This document shows, in pieces, positions 1 through 57,954 of a DNA stretch of 57,954 nucleotides. A model generated the notes under the pieces. The model saw only the letters and a list, made by a program, of their open reading frames with translations, ran no database searches and was not told where the DNA came from. How positions within the stretch are numbered: the stretch's first letter is position 1; each line of letters starts with the position of its first letter. The stretch comes from an uncultured Alphaproteobacteria bacterium (GTDB lineage: Bacteria; Pseudomonadota; Alphaproteobacteria; HIMB59). The stretch spans positions 1 to 57,954 of the forward strand of contig CACKOX010000008.1 of NCBI GenBank assembly GCA_902601865.1. The letters are read 5' to 3'. A program made the translations under genes and the position numbers.

Positions 1-164
1 TTACATGGATCTAAAACTTCAGTGGCAATTTTTCCAGCTTCTTCTAAAACTGCCTCAACCAAGTCATCTGAAAATTCTTTGTAATCATCAACTTCTGATA
101 ATTTTTTTAAATCAATTATATTTTTGATTACAAAATTTAAATCTTTTATAGGTGCTTCATACAT
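1..164 (-). CDS. acyl-CoA dehydrogenase, N-terminal fragment (cut by window edge)
   Basis: Reading the minus strand from an ATG at 162-164 gives an open frame to the window edge that begins MYEAPIKDLNFVIKNI. A Y-x-A-P-x-x-D-x-x-F start is typical of the short N-terminal extension of the long (about 590 aa) FAD-dependent acyl-CoA dehydrogenases, the group that also holds the methylmercaptopropionyl-CoA dehydrogenase DmdC. Only about 54 residues are visible, so the substrate cannot be told. The start lies two bases after the alr stop codon on the same strand, so the two are probably co-transcribed. The family call rests on the N-terminal motif alone. Confidence 0.6.
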   Translation of the reverse strand, partial: MYEAPIKDLNFVIKNIIDLKKLSEVDDYKEFSDDLVEAVLEEAGKIATEVLDPC

Positions 165-166
165 TT

Positions 167-1258
167 TTAGAAATACACTCTACTCAGATTTCTTCCTAAA
201 GAAATAAGTATTTCGTGTTCATTAGTCTCAGTATCATATGCAATTTTCTCATATGATTGATTTATTCCGATTATTTCAACCGGCTTGCCCAAGTATAGTT
301 TTTTCATGGGCACTTTGGAGACATCAATAGTTATAAGATCCATTGACACCCTTCCTAAAACATTACAAGGAATTCCATCGATGAATACTTTACCTCTATT
401 ACTTCCACTTCTCAAATATCCATCGGAGTAACCAAAATCAATAGTTGCAATCTTTATTTTTTTATTTGTTTTGAATGTTTGGCTATATCCAATTGTTTGA
501 GATTTTTTTAAATCAGTTACTTGAAGGATCGGAGCATAGATACTCATAACTTGTTTAAGTTTATAATTTTTTTTATTAAAAGGATTAATCCCATAAAGAC
601 TTTTACCAGGTCTTACAAAATCTAAGTGATATTTTCTGTTTAAAAATATCCCAGCTGAATTGGCAATACTAAGTGGCTTATTAAATATCCTTTTAAATTG
701 CAAAAGGTTTTTTAATTGATTGTTACACTCGTTTTTATTTAGGTCATCTGCAGACGAAAAATGTGACATAACAAATTTTATTCTTTTAAAGTCAATATTA
801 TTTATATTTTCCTCTAAATTTTTAATTTGAAATCCTAATCTATTCATTCCGGTATCAATATGTAATACGTAATTTAATTTTTTCGATGATGTTTCAATAA
901 TATCTAATTGTTCAGGGCTATTGATTATTGGTATTATTTTTTTACTTTCTATCTCTTTGACATCATTTTTTTTAATAATGCCTGACAGTAGATAAATATT
1001 AATATTTTTATGATTTTCCCTGAGTCTTAAAGCATCGTCTAATCTAGCTACATAAAAATCATTACAATTACTCGTTTTTAAAATCTTACAACATTCTAAT
1101 AAGCCATGACCATAGCCATCACCCTTGATAACACTTATAACTTTGGATTTTCTTACATGTCTTTGAATTAGCTTGTAATTATAAGAGAGATTATCTTTGT
1201 TAATAAAAATAGATTTTTTGTTAATTTTACTGTCAATTTGGGACAAATTGTGTTTCAT
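167..1258 (-). CDS. alr: alanine racemase
   Basis: Cytoplasmic PLP enzyme that interconverts L- and D-alanine for peptidoglycan. The PLP lysine is K45 in VIKGDGYGHG; most homologues read KANAYGHG here, so the motif is slightly divergent. R140 in TGMNRLGF, the second catalytic base Y258 in the IGYSQTF segment, and the late GRVSMD motif are all present. The length of 363 aa is normal for the family. It lies upstream of the acyl-CoA dehydrogenase fragment on the minus strand and diverges from tmoX, with an 80-base gap that must hold both promoters. Confidence 0.93.
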   Translation of the reverse strand: MKHNLSQIDSKINKKSIFINKDNLSYNYKLIQRHVRKSKVISVIKGDGYGHGLLECCKILKTSNCNDFYVARLDDALRLRENHKNINIYLLSGIIKKNDVKEIESKKIIPIINSPEQLDIIETSSKKLNYVLHIDTGMNRLGFQIKNLEENINNIDFKRIKFVMSHFSSADDLNKNECNNQLKNLLQFKRIFNKPLSIANSAGIFLNRKYHLDFVRPGKSLYGINPFNKKNYKLKQVMSIYAPILQVTDLKKSQTIGYSQTFKTNKKIKIATIDFGYSDGYLRSGSNRGKVFIDGIPCNVLGRVSMDLITIDVSKVPMKKLYLGKPVEIIGINQSYEKIAYDTETNEHEILISLGRNLSRVYF

Positions 1259-1338
1259 AATCTGAAAAAATATACTTCAACCTTTATGGCAATTACCTTA
1301 TATTAGCTACACTATTATAATAGATAAAGGAGGAATAA

Positions 1339-2280
1339 ATGAAAAAATTTATTTCATTATTTTATGCTCTAGTCTTATTTGCTGGCTTAACTACTGTAGC
1401 CAAAGCAGCAGATCCGATTAGAATTCCAGTTTTAAACTGGTCTAGCCAAATCGTTATGGCAAATGTTATGAAACAATCTTTTGAAGAGCTTGGTTATGAT
1501 GTTGAGCTAGTTCCTGCAGAGTCAGCAACTAGATACGAAGCTGTAAGAGTTGGAGAATTACACGTTGCTCATGAAACATGGCAGTCAACAATGGCGAAAC
1601 CCTTTTACGAAGCAATGGACAAAGGTGGCCTAATTGATGCTGGTTCACACGCAGCTCCTACACTTGAAGATATGGGTGTACCTCAATGGGTTATAGATGA
1701 AAATCTTTGCCCAGGTCTTCCAAGTTGGGAAGCATTAAAATCTCCAGAATGCCAAGCTAACTTTGCAACACCTGACTCTGACGGAAAAGGAAGATGGTTA
1801 GAAGGCCCTTATGAGTGGCACACAGATGTTATGCCTAACAGACTTAAAGGTCTTGGCTTAGATGATCAGTGGATGGTTAAATTTGCAGGTAGTGCAGATG
1901 CACTATGGGCAGAATTAGCTGCAGCAAAAAAAGAAGGTAGAGGAACTGTGATCTTTAACTGGACACCAAACTTTACAGATGCTGAAGGATTTGTATTTAT
2001 TGAGTTCCCACCATTCTACCAAGGTTGTAGAATTGAAGATGGTGGTTCTGTTGAAACAACTGGTTGTGGTTCCCCAATTGGTTGGTTAAAAAAAGCAGCT
2101 CATATCAAATTCCCAATTACTCATACATCTGCATATAAATTCTACACAAAAATGGAATTTACATCAGGTAATATTGGTGAAATGGCTAACTATGTTGACA
2201 ATGGTGGTATGACTCACGCTGAGGCAGCTACTGCTTATATTGCTAATAACAGAGATCAAATCGATCTCTTTATGAATTAA
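1339..2280 (+). CDS. tmoX: periplasmic TMAO (glycine-betaine-type) ABC transporter binding protein
   Basis: OpuAC/ProX-family solute-binding protein, 313 aa, with an N-terminal signal peptide: KK, then a hydrophobic stretch, and cleavage near AKA at about residue 23. The family binds quaternary or methylated amines in a box of tryptophans. Candidate box residues include W34 (LNWSSQ) and W81 (HETWQS), with further tryptophans at PQWV and EWHTD. The ribosome site AAAGGAGGA lies just before the ATG, and a TATAAT box is at 1316-1321. The operon continues with ATPase, permease and TMAO demethylase, which makes TMAO the most likely ligand. Glycine betaine or proline remain possible from family membership alone. 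A strong hairpin follows the gene. Confidence 0.82.
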   Translation: MKKFISLFYALVLFAGLTTVAKAADPIRIPVLNWSSQIVMANVMKQSFEELGYDVELVPAESATRYEAVRVGELHVAHETWQSTMAKPFYEAMDKGGLIDAGSHAAPTLEDMGVPQWVIDENLCPGLPSWEALKSPECQANFATPDSDGKGRWLEGPYEWHTDVMPNRLKGLGLDDQWMVKFAGSADALWAELAAAKKEGRGTVIFNWTPNFTDAEGFVFIEFPPFYQGCRIEDGGSVETTGCGSPIGWLKKAAHIKFPITHTSAYKFYTKMEFTSGNIGEMANYVDNGGMTHAEAATAYIANNRDQIDLFMN

Positions 2281-2295
2281 TATAAAATCATTTAT

Positions 2296-2323
2296 AAACC
2301 CTCCCCTTTAAAAGGGAGGGTTT
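2296..2323 (+). terminator. hairpin between tmoX and tmoV
   Basis: A perfect 10-bp stem (AAACCCTCCC pairing with GGGAGGGTTT) closes on an 8-base A/T-rich loop just after the tmoX stop. The downstream bases are T-rich but not a clean T run. Between a binding-protein gene and its ATPase gene, such hairpins usually act as a partial terminator or as an RNA 3' stabiliser, raising binding-protein output over the membrane parts. This role is inferred from position. Confidence 0.65.
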
Positions 2324-2349
2324 AATCATAAATTTTTGATAGGTAATTT

Positions 2350-3366
2350 ATGTCACCCACAATAAGCTGTAATTCTGTTTATAAAATTTTTGGCAACAAT
2401 GCCAACAAACTACTTGTTGACTCTAATGGCTCAGTTGATGCAAAGAAATTTCAAGAGGCTGGGTGTATAGTTGGAGTTAATAATGCTTCTTTTGATGTAG
2501 ACAAAGGAGAAATGTTAGTGGTTATGGGTTTATCTGGCTCAGGTAAATCAACGCTTTTAAGATGTATTTCAAGGTTAACTGATGCCACTGCAGGAAAAAT
2601 ATTAATTGATGGCGAAGACATATGTTTAATGAACAATAAACAATTAGTGGAGTTAAGAAGAGAAAAAATGGGGATGGTATTTCAAAACTTTGCTTTACTT
2701 CCTCATAAAACAGTTATCGAAAATATTGCTTTCCCTCTTCAGGTTAAAGGAATTAGTACAGAAAATAGTATGTATAAGGCTCTAGAGATGGTCGAACTAG
2801 TAGGGCTTAAAGGAAGAGAGAATTATTTTCCAAGAGAATTATCAGGTGGTCAACAACAAAGAGTTGGCATAGCTAGATCCTTAGCTGTAGAACCTGATAT
2901 ATGGTTTTTAGACGAACCTTTTTCAGCCCTAGATCCGTTGATTAGAAAAGAAATGCAGGATGAATTCTTAAGACTCCAAGGAGTATTAAATAAGACAATT
3001 ATGTTTGTCACTCATGACTTTGATGAAGCTTTAAGATTAGCTGATAGGATTGCTATTATGAAAGATGGCATAATAGAACAACTTGATACCCCAGGTAATA
3101 TTGTATTAAACCCAGCAACAGATTATGTCAAAAAATTTACTGAAGATGTCCCAAGAGAAAAAGTTCTAAAAATTGAATCTATAATGGACCCACAAGATCC
3201 TAATGGTTCAAGCTCTATAGCTGTCTCTAAAGATGATATAATTGAGAAAGTTGCTGAACAAATTTTAAATAGTAAAGAAATAATTAATGTTACTAATCCT
3301 AAAGATAATTCAGTTGTAGGATCAATCAACCCCGCAAAGGTTATAAAAGTTTTATTTGGTGGATAA
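2350..3366 (+). CDS. tmoV: TMAO ABC transporter ATP-binding subunit
   Basis: ProV/OpuAA-type ATPase of 338 aa. Walker A GLSGSGKST is at 60-68, the Q-loop at about Q112, the signature LSGGQQQR at 164-171, Walker B and catalytic glutamate in IWFLDE ending at E189, and the switch histidine in FVTHDFDEA. After the ATPase core, about 80 residues take the place where ProV proteins carry regulatory CBS domains. The stop overlaps the start of the permease gene by 11 bases, so translation is probably coupled. It energises uptake of the TmoX ligand. The TMAO assignment comes from the adjacent tdm and nearby tmm. Confidence 0.82.
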   Translation: MSPTISCNSVYKIFGNNANKLLVDSNGSVDAKKFQEAGCIVGVNNASFDVDKGEMLVVMGLSGSGKSTLLRCISRLTDATAGKILIDGEDICLMNNKQLVELRREKMGMVFQNFALLPHKTVIENIAFPLQVKGISTENSMYKALEMVELVGLKGRENYFPRELSGGQQQRVGIARSLAVEPDIWFLDEPFSALDPLIRKEMQDEFLRLQGVLNKTIMFVTHDFDEALRLADRIAIMKDGIIEQLDTPGNIVLNPATDYVKKFTEDVPREKVLKIESIMDPQDPNGSSSIAVSKDDIIEKVAEQILNSKEIINVTNPKDNSVVGSINPAKVIKVLFGG

Positions 3367-5431
3367 GAATTATATTGAAATTATAAAAAACTCTAAGCCA
3401 GCTCAATTTGGCTTACTTTTAATTCTTTTTCTAATTCTTTATAATTTTATACCTCAAAACGATAGTAATTATTTGTGGAGATTACCCTCGTTACTAAAAG
3501 GCATACCGCTTTGGATTAATAATGTTATTTTTAATGCTCTATACGAATGGTTTCCTCTTAAGGTATGGGATCCAGTTTTCGAAATGTATGAGGAAAAAGC
3601 TGCTTTTAGAGAGTTTACAAAGGCAGTTTCTCAGGGACTTCTATTTTTAATCACTTTTGTAAGAGAAATTATTTTAGGTGGAGACAAAATTATCGATGTG
3701 TTTGTCAGTGACTCTTGGTTGAAAGAAAATGATTGGTTAACTTGGCCTGCACTTCCTTGGACAGCTACTACTGTTGGTGCTTTTTTATTAGGATACAAGC
3801 TAAATGGACTAAGGCTCGGGCTTCTTGGAGGAATAGGAGCGCTTTATGTTTCTGTATTTGGTAACTATGTCCCCTCTATTCAAACGTTATCATTTGTTCT
3901 TATAACAACGCCTATTTGTTTTGTTTTAGGACTTTCATTTGGTATCTGGGGTTACTTAGATAAAAAAGTAGAGACTGCTCTTCAACCAGTGCTGAATGTA
4001 ATGCAGACTATGCCTCAATTTGCTTATTTGGTCCCAATAATTGCATTATTTGGTCTTGGCGATCATGCCGGATCTATTGCTACAATTATTATCGCTACTC
4101 CACCCATGATCAGAAACACGATATTGGGTTTAAAACGAATTTCACCCGAAGTTGTTGAAGCTGGACTAATGAGTGGATGTACAAAATCCCAACTGCTTTT
4201 TCAAGTTTTAATTCCAACTGCAAGAAGAGATATTTTAAATGGAGTAAACACTGTAATTATGCAATGCCTTGCAATGGTTGTGATTGCATCTTTTGTTGGT
4301 GCCAAAGGTTTAGGATTAAACTTAAAAATAGCCTTAAATAGTTTAAAGATTGGAAAAGCAGCTGAGGCTGGTTTATGTATTGTTATAATTGCTGTTATAC
4401 TAGATAGATTTACTAAAGCATGGGCTAACAAACAAAAAGATTATTTTGCAAATTTAACATTTATTCAAAGGCATAAATTTTTAATTATTTTTGCATTTTC
4501 AGTCCTAATATTTTCAATAGTCGCTTTCATTGCTAATGGATATTTTGATAAAATTAATTATCTTTATATTATCCCAATAGAAAAGGGATTAACTATTGCT
4601 CATTATATAGATGGTGCTGTTGACTGGGTCTGGGAAACATTTTTTTATTCACTTAATTCTTTTAATAAATTTTTATTAACTCAGGTTTTGGGTCCAATGA
4701 AACATGCTTACTTGGGCATGCCAGTAGTTGCAACTTTTACATTAGCTATGGGTGCCGCTTATATTGTTGGTAATATTAGAACAGCTTTAATTGTTGGTGG
4801 TATGCTTTTATTTATTGCATTGTCAGAGTATTGGGACAGAGCTTTAATCACAATGTATATGGGCTCATTTGCTGTCATTATGGCTTCATTAAATGGAATA
4901 ATATTAGGTTCTATTTTTGGCAGAACTGAGAGAGGTTCCCAAATACTTCTATCAATTTGTGATTTCTTTGAGACATTCCCTTCATTTGTTTATTTAATTC
5001 CCGTGATATTTTTATTTAATATTACAGACACATCCGTTCTCATTGCAGCTATTGTTTATGCTACTGTTCCAGCAACTAGGTATACTGTTTGGGGGATGAA
5101 GAGTGTCCCTCTCTCTTTACATGAAGCGGGCACTATGTCAGGTGTTTCACCTCTTCAAAGATGGACAAATATAGAAATACCGATTGCATTCCCAACAGTA
5201 ATGCTTGGTGTTAATCAAACAGTAGTTTTTTCACTCCAAATGGTCATTCTTGGAGCATTGATCGGAACAGAGGATCTTGGCCAAATTATTTTTGGAGCTC
5301 TATCAAGAACTAAAGATGGAGCGGGCGTGGCTCTCACATTAGGTGTATTTGTATCTCTCATAGCTATATCTGTTGATGTTATTGTAAGAAATTGGGCAGA
5401 GGAAAGAAAAAAAGCTCTAGGTCTTAACTAA
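3356..5431 (+). CDS. tmoW: TMAO ABC transporter permease, fused double-module
   Basis: Inner-membrane permease of 691 aa made of two ProW-like transmembrane modules in one chain. Each carries an EAA-type coupling loop: EAGLMSG near residue 266 and EAGTMSG near residue 588, each followed by the typical IP pair. A canonical ProW has one module and works as a dimer, so this protein alone can supply both halves of the channel. The TmoW proteins I know of from marine alphaproteobacteria are similarly long. The start is TTG at 3356 (or the next codon, GTG), inside the end of tmoV. The tdm start follows three bases after the stop. Confidence 0.8.
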   Translation: MVDKNYIEIIKNSKPAQFGLLLILFLILYNFIPQNDSNYLWRLPSLLKGIPLWINNVIFNALYEWFPLKVWDPVFEMYEEKAAFREFTKAVSQGLLFLITFVREIILGGDKIIDVFVSDSWLKENDWLTWPALPWTATTVGAFLLGYKLNGLRLGLLGGIGALYVSVFGNYVPSIQTLSFVLITTPICFVLGLSFGIWGYLDKKVETALQPVLNVMQTMPQFAYLVPIIALFGLGDHAGSIATIIIATPPMIRNTILGLKRISPEVVEAGLMSGCTKSQLLFQVLIPTARRDILNGVNTVIMQCLAMVVIASFVGAKGLGLNLKIALNSLKIGKAAEAGLCIVIIAVILDRFTKAWANKQKDYFANLTFIQRHKFLIIFAFSVLIFSIVAFIANGYFDKINYLYIIPIEKGLTIAHYIDGAVDWVWETFFYSLNSFNKFLLTQVLGPMKHAYLGMPVVATFTLAMGAAYIVGNIRTALIVGGMLLFIALSEYWDRALITMYMGSFAVIMASLNGIILGSIFGRTERGSQILLSICDFFETFPSFVYLIPVIFLFNITDTSVLIAAIVYATVPATRYTVWGMKSVPLSLHEAGTMSGVSPLQRWTNIEIPIAFPTVMLGVNQTVVFSLQMVILGALIGTEDLGQIIFGALSRTKDGAGVALTLGVFVSLIAISVDVIVRNWAEERKKALGLN

Positions 5432-5434
5432 ATT

Positions 5435-7786
5435 ATGATTATACCCAGAATTACAAACCCTTATGAGCCAGGACTACCTGCACTGGGAGATGATCTTGAA
5501 AATTATTTAGTAACAGGCGGGGGTTCAATAACTCTAAAATTAGAGCCCGATGATAAAATTAAAATTATTAATTTAGAGGGCCAACAACAGGCTGAGTTAG
5601 TATGCTTTAGTTCAAAAAAATTATGTGACTTATCTCCACTTAGTTTAAAACATGAACATCAAGGAGATTTAACAAAAAAAATTTTAGTTAGTGAGGATGA
5701 GTCAGCTAAAATAGCAAGAACAAAATTAAAAAAACTTGGATATGAAGTAGAGTCTATTAATAAATCAATTTTAGTTTTCTCTAATAACTGTTTAGCAAAT
5801 TCTATTGAAGAATTTACTTCCAATGACTCTGCTGTATGTATAATTTCAGCTCCAGGTGAGAGTGAAATAACTCATGGGAATTACCCCTCATCTGAACTTC
5901 GAGTAATTGTTCAAAGATCTAATAAGCGTCAGGAAGGAGAGTTTCTATTACCTGATCCTCTAATGGATCCAGTAGAGGAAATATTTGTAAAGCGCTACAC
6001 AGCTATGTCTTATGAGGTTCAAGAGGGTGATTATATTCAGATCATTGATGTCTATGGGAGACAGTGCTCAGACTTTATGGCTTTCGATGCAAAAAAACTT
6101 CAAAAGGGCCACGAGCTTGCAATTGATACCACTAACAGTCGGTATTTAATGGGAAGTGCTTATCCTTTGCCAGGCCTTCACTCAAAATACTACGATGAAA
6201 ATCAATTCCCAATGATTGAAGTTTATCGAGATACGGTTGGACGCCATGACACTTTTGGAACAGCGTGTACTTCAAAATTTTATGATGATTTAGGATATTT
6301 TGGCCATCCAAATTGTTCTGATAATTTTAATTATGTATTAGATAAATTTACTCTTAGAAAAAGATTAGGCTGGAATGCGATTAACCTTTTTTACAATACG
6401 GCAATTGATGCAAATAATGCTCTTATATTTGATGAACCTTGGTCCAGACCTGGTGATTATGTCTTGTTCAAGGCGCTAAAAAACCTTGTCTGTGTTTCAT
6501 CAGCATGCCCAGATGACGTTGACGCAGCTAATGGATGGAATCCTACTGATATTTTTGTTAGAGTCTACAGACCCAATAAGCATTTTAGTAAAGGAGTTGC
6601 ATATAGAATGAAAGCAGACTCAGAACCAAAATTAACTAAAGAGACTGGTTTTCACCCAAGAGTTTCTAATTTAACTGAAAATATAATTGAATATAAGGGT
6701 TTCTGGTTAGCTTCAAATTATAACAATCATGGAGCCCTTCAAGAATATGAGGCTTGCAGAGAAAGAGCCATTATCATGGATTTATCTGCACTAAGAAAGT
6801 TTGAAGTAAGTGGGCCAGATGCAGAAGAATTACTCCAAAGAACTTGTACACGAAATATTAGGAAATTATCTGTAGGACAAGTTGTTTACACAGCGATGTG
6901 TTATGACCACGGTGGTATGTTGGATGATGGAACAGTTTTTAAAATGACAGATGATAATTTTAGATGGATCTGTGGAGATGAATATTGTGGAGAGTGGCTA
7001 CGCTCTAAAGCCAAGGAATTTAATTTAAAAGTTTGGGTTAAGTCTTCCACTGACAATCTTCATAATGTCTCTGTTCAAGGTCCTAAAAGTAGAGAAATAT
7101 TAAATAAAATAATTTGGACTCCTCCTCATCAGACCCCACTGAATGATTTAGAATGGTTTAGATTTACAATTGCTAGATTAAAAACTTTAGATGGTATACC
7201 TTTGATGGTTTCAAGAACTGGTTACACAGGGGAGCTTGGGTATGAAATTTTCTGTCATCCTAGTAAAGCGACAGAGGTTTGGGATGCAGTCATGGAGGCA
7301 GGAAAAGAATTTGATATAACACCAATGGGTTTAGATGCTCTCGACTTGGTCAGAGTGGAAGCAGGATTAATTTTTGCAAATTATGAATTCGATGACCAAA
7401 CTGATCCCTTTGAAGCGGGAATAGGTTTTACTGTTCCCCTAAAGTCAAAAGAGGATGATTTTATAGGTAAAGAATCTTTGATTGAAAGAAAAGCTAACCC
7501 ACAAAGAAAATTAGTGGGATTGGAAATTGAAGGAAATGAAATCTGTGGCCACGGTGATTGTGTTCATCCCTCAAATGATGGAAGAGAGCAAGTTGGCGTT
7601 ATTACCAGTGGTATGAAATCACCGGTTTTAAATAAAAATATAGCCTTGTGTCGAATGAATATTAAATATTGTGAACTTGATACGGAAGTTGAAATTGGAA
7701 AGTTGGATGGACATCAAAAAAGAATAAAAGCTAAAGTTGTAAATTTTCCATTCTATGACCCGACTAAATCAAGAGTAAAATCTTAA
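5435..7786 (+). CDS. tdm: trimethylamine-N-oxide demethylase
   Basis: Cytoplasmic enzyme of 783 aa converting TMAO to dimethylamine and formaldehyde, the latter taken up by tetrahydrofolate. The N-terminal half (to about 400) is a DUF1989 region and the C-terminal half (about 410-780) is a GcvT-type folate-binding module with SRTGYTGELGYEIF. Zinc-ligand candidates are C278, C294 and C358; the spacings of 16 and 64 residues equal those I recall for the zinc cysteines of Methylocella Tdm. The first 160 residues look like an extra partial DUF1989-like segment. It follows tmoW by three bases, in line with import followed by demethylation. Confidence 0.88.
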   Translation: MIIPRITNPYEPGLPALGDDLENYLVTGGGSITLKLEPDDKIKIINLEGQQQAELVCFSSKKLCDLSPLSLKHEHQGDLTKKILVSEDESAKIARTKLKKLGYEVESINKSILVFSNNCLANSIEEFTSNDSAVCIISAPGESEITHGNYPSSELRVIVQRSNKRQEGEFLLPDPLMDPVEEIFVKRYTAMSYEVQEGDYIQIIDVYGRQCSDFMAFDAKKLQKGHELAIDTTNSRYLMGSAYPLPGLHSKYYDENQFPMIEVYRDTVGRHDTFGTACTSKFYDDLGYFGHPNCSDNFNYVLDKFTLRKRLGWNAINLFYNTAIDANNALIFDEPWSRPGDYVLFKALKNLVCVSSACPDDVDAANGWNPTDIFVRVYRPNKHFSKGVAYRMKADSEPKLTKETGFHPRVSNLTENIIEYKGFWLASNYNNHGALQEYEACRERAIIMDLSALRKFEVSGPDAEELLQRTCTRNIRKLSVGQVVYTAMCYDHGGMLDDGTVFKMTDDNFRWICGDEYCGEWLRSKAKEFNLKVWVKSSTDNLHNVSVQGPKSREILNKIIWTPPHQTPLNDLEWFRFTIARLKTLDGIPLMVSRTGYTGELGYEIFCHPSKATEVWDAVMEAGKEFDITPMGLDALDLVRVEAGLIFANYEFDDQTDPFEAGIGFTVPLKSKEDDFIGKESLIERKANPQRKLVGLEIEGNEICGHGDCVHPSNDGREQVGVITSGMKSPVLNKNIALCRMNIKYCELDTEVEIGKLDGHQKRIKAKVVNFPFYDPTKSRVKS

Positions 7787-7804
7787 TTTTTAGTTTCATA
7801 AATA

Positions 7805-8971
7805 ATGACTTCAGTTTTTTTAGATAAATCAGTATCTCTGCCTATAAGCATTAATAGATTTGATAAAGGGCCATATTTTGATTTTTATCATCAAAAAGGC
7901 AACACCTATGGTGTTTATGCTGATCGTTATTTTCCAATTTCTGTTGGAAATAATGTTGAATCAGCTTACTGGAGCCTTAGAAGAAAAGCTGTTATGTATG
8001 ACGTTCCTGAAAAACCAATCCAAATTGAAGGACCACAAGCTCCAGAGTATTTAGATAAAATCTTCAGTCGAAAAATATCCGATATGAAAGTGGGTCGAGG
8101 AAAGTATGCAATTGCTTGCTATGAGAACGGAGGAATTTTTATTGACGGCGTTTTTTTTAGATTAGAAGAAAATAAATTTTGGTACGTCCAACCAGATGGC
8201 CATCTTCAAACATGGTTAAAAGCACACCAAGAAAACTATAATGTAAAAATTTCAGATCCAAATTCTAGAGTTATTCAAATTCAAGGACCAATATCTAAAG
8301 ATATAATCATTCAATTAACTAATGGTTCAATAGATGACAACTTCAAGTATTATCATTCAGGTTATTTTAAAATAGCAAATCAGAGTGTCTATATTTCAAG
8401 AACAGGATGGACTTCAGAGTTGGGCTTTGAAATTTATACTCTAGGATCAGATACAAATTACAAAAAAATTTGGGACACTATTAATGAAATTGGTAAACCA
8501 ATGGGTATGATTTTTGATGGATTAGAGTCCATGGATATTAGAAGAATAGAAGCTGGAATACTAGACAACAACACAGACTTTGATCAATCTATGAATCCTT
8601 ACGATGCTGGTCTTGGTTCATTAGTAGATCTAAGCAAAGATAATTTTATTGGTAAAAAAGCACTAGAGTCTTTTGAAAAAAAAAATGAGAAAAAACTATA
8701 TGGAATAACTTCTGAAAAACCAATCGTTCATCGATCAAATGTATATCTAACTCAAACTCAAAAAGTTGGCTATTTAAGTGCTTGTACTTGGTCACCCACT
8801 TTAAATAAATTTGTTGGTTATGTAAGATTTGATCACGCTAATAATTGGAAAGAACATGAAGTGAAGGTTGAAGATGTTAATGGTAATCTATTAGAGTGTG
8901 AAATAGTAGATTTACCTTTCTATGATAAAGAAAAATTAATTCCCAAGGGCTTAGATAAAAATATTCCCTAG
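7805..8971 (+). CDS. GcvT/DmdA-like folate-dependent aminomethyltransferase family protein
   Basis: 388 aa with the full GcvT fold. Family landmarks include IQIEGPQAPEYLDKI near 75, IQIQGPISKDI near 158, SRTGWTSELGFEIY near 200, and R-R-I-E-A-G-I near 243, where GcvT and DmdA have RVEAG. It is related to, but not clearly, DMSP demethylase DmdA: it lacks the DmdA-like N-terminus and I cannot confirm substrate residues. As the last gene of the tmoXVW-tdm operon, 18 bases after tdm, it probably handles a methyl or C1 group from a methylated amine. True substrate unknown. Its stop codon overlaps the opposing small gene in a shared CTAG. Confidence 0.7.
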   Translation: MTSVFLDKSVSLPISINRFDKGPYFDFYHQKGNTYGVYADRYFPISVGNNVESAYWSLRRKAVMYDVPEKPIQIEGPQAPEYLDKIFSRKISDMKVGRGKYAIACYENGGIFIDGVFFRLEENKFWYVQPDGHLQTWLKAHQENYNVKISDPNSRVIQIQGPISKDIIIQLTNGSIDDNFKYYHSGYFKIANQSVYISRTGWTSELGFEIYTLGSDTNYKKIWDTINEIGKPMGMIFDGLESMDIRRIEAGILDNNTDFDQSMNPYDAGLGSLVDLSKDNFIGKKALESFEKKNEKKLYGITSEKPIVHRSNVYLTQTQKVGYLSACTWSPTLNKFVGYVRFDHANNWKEHEVKVEDVNGNLLECEIVDLPFYDKEKLIPKGLDKNIP

Positions 8972-9141
8972 TCTTTATTTTTATCCTTTCTAAAGAAGGG
9001 AATTAAAAAAACAAAGCACGCAACGAAGAAAAATAAACTACCAAACATCGCCCAAAAACTCCCAATACTGGAAATAATAAATCCAACTGCAGAAATTATA
9101 AACAAAATCCAACCAATAAAATTGAGGGTTTTATTGGACAT
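8968..9141 (-). CDS. small two-helix membrane protein next to tmm
   Basis: A 57-aa frame starting MSNKTLNFIGWILF, with two hydrophobic stretches (about 7-25 and 27-50) and a charged tail FRKDKNKD. It begins eight bases after the tmm stop on the same strand and fills the space to the opposing gene, overlapping that gene's stop by four bases. There is no obvious Shine-Dalgarno site, so it may be translated by coupling to tmm. No family recognised. The tight fit and clean membrane profile argue that it is real. Confidence 0.55.
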   Translation of the reverse strand: MSNKTLNFIGWILFIISAVGFIISSIGSFWAMFGSLFFFVACFVFLIPFFRKDKNKD

Positions 9142-9149
9142 TTGTTTAG

Positions 9150-10484
9150 TTATTTAGTCTTTAAGTATGTTTGCATAGAGTCGTCCATTGCCTCTAACCA
9201 TGTGGTGTGGTGTGATGGCCCAACTGTTCCTGTGACGGGTGAGGGAAAGGATTTATCTCTATAAGTCAGAATATTTTCCTCCTTGTGATCCTCCCATTCA
9301 TAAAAATTTTTGCGAATTAACTCAAAATCAATCTTGGGATAGTCAATAGATGAGCAAAGATCAACACAGTAATCTGTTTGAAAATCTATCATCTGATGGG
9401 CATCTTCTAATGCTTCCTCTTTACTAACCCAGTTATTAATATCCTTTTCCATTTCATCATTGGAAGGAAGCGAAATTTTATTCATGATGATATCTCTTAC
9501 ATACCAAGCTTGAGCGTCAAACATATTAAATGTATGAAATTGGTCCTGCATACCTAAATAAAACAAATTTGGATTATCTTGCCAAGCAACTCCTTTGTAA
9601 AGTTTTGGAGGGTATAATCTGTTATGAGTTTTTAATTTTAATTCTTCAGATAAAAAAGGAAAGTGATGAAGGTAACCAGTACACAAAATTAGAGCATCCA
9701 TCTCTTGAATAGTTCCATCTTTAAATATTGCCTTATTGCCTTCGATCCTATCCATATAATGAACTTCCTTCATTCCCTCTGGCCAATGAAATCCCATAGG
9801 ATTATTTCTATAACCAATGGTTACGGACTTAGCTCCATATTTATGACATTGTAAGGCAACATCCTCTGCAGAGTAACTACTACCCAACACTACAACGTTT
9901 TTATTTCGAAACTCTTCTGCATCTCTAAAATCATGTGAGTGCATTATTCTTCCAGGAAAAGAACTCATACCTTTATATTCAGGTATATAAGGAACTGAAA
10001 AGTGACCTGTAGCTACAACAACGTTATCAAAACTTTCAGTACTAATCTTATCTTCAACCTTATCCTTGTAAGAAACATTAAATACATCTCCATCACTGGT
10101 AACACTAGTGACAGTAGTATTAAACTTTACATTTTTTTTTAATTCTGATTTTTCTGCTCTACCAATTATATAATCTTTTAAAACTTCTCTTGGAGGGAAG
10201 GAGGGTATTGGCTTATTAAAATGCTCATCAAAAGAATAATCTGCAAACTCTAAGCACTCCTTTGGACCATTGGACCATAGATACCTGTACATACTATTAG
10301 GAATCGGATCACCAAATTCATCAGATCCTGTTCTCCAACTATAATTCCAAAGTCCACCCCAGTCTGACTGTTTATCAAATGCTACTACTTCCGGTATATC
10401 TTCACCTTTTTTTTTGGCTTGATATAAGGATCTAAGAAATGATAAACCACATGGACCGGTACCAATTAAAGCTACTTTTGTCAT
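9150..10484 (-). CDS. tmm: trimethylamine monooxygenase (flavin-containing)
   Basis: NADPH- and FAD-dependent monooxygenase of 444 aa that oxidises trimethylamine to TMAO. FAD site GTGPCG is at 8-13, the FMO signature FPGRIMHSHDF at 176-186, the NADPH site GSSYSAE at 201-207, and a C-T-G-Y-x-H-H-F-P-F segment follows. The stretches SMYRYLWSNGPKECLEFADY and NMFDAQAWY.RD are hallmarks of bacterial Tmm rather than other FMOs. A strong GGGGAG ribosome site precedes the ATG. It is divergent from mgdA, sharing a 174-base promoter region that contains an IclR-type palindrome. The product TMAO feeds the tdm reaction encoded nearby. Confidence 0.93.
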   Translation of the reverse strand: MTKVALIGTGPCGLSFLRSLYQAKKKGEDIPEVVAFDKQSDWGGLWNYSWRTGSDEFGDPIPNSMYRYLWSNGPKECLEFADYSFDEHFNKPIPSFPPREVLKDYIIGRAEKSELKKNVKFNTTVTSVTSDGDVFNVSYKDKVEDKISTESFDNVVVATGHFSVPYIPEYKGMSSFPGRIMHSHDFRDAEEFRNKNVVVLGSSYSAEDVALQCHKYGAKSVTIGYRNNPMGFHWPEGMKEVHYMDRIEGNKAIFKDGTIQEMDALILCTGYLHHFPFLSEELKLKTHNRLYPPKLYKGVAWQDNPNLFYLGMQDQFHTFNMFDAQAWYVRDIIMNKISLPSNDEMEKDINNWVSKEEALEDAHQMIDFQTDYCVDLCSSIDYPKIDFELIRKNFYEWEDHKEENILTYRDKSFPSPVTGTVGPSHHTTWLEAMDDSMQTYLKTK

Positions 10485-10585
10485 AATATTCTCCCCTGAA
10501 TAGCCAATATATTAAATATAATAAATAAATTTCCAATCCATTTTTTAGTCATTAAGGTAACAGAATAAAGGATAAATAAAATATT

Positions 10586-10602
10586 GTTTCATATTATGGA
10601 AC
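10586..10602. promoter_or_regulatory. putative IclR operator, tmm/mgdA intergenic
   Basis: GTTTCATATTATGGAAC: a GTTTCA / TGGAAC inverted repeat with a 5-base spacer, one mismatch away from the perfect repeats before iclR (18794) and before the second cassette (19617). It lies 57 bases before the mgdA start and 102 bases from the tmm start, so it could control either or both. Binding by the IclR protein is inferred. Confidence 0.6.
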
Positions 10603-10658
10603 GTCATTATTGAAGCAATTAATTTATATATATATTTTCGAATAGGTAAATTTGAATC

Positions 10659-11915
10659 ATGCAAAAATATTCTGTCTTCAGCTTAGTTAAAAACGCTTTC
10701 ACTAATCACCAAGATTGGGAAGTAGCCTGGAAAGACCCTGAACCTAAAAAAGAGTATGATGTAATTATCATAGGTGGCGGTGGTCACGGTCTAGCAACAG
10801 CATACTATCTCGCAAAAGAGCACGGCATAACTAATGTTGCTATTTTAGAGAAAGGCTGGATAGGTGGAGGGAATGTTGGAAGAAATACAACGATTCTTCG
10901 ATCGAATTACATGTTTGACTCAAATGCTCATTTTTATGAATTTGGAATGAAATTATGGGAAACGCTTAGTCAAGAACTGAATTATAATGTCATGTATTCA
11001 CCAAGAGGAATTATTAATCTAGCTCACTCTGATGCACAAATGAATGCTTATGCAAGAAGAGGGAATTCAATGAGGCTGAATGGTATTGACGCAATTCTAC
11101 TTGGTAGGGATGAAATTAAACAAATGATCCCATTTGCAGATTTTTCTGAAACTTGTCGTTTTCCAATACACGGTGGACTGATGCAACCTCGAGGGGGAAC
11201 AGCAAGACACGACGCTGTTGCTTGGGGTTATGCAAGACAAGCGGACTCAATGGGTGTTGATATAATTCAAAATTGTGAAGTCACAGGCTTTGATGTTAAT
11301 AACGGAAAAATTGAAGGCGTTCAAACATCAAGAGGAAGTATTAAAACAAAAAAAGTTGGACTATGTGTTGCAGGTAGTACAACTCTTCTTGCTGACATGT
11401 TAAATATGAGATTACCAATTGAAGCTCATGTTTTACAAGCTTGTGTCTCTGAACCAGTAAAACCATTACTACATCAAGTTGTAACTTTTGGAGCAGGACA
11501 CTTTTATTGCAGTCAGTCTGACAAAGGTGAAATGGTTATGGGAGGCGACCTAGACGGTTATAATAGTTACGCCCAAAGAGGTAATATGCCTATGATACAG
11601 CACGTTCTCACAGGCGGATTAGCAGTATTCCCAAACTTTAGTAGACTAAAAATGCTTAGAACTTGGGGTGGAATTATGGATATGTCTATGGATGGCTCTC
11701 CTATAATAGATAAAACGCATATAGATGGTGTTTATCTAAATTGTGGCTGGTGCTACGGAGGGTTCAAAGCAACTCCTTGTTCAGGGTGGGTTTTTGCTCA
11801 CACAATTGCCCAAGACAAGGTGCATGAATTAAATTCCGACTTCAATTTAGAACGTTTTCATACTGGTAAAATTATTGACGAAAAAGGTGTTGGCCCTAAG
11901 CCCTGGATCGGTTAA
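10659..11915 (+). CDS. mgdA: N-methylglutamate dehydrogenase subunit A (sarcosine oxidase beta-like)
   Basis: FAD flavoprotein subunit of 418 aa in the SoxB family. The nucleotide-binding GGGGHGLATAYYL starts near residue 39. GGTARHDAV holds a histidine at about 184, the position equivalent to the histidine that covalently binds FMN in heterotetrameric sarcosine oxidase beta. Together with MgdBCD it should oxidise N-methylglutamate to glutamate and formaldehyde in the cytoplasm. Sequence alone cannot separate MgdA from SoxB. The mgsABC genes directly downstream, and gmaS nearby, favour N-methylglutamate. It is the first gene of a seven-gene operon. Confidence 0.8.
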   Translation: MQKYSVFSLVKNAFTNHQDWEVAWKDPEPKKEYDVIIIGGGGHGLATAYYLAKEHGITNVAILEKGWIGGGNVGRNTTILRSNYMFDSNAHFYEFGMKLWETLSQELNYNVMYSPRGIINLAHSDAQMNAYARRGNSMRLNGIDAILLGRDEIKQMIPFADFSETCRFPIHGGLMQPRGGTARHDAVAWGYARQADSMGVDIIQNCEVTGFDVNNGKIEGVQTSRGSIKTKKVGLCVAGSTTLLADMLNMRLPIEAHVLQACVSEPVKPLLHQVVTFGAGHFYCSQSDKGEMVMGGDLDGYNSYAQRGNMPMIQHVLTGGLAVFPNFSRLKMLRTWGGIMDMSMDGSPIIDKTHIDGVYLNCGWCYGGFKATPCSGWVFAHTIAQDKVHELNSDFNLERFHTGKIIDEKGVGPKPWIG

Positions 11916-11918
11916 TTA

Positions 11919-12191
11919 ATGTTAGAAATAAAATGCCCCTATTGTGGCAAACGATCTCAAAATGAATTCTCTTATGGTGGTGACGCTACTGTCAAACGTC
12001 CTACGCTAGGTGAAGAAATCTCAACAGAAGATTGGGACAACTTTGTATATTTTAGAGACAACCCTAGAGGTAAACATACAGAACTATGGCATCATGTTTC
12101 TGGGTGTAGACAATGGTTCAAAGCTTCCAGAGACACTGCTACTCATGAAATTTTTGACACATGTAAAATGAACGAGGCTTTCAATGAGTAA
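11919..12191 (+). CDS. mgdB: N-methylglutamate dehydrogenase subunit B (sarcosine oxidase delta-like)
   Basis: Small zinc subunit of 90 aa. C6, C9, H59 and C63 sit at the positions known for the zinc ligands of sarcosine oxidase delta. It is structural within the heterotetramer. The start is three bases after mgdA and the end overlaps mgdC by eight bases, consistent with coupled translation of equal amounts of subunits. Confidence 0.85.
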   Translation: MLEIKCPYCGKRSQNEFSYGGDATVKRPTLGEEISTEDWDNFVYFRDNPRGKHTELWHHVSGCRQWFKASRDTATHEIFDTCKMNEAFNE

Positions 12192-15183
12192 TGCTTATAG
12201 AACAAAAAATTCAACTGGCTTAATAAATAAAAATAAAAAAATTAATTTCTCTTTTAATGGTCACACTTATCATGGATACGAAGGAGACACTCTTGCATCT
12301 GCTTTAATATCAAATGGTATCCATTTAATTGGAAGAAGTTTTAAATATCATCGACCTAGAGGTTTTTTAGGAGTTGGAGTAGAGGAACCAAACGCAATGG
12401 TTCAATTACATGAAGGTAATAAGTCAGAACCCAATATTATGGCAACTGAAGTAGAACTTGTTGAAGGTCTTAAAGCCAAAAGTCAAAATTGTTGGCCGTC
12501 AGTTCAATTTGATATAGGGGAAGTGAATAATTTGCTTAATCGTTTTTTCCCAGCAGGTTTTTATTACAAAACCTTCATGTGGCCAAAGAGTTTCTGGATG
12601 AAAATATATGAACCTTTTATTAGAAAAGCTGCAGGGATGGGAGTGGCTCCACTTCAACCAGATCCCGATAGATATGAACATAATTACGAACACTGTGATG
12701 TTCTTATTGTTGGTTCCGGCCCCTCTGGTTTAGCCAGTGCATTAGCAGCTGCAAAAAATGGTGCCAGGGTCATTCTTGCTGAAGATAAAGCTAACTTCGG
12801 AGGATCACTTCTTACAGATGAAGTTACAATTGGAAATATGTCAGGTAAAGAATGGGCGAACGATACTGTAGCTCAATTAAAAAGCTTACCTAATGTAATA
12901 ATGAAAAAAAGATCTCAGGTTTTTGGATACTATGATCATAATATGACTGTAATGATCGAAAGGGTTAGCGATCACCAAGAAAATCCATCTAAATATACCC
13001 CAAGACAAAGATTACATTATATTAGAGCAGGTGAGGTAATCGTATCAACGGGCTCTATAGAAAGACCAATTTCTTTTGGTAATAACGACAGACCTGGGAT
13101 TTTGTTAGCTTCTGCAGCCAAAGAATATATGAAAGTTTACGAAACGTTGGTTGGTAAAAAACCTATTATTTTTACGAACAATGATACTGCTTATTCAACT
13201 GCCCTAGAATTTTTAAAAAACGACATTGTCCCAGTAATATTAGATACTAGAAATAATTCCAACGGCGAGTTGGTTAAGGAAGTTAAACAAAAAGGAATTA
13301 ATATAAGATTTAACTCTGGTATTGCTGATACAAAAGGTCATTTAAAAATTAAATCTGCGGTCATTGGTGAATTAGATAAAGACAAAGAAAACTTCACTAG
13401 CTTGGAGAGTATAGACTGTGATTGTATTTGTATGTCTGGTGGTTGGACTCCAACAGTCCATTTATCATCTCAAGCTGGGAATAAATTAAAATTTAATGAA
13501 GAAATAGATGCTTTTGTTCCTGACAAAAAAAGACAAAGAGAAAGTGCAGTGGGAGCAGCTAATGGATCATTTACACTAAACCAATCTTTAGCTGAAGGTT
13601 TTCAAGTTGGATTTGATCTATCAAATAAGTTTACAGATAATAACATTGAAACTAACACACCAAATTCAAAAGAACCAAAATACGAAAAACATGAAAGATT
13701 ATGGTGTATGCCTTTACCACAGGGTAAAAAACCAAAACGTTTCATCGATTTTCAAAATGATGTTGCTGTGTCCGATGTTGAATTAGCTATCAGAGAAGGC
13801 TTTAGATCTATTGAACACGTCAAAAGATATACAACTTTAGGAATGGCTGGAGATCAAGGTAAAACCAGTAATCTTAACGGTCTTCAGTATGTCTCAAATA
13901 TTGAAAAGAAAATTGTCCCTGAGGTTGGTCATACAACATTTCGACCACCCTACACTCCAGTAACTATTGGAGCAATTGTAGGCAGAGAAGTTGGCAACCA
14001 TTACTTACCAACTAGGAAATCTCCAATTCATAATTGGCATGAAGAAAATAATGCTGTTTTTGTTGCAGCAGGGTTATGGCAAAGACCTAGATATTATCCT
14101 AAAGAGTCAGAGAACATGAATGATGCAGTTAATAGGGAAGCTGCAAATGTAAGAAAAAATGTTGGAATATGTGATGTAACAACTCTTGGAAAAATAGATA
14201 TCAAAGGCCCAGATGCTCCTGAGTTTTTAAACAGAGTTTACACAAATGCTTGGTTAAAATTACCTGTAGGTAAAGCTAGATACGGTGTGATGCTTAGAGA
14301 AGACGGCATGGTTTTTGATGATGGAACTACTTCAAGACTATCAGAAAATCATTTTCATATGACGACTACCACAGCACAAGCAGCGAATGTTCTCTCTCAC
14401 TTAGAATATTATCTCCAAGTGGTCTGGCCTGAATTAGATGTTAATGTTTTATCAACAACTGAGCAGTGGTCAGGTATCGCTGTTGCGGGACCAAAGTCCA
14501 GAGAACTGTTATCAAAATTATTTCCCAATATAGATTTATCTAATGAAGGATTGCCTTTTATGGGATTAGTTGACACCAACATTGATGGTATTTTTACTAG
14601 AATCTATCGAATATCTTTCTCCGGAGAGTTAGCTTATGAAGTAAACGTTGAGTCTAATTTTGGTCTTCATATGTGGAAGAAGATTATGGATGAGGGTAAA
14701 GCTTTTAATATAGAGCCTTATGGTACAGAAGCACTGTCCACACTTAGAATTGAAATGGGTCACGTTGCTGGTGCTGAGTTAGATGGAAGAGCAGTTCCTT
14801 TTGACGTGGGTTTAAATGGAATGGTAAGTAAGAAAAAAGATTTCATTGGTAAAAGGTCTCTATCTAAAGAAGCGTTCACATCAGAAGACAGACAAACTAT
14901 TGTTGGATTAGTTCCACTTGATAAAAGAACTAAAATTCCTGAAGGTTCTCATATCGTTGAAAATGATAAAGTAGCGTCTCCTGTACCAAAACTTGGTCAT
15001 GTATCCTCATCTTGTTGGAGTGTGGAATATAATAACCCATTTTCTATAGCAATAATAAAAGATGGAAAAAATAAAATAGGAAAAAATCTTTTTGCTGTAT
15101 CCCCTTTAAAAGATATTTCAATTCCAGTTGAGGTTGTTTCTTCTCATTACGTTGATCCAGATGGCGAGAGAGTTAGATCTTAA
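12184..15183 (+). CDS. mgdC: N-methylglutamate dehydrogenase subunit C (sarcosine oxidase alpha-like)
   Basis: The large subunit, 999 aa, about the family's length. Order of parts: a ferredoxin-like N-terminal region (about 20-100, with FSFNGHTYHGYEGDTLASAL), a pyridine-nucleotide/FAD fold starting GSGPSGLASALAAA near 178, a SoxA-type linker, and a C-terminal GcvT module (about 610-995) that passes the methylene group to tetrahydrofolate. The GcvT part contains KGPDAPEFLNRVYTN and YRISFSGELAYEV. In the complex, the alpha subunit channels formaldehyde to folate, so methyl carbon from methylamine can enter the C1 pool directly. SoxA of a sarcosine oxidase is the alternative reading. Confidence 0.82.
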   Translation: MSNAYRTKNSTGLINKNKKINFSFNGHTYHGYEGDTLASALISNGIHLIGRSFKYHRPRGFLGVGVEEPNAMVQLHEGNKSEPNIMATEVELVEGLKAKSQNCWPSVQFDIGEVNNLLNRFFPAGFYYKTFMWPKSFWMKIYEPFIRKAAGMGVAPLQPDPDRYEHNYEHCDVLIVGSGPSGLASALAAAKNGARVILAEDKANFGGSLLTDEVTIGNMSGKEWANDTVAQLKSLPNVIMKKRSQVFGYYDHNMTVMIERVSDHQENPSKYTPRQRLHYIRAGEVIVSTGSIERPISFGNNDRPGILLASAAKEYMKVYETLVGKKPIIFTNNDTAYSTALEFLKNDIVPVILDTRNNSNGELVKEVKQKGINIRFNSGIADTKGHLKIKSAVIGELDKDKENFTSLESIDCDCICMSGGWTPTVHLSSQAGNKLKFNEEIDAFVPDKKRQRESAVGAANGSFTLNQSLAEGFQVGFDLSNKFTDNNIETNTPNSKEPKYEKHERLWCMPLPQGKKPKRFIDFQNDVAVSDVELAIREGFRSIEHVKRYTTLGMAGDQGKTSNLNGLQYVSNIEKKIVPEVGHTTFRPPYTPVTIGAIVGREVGNHYLPTRKSPIHNWHEENNAVFVAAGLWQRPRYYPKESENMNDAVNREAANVRKNVGICDVTTLGKIDIKGPDAPEFLNRVYTNAWLKLPVGKARYGVMLREDGMVFDDGTTSRLSENHFHMTTTTAQAANVLSHLEYYLQVVWPELDVNVLSTTEQWSGIAVAGPKSRELLSKLFPNIDLSNEGLPFMGLVDTNIDGIFTRIYRISFSGELAYEVNVESNFGLHMWKKIMDEGKAFNIEPYGTEALSTLRIEMGHVAGAELDGRAVPFDVGLNGMVSKKKDFIGKRSLSKEAFTSEDRQTIVGLVPLDKRTKIPEGSHIVENDKVASPVPKLGHVSSSCWSVEYNNPFSIAIIKDGKNKIGKNLFAVSPLKDISIPVEVVSSHYVDPDGERVRS

Positions 15184-15184
15184 T

Positions 15185-15781
15185 ATGCCTGTTATTGAGA
15201 ATATTTCACCTCTTCACTTTGATCATAAACTTGGTTTTTATGGAGACTATGAAAATAAAGATGACATACTTAAATTAACTGAAGTAAAAGAATTATCTAT
15301 TTTTCAAATTGCTAAATTTAAAAAAAGTAGCGTTGATATAAATCAAATAATTTTTAATAATTTAAAATTACCAACTAAAAGCTTAACAGTTACTTCAGAT
15401 AATATTGCTAGGATTTTATGGCTAGGTCCTGATACATGGTTGATAGTATCTAGAGATAAAAAACTCATTGAGGATATTCATAATATTTTTAATGAAAATG
15501 ATTTTGCTGTTACTGACATCTCTCAATCAAGAGCAGTCATTGAAATCAGTGGCTCAAAGTCAAAGGACGTATTAAAGAAAGGTTCACCGTTAAACTTCAA
15601 CAACGATATGTTTAAACCGAATAATTGTGCTAACACAACTTATAATGGAATTAATATTATTATTGATTTTATTAGTGAAAAACCAGACTGCTTTAATCTT
15701 TTTGCCCTCAGAAGTTTTGGAGGCTCTTTTTATCATAGTATAACTGACTCATGTTTAGAGTATGGTTATGAAGCCATATAA
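15185..15781 (+). CDS. mgdD: N-methylglutamate dehydrogenase subunit D (sarcosine oxidase gamma-like)
   Basis: 198 aa when started at the ATG at 15185 (MPVIENISPLHF), one base after the mgdC stop. A longer frame from 15128 would run inside mgdC and adds a hydrophobic tail not expected for the family. SoxG-type features are the WLGPDTWLIVS segment near residue 80 and DISQSRAVIEISG near 112, a GcvT-like fold without catalytic parts. It completes the heterotetramer. This is the most variable subunit of the family, so the call leans on operon position as well as sequence. Confidence 0.75.
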   Translation: MPVIENISPLHFDHKLGFYGDYENKDDILKLTEVKELSIFQIAKFKKSSVDINQIIFNNLKLPTKSLTVTSDNIARILWLGPDTWLIVSRDKKLIEDIHNIFNENDFAVTDISQSRAVIEISGSKSKDVLKKGSPLNFNNDMFKPNNCANTTYNGINIIIDFISEKPDCFNLFALRSFGGSFYHSITDSCLEYGYEAI

Positions 15782-15786
15782 CAAAG

Positions 15787-16668
15787 ATGTGTGGAATAGT
15801 CGGTCTTTACCTAAAGAATAAAAAATACAACAAAGATCTTGGTAAATTTTTAACCGGAATGATGAATAATATGTCTACTCGAGGACCTGACAGTGCAGGT
15901 TTTGCAATCTACTCAACTGAAAGAAAAAAGAAATACAAATATTCTATTTGCTATAACAAAAACAATATTAAAGAAATTAAAAAAAATCTTAGTAAAGAAA
16001 TTAAAGATGCAAAAATAAAAATAATATCTGATCATTTTGTCTTAGAGACATTATTAAAACCTGTAAAAGTAATAAGTATTATCAAGAGTTATAATAATTT
16101 AAATTTAGTTGGCTATGGAAGTTCAATAGAAATATTTAAACAGGTTGGAAATCCAAGAGATGTTGTAAATAATTTTTCACTTAAAAATTTTTCTGGCACT
16201 CATGCTATTGGGCATACAAGAATGGCTACAGAAAGTGCAATTACAACAGATGGATCACATCCTTATTCAACAGGAGAGGATGAGTGCCTAGTTCACAACG
16301 GCTCACTGTCAAATCATAACAATTTAAGAAGAACACTAAAAAAAAAGGGAATAGAAATTAAATCTCAAAACGACACAGAGGTAGCTGCTGGTTATATTTC
16401 AAATGGTTTATCAAATAAGAAATCTTTAAAAGAGACATTAATTGATGGATTAAAAGACTTAGATGGTTTTTACACTTTTATTTCTGGTACCAAAAATGGT
16501 TTAGCAATAGTAAGAGATGAAATTGCTTGTAAGCCTGCTGTTGTGGCAGAAACAAAGGATTACGTTGCTATAGCTTCAGAGTTTCAAGCCATGGCTCATT
16601 TACCTAATGTTAATAAAGCAAAAATTTTTGAACCTGAACCTGGTTTAGTATATAGCTGGGGAAAATGA
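15787..16668 (+). CDS. mgsA: N-methylglutamate synthase subunit A (class II glutamine amidotransferase)
   Basis: 293 aa, beginning MCGIVG, so the N-terminal nucleophile cysteine is exposed once Met is removed. Other class II amidotransferase marks are STRGPDSAGFAIY near 35, GTHAIGHTRMATES near 137, and HNGSLSNHNN. It corresponds to the GATase part of glutamate synthase (GlxB/MgsA type), here a separate subunit. In the N-methylglutamate pathway it is expected to release methylamine from gamma-glutamylmethylamide for addition to 2-oxoglutarate by MgsC. A paralogue lies at 22550 (second cassette). It overlaps mgsB by four bases. Confidence 0.8.
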   Translation: MCGIVGLYLKNKKYNKDLGKFLTGMMNNMSTRGPDSAGFAIYSTERKKKYKYSICYNKNNIKEIKKNLSKEIKDAKIKIISDHFVLETLLKPVKVISIIKSYNNLNLVGYGSSIEIFKQVGNPRDVVNNFSLKNFSGTHAIGHTRMATESAITTDGSHPYSTGEDECLVHNGSLSNHNNLRRTLKKKGIEIKSQNDTEVAAGYISNGLSNKKSLKETLIDGLKDLDGFYTFISGTKNGLAIVRDEIACKPAVVAETKDYVAIASEFQAMAHLPNVNKAKIFEPEPGLVYSWGK

Positions 16669-17351
16669 TTAAATTAAATCTTAAAAAAGACTCTTTGAGA
16701 AAAGTTAACGAGTTACTTCAAAATCTTGACCAAAAATCAAATGATAGAAGTTTCAAAATAATCAATCCAGATGGTAATCACGCTATTTGTGCAGGTTTAA
16801 AAGATGAAATGGATGTAACCATTGAAGGTCATGTTGGTTATTACTGTGCAGGGATGAATATGAAAGCCGATGTGACAGTTAACGGTAATGTAGGAACAGG
16901 CGTAGCTGAGAATATGATGTCGGGATCTGTCCACGTAAAAGGTAATGCTTCTCAGTCGGCTGGTGCTACTGCCCATGGCGGAACATTAATTGTTGATGGA
17001 GATACAAGCTCTCGTTGTGGAATTTCTATGAAGGGTATAGATATTATTGTAAAAGGATCAGTTGGTCATATGTCTGCATTTATGGCACAGTCAGGGAACT
17101 TAGTAATTTGTGGAGATGCTGGTGATGCGTTAGGCGATAGTATTTATGAAGCAAAAATTTTTATTAAAGGAGAACCTAAATCCTTAGGAGCTGATTGTGA
17201 AAAAAAAAATATGAATAAAAAAGATCAAGACCTTCTAAAATCTCTATTGAAAAAAGCAAGTATTGATGAAAATCAATTAACACATTTTAAAATGTATGGC
17301 TCAGCAAGAAAGCTTTATAATTTTAATATAGATAATGTATCGGAGTATTAA
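16665..17351 (+). CDS. mgsB: N-methylglutamate synthase subunit B (glutamate synthase GXGXG domain)
   Basis: 228 aa with the right-handed beta-helix typical of the C-terminal GXGXG domain of glutamate synthase. Its glycine-rich turns recur about every 20 residues, for example VEGHVGYYCAGMNMKADV-like, ENMMSGSVHVKGN and SQSGNLVICGDAGDALGDS. It is a structural subunit between the amidotransferase and the FMN subunit. It overlaps both neighbours by one to four bases. The paralogue is at 23479. Confidence 0.8.
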   Translation: MIKLNLKKDSLRKVNELLQNLDQKSNDRSFKIINPDGNHAICAGLKDEMDVTIEGHVGYYCAGMNMKADVTVNGNVGTGVAENMMSGSVHVKGNASQSAGATAHGGTLIVDGDTSSRCGISMKGIDIIVKGSVGHMSAFMAQSGNLVICGDAGDALGDSIYEAKIFIKGEPKSLGADCEKKNMNKKDQDLLKSLLKKASIDENQLTHFKMYGSARKLYNFNIDNVSEY

Positions 17352-18673
17352 TGTCTGAAAAATTTAAAACCGTTCCCAGAAAATCATGGACCTTTGATGA
17401 TTACACGAACTCAGAAATAAGAAGAGCAGCAGAAACTGGAATTTATGACATACGAGGAGGTGGTTCCAAAAAAAGACTACCTCATTTTGATGATTTATTA
17501 TTTTTAGGAGCGTCTATGTCTAGATACCCACTCGAGGGTTATAGAGAGAAATGTTCAACAAACGTTACTCTAGGGACTAGACATGCAAAAAAACCATTAG
17601 AGCTTGATATCCCTATAACGATCGCAGGTATGAGCTTTGGAGCTTTATCTGGTCCTGCAAAAGAAGCACTTGGTAGAGGCGCTAGTATTTCAGGTACCTC
17701 AACTACGACAGGTGATGGGGGGATGACCCCAGAAGAAAGAGGACAATCTAAACATTTAGTCTACCAATTACTTCCATCAAGATATGGAATGAATCCAGAA
17801 GATTTAAGAAAAGCAGATGCTATAGAGGTAGTGATTGGACAAGGTGCAAAACCTGGTGGTGGAGGAATGTTACTTGGTCAAAAAATTAGTGATCGGGTTG
17901 CTGAAATGCGTACTCTTCCAAAGGGAATTGATCAAAGATCCGCATGCCGTCACCCAGATTGGACAGGCCCTGATGATTTAGAAATTAAAATTCTTGAGAT
18001 AAGAGAAATTACTGGTTGGAAGGTTCCTATTTTTGTTAAACTTGCAGGAGCTAGACCATACTATGATACAGCACTTGCTGTAAAAGCTGGAGCAGATGTT
18101 GTTGTTCTAGATGGAATGCAGGGTGGAACTGCTGCAACACAAGAAGTTTTCATTGAAAATGTTGGTCAACCCACTTTAGCATGTATTAGGCCTGCTGTTG
18201 ATGCACTTTTAGATTTAGATATGCATAGAAAAGTTCAGTTAATAGTATCAGGTGGCATTAGAAATGGCGCAGATGTTGCGAAGGCTATGGCCCTAGGCGC
18301 TGATGCTGTTTCAATTGGTTCATCTGCTTTAATAGCACTTGGAGATAATGATCCAAAATGGGAGAGTGACTACAAAAAATTAGGTACAACTGCTGGTGCT
18401 TATGATGACTGGCACGAAGGAAAAGACCCTTCTGGAATTAATACCCAAGATCCTAAATTAATGAAAAGATTAGACCCTGTTAAAGCGGGTAAACGCCTAT
18501 CAAATTATTTGAAGGTAATGACACTAGAAGCCCAAACAATTGCAAGAGCTTGTGGTAAAAACAGCTTACATAATTTAGAACCAGAAGACTTGTGTGCTCT
18601 AACTGTCGAGGCTGCCGCAATGGCTAGAGTGCCATTAGCTGGTACCGGATGGATCCCAGGATCAAATTTTTAA
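17351..18673 (+). CDS. mgsC: N-methylglutamate synthase subunit C (FMN synthase domain, no Fe-S cysteines)
   Basis: 440 aa, the FMN-binding TIM-barrel domain of glutamate synthase. Typical runs are GMSFGALSGPAKEAL near 95, TGDGGMTPEER near 122, GQGAKPGGGGMLLGQK near 160, and IVSGGIRNGADVAKAMALGA near 298. The loop that carries the [3Fe-4S] cysteines in glutamate synthases reads DDWHEGKDPSGINTQDP here, without cysteines, while the paralogue at 24315 keeps C-x2-C-x4-C. It should reduce the imine of 2-oxoglutarate and methylamine to N-methylglutamate, presumably with an electron donor that does not need the cluster. It is the last gene of the operon. Confidence 0.82.
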   Translation: MSEKFKTVPRKSWTFDDYTNSEIRRAAETGIYDIRGGGSKKRLPHFDDLLFLGASMSRYPLEGYREKCSTNVTLGTRHAKKPLELDIPITIAGMSFGALSGPAKEALGRGASISGTSTTTGDGGMTPEERGQSKHLVYQLLPSRYGMNPEDLRKADAIEVVIGQGAKPGGGGMLLGQKISDRVAEMRTLPKGIDQRSACRHPDWTGPDDLEIKILEIREITGWKVPIFVKLAGARPYYDTALAVKAGADVVVLDGMQGGTAATQEVFIENVGQPTLACIRPAVDALLDLDMHRKVQLIVSGGIRNGADVAKAMALGADAVSIGSSALIALGDNDPKWESDYKKLGTTAGAYDDWHEGKDPSGINTQDPKLMKRLDPVKAGKRLSNYLKVMTLEAQTIARACGKNSLHNLEPEDLCALTVEAAAMARVPLAGTGWIPGSNF

Positions 18674-18793
18674 ATAATTTACTTATTCAAAAAAATGCAC
18701 AACATGCAGATTTTATATACCTAGCCATAGAAAAAATAACTACCAAATAGAGAAAATTATGTTGTGATAATGTAACAGTAGTGTTATTTTATT

Positions 18794-18810
18794 GTTTCAT
18801 AATTTGAAAC
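18794..18810. promoter_or_regulatory. putative IclR operator before iclR
   Basis: GTTTCATAATTTGAAAC is a perfect inverted repeat with a 5-base spacer; with two flanking bases each side the arms reach 8 bp. It ends just before the AAGGAG ribosome site of the regulator gene, a place where a bound protein would block transcription. The same 17-mer recurs at 19617. It suggests autoregulation. Confidence 0.7.
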
Positions 18811-18825
18811 AAGGAGAAACTTTAA

Positions 18826-19596
18826 ATGGGGCAGGATTTAAAGTACATAAATAAATCTTTAGAAAAATCTTTCAAAATCTTAGAGATACTTTCTAAATCA
18901 ATTTTTCCCCTTAAAGCTTCTAATATTTCTCGCAAGGCGGCTCTCTCACGAACGACAACTTTTAGATTACTATCTGTTCTCAGTGATCTTGGGTACATTC
19001 ATAAAAATCTAAGTTCGAATACCTATACAATGGGACACAAGGCGTTTCAATTTGGTGAAACTTCTGATTATCTTCAGTCAATTTCAGAAACATCAAAGGA
19101 GATTTTAAAAGATATATCAAGTCAAACAAATTTGATTACATACTTAGCCATGTTAGAGGGATCACAAATTGTTCACTCAGATAAAATTTCAAATAACACA
19201 GATGATGCAACAATAAGAACTTTTAGAATGAGGTTAGATGCACATTGTTGTGCTCTAGGAAAAGTAATGCTTGCTTATAGACCTGAAAACGAAATTTCAA
19301 CAATCTATAGAAGTTATAATTTTTACCCTCATACAAATAATACAATAATCAATTTAAATGATTTAAAAAAACAACTAACAAAGATTAGAGGTAGTGGTTA
19401 TGCCTTAAATCATGGTGAGGCTTTTGAAAATTCTTATGGTATTGGTGTAGCAATTTTAGATAAAGATAAAAGATCCTTTGCTGGAATCGCTTTATCTGGA
19501 AGTAAAAATATTCTTAATCCAAAAACAATGGATAATTACATTAATTTGTTGCAAGACGCTTCTATTAAAATTTCTAGATTAATTGTTGATAATTAA
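18826..19596 (+). CDS. IclR-family transcriptional regulator
   Basis: 256 aa with the two parts of the family: an N-terminal winged helix-turn-helix (about 8-70, ISRKAALSRTTTFRLLSVL) and a C-terminal effector-binding domain (about 85-255) with the conserved LDAHCCALGKVMLAY. The start has a clear AAGGAG site. It lies between the mgd-mgs operon and the second amine cassette, both of which carry the same palindrome as its own promoter. It is therefore the likely regulator of both. The effector is probably a pathway metabolite such as a gamma-glutamyl amide or N-alkylglutamate; that is a guess from context. Confidence 0.85.
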   Translation: MGQDLKYINKSLEKSFKILEILSKSIFPLKASNISRKAALSRTTTFRLLSVLSDLGYIHKNLSSNTYTMGHKAFQFGETSDYLQSISETSKEILKDISSQTNLITYLAMLEGSQIVHSDKISNNTDDATIRTFRMRLDAHCCALGKVMLAYRPENEISTIYRSYNFYPHTNNTIINLNDLKKQLTKIRGSGYALNHGEAFENSYGIGVAILDKDKRSFAGIALSGSKNILNPKTMDNYINLLQDASIKISRLIVDN

Positions 19597-19616
19597 GCCT
19601 TTTCTTATGAAATTTT

Positions 19617-19633
19617 GTTTCATAATTTGAAAC
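19617..19633. promoter_or_regulatory. putative IclR operator before the second amine cassette
   Basis: The same GTTTCATAATTTGAAAC as at 18794, here inside longer perfect arms of 11 bp (19612-19622 against 19628-19638). It lies between the iclR stop and the start of the FAD oxidoreductase gene (64 bases before its ATG), so it probably controls the 19697-26147 operon. Confidence 0.7.
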
Positions 19634-19696
19634 AAAATGTGTTTTTTTTTGCTATCTAAATTCAAAATACAATTAGTCTTGGAGGATTAAATTAAA

Positions 19697-21043
19697 ATGA
19701 GTCTACCGTCTAAATGTGAATATTTAATAATCGGTGCTGGAATACACGGCTTAAGTACAGCTTGGCATTTATGTAAAAAGTTATCTAGTAAAGGACAATT
19801 AAAAGAAAATTCAGTAGTTGTTATTGAAAAAACAAAGGTTGCAAATGGTGCGAGTGGTGTAGCATGTGGAATTGTAAGAAATAACTACTATCAACCTGCA
19901 ATGAGAAGTTTAATGGCTCACTCTGTAGATGTATGGAATGAAAATGCTGAGGCATTAACATATAAACCAGTTGGTTACATGCAAATCAATTCACAATTAA
20001 TGCATGAAGGCATGTCAGAAGTTTATCACCAACAAAAAGAAATTGGCTTTGACTCAGAATTTATTGAAGGCGCCAGTGACTGCGAAAAGTACATGAAAGA
20101 CATGCTTCCAGATTGGCAAGCTCAAGGAATAACTTCTGTCTTACATGAAAAAAAGACTGGCTACGGAGCCAACAGGGGAGCAATCGAAGGATTTCATAAA
20201 TTAGCCATTTCATCTGGTGCAAAAGTAATTGAGGGTGTTGAAGCAAATAATCTAATCTCCTCAAACGGTAGTGGTGCTGTAACAGCAGTAGAAACATCTG
20301 AGGGAACAATTGAGTGCACACAACTAGTTGTCGCTGCTGGTCCTTGGGTTAGAAAGTTTTGGGAAATTTTAGAGTTACCAAATTCTGTAAAAATTAAAAA
20401 ACCTGACGGATCTTTCACTGATGAAATACCTATGTGGTCATACATGGCTCTTGAAGAAGGTGAGCTTGAAGTTGATCCACGAAGTTATAAAACAGCAAAG
20501 GGAACTGAGTACCCTGTAATTCATGTTGATACTGAGTCAACGCTTGTCTCAAACAAAACAGGAGATGTTATTCATGAAAATGTAATGTGGGGTTTTTATT
20601 ATAAACCAGATGTATACAGAAATGGTATTCAGGGAGGTTCATCTCCATATGATGTAACCAAACCCGCAAATGATATTAAACTTGATCCTTATGGACACGA
20701 CTCTCTTGAATTTCAACCAAGAGCATCTTTTGAGGATAAATGGACTTCTGCTCTGGCTTTTTGTCAGAAGCAATTTGATGGATGTCACAGTAAATATAAA
20801 AGGCAAAATGCCGGCGGTATTGGGTGTGTGACTCCTGATCGTTTTCCTGTATTCGACCAATATAGAGAAAACGTGTATATTATAGCAGACGCAAACCACG
20901 GATATAAAATGGCTGGTGTTGGTGATTTAGTATCCGATGAATTGCTTGGAGGAAAGTCTGAAATTCTAGAACCTTTCAGATTTTCACGTTATGAAGAAGG
21001 GAAATTACATCCAGTTTCAAAGAGCCCATTCCCTTGGAGCTGA
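19697..21043 (+). CDS. FAD-dependent amine oxidoreductase (DAO family, SoxB-like)
   Basis: 448 aa single-chain flavoprotein. The dinucleotide motif GAGIHGLS starts at residue 13, and an acidic strand end follows (VVVIEKTKVANGASGVACG). RNNYYQP resembles the RSNY segment of SoxB. Late motif GGIGCVTPDRFPVFD is the family's C-terminal FAD contact, and ANHGYKMAGVGD follows. There is no GcvT extension and no SoxD/A/G partner nearby, so it likely acts alone on an N-substituted amino acid. It heads an operon with a GlnT-like ligase and glxBCD-like genes, which suggests oxidation of an N-alkylglutamate. Substrate unknown. GGAGG ribosome site at 19681. Confidence 0.75.
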   Translation: MSLPSKCEYLIIGAGIHGLSTAWHLCKKLSSKGQLKENSVVVIEKTKVANGASGVACGIVRNNYYQPAMRSLMAHSVDVWNENAEALTYKPVGYMQINSQLMHEGMSEVYHQQKEIGFDSEFIEGASDCEKYMKDMLPDWQAQGITSVLHEKKTGYGANRGAIEGFHKLAISSGAKVIEGVEANNLISSNGSGAVTAVETSEGTIECTQLVVAAGPWVRKFWEILELPNSVKIKKPDGSFTDEIPMWSYMALEEGELEVDPRSYKTAKGTEYPVIHVDTESTLVSNKTGDVIHENVMWGFYYKPDVYRNGIQGGSSPYDVTKPANDIKLDPYGHDSLEFQPRASFEDKWTSALAFCQKQFDGCHSKYKRQNAGGIGCVTPDRFPVFDQYRENVYIIADANHGYKMAGVGDLVSDELLGGKSEILEPFRFSRYEEGKLHPVSKSPFPWS

Positions 21044-21060
21044 TGTAGAGGAGGAATAAA

Positions 21061-22527
21061 ATGACGGCATTAGAAACTTACGTTGCGGAAAAAGAAAGAA
21101 ACGAAAACGTAAAAAAAGTAAGAAAAAAGATTGATGAACTTGGTATTGAATATATTTATTATCAGTTTATTTCAGTTACAGGTAGAATAGTCGGTAAAGG
21201 TTACCCTGCTGATCACTGGGAAACAGTTGCACAAAAAGGCTTCCAGTTAGTTTATGGATCAACCGCTAACTTATTTACAAATAGAAATGGTGATTACATT
21301 GGTTATGGACCAGAGGCCCACGAATTAGTCGGTATTCCAGATCCTGAAACCTTTGTTCAACTTCCTTGGGATAAAAGAATAGCTAGAGTTTTCTGTACTT
21401 GCTTTAGAAATAGAGAAGAAGTCGAAGACCCAGGTGGTTTTTTAACATCAGATTGTAGAGGAAATCTTAAAAGGCAGCATAAAGAATTTAAAGAAAAACA
21501 TGGCTTAGAATTAAGAGCAGGTACTGAACCAGAAATGATGTGGTTAACCAAAAACGAAGATGGTACACCTACAGGCTCTGGTTTCTCAAAACCTTATTGT
21601 TATCACATTGATCAGTTTGAATCTTTAAGACCTGTTTATATGAAGGTTATAGAGTACTCTAGATTTATGGGTCTTGATATTATTCAAGGTGACCATGAGG
21701 ATGCTCCAGGTCAGTTAGAATTAAACTTCAATTACGATGACGTATTAAGAAATGCAGATAGATTATCAACCTACAGACAGATTTGTGCTCAAGTTGCTAG
21801 AGAATTTAATTTAATAGCATGCTTCTTGTCAAAGCCATTTGTTGGCGTCTCAGCTTCTGGTTGTCACACTAATATTTCTCTTTGGAAAGAGGGAGAGGAT
21901 CAACTCATTCCTTGTGGTAACGATACAAAAGCACTTCCTGGAATGGATCAAGTCTACCATCACAGAAGAGGTGGAGAGAACGTATTCATGCCAGATACTG
22001 ATGACAGAAAAATCCCAGGTAAGGTTGGTCTTAACGCAATTGGGGGTGTTATGGAACACCTTCCTGCTCTGACTGCTCTTGGTTCTTCAACAGTAAACTC
22101 ATATAGAAGACTATGGGACGCTGGTTTTTGGGCTCCTGTTTACGCTGACTGGGGTTACCAAAATAGAACTTGCGGCCTTAGAGTTTCTGCACCTGGAAGA
22201 TTTGAGTACCGATCAGTTGACTCAGCTCACAACCCTTACTTAATGGGTTCTGGTTTATTAGCTGCCTTTGGTCATGGTATCGATGAGAAAATGGATCCAG
22301 GAAAACCAGAACAGCAAAATATGTATGAAGCAAACGCAGGAAAAGAAAAACTACCAATGACTCTTGGAGAGGCACTTGACAAATTAGATAAAGACAAACT
22401 AATCCAAGATGCACTACCGGGCGACATGTTAAGAGTATTCACTGAATATAAAAGAGATGAATGGGAAGAATTCCTAGCAACTCCAACTCAGTGGGACCTT
22501 GATAAATATTTGGATTGCCTACCATAA
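21061..22527 (+). CDS. glnT: GlnT-type glutamine synthetase family ligase
   Basis: 488 aa with GS catalytic features: GTEPEMMW near 158 (metal-binding glutamate), GDHEDAPGQLELNF near 217, SGCHTNISLW near 266 (ATP and metal loop), and NRTCGLRVSAPGRFEYRSVD near 373 (phosphate and glutamate contacts). It is clearly distinct from GlnA (50027) and from GmaS (26758). The linked glxBCD-like genes match the glnT-glx association known in rhizobia. It probably joins glutamate to ammonia or an amine through the gamma-carboxyl. The amine is not known. Strong AGAGGAGGA ribosome site; no GlnE-type NLYDLP adenylylation motif. Confidence 0.72.
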   Translation: MTALETYVAEKERNENVKKVRKKIDELGIEYIYYQFISVTGRIVGKGYPADHWETVAQKGFQLVYGSTANLFTNRNGDYIGYGPEAHELVGIPDPETFVQLPWDKRIARVFCTCFRNREEVEDPGGFLTSDCRGNLKRQHKEFKEKHGLELRAGTEPEMMWLTKNEDGTPTGSGFSKPYCYHIDQFESLRPVYMKVIEYSRFMGLDIIQGDHEDAPGQLELNFNYDDVLRNADRLSTYRQICAQVAREFNLIACFLSKPFVGVSASGCHTNISLWKEGEDQLIPCGNDTKALPGMDQVYHHRRGGENVFMPDTDDRKIPGKVGLNAIGGVMEHLPALTALGSSTVNSYRRLWDAGFWAPVYADWGYQNRTCGLRVSAPGRFEYRSVDSAHNPYLMGSGLLAAFGHGIDEKMDPGKPEQQNMYEANAGKEKLPMTLGEALDKLDKDKLIQDALPGDMLRVFTEYKRDEWEEFLATPTQWDLDKYLDCLP

Positions 22528-22549
22528 AGTAAATTATAAGGAGAAAAGT

Positions 22550-23491
22550 ATGTGTGGAATAGCTGGAGTAATTAATAAAAAGAAAACAGTAAACGTTGGA
22601 GAGCAAATGGGCCTAATGTTACAAGGACTTAAACATAGAGGACCTGACTCAACTGGTTATGCTATGTATGGAACACCACTTAAAAAAGGTTTTGTTATGA
22701 GATTTAAAATATCTGAAAATGAAGCTGAAAAAGTTAATGCTAACGTTGACTCGCCTGTTGATTTGAAAAATAGAAAAAATGCTGTCGATGCTATTTTGAA
22801 AAAACATGGTGCAAAAGTAACTAAGCAAAGCTCCAGCACCCCATATGCTTTTCGATATATATTTGATTTCAAAGGAGACCTTACTGATTTAGCAACTGAA
22901 ATTGAAACTGTTGAAAAAACTGAAATTTTATCCATTGGTAAAGGTCTTGAGTTAATTAAAGACTTGGGCGATGCAACCACTGTATCAAATCAATACGGTC
23001 TTGGAAAATTTATGGGTACACATGGTATTGGCCATACAAGAATGGCAACTGAGTCAGATGTCGATATAAAATCTGCCCATCCTTATTGGGCTTTTCCTTT
23101 TGAGGATGTCTCCGTAGTTCATAACGGTCAATTAACAAATTACTGGGGAAACAGAAGAGTTCTTGAGAGAAAAGGTTACCGTTTTAATTCAAATTGTGAC
23201 TCAGAAATTATTGCAGTTTATATTGCTGACAAAATGGCTAACGGTGTTGACTTGGAAAAATCAATGCATGATAGTTTAGACGAACTTGATGGTGTTTTCA
23301 CATATGTTGTTGCCACAAAAGATCAACTAGGAATGGCTAAAGACCATATGGCTGCAAAACCAATGGTGATCTATGAAAGTAAAGACATCGTAGCTTGTGC
23401 ATCAGAGGAAGTTGCGATTAGAAATATCTTTCCTCACGAAATTAAAACTTATGACCCATATGAAGCGGAGGTGAAAGTATGGCAGGCTTAA
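22550..23491 (+). CDS. glxB: class II glutamine amidotransferase, second copy
   Basis: 313 aa. The start is chosen at ATG 22550 with AAGGAG ahead, because the class II nucleophile must be the cysteine right after Met (MCGIAG); an upstream frame start at 22499 would bury it. HRGPDSTGYAMYG, GTHGIGHTRMATESD and HNGQLTNYWGNRR are the family motifs. It is a paralogue of MgsA at 15787. It should release ammonia or an amine from the GlnT product and hand it to the FMN subunit. It overlaps the next gene by 13 bases. Confidence 0.8.
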   Translation: MCGIAGVINKKKTVNVGEQMGLMLQGLKHRGPDSTGYAMYGTPLKKGFVMRFKISENEAEKVNANVDSPVDLKNRKNAVDAILKKHGAKVTKQSSSTPYAFRYIFDFKGDLTDLATEIETVEKTEILSIGKGLELIKDLGDATTVSNQYGLGKFMGTHGIGHTRMATESDVDIKSAHPYWAFPFEDVSVVHNGQLTNYWGNRRVLERKGYRFNSNCDSEIIAVYIADKMANGVDLEKSMHDSLDELDGVFTYVVATKDQLGMAKDHMAAKPMVIYESKDIVACASEEVAIRNIFPHEIKTYDPYEAEVKVWQA

Positions 23492-24315
23492 CAAAAAAAA
23501 CATCAGCCTTTGATGACGAAAATTTATCAGGTAGATCCCAAAAACTTTTTTTTGAAGTTACCGAAGAAGAAAATTTCACTTATTATGGAAATCATGAAGT
23601 TGATTTTAATAAGAGAACTTCTATTGACTGTGAGGGAATTACAGCTCACGATCTAAATCAAAAAATTAGAGATGCTATAAAAAAAGGCTATGGTTCTATT
23701 GTTATCAAAAACCCTGGTGCCAAACACTCGCTAGGTGTTGGTATCCTTAATAAATTAAATTTAATATTCGAGGGAAGTCTAGGATACTTTGGTATTGGAT
23801 GTATTGATGGACCAACTGTAAGGATTAACGGAAGAGTAGGATGGTCATGTGCTGAAAATATGATGTCTGGTAAAGTTGTCGTTGAAAATAATGCTGGCTC
23901 TTGCTTTGGAGCCGCCTTGAGAGGTGGAGACTTAATAGTAAAGGGCGATGCAGGTGCAAGAACAGGAATAGACATGAAGGGTGGTACCATACTTATTGGA
24001 GGAAATGCTGGTGCATATACAGGTTTTATGATGCAAAGAGGAAGAATTATTGTTTGCGGGAATGTTAACGCAAATATGGGTGACTCTATGTATGATGGAA
24101 TTATTTTTGTTGGTGGAGAGCCTCACTCTTTAGGAACTGACTGTGTTCAAGGTGAATTGAACGAACATGAAGTCAGATGGCTTGAACAAAAAATTAAAAA
24201 TGCTGAGATCGACTGCAAGGTCCCAGCTTCTAAGTTTAAAAAATACGTTGCAGGTAGAATGCTTTGGAATTATGACAATCTAGAGCCAGCAGAAAAGAAA
24301 GGAATATTAGGCTAA
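23479..24315 (+). CDS. glxC: glutamate synthase GXGXG-domain protein, second copy
   Basis: 278 aa, a paralogue of MgsB with about 50 additional residues, mostly an N-terminal part (to about residue 75). The beta-helix repeats run from about 80 to 240 with AENMMSGKVVVENNAG, RTGIDMKGGTILIGGNAGA and MMQRGRIIVCGNVNANMGDS. A structural partner between GATase and FMN subunits. Coupled to both neighbours by overlapping ends (13 bases upstream, one base downstream). Confidence 0.8.
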   Translation: MAGLTKKTSAFDDENLSGRSQKLFFEVTEEENFTYYGNHEVDFNKRTSIDCEGITAHDLNQKIRDAIKKGYGSIVIKNPGAKHSLGVGILNKLNLIFEGSLGYFGIGCIDGPTVRINGRVGWSCAENMMSGKVVVENNAGSCFGAALRGGDLIVKGDAGARTGIDMKGGTILIGGNAGAYTGFMMQRGRIIVCGNVNANMGDSMYDGIIFVGGEPHSLGTDCVQGELNEHEVRWLEQKIKNAEIDCKVPASKFKKYVAGRMLWNYDNLEPAEKKGILG

Positions 24316-25649
24316 TGGCAAAACGTAATACACAATTATTAGGACAAAACTCAATCTTTACCCCTGAGGTAATGGACGATATTCACATCAAATCACAACT
24401 AGGTCGTTATCGTATGCGTGGTATGGCCTTAATGAAAAAAATACCTCACTGGGATGATTTAGTATTTTTACCGGGGACATTAACACGATTTGTTATTGAG
24501 GGTTACAGAGAGAAATGTTTAACCGAGACTATAATAGGTCCTAGAGCAAAAAATCCTATCAAACTAGATATTCCCGTTTATATAACAAGTATGAGTTTTG
24601 GTGCTCTTTCTTATGAAGCAAAAACTGCCTTAGCTAGAGGATCATCAATGGCAGGAAGTGCTACATGTTCTGGAGAAGGTGGAATGATACCTGATGAAAG
24701 AAGATATTCTCACAAATGGTACTATCAATGTATTCAATCAAGATACGGTTTTAATCCGCATCATGCTCAACTAGCTGATGCTATTGAAGTTTTTATAGGA
24801 CAAGGTCAAAAAGTTGGAATGGGCGGTCACTTAATGGGCCAAAAAGTTACAGACCAAGTTGCTGAAATGAGATCCTTACCCGCTGGTATTGACCAAAGAT
24901 CTCCAGCTAGACATCCAGACTGGATGGGCCCAGATGACTTAGCTCTTAAAGTCCAAGAATTAAGAGAGTTAACTGATAATCAAGTCCCAATTCAATTGAA
25001 GTTAGGTGCATCAAGAGTTTATGACGATGTTAGAATGGCAGCAAAATGCGATCCTGACTCTATATTTTTAGACTCTATGGAAGGCTCTACAGCTGCTGGT
25101 CCACATATAGCTGCAGCAAACACAGGTATTCCAGGTATCGGTGCTATTAGGGAAGCAAGAAGAGCTCTAGATGACGTGGGCAAAACTGGTGAAATTTCAC
25201 TTGTTTTCGCCGGAGGTATTAGAGATGGTGCTGATATGGCGAAAGCTTTGGCTTTAGGTGCTGATGCTATCGCTATCGGAACTGCTGGATTGGTTGCCTT
25301 AAACTGTAACAAAGATATCCCCGAAGCTGATTATGAAAAAGAAATGGGAGTAGAAGCAGGTTATTGTTACCACTGTCATACAGGTAGATGTCCTGTCGGC
25401 GTAGCTACTCAAGATCCTGTTTTAAGAAGCAGGTTAGATCCAACAGAAGCGGCAGAGAGAGTTTATAATTTATTAAGCACTATGACTCTTGAGTGTCAAA
25501 TGCTTGCAAGAGCGTGCGGTAAAACAAATATTCACTCTCTTGAACCAGAAGATTTAGCTGCTCTAACAATGGAGTCATCTGCAATGGCTAAGGTGCCATT
25601 AGCTGGAACTGATTTAACTGTGGGTGTAGATAACTACCACTCTATTTAG
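24315..25649 (+). CDS. glxD: FMN-binding glutamate synthase domain protein with Fe-S cysteines, second copy
   Basis: 444 aa. FMN barrel motifs as in MgsC: TSMSFGALSYEAKTAL near 97, SGEGGMIPDER near 116, FAGGIRDGADMAKALALGA near 297. Unlike MgsC it keeps cysteines C351, C354 and C359 in YCYHCHTGRCPVGVATQDP, likely ligands of an Fe-S cluster as in glutamate synthase, although the first spacing is shorter than in GltB. It would transfer ammonia or an amine to 2-oxoglutarate using ferredoxin-like electrons. With GlnT and GlxBC it forms a split glutamate-synthase-like system separate from mgsABC. Confidence 0.8.
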   Translation: MAKRNTQLLGQNSIFTPEVMDDIHIKSQLGRYRMRGMALMKKIPHWDDLVFLPGTLTRFVIEGYREKCLTETIIGPRAKNPIKLDIPVYITSMSFGALSYEAKTALARGSSMAGSATCSGEGGMIPDERRYSHKWYYQCIQSRYGFNPHHAQLADAIEVFIGQGQKVGMGGHLMGQKVTDQVAEMRSLPAGIDQRSPARHPDWMGPDDLALKVQELRELTDNQVPIQLKLGASRVYDDVRMAAKCDPDSIFLDSMEGSTAAGPHIAAANTGIPGIGAIREARRALDDVGKTGEISLVFAGGIRDGADMAKALALGADAIAIGTAGLVALNCNKDIPEADYEKEMGVEAGYCYHCHTGRCPVGVATQDPVLRSRLDPTEAAERVYNLLSTMTLECQMLARACGKTNIHSLEPEDLAALTMESSAMAKVPLAGTDLTVGVDNYHSI

Positions 25650-25658
25650 GAGGTAAAA

Positions 25659-26147
25659 ATGGTTAAAAAGAAAATTGTAAAAAAGAAAACTACAACAGCA
25701 AAATCAAAGAAAGCTGTTAAAAAATCTTCTAATCCTAAAGGCTACCAAGTTGTAGGTGGAGCTAAGTTAAAAGACAAAGAAATTAAAACATCTAGAGAAA
25801 AAATGATCGGTCAGCATATCGGTTATCGATATGATGTAAACCTAATACCTGACTACAAACATTTAACACCATTTCTTAAACAATACATTGAAATTATGGG
25901 GTGGGATGATTTGAATTGGTTAGAGGATATACATATGGGCTTTGAGGGAGATACTCCAGCTGTTTTTGATCGAAACGCTAATGCTTGGATAACTTTACCA
26001 AAAAAAATTAAGTTACCTAAAAACCAACAAGATAGAGATATGCTCGCAAGAGAATTACTTATTAAATTTCAAATGTCGCCTAACCATCCATTAGTACAGT
26101 TAAAAAGAACATACGCAAAAGGCGATAATTTCCAGTTAGTTGAATAA
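25659..26147 (+). CDS. uncharacterised protein with basic N-terminal tail, last gene of the glnT-glx operon
   Basis: 162 aa, no family recognised. The first 30 residues are almost all K, T, A and S, like a disordered basic tail; the rest is a compact acidic-to-neutral domain with WDDLNWLEDIHMGFEGD and a C-terminal helix rich in charged residues. AGGAGG ribosome site 7-12 bases before the ATG, nine bases after glxD, so it is surely co-expressed. It might be an accessory subunit or an assembly factor for the GlnT/Glx enzymes. A two-way terminator follows. Confidence 0.7.
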   Translation: MVKKKIVKKKTTTAKSKKAVKKSSNPKGYQVVGGAKLKDKEIKTSREKMIGQHIGYRYDVNLIPDYKHLTPFLKQYIEIMGWDDLNWLEDIHMGFEGDTPAVFDRNANAWITLPKKIKLPKNQQDRDMLARELLIKFQMSPNHPLVQLKRTYAKGDNFQLVE

Positions 26148-26157
26148 ATATCATTAA

Positions 26158-26184
26158 TTAAGAGGAGATTCCTTCTCCTCTTAA
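26158..26184. terminator. bidirectional hairpin terminator
   Basis: An 11-bp perfect stem (TTAAGAGGAGA with TCTCCTCTTAA) and a 5-base loop, with A/T-rich tails on both sides. It lies between the convergent ends of the glnT-glx operon and the gmaS operon and can serve both. Confidence 0.8.
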
Positions 26185-26198
26185 TGAAATTTTAAAAA

Positions 26199-26753
26199 CT
26201 AATCTTTAATCCTTATTAACTTTGATTTTTTCCAGTTAGGAATAAATTTTATTACATCTATTTCATTTCCTAATCCTGGATTAAAGTTCTTATTGTGCCA
26301 AAAAATATTTTCCCAGTGTTCCTCATCTTTTTCAAGTATAAAGGGTGAACATATAAGTCGATAGTTAGTTGAAAGATGAATAAAATCGAGAATACAAGAG
26401 CTATCTTTTATAATCTTTTTGGATAATTTTGATCCTTTTGCAAATGTAGCAAAAAGTGAGTCTGAAAACTTATCTTTATCCATAAAATATTCAGATGATA
26501 AAAATTTATTCATTTTATCAAACCTATCTGCTGGGTCATAGGTACGCTTAAAAGTATGCTCAAATAATTTAGTAGTATTGACAGGGTCATTTTCTGCTAT
26601 GACAACAATTATTTTAGAGAGTTCATTTCCTTTTTTATCTAACAAAAAAGGCATCATAGATGAATTTGGTCTTCCATTCTCAGTCCTAAATGCTTGAATT
26701 CTAGACTGGCACTGCCAATCTAGAAATTTTTCTTGTAATACCTCTGGCGTCAT
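26199..26753 (-). CDS. uncharacterised protein co-transcribed with gmaS
   Basis: 184 aa, soluble, no signal peptide and no motif I can name. It starts MTPEVLQEKFLDWQCQS and has a basic, charged C-terminus (NWKKSKLIRIKD). It begins four bases after the gmaS stop, so it is co-translated with it and most likely acts in methylamine use. It could be a partner or regulator of GmaS, or a subunit of the dimethylamine-oxidising enzyme that is otherwise missing here; I cannot decide from sequence. Confidence 0.75.
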   Translation of the reverse strand: MTPEVLQEKFLDWQCQSRIQAFRTENGRPNSSMMPFLLDKKGNELSKIIVVIAENDPVNTTKLFEHTFKRTYDPADRFDKMNKFLSSEYFMDKDKFSDSLFATFAKGSKLSKKIIKDSSCILDFIHLSTNYRLICSPFILEKDEEHWENIFWHNKNFNPGLGNEIDVIKFIPNWKKSKLIRIKD

Positions 26754-26757
26754 TTTC

Positions 26758-28065
26758 TTAACAGTCTAAGGTTGTTTCTCTTTCCCAACTAGAAAGTTGT
26801 TTATTAAAGGTATTCCAATCTTGTTCTTTTAATTTTACATAGCTGTCCACTAAACCATCCCCAAATCCTGCTCGAATAACTTTTGACTTATTAAAATCAC
26901 GAATTGCATCAAGAAGATTTAAAGGAAGTTTTTTTACCCTTCCTGCTTTATGACCTTCGGTATACATATTTATATCCAATCTTTTTCCAGGATCTCTTTT
27001 GTTATTAAAACCATCTAAGCCTAATAAAAGTATCCCTGCTTGAAGTAAATAAGGATTGGTTGCACCATCCATTAGTCTCAATTCAAATCTTCCAGCTCCA
27101 GGAACTCTTACCATATGGGTCCTATTATTACCCGCCCAGGTAATCGAACTTGGCGACCAAGTTGCACCAGAGGTTGTAACACTTCCATTTATTCTTTTAT
27201 AAGAGTTTACAGTAGGATTAAAAATAGCAGCCATTTTTTCAGCGCTCTCCATTATTCCACCTAAGAAATTATAACCAGTTTTGGATAAACCAAGATCATC
27301 TTTTTTATCTAAGAACATATTCTTCTTACCAGCCTTATCCCAAATAGATATATGACAGTGACAACCGTTACCCGTTAAATGAGTAAACGGCTTGGGCATA
27401 AATGTAGCTCTTAAAGAATGTTTTTCAGCAATTGACTTGACCATAAATTTAAAGAAAGCATGTCTATCGGCTGTTACTAGGCAATCAGAGAAATCCCAAT
27501 TCATTTCAAATTGACCATTTGCATCTTCATGATCATTTTGATAAGGCTTCCATCCCAATGAAATCATTGAGTCACATATTTCTGTAATAACATCATATCT
27601 TCTCATTAGAGCAGAAGAGTCATAACAAGGTTTAGCTTGTGTATCTCTGTCATCTGATAAAGAAGTTCCATCCTCATTTACTAAAAAAAATTCACATTCA
27701 ACTCCAGATTTCATATGAAGATTTTTTTTTGCTGCCTTTTCTATTTGTCTCTTTAAGGCCACTCGTGGCGAGGCCTCAACTGGTTTACCATCCATATATA
27801 AATCCGATGCGACCCAAGCAATTTCTTTATTCCAAGGAAGTTGAATAACACTATCACCGTCTGGCATTCCAAACATATCTGAGTCTGCTGGAGACATATC
27901 TAACCATGTTGCAAAGCCTGCAAAACCCGCTCCTTCTGATTGAATTTCATCTATTGCTGTTGCAGGGACTAGTTTTGATCTTAGAACCCCAAATAAATCT
28001 ACAAAACTTACAAAAAAATATTTCACCCCATTTTTTTTAGCGAATTGATGAAGGTTAGTGCCCAT
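26758..28065 (-). CDS. gmaS: gamma-glutamylmethylamide synthetase
   Basis: GS-family ligase of 435 aa making gamma-glutamylmethylamide from glutamate, methylamine and ATP. It matches GmaS closely in length and in diagnostic runs: EGAGFAGFATWLDM near 44, GWKPYQNDHEDANGQFEMNW near 183, TGNGCHCHISIWD near 242, and NNRTHMVRVPGAGRFELRL near 315. It lacks the GlnA adenylylation motif. Ribosome site AGAGGAG precedes the ATG. The upstream region shared with amt holds a perfect palindrome at 28091. It works upstream of mgsABC and mgdABCD, which are not in the same operon here, unlike the classic gmaS-mgs-mgd order. Confidence 0.92.
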   Translation of the reverse strand: MGTNLHQFAKKNGVKYFFVSFVDLFGVLRSKLVPATAIDEIQSEGAGFAGFATWLDMSPADSDMFGMPDGDSVIQLPWNKEIAWVASDLYMDGKPVEASPRVALKRQIEKAAKKNLHMKSGVECEFFLVNEDGTSLSDDRDTQAKPCYDSSALMRRYDVITEICDSMISLGWKPYQNDHEDANGQFEMNWDFSDCLVTADRHAFFKFMVKSIAEKHSLRATFMPKPFTHLTGNGCHCHISIWDKAGKKNMFLDKKDDLGLSKTGYNFLGGIMESAEKMAAIFNPTVNSYKRINGSVTTSGATWSPSSITWAGNNRTHMVRVPGAGRFELRLMDGATNPYLLQAGILLLGLDGFNNKRDPGKRLDINMYTEGHKAGRVKKLPLNLLDAIRDFNKSKVIRAGFGDGLVDSYVKLKEQDWNTFNKQLSSWERETTLDC

Positions 28066-28090
28066 TAAATTTCTCCTCTTTCATATATGT

Positions 28091-28109
28091 ATATGCAAAT
28101 TTTGCATAT
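28091..28109. promoter_or_regulatory. perfect palindrome in the gmaS/amt divergent promoter region
   Basis: ATATGCAAATTTTGCATAT: 9-bp arms around one base, 26 bases before the gmaS start and about 177 bases before amt. The TGCA-N5-TGCA core loosely resembles nitrogen-regulator (NtrC-type) half sites, but the match is weak. It differs from the GTTTCA-type IclR palindrome, so gmaS may answer to another regulator. The rest of the 220-base gap is A/T-rich with no gene. Confidence 0.5.
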
Positions 28110-28285
28110 GATTAAAACACATTGATATCATTCAATTTTTAACTGAATTTCCAATTATTTTGATTTTATAATTAACTAATTAAAAAGTAAAATACTTAAA
28201 AAGATATTAAAAATGATTCTCATTATGTAGGAGATGAGTTTTTTTTCTTTTTATTTTTATAAAAATAAATAAGGAGGTCATTAAT

Positions 28286-29563
28286 ATGACACTTGAAGAA
28301 CTTGAAGTGTTTGTGACGACGCAAGCCAATGTAAGTATGGAAGCATACTATTGGTGGTGTACAGCGTTGATGATCACAATTCACGTAGGTTTTTTAATGT
28401 ATGAGGTTGGAGCATCGCGTTTTAAGAATGCCGTTTCCTCAGCAGTAAAAAATCTTTTAGCGTTCGCCTTTATGATACCCACCTTTTGGTTATTTGGTTG
28501 GTACATTTACTTGGCGTTCCCTGGAGGTTTCACTCCGATTGACCTAGAAGGATACGGTACGCCATGGAATGTTTCAATGGGACCAATGTTAAGTGACCAG
28601 GCTACTGGTGTTTTCTGGGCAGCATTTACACTTTTTGCTTGTACTACAGCATCTGTTTTTTCAGGAGCTGTTTTGGAAAGAATAAGAATTAGTGCATTTG
28701 TTTTCTTAGCCGTAATCTTAGGTTCTGTTGCTTGGATTTTGGGCGCAGCTTGGGGTTGGCATCCTGACGGATGGTTAGTAACACAATTTGGTTACCACGA
28801 TGTAGGAGCTGCAGGTGTTGTACACATGATAGCTGGTTGGTTTGCATTTGGTGTTGTACTGAACTTAGGTCCAAGAGTTGGTAAATACAACGCTGATGGT
28901 ACAGCGAATGAAATTGAAGGTCATGATTTGAGATTTTCTTTTGTAGGTCTACTAATGATTATTGTTGGTTTCTTTGGATTCCTCGGTGGTTGTTTAATTT
29001 GGGCCGGTGCTGATTTAGGCGGCTGGATTAACATTTACGGTGCTCCAGCAACTTTATCATCATTCGCATTTAATACATTAATGGGTCTAGCTGGCGGTAT
29101 GATTGGTGCCTTCTGGATGAGTAAAGGTAATCCTTTCTGGATGATGTCTGGTGGTCTTGCAGGTATATTCTCTTGTGCCTCTGGTCTTGATGTTTGGTAT
29201 CCAGGTTTAGCTTTTGTCCTCGGATTTGTTGGTGGTGTGATAATTATTCCTGCGAATAATTGGTTACATAATACCTTCAAAATCGATGATCCTGTTGGTG
29301 CTATTTCAGTGCACGGTGTAGCTGGTATTTGGGGTGTTGTTGCAATGGGTTTATTTGCTTCAGGATATCCTGCTTCTGGAGACATTCCTCCAACTAGCTT
29401 TGGTGGTCAATTAGTTGGCTGTATAGTTATGTTCTTAGTAGGCTTTGTACCTGGATACGGAATATCATTCATCATGAAGGCGATGGGATGGTTGCGAGTA
29501 CCAGATGCAGTGCAAAAAGCGGGTATTGACCAAGCTGAACTAGGGCTGAAAGCATATCAATAA
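28286..29563 (+). CDS. amt: ammonium (methylammonium) transporter
   Basis: 425 aa polytopic membrane protein of the Amt/Mep/Rh family with about eleven helices. The twin-histidine pore is visible as GAAGVVHMIAGW near 176 and ISVHGVAGIWG near 338, and the conserved aspartate in YHDVGAAG precedes the first histidine. N-terminal residues are consistent with a short periplasmic start rather than a cleaved signal. An AAGGAGG ribosome site lies nine bases ahead. Next to gmaS it could bring in methylammonium as well as ammonium. A small membrane protein follows in the same operon. Confidence 0.9.
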   Translation: MTLEELEVFVTTQANVSMEAYYWWCTALMITIHVGFLMYEVGASRFKNAVSSAVKNLLAFAFMIPTFWLFGWYIYLAFPGGFTPIDLEGYGTPWNVSMGPMLSDQATGVFWAAFTLFACTTASVFSGAVLERIRISAFVFLAVILGSVAWILGAAWGWHPDGWLVTQFGYHDVGAAGVVHMIAGWFAFGVVLNLGPRVGKYNADGTANEIEGHDLRFSFVGLLMIIVGFFGFLGGCLIWAGADLGGWINIYGAPATLSSFAFNTLMGLAGGMIGAFWMSKGNPFWMMSGGLAGIFSCASGLDVWYPGLAFVLGFVGGVIIIPANNWLHNTFKIDDPVGAISVHGVAGIWGVVAMGLFASGYPASGDIPPTSFGGQLVGCIVMFLVGFVPGYGISFIMKAMGWLRVPDAVQKAGIDQAELGLKAYQ

Positions 29564-29586
29564 AGGTAATAAGGAAAGGATAAATT

Positions 29587-29760
29587 ATGAATTCATGGCC
29601 AGGACCTGAAAACAGTTGGGAAGGTGTAGATGCTTATTTCACCTCTGCTAATAGTGAAGGTACATTAATATTCTGGACCCTTCTTGTAATAGCCTTGTTA
29701 ATACTTGTTACAATGCTTGCAGCAAGACACGAGTCAGATACTGCTAACAAAACTAAATAA
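29587..29760 (+). CDS. small single-helix protein after amt
   Basis: 57 aa (MNSWPGPENSWEGVDAYF start) with an acidic, tryptophan-containing first part, one hydrophobic helix (about 27-46, LIFWTLLVIALLILVTMLAA) and a short hydrophilic tail. AAGGAAAGGA ribosome site upstream, 23 bases after amt, and a terminator just after it. It may be an accessory of the transporter. No family recognised. Confidence 0.65.
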   Translation: MNSWPGPENSWEGVDAYFTSANSEGTLIFWTLLVIALLILVTMLAARHESDTANKTK

Positions 29761-29773
29761 ATACTTTATTATT

Positions 29774-29796
29774 ATGGCGGGGATTTACCCCGCCAT
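29774..29796 (+). terminator. hairpin terminator after the amt operon
   Basis: A 9-bp perfect G/C-rich stem, ATGGCGGGG with CCCCGCCAT, and a 5-base ATTTA loop, followed by TTTAA. It stands out in this A/T-rich sequence. Ends the amt and small-protein transcript. Confidence 0.8.
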
Positions 29797-29806
29797 TTAA
29801 ACTGAT

Positions 29807-29977
29807 ATGGATTACAACACAACAAATTATTTTTTTCAAAATCTAGTAAGTCTTGTACTAGAAAATAGATTAATCGCTGCTGTATTATGGATAGTCTTCA
29901 TGTATTTCATTCTCAGAAAAATAGCAAAAAAAGATAACGACTATATCCTTAATAAATTTACAAGATCTAATAAATAA
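29807..29977 (+). CDS. small membrane protein upstream of the class I amidotransferase
   Basis: A 56-aa frame (MDYNTTNYFFQN start) with one hydrophobic helix (about 22-36) and a basic tail. It lies between the amt terminator and the next gene, ending two bases before that gene's TTG start, so the two are probably coupled. No clear ribosome site. No family recognised. Confidence 0.5.
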   Translation: MDYNTTNYFFQNLVSLVLENRLIAAVLWIVFMYFILRKIAKKDNDYILNKFTRSNK

Positions 29978-29979
29978 AT

Positions 29980-30711
29980 TTGAATTTTTTAATAATAAGT
30001 GGCATGGATGAGAGCCATGACATTGAACACGCGAGTGCTGAGTGTTTCTTTCAGCATCAATATTTTAGAGATATCATAATTTCTGAAAGGGAAGATGCTA
30101 ATATTTCTGTATATAATACATATAAAAATAAAATAGATGATTTAAACAAGTATGATGCTTTTCTTTGGACAGGCGGTCTAGGAAGTATTTACGAGACTAA
30201 TAGTCATAATAAAAATCAAATTGAAATATGTGAGAAAATTTTAAAATTAGACAAGCCTCTTTGGGGGAGTTGCTGGGGGCTTCAAGTTATTGCCTACTGT
30301 TATGGTGATGTAATAAAAAAAAGCAAAAAACCTGAATTTGGATACTCCGAAAAAATTGAAATCATCAAAAATCATAAATCCTATAAAGATAAAATTAATT
30401 ACTTTACCGCACCAGGTCATCATTACGATCATTTAGAGAGTATAAATTCGGAATTTGAAATTATTTCTCAAAATAATCTTTCTATCCAATCTATAAGTCA
30501 TAAAAGTAAAAATATTTTTTGCACACAATATCACCCAGAGTTACCCTATAATTTCATAGGTAGTTTAATGAAATACTGGAAAAAAAATTATCTCAAAATT
30601 ATGAATGAGTTTAATTTTAATAATCTTTTAAACAAATTAGAGATATTAGAGAAAGAGGATAAATATAATAGAAAATTAGAAATTGAAAATTGGCTTAGAG
30701 ATCTTAATTAG
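29980..30711 (+). CDS. class I glutamine amidotransferase-like protein (GMP synthase-like)
   Basis: 243 aa with the catalytic triad of class I amidotransferases: C98 in GSCWGLQ, and H185 with E187 in QYHPE. It is a stand-alone domain without a synthase part, like a group of proteins annotated as GMP-synthase-like amidotransferases. The TTG start at 29980 keeps a strand (NFLIISG) typical of the fold's N-terminus; an ATG at 30004 would remove it. It sits two genes before a GS-like ligase, so a gamma-glutamyl amide hydrolase role is possible. No substrate evidence. The stop overlaps the opposing gene by four bases. Confidence 0.72.
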   Translation: MNFLIISGMDESHDIEHASAECFFQHQYFRDIIISEREDANISVYNTYKNKIDDLNKYDAFLWTGGLGSIYETNSHNKNQIEICEKILKLDKPLWGSCWGLQVIAYCYGDVIKKSKKPEFGYSEKIEIIKNHKSYKDKINYFTAPGHHYDHLESINSEFEIISQNNLSIQSISHKSKNIFCTQYHPELPYNFIGSLMKYWKKNYLKIMNEFNFNNLLNKLEILEKEDKYNRKLEIENWLRDLN

Positions 30712-30959
30712 TTATCTTCTTTTGTTACTATCATTACAACAAAAAGAAAGAAAAGTGATAAAATTCCACAAAAAACAGATCCAAAAAAAATAGTCGAAAG
30801 GATAAAGAAAAAAATATCTAGGCTAGTTATTTTACTAAAGAATAATGGATTAGTTAAAAATTGATCAACAACGAGTATAAAACTCATTATGAGTAATCCA
30901 GATAAAAACCCTCTTTTATAATATCTTATCCATGATTTTTTAAAGTAGCTAAAGTTCAT
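30708..30959 (-). CDS. small two-helix membrane protein
   Basis: 83 aa with a basic start (YFKKSWIRYYKRG) and two hydrophobic helices (about 18-34 and 48-78). It fills exactly the space between the amidotransferase and the third GS-like gene on the opposite strand, and its stop overlaps the amidotransferase stop. No family recognised. Confidence 0.5.
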   Translation of the reverse strand: MNFSYFKKSWIRYYKRGFLSGLLIMSFILVVDQFLTNPLFFSKITSLDIFFFILSTIFFGSVFCGILSLFFLFVVMIVTKEDN

Positions 30960-31026
30960 TATGTATTGGTATTTTCTATATTATGAAAATATACTTATAA
31001 ATCTATTAATTTAATTGGAGGAATAT

Positions 31027-32424
31027 GTGAGTAATTATCATCAAAATATAAAAGATGCTCTACCTGATCCTAAAAGAGTAAAAAAAATTAAAAAAGACTT
31101 AGAGTCAAAAGGAGTTAAATATATTTATTCCAATTGGATTGATTTTTTAGGAAGTCCTAAAACGAAACCAATGCCTATTTCAGATTTTGAAGATTTATGT
31201 GCTGGAAAAGGTCCCCAATTTGCAGTTCATTCAGTATCTTTTGTCCCTGAGTTAACACCAGCTGATAATGATCAGATACCCGTACCTGATCTTGATAGTC
31301 TTGTTATTTGTCCCTGGGATAAAACATGTGCTTGGGTTTTTGCAGATCTTTACTGGAACGACAAACCCTACGATGTTTGTCCAAGAATGACTTTAAAAAG
31401 GCAAATTAAAAAATGTGAAAAATCTGATTTGAAATTTTTTGTTGGTATAGAACCAGAATTTTTTTTAATGAAATGGGATGGTGATAAACCTGTAAAAGCT
31501 ATTGATAGAGATCCCATTCCTTTGAGAAGACAAGCTTTTGGATATGACGCTGAATATTCAATAGATGGAATGAATTTCTTAAAAGAGATTATTGATATAT
31601 TAAATAATGATCTGAAATGGGACTTACATGATGTCGTAGCTGAGGGTGCTTACGGTCAATATGAATTAGATTTTGGATATACAGATATTCTTTCAATGGC
31701 TGATAGATTTGTCTTTTTGCGAGTTCTTCTAAAAGAGATAGCAAAAAAATATGGTTATTTTGTATCTTTTATGCCAAAAACTACAATTAGTGACTGGCGA
31801 TCTGGAGCTCATATCAACCACAGTGTAGCTTCTATTAAAAAGAAAAATAAAAATATTTATAAAGATGGAGATAAATTTTCAGATAAAGCATATAACGCTG
31901 TTGCAGGAATACTTAAACATGGTGCTGCTATCACAGCTTTAGCTTGCCCTACGGTTAATTCTTATAATGGTTTTGTACCTACTGTTGAGGGCTTAGATGG
32001 TGGAATGCATACCTGGGCTCCAACTCATATGACTTATGGAAATAATAATAGATCTGCCATGATAAGGTTACCTCAAAACAGATATTGTATAGAAGATAGA
32101 GCTTCAGATTTAACTCAAAATCCATACCTTACTTTCTCATTATTGGCTGCCGCGGCTACTGAGGGCATTGATAAGAAGATGACACCACCTAAAGCCACTA
32201 ATAAAAGTCTGTATGATTTAACAGAAAAAGAAAAAAAACAAGTAACCAGTCTTCCAAGAAACTTACTAGAGGCAGTTGATGCTTTCGCAGCAGACCCTTT
32301 AACTAAAGAGGTGTTTTCAGAGGCCATGATCAATAATTTTGTGGGATATAAATACGACGAGTGGTCGAGGTATCATACCACAACTACAGATTGGGAAATT
32401 AAAGAATATTTAAAGTTATTTTAA
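31027..32424 (+). CDS. glutamine synthetase family ligase of unknown amine specificity
   Basis: 465 aa from a GTG at 31027, chosen because TTGGAGGAA at 31015 is its ribosome site; starting at 31015 would read the site as protein. GS marks are VGIEPEFFLMKW near 139, AEGAYGQYELDF near 206 (varying from the DHEDANGQFE of GmaS), SGAHINHSVASI near 258 and NNNRSAMIRLPQ near 338. There is no adenylylation tyrosine motif. It is a different subfamily from GlnA, GlnT and GmaS in this window. Translated with the MetX-like hydrolase directly after it. Likely a gamma-glutamyl-amine or related ligase. Confidence 0.75.
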   Translation: MSNYHQNIKDALPDPKRVKKIKKDLESKGVKYIYSNWIDFLGSPKTKPMPISDFEDLCAGKGPQFAVHSVSFVPELTPADNDQIPVPDLDSLVICPWDKTCAWVFADLYWNDKPYDVCPRMTLKRQIKKCEKSDLKFFVGIEPEFFLMKWDGDKPVKAIDRDPIPLRRQAFGYDAEYSIDGMNFLKEIIDILNNDLKWDLHDVVAEGAYGQYELDFGYTDILSMADRFVFLRVLLKEIAKKYGYFVSFMPKTTISDWRSGAHINHSVASIKKKNKNIYKDGDKFSDKAYNAVAGILKHGAAITALACPTVNSYNGFVPTVEGLDGGMHTWAPTHMTYGNNNRSAMIRLPQNRYCIEDRASDLTQNPYLTFSLLAAAATEGIDKKMTPPKATNKSLYDLTEKEKKQVTSLPRNLLEAVDAFAADPLTKEVFSEAMINNFVGYKYDEWSRYHTTTTDWEIKEYLKLF

Positions 32425-33441
32425 TTGATAAATAAACAAGAATTAAAAAATTTTGAACTAAAAAATTTCAAACTCAAATCAGGAACAACAATCGATTTAG
32501 ATTTGAAATACTTAGCATTTGGTAATCTTAACGAAGACAAATCAAATGTTATTTTGTACCCAACTAGGTATGCAGGAACTCACTTAGAGCAAGGAAATAT
32601 AATTAATGATAATTTTCCTATTAACCCCAATGATTACTTCATCATTATACCTAACATGTTTTGCAATGGAGTATCTTCTTCACCAAGCAATGTAAATGGA
32701 GAAATAAAGGGACCAAATTTTCCGTTAATCACAATCTACGATAATGTTAAAGCTCAAAAAATTTTATTAGAAAAAACATTAGATATTGAAAAAATTAAAC
32801 TTGTAATAGGGTGGTCAATGGGAGGGCAACAAGCACTTCAATGGGCTTCATACTTCCCTGACTCGATAGAAAGTGCCATTTCAATGTGTGGTCATGCCAA
32901 GACCACGGGTCATACTTATGTTTTTCTTGAGGGTGTATATGCTGCTTTGATATCTGACCCTAATTGGAATAAAGGCAATTATGAAAGCCAACCAAACCAA
33001 GGGAAAACTACAATGGCAAGAGTATGGGCGGGATGGGCCCATGGTCAAAACTGGTTCAGAGAAAAACATTATTTAAGTAATGGTTTTAAAAATCCAAAAG
33101 AGGTATTAGATAAATTATGGAACAAAATTTATTATCAGCGTGATGCGAATGATCTTTTAGCTATGATTAGAACTTGGCAAGAGCATGATATTAGTAACAA
33201 TGAATTATACCAAAACGACTTTTCTAAAGCTTTAAATTCAATATCTGCAAAAACAATCCTTATGCCAGGTCAAAATGATTTGTATTTTCCACCAGAGGAT
33301 AATGAAATTGAATTAAAAGATATTCCCAATGGAGAATTAAGAATCATTCCCTCAGACTATGGCCATTACGCCGGTGCGGGTAAATCTAAAGAAGACCTTG
33401 ATTTTATTAATAAAGCTATTAGCGAGATACTAGTTAATTAA
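32425..33441 (+). CDS. MetX-like alpha/beta hydrolase
   Basis: 338 aa of the homoserine-acetyltransferase-like fold. Nucleophile S131 in GWSMGGQQ, catalytic aspartate in GQNDLYFP and histidine in YGHYAGAG. The TTG start abuts the stop of the GS-like gene, so the two are translationally coupled. True MetX proteins are somewhat longer and start with a different N-terminal run, and this one lies outside any methionine gene context. It may be a hydrolase or acyltransferase acting on the ligase product. Its stop overlaps tyrS. Confidence 0.7.
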   Translation: MINKQELKNFELKNFKLKSGTTIDLDLKYLAFGNLNEDKSNVILYPTRYAGTHLEQGNIINDNFPINPNDYFIIIPNMFCNGVSSSPSNVNGEIKGPNFPLITIYDNVKAQKILLEKTLDIEKIKLVIGWSMGGQQALQWASYFPDSIESAISMCGHAKTTGHTYVFLEGVYAALISDPNWNKGNYESQPNQGKTTMARVWAGWAHGQNWFREKHYLSNGFKNPKEVLDKLWNKIYYQRDANDLLAMIRTWQEHDISNNELYQNDFSKALNSISAKTILMPGQNDLYFPPEDNEIELKDIPNGELRIIPSDYGHYAGAGKSKEDLDFINKAISEILVN

Positions 33442-34636
33442 ATTTTAGTTTAAAAAGTTTCTTTTTACCAATTTTTAAAACTTGATTATCATTTTTATTA
33501 TTCAGAACAGTATTAAAGTCATTTACGGTGCTGTCATCTATCTTAATACCCCCACCTTCAATTAGTCTTTTAGCTTCTGATTTTGAACTAACTAAGTTGT
33601 GACTTATGAGTGCATCTATAATTTTAATATCTAAATTTTTATCTAGTAAAATCTCGTCTAAATTTTCATCTGAATTATTTTCAAATATAGAAATAGCTTT
33701 TTTTTCAGCATCCTCTGCAGATTTTTGTGAGTGGCAATCTGAGGTTACTAAAAAAGCAAGTTTCTTTTTTGCTTCATTGATATTTTCTGAGATGATATTT
33801 TTTATTTCACTCTTATCCAAGTCACTAAATATAAGTAATAGCTTTTCTACATCGTTATCATCTACATTTCGCCAATATTGATAAAAATCATATGAGTTAT
33901 ACTTATTTTCATCTATCCATACCGCTCCTTGCTCAGTTTTGCCCATCTTTTTCCCAGTTGAAGTTGTTAACAAAGGTGTGGTAAGTCCAAAAGCGTCTTT
34001 TTTATTTATTTTAGATATGATTTCCATTCCTAAAACTATATTTCCCCATTGGTCAGATCCACCAATTTGTAAATCACATTTTTCATTTTTATTTAAATAA
34101 AGAAAGTCATAACTTTGGAGTATCATGTAATTAAATTCTAAAAAAGATAATGATTGTTCTCTTTTAAGTCTTTCTTTAACACTTTCAAAAGTTAGCATTC
34201 TATTAATTGAAACATGACTACCTACATCTCTTAACAATTCGATATAATTTAATTTATCTAACCATTGATCATTATTAATGAAGGTTATATTTTCTTTAAA
34301 ATCTCTAAAATAATGTTCGAAAATTCTTTTGAAATTATCAATATTTTTTTGAATATTGTCGTAACTTAAAATTTGTCTCGCTGTATCTTTACCTGATGGA
34401 TCTCCTACTTTTGTGGTACCTCCACCCAGTAGCACTATTGCTTGATGACCGTGCTTGATAAGTGTCTTTATAGCTCTTAATTGTACCAGACTTCCAACAT
34501 GTAAAGCATCAGCTGTTGCATCAAAGCCAATATAAAAAATTATTTTTTTCTTATTTAATAATGTATTTAGTTCAATTTCATTTGTACACTGATTGAATAG
34601 ATGTCTATCTTTAAATAACTGTATATAATCAATCAT
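33434..34636 (-). CDS. tyrS: tyrosyl-tRNA synthetase
   Basis: Class I synthetase of 400 aa. The HIGH-like motif is in ALHVGSL near 45, GGGTTKVGDPSGK follows, and the KMSKS-like loop reads GKKMGKT near 229. A C-terminal S4 RNA-binding domain (about 335-395) has SEAKRLIEGGGIKID. Length is normal. It diverges from anmK with only 33 bases between starts, and converges on the MetX-like hydrolase with an 8-base overlap. Confidence 0.95.
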   Translation of the reverse strand: MIDYIQLFKDRHLFNQCTNEIELNTLLNKKKIIFYIGFDATADALHVGSLVQLRAIKTLIKHGHQAIVLLGGGTTKVGDPSGKDTARQILSYDNIQKNIDNFKRIFEHYFRDFKENITFINNDQWLDKLNYIELLRDVGSHVSINRMLTFESVKERLKREQSLSFLEFNYMILQSYDFLYLNKNEKCDLQIGGSDQWGNIVLGMEIISKINKKDAFGLTTPLLTTSTGKKMGKTEQGAVWIDENKYNSYDFYQYWRNVDDNDVEKLLLIFSDLDKSEIKNIISENINEAKKKLAFLVTSDCHSQKSAEDAEKKAISIFENNSDENLDEILLDKNLDIKIIDALISHNLVSSKSEAKRLIEGGGIKIDDSTVNDFNTVLNNKNDNQVLKIGKKKLFKLKFN

Positions 34637-34669
34637 ATATAATAATTAACATAATTTTATAGATATCAA

Positions 34670-35719
34670 ATGGAATATATGGCCCTTGGATGCATGTCAG
34701 GAACATCATTAGATGGTATTGATTGTAGTCTCATTAAATCAGATGGACTTTCTTTCGCAAATGAAATTTCAAATGAATTCATCCCATATAGCGAAGAATT
34801 ACAAAAAAAATTACTTAATACAATTAGCCAAGAATATTTGAATGACACAAGTGTATTAACCTTACTAAACGAGGAATACAAGAAAGCTATCAATCAATTT
34901 ATTAAAAATAATAATGTAAAAATTGACTTAATTGCTATGCACGGTCAAACTATCTTTCACGATCAAAAGACTAAAATATCAATACAGCTTTTTGATAAAA
35001 GTTTAAGTTTTGACTCTAATTCACCAGTTATTTGCAATTTTAGAAAAAACGATCTGCTAAATGGAGGTAATGGAGCACCAATAATGCCAGAATTTCACAA
35101 AATGATAGCAATGCAATTAGATTTAAAAAAAGTAATCTTTGTAAATATAGGTGGAGTAACCAATATAACTCTAATAAACAACGAGGATATTAATGCAGGA
35201 GATAGCTCATTTGGTAACGCTATTATTAATGATTTAATCTACGAAAGAATTGGTCAAAATTTTGATATAGATGGATCTTTATCTGAGAAGGGAAAAAAAA
35301 TTGAGACCTTATTTAATAAAATACTTACTGATCAATTTTTTGATAAAAAGTTACCAAAATCTTTAGATAGAAATTATTTTCATAAATATAAAAAATATTT
35401 TTTTCAACACGATAATTTAAATAATACTATTTTTACTTTATTAGAAATTATACCCTATGCTATTAGAGAATTAATTTCATCTCCATCAGACTATAAGATA
35501 ATCTTAATGGGCGGTGGTAGAAAAAACCTCACGCTTCAAAAAATATTTAAAAAATATTTTGAAGATGTATCTTTAATAGATTTTTACAATATGAATGGTG
35601 ATTTCATTGAGTCTCAAGGAATGGCTTATTTAGGTATAAGGTATTTATTAAAGAAACATTCAACTTATTACTCAACTACAAAAGTACTAAAAAATATATA
35701 TTTAGGAGAACGTTGTTAG
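34670..35719 (+). CDS. anmK: anhydro-N-acetylmuramic acid kinase
   Basis: 349 aa sugar kinase that recycles peptidoglycan anhydro-muramic acid. The N-terminal ATP-binding run ALGCMSGTSLDGID is diagnostic, followed by MHGQTIFHD near 92, NIGGVTNITL near 164, and the late GGGRKN phosphate loop. The family pairs with muropeptide recycling. It is divergent from tyrS, and its stop overlaps the hydrolase on the other strand by four bases. Confidence 0.92.
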   Translation: MEYMALGCMSGTSLDGIDCSLIKSDGLSFANEISNEFIPYSEELQKKLLNTISQEYLNDTSVLTLLNEEYKKAINQFIKNNNVKIDLIAMHGQTIFHDQKTKISIQLFDKSLSFDSNSPVICNFRKNDLLNGGNGAPIMPEFHKMIAMQLDLKKVIFVNIGGVTNITLINNEDINAGDSSFGNAIINDLIYERIGQNFDIDGSLSEKGKKIETLFNKILTDQFFDKKLPKSLDRNYFHKYKKYFFQHDNLNNTIFTLLEIIPYAIRELISSPSDYKIILMGGGRKNLTLQKIFKKYFEDVSLIDFYNMNGDFIESQGMAYLGIRYLLKKHSTYYSTTKVLKNIYLGERC

Positions 35720-36354
35720 CTTTTATGCTTTTGAATATATTTGTTTAATGTCCCCATAAGAGGTTCTAACTTACCTTCAAAAAGATGATTAGATTTGGAG
35801 ATAGTTTCCATGGAAACGTCTGCATTTTTCTGCTTCTTGAAAGTTTCAAAAAATTCTTTAAGGTTATCTTTTTTAACTATTTCGTCTTGTTCAGCACGCA
35901 CTATTAATGTTTTAATAGGACAGGGAGATAAAAAGTTAAAATCATACATGTTTACTGGGGGCGCTATTAAAATTAACCCATCAACTTCTGGCCTTCTCAT
36001 TAGTGTTTGAAATCCAATCCAGGCTCCAAAAGAGAATCCTACAATCCAACAAGATCGAAAGTCTTCATTCTTTTTTTGTAACCAATCCAGTGAAACACTC
36101 GCATCATTCAATTCACCTTCTCCTTCAGTAAAAGCACCGTCACTTTTTCCAACACCTCGAAAGTTAATTCTAAGAGTTGAAAAACCAGCATCCTTCATTA
36201 CTTTAAAAGCAGCATAATTAACCTTTGTATCCATCGTTCCACCATGTTTTGGGTTTGGATGTAAAATTATGGCGATATTAGGTTTTTCTTGCTCACTAGG
36301 TGAGTATTTGGCTTGAAGTTTACCTTCACCACCTTGTATAAATACTTCTGGCAT
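35716..36354 (-). CDS. alpha/beta hydrolase of the MPEV family
   Basis: 212 aa from ATG 36354 (MPEVFIQGGEG), the usual N-terminus of this small-hydrolase family; six further in-frame codons upstream to an ATG at 36372 are possible. LHPNPKHGGTMDTKV near 33 is characteristic, with the nucleophile serine in GFSFGAW and late histidine in SKSNHLFEG. Substrate unknown. It is divergent from mnmA with a gap of about 50 bases. Confidence 0.78.
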   Translation of the reverse strand: MPEVFIQGGEGKLQAKYSPSEQEKPNIAIILHPNPKHGGTMDTKVNYAAFKVMKDAGFSTLRINFRGVGKSDGAFTEGEGELNDASVSLDWLQKKNEDFRSCWIVGFSFGAWIGFQTLMRRPEVDGLILIAPPVNMYDFNFLSPCPIKTLIVRAEQDEIVKKDNLKEFFETFKKQKNADVSMETISKSNHLFEGKLEPLMGTLNKYIQKHKS

Positions 36355-36404
36355 AATTAAAGAAGAGATCATAGATTACTTTTGATAAAAAAAGCAAGTT
36401 ATAA

Positions 36405-37505
36405 ATGAATTCATTAGGTTTTAATAAAGATCCAGCTAGTACAACTGTAGTAGTTGCTATGTCTGGTGGAGTTGATAGTTCTGTTACGGCGGGACTATTA
36501 AAAAAAGAGGGATACAACGTTGTAGGTATCACTTTGCAACTTTATAGCTCTAACAACTCAGCTAAAAAGGGTTCTTGTTGCTCTGGCCTTGATATTTACG
36601 ATGCGAGAAGAGTCGCTCAAAAATTAGATATACCACATTATGTTTTCAATTATGAAAAAACATTTAAATCAGATGTTATAGATTATTTTATTAAATCTTA
36701 TGAAAATGGTGAGACTCCTATTCCATGTGTAAAATGTAATGAAACTGTTAAATTCAGAGACTTAATGAACTTTGCAAAAAAATTAGATGCTGACTGTATG
36801 GCTACAGGTCATTACATCAGAAGAAAAGGTGAAATCAAAGATGCTCATATGTATAGAGCTGAAGATAAATCAAAAGATCAAAGTTACTTTTTATTTGCCA
36901 CAACTCAAAATCAATTAGACTATTTGCGATTTCCATTAGGTGAAATATCTAAGGCAGAAACTAGAAAAATAGCTGAGGATCTGGGTCTTATTGTTTACGA
37001 TAAGAAAGATAGCCAAGATATATGTTTTATTCCAGACGGAGATTATAAAAAATTTATTAAATCAAATAAAAAAAAGGGAGAAATAATTGATCTCTCTGGA
37101 AATGTATTATCCTCTCATGATGGTATTCAAAATTTTACAGTTGGACAAAGAAGAGGTTTGGGAATATCTAATGATGACCCTCTTTATGTTATTGATATTA
37201 TTAAAGATAAAAATCAAATCATTGTAGGAGACAAAAAGGACCTTTTAGGCAGTTCTCTTCTACTAGGTGATTTAAATTTTATTATGCCCGAATATGATTT
37301 ATCAAAAAATATTGTTGAAATTCCCTGTAGTGCTAAAATTAGATCTTTATCCGAGCCAAAAAAAGGAAAACTTATTAAACAAATTACATCTTATTTTTTT
37401 GAATTTGACGAACCTGCAGAGGCTATAACAAGAGGCCAAGCATGTGTTTTATACGATAATGATAGGGTTTTAGGCGGTGGGATAATTAAGCAGAAACTGA
37501 ACTAA
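36405..37505 (+). CDS. mnmA: tRNA 2-thiouridylase
   Basis: 366 aa enzyme putting sulfur on the wobble uridine of tRNA-Glu, -Gln and -Lys. The ATP pyrophosphatase loop SGGVDSS is near 20, the nucleophile C108 lies in PIPCVKCN and the persulfide-bearing C207 in SQDICFIPDG. FTVGQRRGLG near 243 is another family mark. Length is normal. It lies just before the SUF operon, which could supply the cysteine desulfurase for its sulfur. Confidence 0.95.
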   Translation: MNSLGFNKDPASTTVVVAMSGGVDSSVTAGLLKKEGYNVVGITLQLYSSNNSAKKGSCCSGLDIYDARRVAQKLDIPHYVFNYEKTFKSDVIDYFIKSYENGETPIPCVKCNETVKFRDLMNFAKKLDADCMATGHYIRRKGEIKDAHMYRAEDKSKDQSYFLFATTQNQLDYLRFPLGEISKAETRKIAEDLGLIVYDKKDSQDICFIPDGDYKKFIKSNKKKGEIIDLSGNVLSSHDGIQNFTVGQRRGLGISNDDPLYVIDIIKDKNQIIVGDKKDLLGSSLLLGDLNFIMPEYDLSKNIVEIPCSAKIRSLSEPKKGKLIKQITSYFFEFDEPAEAITRGQACVLYDNDRVLGGGIIKQKLN

Positions 37506-37565
37506 ACAAAGAGTTTACTCGTATTTTCTTGTAAAAATCCTTATTTATCATATATATCGAAATCT

Positions 37566-39023
37566 ATGGCAGCTACAGAACAAACAATTAAACAAGTAAA
37601 TACTTTAGGAGATACTGATTATAAGTATGGTTTTTCTACTGAACTAGATGAAATACGCCCTCCTAAAGGTTTAAATGAAGATATAATAAAATTTATATCT
37701 GCTCAAAAAGACGAGCCAGAGTGGATGCTTGATTGGAGGCTCAATGCCTTCAAAATATTTAATAAGCTACCTAAGCCTGAATGGGCTAAGTTGAATATTC
37801 CAGAAATTGATTACCAAGATTGTTACTATTACTCAATTCCTAAAAGTCTCAAAGATAAACCTAAGTCTTTGGATGAAATCGACCCAGAAATTATCAAAAC
37901 TTATGAAAAACTAGGTATCCCATTAAAAGAACAAAAAATGTTATCTGGTATAGCAGTAGATGCCGTTTTTGACTCCGTATCAGTTGCTACTACATATAAA
38001 AAACAATTAAGTGATTTGGGTATTGTATTTTGCTCAATCTCTGAGGCAGTAAAAACTCACCCTGATTTAGTAAAGAAATATTTAGGAAGTGTTATACCCG
38101 TATCTGATCACTCGTTTGCTGCTTTAAACTCAGCAGTGTTTACTGATGGATCTTTTATTTATATTCCAGAGGGTGTTAGGTGTCCTGTAGAGTTATCAAC
38201 ATACTTTAGAATTAATGCAATGAACACCGGTCAGTTTGAGAGGACTCTTATCATTGCAGATAAAGATAGTTATGTGAGTTATTTAGAAGGCTGTACTGCT
38301 CCAATGAGAGATGAAAACCAGCTTCACGCTGCTAATGTTGAGTTAGTAGCTCTGGATAATGCAGAAATAAAGTATTCAACAGTTCAAAATTGGTACCCCG
38401 GTGATAAAGAAGGTAAAGGAGGTATCTACAACTTTGTAACAAAAAGAGGTGCTTGCAGAGGTAAAAATTCTAAAATATCTTGGACTCAAGTTGAGACAGG
38501 TTCTGCAATAACATGGAAATACCCAAGCTGTATTTTGCAAGGAGATAACTCTAAGGGAGAATTTTATTCAGTTGCAATAACTAATAATATGCAACAGGCC
38601 GATACAGGTACAAAAATGATACATATCGGTAAAAATACATCCTCTAAGATAATATCAAAAGGTATATCGGCTGGAAAAGCTAATAACACTTATAGGGGTT
38701 TAGTAAATATTTTGTCAAAAGCTAAAAATGCAAGAAATTTTACTCAATGTGACTCATTATTAATCGGTAATAAATGCGGTGCCCACACTGTTCCGTACAT
38801 AGAGTCAAGTAACTCAGACTCAATGGTTGAACATGAAGCAACCACTTCAAAAATTAATGAGGATCAATTATTTTATTGTCAGCAAAGAGGATTGAATAGC
38901 GAAGATGCGGTAGGTTTAATTGTCAATGGTTTTTGTAAAGAAGTATTACAACATTTGCCAATGGAGTTTGCTGTAGAAGCACAGAAATTAGTAGCAATTA
39001 GCTTAGAAGGTAGTGTTGGATAA
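37566..39023 (+). CDS. sufB: Fe-S cluster scaffold SufB
   Basis: 485 aa, main subunit of the SufBCD scaffold. Conserved runs are [20 protein letters not shown] near 200, [16 protein letters not shown] near 240, and the late [19 protein letters not shown] near 418 that contacts SufC. First of six tightly packed SUF genes; a 60-base gap separates it from mnmA and must hold any separate promoter. No IscR-type regulator is present in the window. Confidence 0.96.
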
Positions 39024-39769
39024 TGTTAGAAATTAAAAACCTGCATGTTTCCATTGAAGAAAAGAAAATTATCAAAGGTTTAAATTTATCAATAAATAAG
39101 GGTGAGGTTCATGCTCTCATGGGCCCAAATGGTTCAGGGAAGAGCACACTTTCTTATGTATTATCCGGGAAAGATAAATATGAAATAGATGACGGAACAA
39201 TAGAGTATAACGAAAAAAATTTACTAGAGTTGGATGTAGATGAAAGAGCAAATGAGGGTTTATTTCTGGCATTTCAATATCCAATGGAGATACCTGGTGT
39301 ACAAACTTCTTTTTTTTTAAAAACAGCAATCAACTCAAAGAGAAAATATTTAGGACATAGTGAAATGGATGCCTTGGAATTTGCTAAATTAATGAAGTCA
39401 AAAGCTGAAGAATTAAATATCAATACTGAAATGCTCAAAAGAGACTTGAATGTAAATTATTCAGGTGGTGAAAAAAAGAAACAAGAAATTTTACAAATGT
39501 CAATGTTAAGCCCTAAGATGGCTATCTTAGATGAGACAGACTCTGGTTTAGACATAGATGCGTTAAGAATTGTCTCCGAGGGTGTCAATAAACTAAGAAG
39601 CAAAGAAAATTCCTTTTTAGTAATCACTCATTATCAAAGGCTTTTAAACTATATAAAGCCTGATTTTGTTCACATTATTGCAGATGGTAGAATTGTGAAA
39701 TCAGGAGATTACTCCTTAGCTCTAGAGTTAGAAGAAAAAGGATATGAAGAAATATCTAAATCTGCCTAA
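39023..39769 (+). CDS. sufC: Fe-S assembly ATPase SufC
   Basis: 248 aa ABC-type soluble ATPase. Walker [10 protein letters not shown] near 34, signature-like [13 protein letters not shown] near 147 (the SufC version), Walker [12 protein letters not shown] near 170, and ITHYQRLL holding the switch histidine. It overlaps sufB by one base and sufD by one base. Confidence 0.96.
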
Positions 39770-40869
39770 TGGAACTCACATTAAATTTAGACAAGATACA
39801 ATCTGATAATGTATCAAAATATGCAAAAACTATATTAGATAAACAAAATCCTTATAAAAATTTTAAAATTGAAAACTATAAGTATGCTCAACTTCATCGG
39901 GATATAACATCTGAAACTTTACTAAGAGATATTGACATATCTGAATTATTAAGAATCTCTAAAAATATTTCCTCTCTCACTTCAAATCCAGTTGATTTAG
40001 CTTCTGATTTAAATTTATGGAAATACAAAAATGATGACAGTTTCTTTAGAGTTTCTTCTTTATTAAAAAGAGATACAAGTTCAATAAATTTAGATTTGAT
40101 AGACGATAAGAATTTATTTTTAGATATTTCTCAAATAAACGAGAATATTCATTTTTTTAAATCTTCAAAAAATGTAATCAATCTTATTATCATGAATAGT
40201 AAAGCAAATGACGAATACCCTAAATCTATATTCTTTGACATATCTAATAATTCAAATTTAAATGTAATTCACTTTAATATATCAAACTATAAATCCTTTT
40301 TATATTTTGAGTCAAATCTTCAAGATAATTCACATTTAAACTTTGTTTCTTTTCAGTCTGATAATATTCATACCAGAAATGAGTTTTATGCCTCGTTAAA
40401 TCTTGAGTGTAATTTTGATTTATTTGGTTTGAATATTAATAACTACGGAGTAAATGATAATTATTCATTTATTCAGCACCTGAAACCCTCCTCATCAAGT
40501 AGAGAGATTTTTAAATCTATAGTTGAGAAAGGTGCTATAACTAATTTTCAAGGGAAGATATATGTCGACTCTATAGCTCAGAAAACTGATGGATATCAAA
40601 TGAGCAGATCTTTACTTTTAGACGATATTTCAAAGGCTAATAATAAACCTGAACTTGAAATTTATGCTGATGATGTAAAATGTAGTCATGGTTCTACTGT
40701 TTCTAAATTAGATGAAGATCAAATTTATTATTTTAAATCTAGAGGTATTGACAGTGAAATGGCTAAAAAAATACTAAAAAAAGCATTTATTGCAGAGATT
40801 ATCGAGTCTATTAAAGATGATAATTTACGAGGTTATTCCAATAATATAATTGAAAGTTTATTAACATGA
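39769..40869 (+). CDS. sufD: Fe-S scaffold partner SufD
   Basis: 366 aa. The C-terminal half keeps the SufB/D beta-helix core with GAITNFQGKIYVDSIAQKTDGYQ and HGSTVSKLDEDQIYYFKSRGID, while the N-terminal half is variable and very A/T-rich. It forms SufBCD with the two genes before it. It overlaps sufS by four bases. Confidence 0.93.
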   Translation: MELTLNLDKIQSDNVSKYAKTILDKQNPYKNFKIENYKYAQLHRDITSETLLRDIDISELLRISKNISSLTSNPVDLASDLNLWKYKNDDSFFRVSSLLKRDTSSINLDLIDDKNLFLDISQINENIHFFKSSKNVINLIIMNSKANDEYPKSIFFDISNNSNLNVIHFNISNYKSFLYFESNLQDNSHLNFVSFQSDNIHTRNEFYASLNLECNFDLFGLNINNYGVNDNYSFIQHLKPSSSSREIFKSIVEKGAITNFQGKIYVDSIAQKTDGYQMSRSLLLDDISKANNKPELEIYADDVKCSHGSTVSKLDEDQIYYFKSRGIDSEMAKKILKKAFIAEIIESIKDDNLRGYSNNIIESLLT

Positions 40870-42074
40870 ATAATGTAAAATTAGATTTTCCAATTTTAGA
40901 TAAAAAGATAAGAGATAAAACCATTACTTATCTTGACTCCGCTGCAAGTACCCAGAAACCAAAACAAGTTATTCACTCAATTTCTGAGTTTCTTGAAAAC
41001 TCATATGAAAACGTCCATAGAGGAATGAATTCCCTTAGTATCGATGCTACAGATTTATATGAAAAATCTAGAGAAGTAGCTAAATCGTTTATTAATGCAA
41101 ATTCTACAAACGAAATAATTTTTACAAGAGGAGCTACCGACTCTATAAATATTATTGCCAATTCACTAGCAGAGCATTTAAATAAGGGTGATAAGATTGT
41201 TGTGACAGAATTAGAACATCACTCTAATTACTTACCGTGGATGCATTTATGTAAAAAATTAGAATTAGAATTAAAAATTATCCCAATTTCTAAAGAAGGC
41301 ATTCTATCTGAAGAAGAAATTATAAATAATTGTGATGATACTACTAAGGTTCTTTCCTTAACACATATGTCAAATGTTACTGGTCAAATACTTGATATAA
41401 AAAAAATTAAAAAAGAAATTAATAAAGATATTTATGTAGCTGTTGATGGATGCCAGTCAATTGCACACCTTAATATTGATGTCAAAGATTTAGACTGCGA
41501 TTTTTACTCTTTCTCTTCTCACAAACTTTACGGTCCATCTGGTATTGGAATTATGTATGGTAAAGAGGATATTCTTAACCAACTTAACCCTCCAACATTA
41601 GGAGGGGGGATGATCAATGAGGTATCTTCAAACAATTTTTCTTACGCCATGTTGCCAAATAAATTCGAACCAGGAACACCCTCTATTGAGGCTGCCATTG
41701 GTTTTAAAGCTGCCATGGAGTATCTAAATAGTATTAATTACCAAGATTATTTTTCGAATGAAAAAAAACTCAGATCCACACTAATTTCAGCTCTAAATGA
41801 CTTTGAAGAAATAGAAATATATGGCTCAAACGACAATGGAAATGCCACTTCAATTGTTTCCTTTAATATCAAAAACCAAAATTTTAATGATATTGCCACT
41901 TTTCTTGACCAATATGGAATAATGATCAGAGGAGGTCACCATTGTTGTCAACCTTTTATGAAAAAATTAGGTATTCCGGGTTCTTGCCGAGTTTCTTTTG
42001 GAATTTATAATGACATTAATGATATAGACCACTTTGTTGACTCTATGAAAAAAACTTTAAAATTATTACAATAA
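40866..42074 (+). CDS. sufS: cysteine desulfurase
   Basis: 402 aa PLP enzyme that takes sulfur from cysteine for cluster assembly. The PLP lysine is K220 in SSHKLYGPSG, the catalytic cysteine is in GGHHCCQPF near 360, and the class II N-terminal YLDSAASTQKP is present. No sufE or sufU gene lies in the window, so the sulfur acceptor must be elsewhere. Confidence 0.95.
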   Translation: MNNVKLDFPILDKKIRDKTITYLDSAASTQKPKQVIHSISEFLENSYENVHRGMNSLSIDATDLYEKSREVAKSFINANSTNEIIFTRGATDSINIIANSLAEHLNKGDKIVVTELEHHSNYLPWMHLCKKLELELKIIPISKEGILSEEEIINNCDDTTKVLSLTHMSNVTGQILDIKKIKKEINKDIYVAVDGCQSIAHLNIDVKDLDCDFYSFSSHKLYGPSGIGIMYGKEDILNQLNPPTLGGGMINEVSSNNFSYAMLPNKFEPGTPSIEAAIGFKAAMEYLNSINYQDYFSNEKKLRSTLISALNDFEEIEIYGSNDNGNATSIVSFNIKNQNFNDIATFLDQYGIMIRGGHHCCQPFMKKLGIPGSCRVSFGIYNDINDIDHFVDSMKKTLKLLQ

Positions 42075-42077
42075 GAT

Positions 42078-42467
42078 ATGGACGATAAGACTCTCTCTGA
42101 CTTTATGCCTAAAGTTAATTCTGAAGGTGATATTTCCTTTGGAGATGTATCAACATCAGAGTCAGTAAATTTGACAAATGATATAATTATAGAGGTTCTC
42201 ACAAAAATAAAAGATCCAGAACTTGATATAAATATATATGATCTTGGATTAATTTATGACCTATCAATTGATAAATTTAACAATATTAAAATTATAATGA
42301 CGCTAACAACTGTTAATTGTCCAGTTGCGGATAGTTTTCCGTTAGATGTTGCAAAAAAAGTTCACGAACTTCCAAATACAGGACAAGTTAGTGTTAATCT
42401 AACCTTTCAACCTCCTTGGAATAAAGATATGATGAGTGAAGACGCAAAATTAGCTCTAGGTTTTTAA
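42078..42467 (+). CDS. sufT: SufT, MIP18/DUF59 Fe-S maturation protein
   Basis: 129 aa. The DUF59 core (about 38-125) has IKDPELDINIYDLGLIY, a conserved cysteine in TTVNCPVADSFP, and a late QPPWNKDMMSEDAK run. The first 35 residues are variable. Within the SUF operon it helps mature Fe-S proteins. It follows sufS by three bases. Confidence 0.88.
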   Translation: MDDKTLSDFMPKVNSEGDISFGDVSTSESVNLTNDIIIEVLTKIKDPELDINIYDLGLIYDLSIDKFNNIKIIMTLTTVNCPVADSFPLDVAKKVHELPNTGQVSVNLTFQPPWNKDMMSEDAKLALGF

Positions 42468-42468
42468 A

Positions 42469-42804
42469 ATGTCTAATCCCTTATTTACATTATCTAAGAT
42501 GGCTCAAGAACAAATCTCTAAATTGTTAGTTGATAACAATAATGCAATTGGTTTGAAAATAGGTTTAAGTACAAAAGGTTGCGCTGGTCTTAGCTATACA
42601 ATGGAATATGTCAATGAAAGTGAAATACAAGGATGTGAACTAGTTAATGATTATAAATTTCCTCTTTATATCGATAATAAAGCTGTAATGTATGTTATTG
42701 GTACAGAAATGGACTTTATAAAAGAAGAGTATGGAGAAAGATTTGTTTTCAAAAATCCCAATCAAACTAGTGAGTGCGGTTGTGGCGAAAGTTTTCACGT
42801 TTAG
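42469..42804 (+). CDS. sufA: A-type Fe-S carrier
   Basis: 111 aa HesB/IscA family. Cluster-binding cysteines are C38 in KGCAGL, C103 and C105 in ECGCGESF. It passes assembled clusters from SufBCD to target proteins. Last gene of the SUF operon. Confidence 0.92.
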   Translation: MSNPLFTLSKMAQEQISKLLVDNNNAIGLKIGLSTKGCAGLSYTMEYVNESEIQGCELVNDYKFPLYIDNKAVMYVIGTEMDFIKEEYGERFVFKNPNQTSECGCGESFHV

Positions 42805-42818
42805 TTTTTAATTAATAC

Positions 42819-43673
42819 ATGGCTATTCTTTTAGGTATTCTGTCAGCCCTTAGCTTTGGTGTAGGGGATTTTTTAGCAAGATTTTCATCACAAGAAGTTG
42901 GTTTTAAGAACTCACTTTTTTGGATGTTAGTCGTTGGTTCAATTTTTTATTTATTTTTATTTTATTTCTTTGGAAGTGGGTTATCTCCAAACACCATAGG
43001 TTTGAGCAATAGCTTTCTATCAGGTATTTTAATAATGTTTGGACTGTTATGCTTATATAAAGGTCTTCAAATGGGGCCTGTATCAATTGTTGCCTCAATA
43101 GCAGCAACTAATCCTTTTTTTGTTTTTGTTATAAGATTTTTTTTAGGTAGTGAACCTACACTTACTCAATGGATTGCAACTTTGATAGTAATTTCAGGAG
43201 CAGTATTTGTGTCAATTAGTGCGGACAGTTTCAAAGAAAGCCTTGGTTTATCAAAAAAACAAATAAAAGAGTCGTTAATTGTATCATTTATGGCAAGTGG
43301 AATGTTAGCTTTAGGTCTTATTTTTTCACAAGAAGCCTCTAATACCTTGGATCCAATTGAAGCTGTTATATATGTTAGATTTTTTAGTTTATTGGGTATT
43401 GCAACCTTATTGTTATTTACAAAGTCTAAAATAACAATGACAAAAAAAGCAGCACCCATTTTATTTTTTCAGGGAATATTAGAGACTACTGGTTATTTCT
43501 GTTTAGTTTCGGCGTATACTTTTGATAAAGTGAGTATTGCAGTAGTGATTTCCTCAGGCTTTGGTCTTGTAACTGTTTTATTAGCCAGAATGGTCTTAAA
43601 AGAAAAAATATCTAAAATTCAAACTTTGGGTATTTCCTTAACGTTTATTGGAGTTATAGGGCTAACTATCTAA
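42819..43673 (+). CDS. DMT-superfamily (EamA) permease
   Basis: 284 aa with ten predicted helices in two repeated EamA halves (about 2-130 and 150-284). Substrate unknown; family members export amino acids or other metabolites. Starts 14 bases after sufA, possibly read through from the operon. It converges on a second EamA protein, overlapping by eight bases. Confidence 0.85.
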   Translation: MAILLGILSALSFGVGDFLARFSSQEVGFKNSLFWMLVVGSIFYLFLFYFFGSGLSPNTIGLSNSFLSGILIMFGLLCLYKGLQMGPVSIVASIAATNPFFVFVIRFFLGSEPTLTQWIATLIVISGAVFVSISADSFKESLGLSKKQIKESLIVSFMASGMLALGLIFSQEASNTLDPIEAVIYVRFFSLLGIATLLLFTKSKITMTKKAAPILFFQGILETTGYFCLVSAYTFDKVSIAVVISSGFGLVTVLLARMVLKEKISKIQTLGISLTFIGVIGLTI

Positions 43674-44562
43674 TTAAATTCTGAAGTCTTTTTTTATCAA
43701 AACGATATGAATTCATAGCAATAGCAAAACAAATCACTATACCTCCTACTATTGTATTAGTGCTTGGAATTTCATTAATACCAAGTACAGGTAACCATGC
43801 CCAAAATATTCCTCCAACTACTTCTAATAAAGATAACATTGTCAACTCACCTGAGAGAAGGTGTTTTGATCCAATACTAAAAAGAATTAGCCCACTTGCA
43901 ACTATTAAGCCATGCGTAATACTTAAAAAAATATTTCTGAAGGGTAAATAGATTTCCTGACTATTTATTATCATCAAACAGCAAGAAATAGTTGCACAAA
44001 ATATCCCTGCATAAATTAAAATATAAAATTTCTTGTTATCACTTTTACTTCGTAAGGCAACGGTAAATGCTGCAAATCCTAGACTAGATATAAAACCCAT
44101 GATCAATCCATATAATGAACCACTAAAAGCGCTAGCATATATCATTATTAAAGCACCTATAAATGCAATAATCATGCTGATAAAATTTTGTTTTGAAATT
44201 TTTTCATTAATAAATACTAATGCAATTAATGAAGCTAAAAAGGGCATTAAGGCTAACATAAAAAGAGTGACAGCAGCAGTTGTATTGCTAATTGAATAAA
44301 TGAAACCAATCATTGCTGTAGTTAAACAAAGACCGCCGATTACAGAAACTTTATCTATTTTTATTATATTAAGAATAAATTTTTTTTGTTCTTTGATTAT
44401 AAGATACGTAGCTATAATTACTGCTACTGTCAGTCCTCTAATGATAAGATAGGGGAGTTGATAGATATGTGGATCTATCATATTTTTTACAACTAGTGGA
44501 CCAAAACTCCATATTAAACCACTTAAAACAACTATTATTACTGCCTTAATATGTTCACTCAT
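43666..44562 (-). CDS. DMT-superfamily (EamA) permease
   Basis: 298 aa with ten predicted helices in two EamA halves, only remotely similar to its convergent neighbour (different N-terminus, no shared long run seen). Substrate unknown. It lies 40 bases after thrS on the same strand. Placement of two such permeases tail to tail may be coincidence. Confidence 0.85.
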   Translation of the reverse strand: MSEHIKAVIIVVLSGLIWSFGPLVVKNMIDPHIYQLPYLIIRGLTVAVIIATYLIIKEQKKFILNIIKIDKVSVIGGLCLTTAMIGFIYSISNTTAAVTLFMLALMPFLASLIALVFINEKISKQNFISMIIAFIGALIMIYASAFSGSLYGLIMGFISSLGFAAFTVALRSKSDNKKFYILIYAGIFCATISCCLMIINSQEIYLPFRNIFLSITHGLIVASGLILFSIGSKHLLSGELTMLSLLEVVGGIFWAWLPVLGINEIPSTNTIVGGIVICFAIAMNSYRFDKKRLQNLIR

Positions 44563-44602
44563 TTACGAGATTAACTTATTTTATAAATGAAGTTATTAAT
44601 AG

Positions 44603-46387
44603 TTAATTGCTTACAAAGTAATTTGACAATAATTTGATGTCATCAAATGAGGTATTCTTCCCCTCATTACTTCTCAGAGTGAATGATTTTGACTCAATTT
44701 CTTTTTCACCCATTACTAATGAGTAAGGTATTTTTTTGGAAACAGAGTTCCTAATCTTGTATCCTAATTTATTATCTGAGCTATCAACAATCGTTCTTAC
44801 ACCAAGTTGTTGAAGCTTTTCTTTTATTTGATTGCTATGGTCTACAAATTTTTCAGATACTGGCAGTATTGCAAGTTGAATAGGTGTAACAAATAATGGA
44901 AGCCAGCCATTTGTATTTTCTAAAATGATCGCTATGAACCTCTCTAATGAACCAACTACAGCACGATGTATCATTATAGGAACTTGATTTTTGTCATCCT
45001 TGTCTTTGTATTTAGCTCCTAATCTATCTGGTAGATTAAAGTCAATTTGAATTGTGCCACATTGCCATTCACGTCCAAGAGAGTCCTCTAATGTATATTC
45101 TATTTTTGGTCCGTAAAATGCACCTTCTCCCTCTAATATATTAAATTCCTTGTTATTATCTTTTAAAACTTTTTTTAATTGATTTTCCGCATTATCCCAA
45201 TTTTCTTGAGTGCCAATACTCTTTTCTGGACGAGTAGAAATATTATATTTAATCTTTTCAAACCCAAACTTCTTATAAACTCTCTCAATTAATTGAGTAG
45301 TCTCATTGCACACATCATAAATTTGATCGCCAGAGCAAAATATATGTGCATCATCTTGGGTAAATCCTCTCACTCTAAATAATCCATTCAGAGCCCCTGA
45401 GGGTTCATATCTGTGACATTTACCAAATTCAGAATATCTCAGTGGCAAATCTTTATAAGTTATGAGTTGAGAATTAAATAACACTATATGACAGGGACAA
45501 TTCATGGGCTTTAAAGCAAATGTCTTGTTATCTGTTTCGGACGTAAACATATTTTCTTTAAAATTGTCCCAGTGACCAGATTTTATCCAGAGTTCATTTG
45601 AAACTAACTCAGGTGTTTTTACTTCAAAATAGTTTAATTTTTGCTGCTCAGAGCGGATGTATTTCTCTATATTTTGATACAAAGTTAAACCTTTATCTTT
45701 CCAAAATACATTACCTGCGGATAAATCAGTAAGGAGGAATAAACCCATATCTGTTCCCAATCTTCTATGATTTCTTTCTTTGGCTTCTTCTAAATTTTTT
45801 AAATATACTCGAAGCTCTTTTTCTGAATACCAAGCAGTTGCATAAATTCTTTGAAGCATTTTATTGGTGCTAATGCCTCTCCAATAAGCTCCTGAAACAC
45901 TGGTTATCTTAAAGCTAGCATTATAATCCTTTGTGCTTTTATGATGAGGTCCTTTGCAAAGATCTGTAAAATTCTTCTGTTCATAAAGAGTTATTTCATC
46001 AGAGTTATCCAAATTATTGATAAGTTCTAACTTATATTTATTATCTTTAAAAATTTCTAAGGCTTCTTTTTTGGAAACAGCTCTTTTTAAAAAATCTCTT
46101 CCTTGTAAGAGTATTTCTTTCATTTTTTTTTCAATATTTTCTAAATCATCATCTGATAATGTACTCTCCATATCAAAATCATAATAAAAACCATTTTTTA
46201 TAAACGGACCAATAGTTGGTTTTGCATTCGGGAAAAGAGATATGACAGCTTCTGCTAAAATATGAGCCATATCGTGACGCATAATGTTTAAAGCGTCTTC
46301 AGATTTATGTTTTATAGGAGTACTATTTTCGACTTCGGTATCCCAATAATTATTATTTGAGTCTTTATATGCTACTACTTCACTCAT
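44603..46387 (-). CDS. thrS: threonyl-tRNA synthetase lacking the TGS domain
   Basis: 594 aa class II synthetase. The editing domain is present with HDMAHILAEAV (H38 and H42, the HxxxH zinc/editing motif) and the catalytic core with CPCHIVLF (zinc cysteine), KCHRYEPSGALNGLFRVRGF, and the C-terminal anticodon domain. In E. coli the HxxxH histidine is at 73, so about 35 N-terminal residues are missing, which removes the TGS domain. Upstream sequence is hisI, overlapping by four bases, so the short start is genuine and not a mis-call. Confidence 0.93.
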   Translation of the reverse strand: MSEVVAYKDSNNNYWDTEVENSTPIKHKSEDALNIMRHDMAHILAEAVISLFPNAKPTIGPFIKNGFYYDFDMESTLSDDDLENIEKKMKEILLQGRDFLKRAVSKKEALEIFKDNKYKLELINNLDNSDEITLYEQKNFTDLCKGPHHKSTKDYNASFKITSVSGAYWRGISTNKMLQRIYATAWYSEKELRVYLKNLEEAKERNHRRLGTDMGLFLLTDLSAGNVFWKDKGLTLYQNIEKYIRSEQQKLNYFEVKTPELVSNELWIKSGHWDNFKENMFTSETDNKTFALKPMNCPCHIVLFNSQLITYKDLPLRYSEFGKCHRYEPSGALNGLFRVRGFTQDDAHIFCSGDQIYDVCNETTQLIERVYKKFGFEKIKYNISTRPEKSIGTQENWDNAENQLKKVLKDNNKEFNILEGEGAFYGPKIEYTLEDSLGREWQCGTIQIDFNLPDRLGAKYKDKDDKNQVPIMIHRAVVGSLERFIAIILENTNGWLPLFVTPIQLAILPVSEKFVDHSNQIKEKLQQLGVRTIVDSSDNKLGYKIRNSVSKKIPYSLVMGEKEIESKSFTLRSNEGKNTSFDDIKLLSNYFVSN

Positions 46388-46716
46388 AATTCTAACTTTT
46401 TATAGAAACAACTTTTTGAACCAGTATGACAGGCACCGTCTCCTTCAAGCTCTACTTCAAAAATTAGAGTATCGCTATCACAATCTGTATAAATATTAAT
46501 TATATTGAGTTTGTTACCGGAGGTTTCTCCTTTTTGCCATAATTTTTTTTTACTTCTGCTCCAAAAGTGAGCTTTTTTAGTTTCAATTGTCATTTGAATT
46601 GAATTTTGATTTGAATAAGCCAACATAAGAATTTCATTTGTCGACCTCTCTTGAGCTATTGTAGGTATTAGCCCATCAGAATTAAAAACTAGTTGATTTA
46701 TGTTGAAATTTTCCAA
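46384..46716 (-). CDS. hisI: phosphoribosyl-AMP cyclohydrolase
   Basis: 110 aa enzyme of histidine synthesis opening the purine ring of phosphoribosyl-AMP. Metal and zinc residues are visible in TDCDSDTL near 77 and ACHTGSKSCF near 94, and FWSRSKKKLWQKGETSG is the family core. It has no HisE domain fused. It lies away from other his genes and is coupled to thrS by a four-base overlap. Confidence 0.93.
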   Translation of the reverse strand: MENFNINQLVFNSDGLIPTIAQERSTNEILMLAYSNQNSIQMTIETKKAHFWSRSKKKLWQKGETSGNKLNIINIYTDCDSDTLIFEVELEGDGACHTGSKSCFYKKLEL

Positions 46717-46761
46717 TGTCTTGATTTTTAATGATTTTTACTTTTATTAAAGTATTTTTCA

Positions 46762-47709
46762 ATGAATAAAAGAATTTTTTCGATGAATTATTATTTAGCA
46801 CCAATGATGGGATACACTGACTGCTATTTCAGAAGTTTAATAGAAAATATTTATGGAAATCGTGTTCTTACTTTCTCTGAAATGATTGTTGATAAAGCAA
46901 TTATTCATAATGAGATTAAAACAATTAGTAAGCATTTTTTAGAAAAAAATAAAAGCGCTATACAAATTGCTGGTTCAGATCCTCAAGAAATTAAAAGAAC
47001 AATAAATATTTTAAATCGGATAGATATTATAAAACACGTCAATTTCAATTTAGGGTGCCCAAGTTCAAGAGTACAAGAAAATATGCTAGGTCTTGCATTA
47101 ACTCAAAATTATGACCTGGTAAAAAAATGCTTATTTGAATTAATCAACTACAAACATGAAGTATCAGTAAAATGTAGATTAGGATTAGGAATGAGTGAAG
47201 ATAAGAATTATATTTTCAGTTATCTAAATCTTTTTAAAGATATAGGAATTAAAAAAGTTTTTATTCATTGTAGGAATGGTGTTTTAAATTTAGATACAAA
47301 GAAAAATAGAACAATTCCACAAATTAATTATGAATTATTTTTGGAGTGTTCAAAAAAATTTCCTGAAATGGAGCTAATCCCTAATGGTGAGGTAAATAAT
47401 TTAAATACTTTTAACTCTTTAAAATCAAAAAATATTAATAAATACATGATTGGTAGGCAGTTTGCTAAAGATGCACTTTTTTTAGAAAAATTAAAACTTG
47501 AAAAAATCAATGATAAGACCTCTTTAGTTTTAGATTCAATTAAAGAATTAGATAATTATAAGTATTTAAATATTAATTTACTTAAAAAAAGTTTGTTCAC
47601 ATTAATTAATAACATATCAAATTCTAAAGGTATAAAAAAAGATATTTCCATAATAGACAATACAAAAGATCTACTAAATTACATTGAAAGGAAAATTATT
47701 TGGACTTAG
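46762..47709 (+). CDS. dusA: tRNA-dihydrouridine synthase (DusA type)
   Basis: 315 aa FMN enzyme. APMMGYTD near 12, NLGCPSSRVQE near 97 (with the catalytic cysteine), SVKCRLGLG near 135, and the late NGEVNN and GRQFAKD phosphate-binding segments fit DusA rather than DusB or DusC. The start at 46762 or at an ATG seven codons later would both do. It overlaps glnE by ten bases. Confidence 0.9.
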   Translation: MNKRIFSMNYYLAPMMGYTDCYFRSLIENIYGNRVLTFSEMIVDKAIIHNEIKTISKHFLEKNKSAIQIAGSDPQEIKRTINILNRIDIIKHVNFNLGCPSSRVQENMLGLALTQNYDLVKKCLFELINYKHEVSVKCRLGLGMSEDKNYIFSYLNLFKDIGIKKVFIHCRNGVLNLDTKKNRTIPQINYELFLECSKKFPEMELIPNGEVNNLNTFNSLKSKNINKYMIGRQFAKDALFLEKLKLEKINDKTSLVLDSIKELDNYKYLNINLLKKSLFTLINNISNSKGIKKDISIIDNTKDLLNYIERKIIWT

Positions 47710-50030
47710 AGAATTTATATAAATACTCTTCTTTTTTATCTAAATATAAATATTTAAACAAATCTTATGAAGTTAGAAATATTGATTTAAAAGAAATTTT
47801 AAATCATTACAAAAATAATATTCAAAAATATTATATCTCTCAATCTGCTCACTTACCTAATATAAATATTTTAAAAAATGAATTAATATATTTAATATTT
47901 ATTTCTATTCACTTTGATTTAATTTCCCAATCAGTTGGTTCAAGATTATGGTCAATATTATGTAAAAATATTTTAAGTAGAATTATTAATTCTCACATCT
48001 CTAAATCCTTCAATTCAAGCTTAAAAGAATATTATTTCATTTTAGGAATGGGAAAAATAGGAGTAAAAGATTTAAACTTTGCTTCTGATATTGATTTAAT
48101 TATATTTTATGATTCTAAAAATAGTCCAGTTAAAATTGAAGAATTTAATAAATCTATAAAGAGATTAATTAGTGATATTTCAAATGTATCAGATAAATTT
48201 TTTCATAAAATTGACCTGAGATTAAGACCAGATTTTGGCAATTCCTTGATTGTTTCTGATATAGACCAGGCAATTGATTATTACACTTCAGTTGGTAGAA
48301 ATTGGGAAAGACTTGCTTTTCATAGGTCTAATTTTTTGTGTGGAAATGTACAAAAATATTTTTTATTTAAAGAGTCTATAAAAAGTTTTTTATTTCGAAG
48401 ATCTTTTGATTACTATGCCATAGATGAAATTAAGAAACTTTTTGCTTCTTCCAATGACCAAAAGAAACTCGATATAAAAAATTCTTTCGGATTTATAAGA
48501 TCATGTGAAAATATTATCCATTTTAATCAACTTATATGGTCAGGTAAGATAAATTCTTTAAAAGAAAGCAATATACATAAATTATTTATTAATCTCCAAT
48601 CTCACGACAATATAATCTCTCATGAAGATTTAAAAAGTATAAGTGACGCTTATTATTATTTTCGTAAGATTGAGAACTATCTACATATTAAACAAAATAC
48701 ATTTCAAAATTTATTAGGTTTTGAAGAGAAATATTTAAAGGCAATTTTAGGTAATTATTCAACAATAATAGAGAGACATAAGTTAAATATTCAAAGTATT
48801 TATAAACGTTTATTTTTTCCAAAAATTAATTTAGAAAAATTTAATCCTGATAAATTTAGCTTATCAAGTCAAAAAACAATTACAAACCTCATTAAGCGTG
48901 CTGAAAAGATTAACAGTTCTGAAACTGTAAAAAATGATTATTTAGAGTCCATTTCAAGACTTATTAATATCTTGTCAAAAAACAATAAGCGCGATGATTT
49001 GATTTTAAAATTTGATTACTTAATTAATTATTATAAATCAGGTGTTCATTTAACTGCTTTATATAAATACAATAATAAGTTATTTCCAGAATTAATTTTT
49101 ATTTTTGAAAATTCCCCAAAATTAACAAATCTTATTTACAAAAATAATTTTTTAATAGAGTCTTTAGTATATTTTTTTAATTATGGCATACCAAAATTTA
49201 AATTAAAAGAATACTCAGATAATTTTGATTTAGATTTAAAAAAATCAATACAAGATATTTATGAAATTTTATTTCTTTTAGACTATTTGTTACTTTCAAA
49301 GAAAATTTCAAATAGTGATTTTCTTAATAAAAGAAATATAGCTGTAAGAAAATTTATTTTTTATATATTTGAACTAGTAAAAAATGATTACTTATCTAAT
49401 AGAAACAATATTATCTCAGACTTAACCCCAATTTTATTTGGTAGTTATGGTATTAAAAATGCTACTAATTTCTCAGATTTAGACATCTTTTTTATATATC
49501 AATCGAAGGAAAATAATCATTTAGATAACATAAAAATAGTTAGAAGATTTTACTCTGTTATAAAGCAATATATCGACTCAAATATATTAATTATAGATGA
49601 CAGGAATAAACCTTTTGATAGAGACTCAGATCAGGTTATTAATATAGAAAATTTCTTTTCTTTTTATGAATCTACTACCGAGCCATTTCATAAATTATCT
49701 TTTTTAAAAATATATCCATTAACAAATAATCTTACATTGGCTAAACATTTCAATAAAATGAAAAAAAAAATAATTACTAGTTTCTCTAAGATTGATGAGG
49801 ATTATCTTCTTAAAATTTTAGATATCAAAAATCCCTTAAAAAGCACTAAAGATCTTTTTCAAATTTATAAAATCTTTGAGGACTTATGCTATATTAATAA
49901 AAAAAAATTTTTATATGCTGATAATATTATCAAACTTAGAGAGTTACTTATGATTAATGAATTAACTGGTAGCCCATCTAATATTAATAATAAGCAATAT
50001 TTAGATGAGCTACTTTTAAAATTAAATTAA
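47700..50030 (+). CDS. glnE: glutamine synthetase adenylyltransferase/deadenylase, shortened
   Basis: 776 aa, clearly shorter than the E. coli protein (946 aa). Both nucleotidyltransferase sites survive: LGMGKIGVKDLNFASDIDL near 116 (deadenylation half) and LFGSYGIKNATNFSDLDIFF near 577 (adenylation half), each with the SDxD metal motif. The second site has lost the usual GKLGG run. TTG start inside dusA. Its stop overlaps that of glnA, its target, and glnB lies just beyond. The gene is among the most A/T-rich here, with many K, N and I codons. Confidence 0.88.
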   Translation: MDLENLYKYSSFLSKYKYLNKSYEVRNIDLKEILNHYKNNIQKYYISQSAHLPNINILKNELIYLIFISIHFDLISQSVGSRLWSILCKNILSRIINSHISKSFNSSLKEYYFILGMGKIGVKDLNFASDIDLIIFYDSKNSPVKIEEFNKSIKRLISDISNVSDKFFHKIDLRLRPDFGNSLIVSDIDQAIDYYTSVGRNWERLAFHRSNFLCGNVQKYFLFKESIKSFLFRRSFDYYAIDEIKKLFASSNDQKKLDIKNSFGFIRSCENIIHFNQLIWSGKINSLKESNIHKLFINLQSHDNIISHEDLKSISDAYYYFRKIENYLHIKQNTFQNLLGFEEKYLKAILGNYSTIIERHKLNIQSIYKRLFFPKINLEKFNPDKFSLSSQKTITNLIKRAEKINSSETVKNDYLESISRLINILSKNNKRDDLILKFDYLINYYKSGVHLTALYKYNNKLFPELIFIFENSPKLTNLIYKNNFLIESLVYFFNYGIPKFKLKEYSDNFDLDLKKSIQDIYEILFLLDYLLLSKKISNSDFLNKRNIAVRKFIFYIFELVKNDYLSNRNNIISDLTPILFGSYGIKNATNFSDLDIFFIYQSKENNHLDNIKIVRRFYSVIKQYIDSNILIIDDRNKPFDRDSDQVINIENFFSFYESTTEPFHKLSFLKIYPLTNNLTLAKHFNKMKKKIITSFSKIDEDYLLKILDIKNPLKSTKDLFQIYKIFEDLCYINKKKFLYADNIIKLRELLMINELTGSPSNINNKQYLDELLLKLN

Positions 50031-51442
50031 TAGTCGTAATATAAATCGTACTCCTTTGGAGTAACTACTAGTTTATTCGGTTCTATTTCTTCTTCTCTCT
50101 TGTATTCAATGTATGACTCGATTAAGTCTTTAGTGAAAACATTACCATCAAGTAAATACTCGTGGTTTGCCTCTAAATTATTAATAGCTTCTTCAAGAGT
50201 TGCAGGAACTTCCTTTACTTTAGCTTGTTCTTCTGCAGGTAGATCATAAAGATTTTTATCCATTGGCTCACCTGGATCTATTCGATTTTTGATACCATCT
50301 AGACCTGCCATTACCATAGCTGAAAAAGCTAAGTACGGGTTAGCTGTTGCGTCTGGACATCTAAATTCAACTCTTTTAGCTTTAGGTGAGGGTGAGTAAG
50401 CGGGAATTCTACAAATAGCACTTCTGTTTCTATTTGAGTATGCCAGCTTTACTGGTGCCTCATAACCTGGGACTAGTCTTTTAAATGAATTTATTGTCGG
50501 ATTTGTAAATGCCAGTAATGACGGTGCATGTTTTAGTAATCCACCAATATAAAACTTCGCTTCATCACTTAAGTTAGCATACCCACTATCTGCATAAAAT
50601 ATTGGCTTACCATTTGACCAAATACTTTGGTGACAGTGCATACCTGAGCCATTATCGTTAGATAGCGGTTTAGGCATAAAAGTTGCACTCAGACCATTAC
50701 TTTTTGCAGTGTTTCTTACAACATATTTATATTTTTGAAGATCATCAGCATGGGAAAGTAATGTATCAAACCTTAAATCAATTTCTTGCTGTCCAGCGGT
50801 AGCAACTTCATGGTGTTGAGCTTCCACATTCATTCCAATTGATACCATATGATTAACCATTTCGGACCTTACATCTTGCATAGTGTCATGAGGAGGACAG
50901 GGGAAGTAACCACCCTTATTTCTTACATGATAACCTAAGTTAGGTCTTTCATCGGATCCTTTATTCCAAATAGCTTCTCCTGAGTCTACTGAGAAAAATG
51001 AGTTACTTGGATCGGTTGATATTCTGACGTCATTAAAAAGAAAAAATTCTGCTTCTGCACCAAAAAATATACTGTCACCAATACCAGAGCTTTTTACAAA
51101 CTCCTCTGCTTTTTTTGCAACATATCTTGGATCTTTGTCATACTTTTGTCCTGTGATTGGATCTTGAATATCACAAATCAGAACGAGTGTAGGATCTGTA
51201 AAGAATGGATCTACAAATGCAGTTTCCATATCTGGAATTAATATCATATCACTTGCTTCAATTGACTGAAAACACCTTATAGATGAGCCATCGAAACCAA
51301 TGCCTTCTTCAAACACATCCATTTCAAAAGTATTTATATGGTTTGAAAAGTGATGCCAAGTACCTAGTGGATCGGTAAATCTGAAATCAATATACTTAAT
51401 TCCATTCTCATCGATTATTTTTTGTAATGATTTTTTGTCCAT
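50027..51442 (-). CDS. glnA: glutamine synthetase type I
   Basis: 471 aa, the main ammonia-assimilating enzyme. GFDGSSIRCF near 48, GAEAEFFLF near 127, HHEVATAGQQEIDLRF near 211, SGMHCHQSIW near 267 and NRNRSAICRIP near 341 mark the active site. The adenylylation tyrosine Y399 in NLYDLP is present, matching the glnE gene opposite. Transcribed from a 39-base gap after glnB, so glnBA is one operon. Confidence 0.97.
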   Translation of the reverse strand: MDKKSLQKIIDENGIKYIDFRFTDPLGTWHHFSNHINTFEMDVFEEGIGFDGSSIRCFQSIEASDMILIPDMETAFVDPFFTDPTLVLICDIQDPITGQKYDKDPRYVAKKAEEFVKSSGIGDSIFFGAEAEFFLFNDVRISTDPSNSFFSVDSGEAIWNKGSDERPNLGYHVRNKGGYFPCPPHDTMQDVRSEMVNHMVSIGMNVEAQHHEVATAGQQEIDLRFDTLLSHADDLQKYKYVVRNTAKSNGLSATFMPKPLSNDNGSGMHCHQSIWSNGKPIFYADSGYANLSDEAKFYIGGLLKHAPSLLAFTNPTINSFKRLVPGYEAPVKLAYSNRNRSAICRIPAYSPSPKAKRVEFRCPDATANPYLAFSAMVMAGLDGIKNRIDPGEPMDKNLYDLPAEEQAKVKEVPATLEEAINNLEANHEYLLDGNVFTKDLIESYIEYKREEEIEPNKLVVTPKEYDLYYDY

Positions 51443-51481
51443 TTAATATCCTCCTAAATTGTTAACTTGGTAAAATAAAAA

Positions 51482-51859
<378 letters not shown>

Positions 51860-51885
51860 CTATACTATAAATTAATTCAATTTTT

Positions 51886-51963
51886 GGCGGGTGTAGCTCA
51901 GTTGGTTAGAGCGCCGGTTTGTGGTACCGGAGGTCGGGGGTTCAAGTCCCCTTACTCGCCCCA
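51886..51963 (+). tRNA. tRNA-His (GTG)
   Basis: A cloverleaf with anticodon GTG in the TTGTGGT loop. An extra 5' G gives an 8-bp acceptor stem (GGCGGGTG with TACTCGCC), the mark of tRNA-His, and a CCA end is encoded. D-loop AGCTCAGTTGGTTAGAGC and T-loop GGTTCAAGTCC are normal. Confidence 0.93.
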
Positions 51964-51969
51964 ATTTGT

Positions 51970-52051
51970 GCGCCAGTGGCGGAATGGTAGACGCGCTGGT
52001 CTTAGGAACCAGTGGGCAACCGTGGGGGTTCGAGTCCCTCCTGGCGCACCA
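51970..52051 (+). tRNA. tRNA-Leu (TAG)
   Basis: Acceptor GCGCCAG pairs with CTGGCGC, discriminator A, encoded CCA. The anticodon loop TCTTAGGA carries TAG, and the long variable arm (TGGGCAACCGTG) is that of a class II tRNA. It starts six bases after tRNA-His and ends 16 bases before the tig ATG. Confidence 0.95.
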
Positions 52052-52067
52052 AGAAAACAAGAAAAAA

Positions 52068-53294
52068 ATGGATTATAAAAATATAGAAAAAAATAATTAC
52101 AAATCCTCCTTTGAGGTGTCTCTAGATCAAGACGCAATAAGTAAAATTATCGATCAAAAGATTTTAGATAAGCAACCCACTTTTGAAATAGCAGGTTTTA
52201 GAAAGGGAAAGGTACCTATTAATATAATAAAATCTAAGATAGGTCCTCAAATTGAAAATGAAGTATTAAACGATGAAATTTCAAAAAACATAAACACTAT
52301 TAGTGAAAAAGAAAAAATTCAATCCCTAGTTCAGCCCGACGTAAGCTTTAAAGACTCTTATAATTTTTCTTTAGCATTTTATTTGAAACCAGAAATCAAG
52401 TTAGATGAATTAAAAACTAGTGAGATTGAAAAAGTTACATCAGAAGTAACTAAAAAAGATATTGATGACTTCAGAGAAAAGGTCAGAAAAGAATATTACT
52501 CTTTGGAGAGTATAGATATTTCAGATGATAATTCTGTAGTCGATTTTGAAATACTTAATTATGAAGAAGAACAGAAAAAATTATTTACTCAAAAAGAGGT
52601 AAGAGTTGATTTAAATACTGAGACAAAAGAAGAAATATTTATAGATTTGAAAAAAGCTTTGTTGAAGATTAAAAATAAATCTGATTTTAGTTTTACAGCA
52701 AAGGGAACAAAAATAGAGGCAAAAATAAAAGATATTAACAAAAAGATTTATCCCAAAAATGATGAAGAATTAATTAAAATTTTAAAATTAAATTCTACTC
52801 AAGAACTAAATGATAAAATAAATAACAAATTAAAAGAGGACATGAATTATCTTCAAAAAGAATTTTTTATTGAAGATCTTCTTAAAGTTTTATCTGAAAA
52901 GAAGAAAATTGATATTAATGATGAAGTTGTAAATTTAGAACTCAAAAGAAAATATCAAATTGATTTATCCTCTATGAAGGATGAGCACAAAGAAAGAATT
53001 GAAAGCTTAAAAAAACTTACCAGTGAGAATATACAAAAAGATATATTATTTTCAGAATTGGTTAAATTTTTAAATGTGAAAGTTGAACAAAAAGAATTAC
53101 AAGAATATATTCAAAAATATTATGGTGAAAAAATTGATCAGAGAACAGCTGAGACTGCTTATGGAACTTTATTAAGAAATAAAATTGCAGATGAGTCTAT
53201 GAAAACTTTCAAAATCAAAGAAACTAAGTTAAGCTTAGAAGAGTTAATGAAAAAAGGATCTCACAATCATGAATCTGGTACCCATAGTCATTGA
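52068..53294 (+). CDS. tig: trigger factor chaperone
   Basis: 408 aa from ATG 52068. A longer open frame exists but runs back through both tRNA genes, so it is rejected. The ribosome-binding signature FRKGKVP lies near 44, the PPIase-like middle (about 150-240) is present but divergent, and the C-terminal arm domain is helical and rich in K and E, ending [10 protein letters not shown]. It catches nascent chains at the ribosome exit. It overlaps clpP by 26 bases. Confidence 0.9.
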
Positions 53295-53859
53295 ACAATC
53301 TGGAAAAGGAGAAAGATCATTTGATATTTTCTCTAGACTGCTTAGAGAAAGAATAATATTTCTTACAGGGCCAATAAACGATGAAACTGCTTCATTAATA
53401 TGTGCTCAACTTTTATTTTTAGAGTCTGAAAATCCAGAAGAACCCATCAATTTATATATTAATTCTCCTGGCGGACTGGTTACTGCTGGTTTAGCGATGT
53501 ATGACACAATGCAATATATTAAATGCCCTGTTCACACAGTTTGTATCGGACAAGCTGCCTCCGCAGGTTCATTAATACTCGCCGCTGGTAAAGAGGGAAA
53601 TAGATATGCGTTACCTCATGCTAAAATTATGATTCATCAACCATCTGGTGGTTTTTCGGGACAAGCTAGTGATATTAAAATTCATGCTGAAGAAATTTTA
53701 AAAACAAAAAAAAGACTAAATGAAATCTATCAAAAACACACTAATATAAGTATAAATGAAATTGAGAAGGCAATGGAAAGAGACAGATTCTTTGACCCAG
53801 AGGAGGCTCAAAAATTTGGTTTGATCGATAAAGTTATAACTACTAGAATTGAAAAATAA
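53269..53859 (+). CDS. clpP: ATP-dependent Clp protease proteolytic subunit
   Basis: 196 aa serine protease. Triad S98 (GQAASAG), H123 (MIHQPSGG) and D172 (ERDRF). [19 protein letters not shown] and [11 protein letters not shown] are conserved. The start lies within the end of tig, giving coupled translation, and clpX follows by two bases. Confidence 0.97.
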
Positions 53860-53861
53860 AT

Positions 53862-55115
53862 ATGTCTGATGAAAAAATAACCTCTGCTAATAGCTCTGAT
53901 AAAAAAATATCATGTTCTTTTTGTGGTAAAAGCCAAGAAGAAGTAAAAAAATTAATAGCTGGACCCAATGTTTATATTTGTAATGAATGTGTAGTTCTAT
54001 GTAAGGATATACTTGTTGAAGACGATAAAATCGATACTAAGAAAAAATTTGAAATACCAAAACCTAGTGAGATTTATGACTATTTAGATGATCATATAAT
54101 TGGTCAAGATCACGCAAAGAAAATATTGTCTGTCTCTGTATATAATCATTACAAAAGAGTCCAAAATCCCTCTAAGGATATTGAAATATCTAAATCAAAC
54201 ATTCTATTAATTGGACCTACAGGATGCGGTAAAACTCTTCTTGCCCAAACTTTAGCAAAATTTTTAAATGTTCCTTTTACAATTGCAGACGCAACTACTC
54301 TTACCGAGGCTGGATATGTTGGCGAAGATGTTGAAAATATTATTTTAAGATTACTTCAACAATGTGATTATGATGTGTCTTTGGCACAAAAGGGCATCGT
54401 CTACATCGATGAAATTGATAAAGTTGGTAGAAAAAGTGAGAATCCCTCAATAACTAGAGATGTTTCCGGAGAGGGCGTTCAACAAGCTCTTTTAAAAATC
54501 ATTGAAGGAACTACTGCGAGTGTGCCTCCGCAAGGTGGAAGGAAACACCCACAACAAGAGTTTCTTCAAGTTGATACTAAAAATATATTGTTTGTTTGTG
54601 GCGGTGCTTTTGAGGGCGTTGATAAAATTATAAAAAATCGTGTAAATAAGAAGTCTATAGGCTTTAATAAATCAGTCAATCAGGACCAGCCAATGACTTC
54701 GCAGCTAGAAAATGATGATTTAATTAAATTTGGACTTATTCCTGAATTGGTTGGACGACTTCCTGTTAGTGCAAGTCTTAACGAATTATCCCTAGAAGAT
54801 TTAAAAGAAATACTTACTAAACCAAAAAATGCTATTTCTAAGCAATACAAAGCACTTTTTTCTTTTGAAGGTGTGGAATTTGAAATAACTGAGGATGGAA
54901 GGGAGCAAATAGCTCAATTAGCAGTTGAAAAAAAAATTGGAGCCAGAGGACTTAGATCAATTATGGAAAAGTTACTATTAGATTGTATGTTTGATATCCC
55001 GGATAAAGATTCTGTGGATAAGGTCGTTTTGAGCAAAGAGTCTGTAATCTCAAATAATCCAATAATCGTATATAAAGAAAAAGCTAAAATAAAAAAAAAA
55101 GTGGGTGAAAATTAA
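53862..55115 (+). CDS. clpX: Clp protease ATPase subunit ClpX
   Basis: 417 aa AAA+ unfoldase. The N-terminal zinc-binding domain has C18, C21, C40 and C43. Walker A GPTGCGKT near 116, Walker [10 protein letters not shown] near 180, pore loop [10 protein letters not shown] near 148, and the ClpP-binding IGF loop seen as KSIGFNKS near 265. Normal length. Confidence 0.97.
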
Positions 55116-55138
55116 AAATTCCTCACTATCTTAATAGT

Positions 55139-57556
55139 ATGGAAAATCAAATCATCGGACCTATCTTACCTTTAAGGGATTTAGTCGTTTATCCCTCAAT
55201 AACTTCACCTTTATTTGTTGGCCGAGCCAAATCGATAGATGCAATTAATTTTGCAATGAATAATAACAACAAGATTATTTATCTATTCACCCAAAAAGAG
55301 CCAACTACCGATGATCCACAAGTAAAAGATGTCTTTTCTTATGGAGTAAAATCCAAAATTATTCAATTCCTCAAGTTACCAGATAACACATATAAGGTTC
55401 TAACTGAAGGTTTAGAAATTGTTAAAATAAAATCAGCTGTTAAAGCTAGCAATAACTTTCTTACAGCTAAGCTAGAGCCAATATTAATCAATAAAAAAAA
55501 TTCAGCAGAGTTAAAAGCCTCATTAAGAGTTTTAAAAAATGAATTTCAAAATTATATCCAAAATATTGGCAATAATAATGACATTCTTGAGGGTCTTTTA
55601 AATATAGAAGATCCATATCAATTTATTGATAACATCTACTATAATTTAAATGTAAGCATAGATGAAAAACAAAAAAATTTAGAAATTATTGATATCAATA
55701 AAAAAATTCAAAACTTACTAAATTTCTTTTCAAAAGAATTAAATTTTTCCGCTCTTGAGAAAAAAATTAAAAATAGAGTTAAAAGACAGATGGAAAAAAC
55801 TCAGAGAGAATATTACTTAAATGAACAAATGAAAGCCATTCAAAAAGAACTAGGTGATGGTGAGGATGGTTCTAATGAGTATTCTGAAATTGAGAAAAAA
55901 ATTAATGAAGTAAAATTATCAAAAGAAGCAAAAGAAAAGGCCTTAAATGAATTTAAAAAGCTAAAATCTATGAGTCCTATGTCTGCTGAGGCTTCTGTTA
56001 TTCGCAATTATTTAGAATGGATATTAGATATTCCATGGGAAAAATATTCCAAAGAAGTTATTGATATTAAAGGGTCTGAGAAGATATTAAATGATGACCA
56101 TTACGGTCTTGAAAAAGTCAAAGAGAGGATTCTCGAGTTTTTGGCAGTAAAAAAAAGGTCAAAAAAAGCATCTGGAACAATACTTTGTTTTGTTGGACCT
56201 CCTGGTGTCGGAAAAACTTCTTTGGGTAAATCTATTGCAAGGGCTACTGGCAGAGAATTTGCTAAAATTTCTCTTGGAGGAATTCGAGACGAGGCAGAGA
56301 TAAGAGGCCATAGGAGAACATATATAGGTTCAATGCCAGGTCGTTTTATTCAAGCTATGAAAAAAACTAAAACATCGAATCCAATTATCTTACTTGATGA
56401 AATAGATAAAGTAGGCAGTGATTGGAGAGGTGACCCATCTTCAGCACTCTTGGAAGTCCTAGATCCTGAGCAAAACAATCAATTTAATGATCATTACTTA
56501 GAGGTTGATTATGATCTTTCAAATGTGATGTTCATTTGTACAGGAAATACTTACAACATTCCGGGCCCTTTACTTGACAGATTAGAAGTAATAGAAGTCT
56601 CTGGTTACACAGAGAGAGAAAAAGTTGAAATTGCAAGGAAATATTTAATTCCAAGAAAAATGAATAAAAATATTTTAAAAAATAATGAATTTAAACTCGA
56701 TAAGTCCTCTATCACTAAAATAGTCAGACACTATACTAGAGAGTCAGGAGTAAGAGGTCTTGAAAAAGTTTTTGATAAACTTTTTAGAAAACTTGTTTTC
56801 CAATTAGAAAAAAATAAATCAAGATCAAAAAAACCTTTTATTTTTGATGACAAATCTATAAAGAATTTTTTAGGCGCAGAGAAATTTAAAGATAGTGTTC
56901 TTGAAAAGAAGAATTTAGTTGGTATTACAAATGGATTAGCATGGACCCAAGTTGGTGGCGATATCTTAAACATTGAAGTCAATCTATCAGCAGGTAAAGG
57001 TATGATTAACGCTACTGGTAAACTTGGCGATGTGATGAAAGAGTCTATTACTGCAGCACTTGGTTATATTAAATCAAATTCTGTTGAATTTGGAGTCAAC
57101 CCAAAGGTTTTTGATAAAGTAGATATACATCTTCATGTCCCAGAAGGAGCGATCCCAAAAGATGGTCCAAGTGCTGGTATAACAATATTTACATCACTAA
57201 TCTCATCACTTACTGAAATTAAAATTAAAAGAGATATAGCGATGACAGGTGAAATTACTTTAAAAGGCAGAGTCCTTCCAATAGGAGGTTTAAAAGAAAA
57301 ACTTCTTGCTGCGATAAGGTATGGCATTAAAACTGTTATCATTCCAAAAGAGAATGAGAAGGACTTGGCTGAAATACAAAAGGATATTCAAAACAAACTA
57401 GTTATAAAAAAAGTTGAGTTTGCTAAAGAGGTGCTGGACTTAGCTCTTGATGGAAAAATCAGTAAAATCAACAAAAAACTAGACTGGAGACATATAGTTA
57501 CAGAGTCTATGAAGCCTAAAAACCAACAAAATCAAGAAAAAACATTCGTTAACTAG
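55139..57556 (+). CDS. lon: ATP-dependent Lon protease
   Basis: 805 aa. N-terminal substrate-binding domain (about 1-200), AAA+ module with Walker A GPPGVGKTS near 351 and Walker B IILLDEIDKVG near 417, and a C-terminal Ser-Lys protease domain with catalytic S678 in KDGPSAGI and the lysine in GGLKEKLLAA. Normal length. It lies in the usual tig-clpP-clpX-lon-hup order of alphaproteobacteria. Confidence 0.97.
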   Translation: MENQIIGPILPLRDLVVYPSITSPLFVGRAKSIDAINFAMNNNNKIIYLFTQKEPTTDDPQVKDVFSYGVKSKIIQFLKLPDNTYKVLTEGLEIVKIKSAVKASNNFLTAKLEPILINKKNSAELKASLRVLKNEFQNYIQNIGNNNDILEGLLNIEDPYQFIDNIYYNLNVSIDEKQKNLEIIDINKKIQNLLNFFSKELNFSALEKKIKNRVKRQMEKTQREYYLNEQMKAIQKELGDGEDGSNEYSEIEKKINEVKLSKEAKEKALNEFKKLKSMSPMSAEASVIRNYLEWILDIPWEKYSKEVIDIKGSEKILNDDHYGLEKVKERILEFLAVKKRSKKASGTILCFVGPPGVGKTSLGKSIARATGREFAKISLGGIRDEAEIRGHRRTYIGSMPGRFIQAMKKTKTSNPIILLDEIDKVGSDWRGDPSSALLEVLDPEQNNQFNDHYLEVDYDLSNVMFICTGNTYNIPGPLLDRLEVIEVSGYTEREKVEIARKYLIPRKMNKNILKNNEFKLDKSSITKIVRHYTRESGVRGLEKVFDKLFRKLVFQLEKNKSRSKKPFIFDDKSIKNFLGAEKFKDSVLEKKNLVGITNGLAWTQVGGDILNIEVNLSAGKGMINATGKLGDVMKESITAALGYIKSNSVEFGVNPKVFDKVDIHLHVPEGAIPKDGPSAGITIFTSLISSLTEIKIKRDIAMTGEITLKGRVLPIGGLKEKLLAAIRYGIKTVIIPKENEKDLAEIQKDIQNKLVIKKVEFAKEVLDLALDGKISKINKKLDWRHIVTESMKPKNQQNQEKTFVN

Positions 57557-57626
57557 TATATTGTTGTTGATTTTCTTATCTTTTTCTTACTACAATTAAC
57601 TAATAGAATCACTAAGGAGGTTCGGT

Positions 57627-57908
57627 ATGAATAAAAATGAACTCATTGCTGAATATAGTACGAAAAATGGTGTTGGAAAATCAGATGCAACTAAGGCTGT
57701 AGAAAGTTTATTTGATATTATTACATCTACTTTAAAGGCTGGAGGCGATGTTAAGATTGCCGGTTTTGGTACTTTCAAGGTAGCAGACACTAAAGCTAAA
57801 ACTGGAAGAAACCCAAGAACGGGTGAGTCAATCCAAATTCCTGCATCAAAAAAGCCAAAATTTCTTGCTGGAAAACAGCTTAAAGAACTAATAAAGTCCA
57901 CAGTCTAA
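57627..57908 (+). CDS. hup: HU family DNA-binding protein
   Basis: 93 aa, with the DNA-wrapping arm GRNPRTGESIQIPASKKPKF at about 62-81 and the N-terminal helix pair starting MNKNELIAEYSTK. A strong AAGGAGG ribosome site precedes it. It follows lon by 70 bases, its usual neighbour. A role in nucleoid packing is expected. Confidence 0.95.
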   Translation: MNKNELIAEYSTKNGVGKSDATKAVESLFDIITSTLKAGGDVKIAGFGTFKVADTKAKTGRNPRTGESIQIPASKKPKFLAGKQLKELIKSTV

Positions 57909-57926
57909 TTTTTTGCAAATTAGATA

Positions 57927-57954
57927 GGGCGATTAGCTCAGTTGGTAGAGCATC
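57927..57954 (+). tRNA. tRNA (5' end only, probably tRNA-Val)
   Basis: GGGCGATTAGCTCAGTTGG, then TAGAGC, is an acceptor and D-arm start; the window ends before the anticodon. The sequence and the position after hup match tRNA-Val in related genomes, but the anticodon cannot be seen. Confidence 0.7.

What the first reader, a model, noticed from the sequence alone, without database searches (positions are those of the whole stretch)
19697..26147. A second glutamyl-amide pathway: FAD oxidase + GlnT + GlxBCD + unknown protein
Directly after the regular mgd-mgs operon and an IclR regulator sits an operon built on the same plan: a GS-like ligase, a three-subunit split glutamate synthase (22550, 23479, 24315) and an FAD amine oxidoreductase. 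It uses a single-chain oxidase instead of the four-subunit MgdABCD and ends with a 162-aa protein of no known family. The layout fits: amine + glutamate -> gamma-glutamyl amide -> N-alkylglutamate -> glutamate + aldehyde, for an amine other than methylamine. The parts are seen; the chemistry is inferred. glnT-glxBCD is known from rhizobia, but a linked oxidase and terminal unknown protein under a shared operator look less described.
Basis: partly seen in the sequence, partly recalled or inferred. Interest (0 to 1): 0.75.

Follow-up and report, generated by a model that had tools for sequence, protein, structure and literature searches.

The report
Candidate missing dimethylamine pathway in SAR11
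A six-gene bacterial operon, found next to the trimethylamine-oxide genes in many of the ocean's commonest bacteria, looks like the unknown way in which these bacteria break down dimethylamine, a gas that seeds marine aerosols; this is inferred from genomes and not yet tested at the bench.

Summary
The operon is real: FAD oxidoreductase (OX), GS-like ligase (GSL), three-subunit glutamate-synthase-like enzyme (GLXBCD), and a conserved protein of no known family (P162). GSL is not GlnT: it fails TIGR03105 (298 against 469.6 bits); the true GlnT/GmaS lies at 26758-28065. GSL still has GmaS's amine-ligase catalytic residues in every ortholog covering the sites.

Four results point to methylated amines, dimethylamine (DMA) above all. 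(1) A 19-bp palindrome marks this operon, its IclR gene, tmoXWV-tdm and tmm/mgd. (2) tdm lies within 0.5 kb upstream of OX in 36 of 44 SAR11-type loci. (3) Of 99 SAR11-family genomes, all 24 with Tdm have P162; none has PF11927 (DmmA family). (4) Of 24 Tdm-bearing genomes among 289 Alphaproteobacteria, 19 have the operon, 4 a strong PF11927 gene, none both, one uninformative; two of the 19 have a weak PF11927 hit.

SAR11 lacks DmmDABC, yet HTCC1062 grows weakly on TMAO nitrogen; how is open in print. Proposed: DMA to gamma-glutamyl-dimethylamide, N,N-dimethylglutamate, N-methylglutamate. Chemistry is inferred. Main rival: a second methylamine pathway.

The parts
19616..19634 (.). 19-bp palindromic operator TGTTTCATAATTTGAAACA upstream of the operon
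   Evidence: exact match; within 3 mismatches, 53-61 bp upstream of OX in 18 of 18 related loci that hold the OX start
18793..18811 (.). same operator upstream of the IclR gene
   Evidence: exact match; within 3 mismatches in 7 of 17 related loci that hold the IclR start
10585..10603 (.). same operator (3 mismatches) between tmm (-) and mgdA (+)
   Evidence: exact copy 55 bp upstream of mgdA in the congener G030
1251..1269 (.). same operator (2 mismatches) upstream of tmoX (tmoXWV-tdm operon)
   Evidence: same site 69 bp upstream of tmoX in the congener G259; none assigned in G030
18826..19596 (+). IclR-family regulator, probable regulator of the shared operator (inferred)
   Evidence: Pfam HTH_IclR and IclR_C
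19697..21043 (+). OX: FAD-dependent oxidoreductase, proposed amino-acid N-demethylase (substrate N,N-dimethylglutamate proposed)
   Evidence: Pfam DAO; predicted fold nearest to L-proline dehydrogenase, sarcosine oxidases and other amino-acid flavoenzymes; below every NCBIfam cut-off it matched; in 24 of 27 P162-bearing genomes
21061..22527 (+). GSL: GS-fold amine ligase (proposed gamma-glutamyl-dimethylamide synthetase)
   Evidence: GmaS catalytic residues kept, GS Asp50' absent, TIGR03105 cut-off not met
22550..23491 (+). GLXB: class II amidotransferase subunit with catalytic Cys2
   Evidence: Cys2 in 92 of 92 orthologous matches that cover it
23479..24315 (+). GLXC: GXGXG (glutamate synthase alpha-like) subunit
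24315..25649 (+). GLXD: FMN glutamate-synthase-like subunit, separate clade from MgsC
   Evidence: tree split 100/100; CxxC-C motif in 98 of 98 GLXD matches above 600 bits
25659..26147 (+). P162: conserved protein of unknown family, Lys-rich N-terminus plus a core of about 120 residues; proposed accessory subunit
5435..7786 (+). Tdm, TMAO demethylase (makes DMA); linked gene with the same operator upstream
   Evidence: NCBIfam NF053776 1153 bits, cut-off 1100
9150..10484 (-). Tmm, trimethylamine monooxygenase; linked
   Evidence: NCBIfam NF058570 733 bits, cut-off 675
10659..15781 (+). mgdABCD (N-methylglutamate dehydrogenase / sarcosine oxidase family); linked
   Evidence: alpha, beta and delta subunits pass the sarcosine oxidase family models, gamma (79 bits) does not reach its cut-off of 144; Mgd rather than Sox from adjacency to mgsABC (inferred)
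15787..18673 (+). mgsABC (N-methylglutamate synthase, named by order and similarity); linked
26758..28065 (-). true GlnT/GmaS (gamma-glutamylmethylamide synthetase family); linked
   Evidence: TIGR03105 645 bits, cut-off 469.6

Best explanation
The operon is a DmmDABC-independent dimethylamine (DMA) route running parallel to the N-methylglutamate pathway. Tdm turns TMAO into DMA. GSL ligates DMA to the gamma-carboxyl of glutamate. GLXBCD frees the amine in its amidotransferase subunit and reductively couples it to 2-oxoglutarate, giving N,N-dimethylglutamate. OX removes one methyl group, leaving N-methylglutamate and a C1 unit. MgdABCD (or a relative) finishes it to glutamate. P162 is probably a small subunit or assembly factor of GLXBCD or OX. 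Shown here: genes, conserved linkage, shared operator, co-occurrence, retained catalytic residues. Inferred: the substrate, every reaction and the role of P162.
For: Operator shared with tmoXWV-tdm, tmm/mgd and IclR. tdm within 0.5 kb upstream of OX in 36 of 44 SAR11-type loci; in the other 8 the upstream genes are a malate/succinate-CoA-ligase-type pair and a CitE-like lyase, read as a serine-cycle (C1) set. All 24 Tdm-bearing of 99 SAR11-family genomes have P162; PF11927 in 0 of 99. Among 24 Tdm-bearing of 289 alphaproteobacterial genomes: 19 operon, 4 strong PF11927, 0 both, 1 contig ending inside tdm; Fisher p 1e-4 for exclusion, 1e-18 for association with Tdm. tdm in 7 of 20 wider loci. 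GSL has the equivalents of GmaS Lys30', Tyr147, Gln175, Asp177, Glu179, Glu186, Asn188, Trp300 and Arg312 and lacks the ammonium Asp50'. GmaS itself accepts DMA weakly, Km 16 mM (PMC7948447, passages). OX fold relatives act on amino acids, several on N-methyl ones, dimethylglycine included. Six P162-bearing genomes (three of them at least 95% complete) have neither GmaS over the cut-off nor an MgsC ortholog, which fits a product, N-methylglutamate, that bypasses free methylamine. In print SAR11 lacks dmmDABC (PMC5520151, passages) yet HTCC1062 grows weakly on TMAO nitrogen (PMC8918994, section 12).
Against: No biochemistry; PMC5520151 (passage) states that there was no evidence that SAR11 oxidises DMA. 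8 of the 27 P162-bearing genomes show only GcvT-domain matches and no Tdm, and G079 only a Tdm fragment; 4 of 28 in the SAR11 family lack Tdm too. 10 of the 27 have GmaS but no MgsC ortholog, so their GLXBCD probably also serves methylamine, which suits the rival. OX not found in 3 of 27 (G071, G077, G229). G000 and G030 carry, besides the operon, a weak PF11927 protein. Species are not independent, and tdm and the operon are physically adjacent in SAR11, so linkage inflates the statistics. PF11927 is only a proxy for DmmABC; by family the split among Tdm-bearers is 10 families to 3.
Confidence: 0.55

Rival explanations
1. A second, isofunctional methylamine pathway: GSL makes gamma-glutamylmethylamide, GLXBCD makes N-methylglutamate, OX oxidises it to glutamate. 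It replaces GmaS/MgsABC/MgdABCD where these are missing and backs them up elsewhere.
For: Same plan of parts and same catalytic residues as GmaS; 16 of 27 P162-bearing genomes lack an MgsC ortholog; shared operator with the mgd operon.
Against: 21 of 27 also carry GmaS and 11 of 27 MgsC. Small genomes (G030, 1.4 Mb; many SAR11-type loci) keep both sets close together, in G030 under one operator. It does not explain the mutual exclusion with strong PF11927 or how SAR11 handles DMA.
Confidence: 0.2
2. The operon handles DMA but by other chemistry: OX oxidises DMA itself to methylamine plus formaldehyde, and GSL plus GLXBCD then process the methylamine released.
For: Same distribution evidence as the best explanation; PMC5520151 mentions a predicted general amine oxidase expressed under N limitation in HTCC1062 (passage; its locus tag was not seen).
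Against: OX fold relatives listed act on amino acids, not simple amines; it would duplicate GmaS/MgsABC where these exist.
Confidence: 0.12
3. The substrate is another small amine (ethylamine, ethanolamine, isopropylamine or a cyclic secondary amine) and the proximity to TMAO genes reflects a general amine island.
For: Nine of 27 P162-bearing genomes have no full Tdm; the next relatives of GSL (51-53% identity) on a Paracoccus and a Ruegeria plasmid stand beside a second GS-like gene and class I amidotransferases, one also beside a P450.
Against: Operator sites at tmoX and mgd/tmm, closeness to tdm, 24 of 24 co-occurrence in the SAR11 family and neighbouring C1 genes (formate-THF ligase family in 4 of 20 wider loci) all point to methyl groups.
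Confidence: 0.1

Closest known systems
N-methylglutamate pathway (GmaS, MgsABC, MgdABCD)
   Same: GS-fold ligase with the GmaS catalytic set, three-subunit split glutamate-synthase-like enzyme, FAD enzyme of the sarcosine-oxidase fold; same operator as mgd in this genus
   Different: GSL is about 30% identical to GmaS and fails TIGR03105; GLXD forms a separate clade from MgsC; single-chain OX instead of MgdABCD; extra protein P162; proposed secondary-amine substrate
DmmDABC dimethylamine monooxygenase (Ruegeria pomeroyi)
   Same: Proposed same metabolic step after Tdm (disposal of DMA)
   Different: No DmmA-family (PF11927) protein; proposed ATP-dependent ligation and flavin oxidation instead of haem N-demethylation; strong PF11927 and operon not found together in the Tdm-bearing genomes sampled
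Rhizobial GlnT-GlxBCD (recalled), and SAR11_1313-1316 glxBCD-glnT (PMC3160333)
   Same: Similar gene types
   Different: In HTCC1062 those are the Mgs/GmaS set; by published order and labels this operon would be SAR11_1304-1309 (1304 'monomeric sarcosine oxidase', 1305 'glnT', 1309 hypothetical, 1310 amt), inferred from order; HTCC1062 itself was not aligned
Dimethylglycine dehydrogenase / sarcosine dehydrogenase pair (roles recalled)
   Same: Proposed logic: one flavoenzyme for the dimethyl amino acid, another for the monomethyl one
   Different: OX (448 aa) has no GcvT/folate-binding domain match

Membership tests
GlnT/GmaS (NCBIfam TIGR03105) | score at or above 469.6 bits | tested here: not met
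   GSL 298.3 bits; gene 26758-28065 645.3 bits
GlnT/GmaS | RhGmaS catalytic set (Asp177, Glu186, Arg312, Trp300 in place of the Glu flap, no Asp50') | tested here: met
   equivalents D211, E220, R369, W357 in 90 of 90 orthologous matches above 500 bits; V at the Asp50' position in 89 of 90, 1 not covered
Ammonia-using glutamine synthetase | Asp50' and Glu of the flap | tested here: not met
N-methylglutamate synthase MgsABC | three separate subunits: amidotransferase, GXGXG, FMN synthase | tested here: met
N-methylglutamate synthase MgsABC | groups with MgsC | tested here: not met
   GLXD and MgsC fall on opposite sides of a 100/100 branch; 33 rows kept of 137 matches after near-copies were dropped, one GLXD-labelled row (L033_1517) being a long-branch paralog
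Sarcosine oxidase beta / NMG dehydrogenase SoxB-type (TIGR01373) | score at or above 529 bits | tested here: not met
   OX 66 bits
DmmABC dimethylamine monooxygenase | PF11927 haem N-demethylase subunit | tested here: not met
   no such domain in the operon; 0 of 99 SAR11-family genomes; one weak hit (59 bits) elsewhere in this genome, beside TauE and a dipeptidase
DMA-degrading pathway | activity on DMA | not testable with these tools
   needs enzymes or mutants

The most novel reading that the evidence does not exclude
The operon is the unidentified DMA pathway of SAR11 and many other Alphaproteobacteria: a new route that carries DMA as gamma-glutamyl-dimethylamide and N,N-dimethylglutamate, with a new small protein family as a part, so that the published metabolic bottleneck for DMA in the surface ocean does not exist in the form described.
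Probability: 0.5. Interest if true: 0.92.

Novelty: new variant of a known kind. Interest (0 to 1): 0.8.

Why it matters
Published work states that SAR11 and other abundant marine bacteria lack DmmDABC and infers a bottleneck explaining DMA-rich marine aerosol (PMC5520151, passages); a later paper shows SAR11 growing weakly on TMAO nitrogen and supposes an unknown DmmDABC isoenzyme (PMC8918994, section 12). This operon is a concrete six-gene candidate for that step, testable by ligase assays and by transfer into a dmm-deleted Roseobacter.

Tried and rejected
Viral contigs: no relative of GSL. P162 function by sequence or fold: best PDB sequence match E 0.011, no credible Pfam match in 20 members, low-confidence model (mean pLDDT 64.7) with no Foldseek match at E 0.001 or better. 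The OX model has mean pLDDT 68.6, so only its overall fold is used. Phylum-wide sample: P162 in 2 of 299 genomes, the window's own and G037, so not used for co-occurrence. The weak PF11927 hit in the window's genus (three genomes, 51-59 bits) was considered as a hidden Dmm and set aside: low score and, in the window's genome, neighbours that look like a TauE exporter and a dipeptidase. MgdC hits could not be separated from sarcosine oxidase alpha, so no count of N-methylglutamate dehydrogenase is given. Literature for GS-like genes in cyclic secondary-amine operons: nothing useful listed; the pip/mor operons of mycobacteria are recalled, not looked up. Strain name TOH: nothing useful listed. 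No Rfam match at gathering score in 9000-29000. A first gene call by longest ORF failed in high-G+C loci and was redone by codon usage; each misses some genes, so the count of the 26199 relatives was remade by tblastn. My first finding that MgsC always lacks the Fe-S motif (0 of 33 matches above 600 bits) was corrected by the tree set: 2 of 11 MgsC rows have it.
Full report
WHAT IS THERE. The window (57,954 bases, 32.5% G+C) holds a methylated-amine region. In order: tmoX (1339; an OpuAC-type binding protein) with ABC subunits, tdm (5435-7786; NCBIfam NF053776 1153 bits, cut-off 1100), a GcvT-like gene (7805-8971), tmm on the minus strand (9150-10484; NF058570 733 bits, cut-off 675), mgdABCD (10659-15781), mgsABC (15787-18673), an IclR gene (18826-19596), then the six genes of the finding: OX, GSL, GLXB, GLXC, GLXD, P162 (19697-26147), then an unknown minus-strand ORF (26199-26753), GmaS (26758-28065, minus) and a gene read as amtB (28286). 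The tmo, mgd and mgs names rest on domains, order, similarity and literature.

THE LIGASE IS NOT GlnT. GSL scores 298 bits against TIGR03105 (cut-off 469.6); the gene at 26758-28065 scores 645. GSL is 30% identical to the window's GmaS. Yet it keeps the residues that the RhGmaS structure paper names for amine binding and catalysis (PMC7948447, passages): Tyr147, Gln175, Asp177, Glu179, Glu186, Asn188, Trp300 and Arg312 correspond, by my alignment, to Y181, Q209, D211, E213, E220, N222, W357 and R369, present in 90 of 90 orthologous matches above 500 bits in 100 loci; Lys30' corresponds to K46, present in 88 with 2 not covered. The ammonium-binding Asp50' of glutamine synthetase is V64 in 89, 1 not covered. 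So GSL looks like an amine ligase and not an ammonia-using synthetase. RhGmaS itself accepts DMA with Km 16 mM against 27 uM for methylamine (same paper), so the reaction type is possible for this fold.

THE OTHER PARTS. GLXB has the catalytic Cys2 (92 of 92 matches that cover it). GLXD and MgsC lie on opposite sides of a 100/100 branch in a 33-row tree. OX has a DAO domain, is below the cut-off of every NCBIfam model it matches, and its predicted model (mean pLDDT 68.6) is nearest to L-proline dehydrogenase and sarcosine oxidases, then L-amino acid deaminase, N-methyltryptophan oxidase, glycine oxidase and dimethylglycine oxidase/dehydrogenase: amino-acid flavoenzymes, several acting on N-methyl amino acids. 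P162 has a variable Lys-rich N-terminus and a core of about 120 residues with 52 columns invariant in 20 sequences from 20 genomes; it matches no family, and its model (pLDDT 64.7) matches no solved fold at E 0.001 or better.

CONSERVATION. P162 occurs in 27 of 289 sampled alphaproteobacterial genomes, the window's own included, next to the GLXD ortholog in 27 of 27 loci. In 20 wider loci (20 of the other 26 genomes), GSL, GLXB, GLXC and GLXD were found in 20 of 20 and OX in 18 of 20; OX was found somewhere in 24 of the 27 genomes. A GntR-family regulator on the opposite strand stands by the operon in 14 of 20 (family tested in one of them), and full-length or long Tdm matches lie in 7 of 20. 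In a phylum-wide sample P162 was found in 2 of 299 genomes, both already known alphaproteobacteria.

CONTEXT IN SAR11. I loci (L067-L127 without L115) SAR11-type: 59 are titled Pelagibacteraceae or Candidatus Pelagibacter, one (L070) only Alphaproteobacteria. Where the fetched stretch allows the test, tdm ends within 0.5 kb before OX in 36 of 44, amtB follows P162 in 51 of 55, GmaS lies downstream in 43 of 44 and mgsC in 15 of 44. In the other 8 of 44 the upstream genes are, divergently, a CoA-ligase pair and a CitE-like lyase; in L118, the one tested, the beta subunit passes the malate--CoA ligase model (633 bits, cut-off 604) and also the succinate--CoA ligase models. I read this as a serine-cycle set; the lyase passed no cut-off. 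Published locus tags fit: SAR11_1302 transporter, 1303 aminomethyltransferase, 1304 'monomeric sarcosine oxidase', 1313-1315 glxBCD, 1316 glnT (PMC3160333, passages); 1305 'glnT' (PMC5069961, passage); 1309 hypothetical before 1310 amt (PMC2704228, passage). That SAR11_1304-1309 is this operon is inferred from order; I did not align HTCC1062 itself. In PMC5069961 SAR11_1302 and SAR11_1305 fall together (0.22 and 0.19, first value column) in sulfur-limited stationary cells.

REGULATION. A palindrome TGTTTCATAATTTGAAACA is exact before IclR and before OX, with 2 mismatches 69 bp before tmoX and 3 mismatches 55 bp before mgdA (between mgdA and tmm). Seven strand matches at five sites were found against 0.16 expected; the fifth site at 36641 lies inside an ORF and is probably chance. 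Related loci, within 3 mismatches: 53-61 bp before OX in 18 of 18 loci that hold the OX start, before IclR in 7 of 17, an exact copy 55 bp before mgdA in the congener G030, the tmoX site in the congener G259; no tmoX or IclR site assigned in G030. So one regulator probably controls TMAO import and demethylation, TMA oxidation or N-methylglutamate dehydrogenase (the site lies between the two), and this operon. That IclR is that regulator is inferred. I did not test for this operator in SAR11-type loci.

CO-OCCURRENCE. Family PF11927 was used as proxy for DmmA. Among 289 alphaproteobacterial genomes, Tdm (over 600 bits) is in 24, PF11927 in 38, of which 3 weak hits (51-59 bits) belong to the window's genus. 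Of the 24: 18 have P162; G173 has GLXD and OX on a contig that ends where P162 would lie; 4 (G252, G159, G283, G022) have a strong PF11927 and no P162; G259's contig ends inside tdm and is uninformative. None has both the operon and a strong PF11927; G000 and G030 have the operon and a weak PF11927. By family the split is 10 to 3. Fisher tests: operon with Tdm p 1e-18, operon against strong PF11927 within Tdm-bearers p 1e-4, over all 289 p 0.03; relatedness of species makes these too optimistic. Of the 27 P162-bearing genomes, 9 have no full Tdm: 8 show only GcvT-domain matches, G079 a Tdm fragment. In 99 genomes of G207's family: P162 in 28, Tdm in 24, all 24 with P162 (p 3e-19); four with P162 but no Tdm (G595, G599, G611, G644); PF11927 in 0 of 99.

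PATHWAY LOGIC. Of the 27 P162-bearing genomes, GmaS over the cut-off is in 21 and an MgsC ortholog (over 640 bits) in 11; 10 have GmaS without MgsC, 6 have neither (G048, G071, G077, G086, G194, G269). If the operon turned DMA into methylamine, as Dmm does, the six would still need GmaS and Mgs; if it delivers N-methylglutamate they would not. The ten suggest that GLXBCD may also accept gamma-glutamylmethylamide. Both facts fit a GLXBCD that couples small methylated amines to 2-oxoglutarate, with GSL adding DMA to its range; they do not exclude the methylamine rival.

WHAT IS IN PRINT. Lidbury et al. 2017 (PMC5520151, passages): dmmDABC absent from all SAR11 representatives, a metabolic bottleneck, no evidence then that SAR11 oxidises DMA, and an unconfirmed general amine oxidase. 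PMC8918994 (passages and section 12): HTCC1062 grows, much more weakly than on ammonium, with TMAO as sole nitrogen source and may recruit a DmmDABC isoenzyme. PMC13390433 (2026, passages) names only the Dmm route in the passages seen. My searches of the held library listed no paper that, from title and abstract start, proposes this operon for DMA; the five papers are not about a bacterial gamma-glutamyl-dimethylamide or dimethylglutamate pathway by their titles. Subscription papers and preprints are not held, so this is not proof of novelty.

VERDICT. Nothing here is biochemical proof.

Noticed in passing
window 26199-26753 (-): Unknown 184-aa protein with no Pfam or NCBIfam match; relatives (23-71% identity) lie in 12 of the 20 wider loci around the operon. 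A second unknown family linked to this pathway.
   Followed up: partly
window 28286-33441: amtB-like gene, a class I amidotransferase (29980), a third GS-like ligase (31015, 359 bits to TIGR03105, below cut-off) and an alpha/beta hydrolase: perhaps another gamma-glutamyl-amine cluster.
   Followed up: no
window 17351-18673: MgsC of the window shows no Fe-S cysteine motif in its sequence; 9 of 11 MgsC rows in the tree set lack it and 2 (G030, L104) have it, while 22 of 22 GLXD-labelled rows have it.
   Followed up: partly
L128 10505-16672 and L129 9416-18456: Plasmids of Paracoccus sp. TOH and Ruegeria sp. SCSIO 43209 carry GSL relatives (51-53%) beside a second GS-like gene and class I amidotransferases, one also beside a P450 and a 2Fe-2S protein: possible secondary-amine catabolism.
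   Followed up: partly
L131 6080-6793 (G000 C7): A weak PF11927 protein (237 aa, 60 bits) beside TauE and a dipeptidase; weak hits also in two congeners; function unknown.
   Followed up: partly
L118 763-3759 and the same place in 7 other SAR11-type loci: Malate/succinate-CoA-ligase-type pair and CitE-like lyase divergent from OX where tdm is not adjacent: the operon may sit beside serine-cycle genes.
   Followed up: partly
L037, L038, L039: Downstream of the operon: amino-acid-permease family, PhyH family and FMO-like (Tmm-like) proteins, and tdm further on (families tested in L037).
   Followed up: partly
L033, L036, L041, L043: A carbon-nitrogen hydrolase (nitrilase-type) gene just upstream of the operon in 4 of 20 wider loci (family tested in L033).
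   Followed up: no
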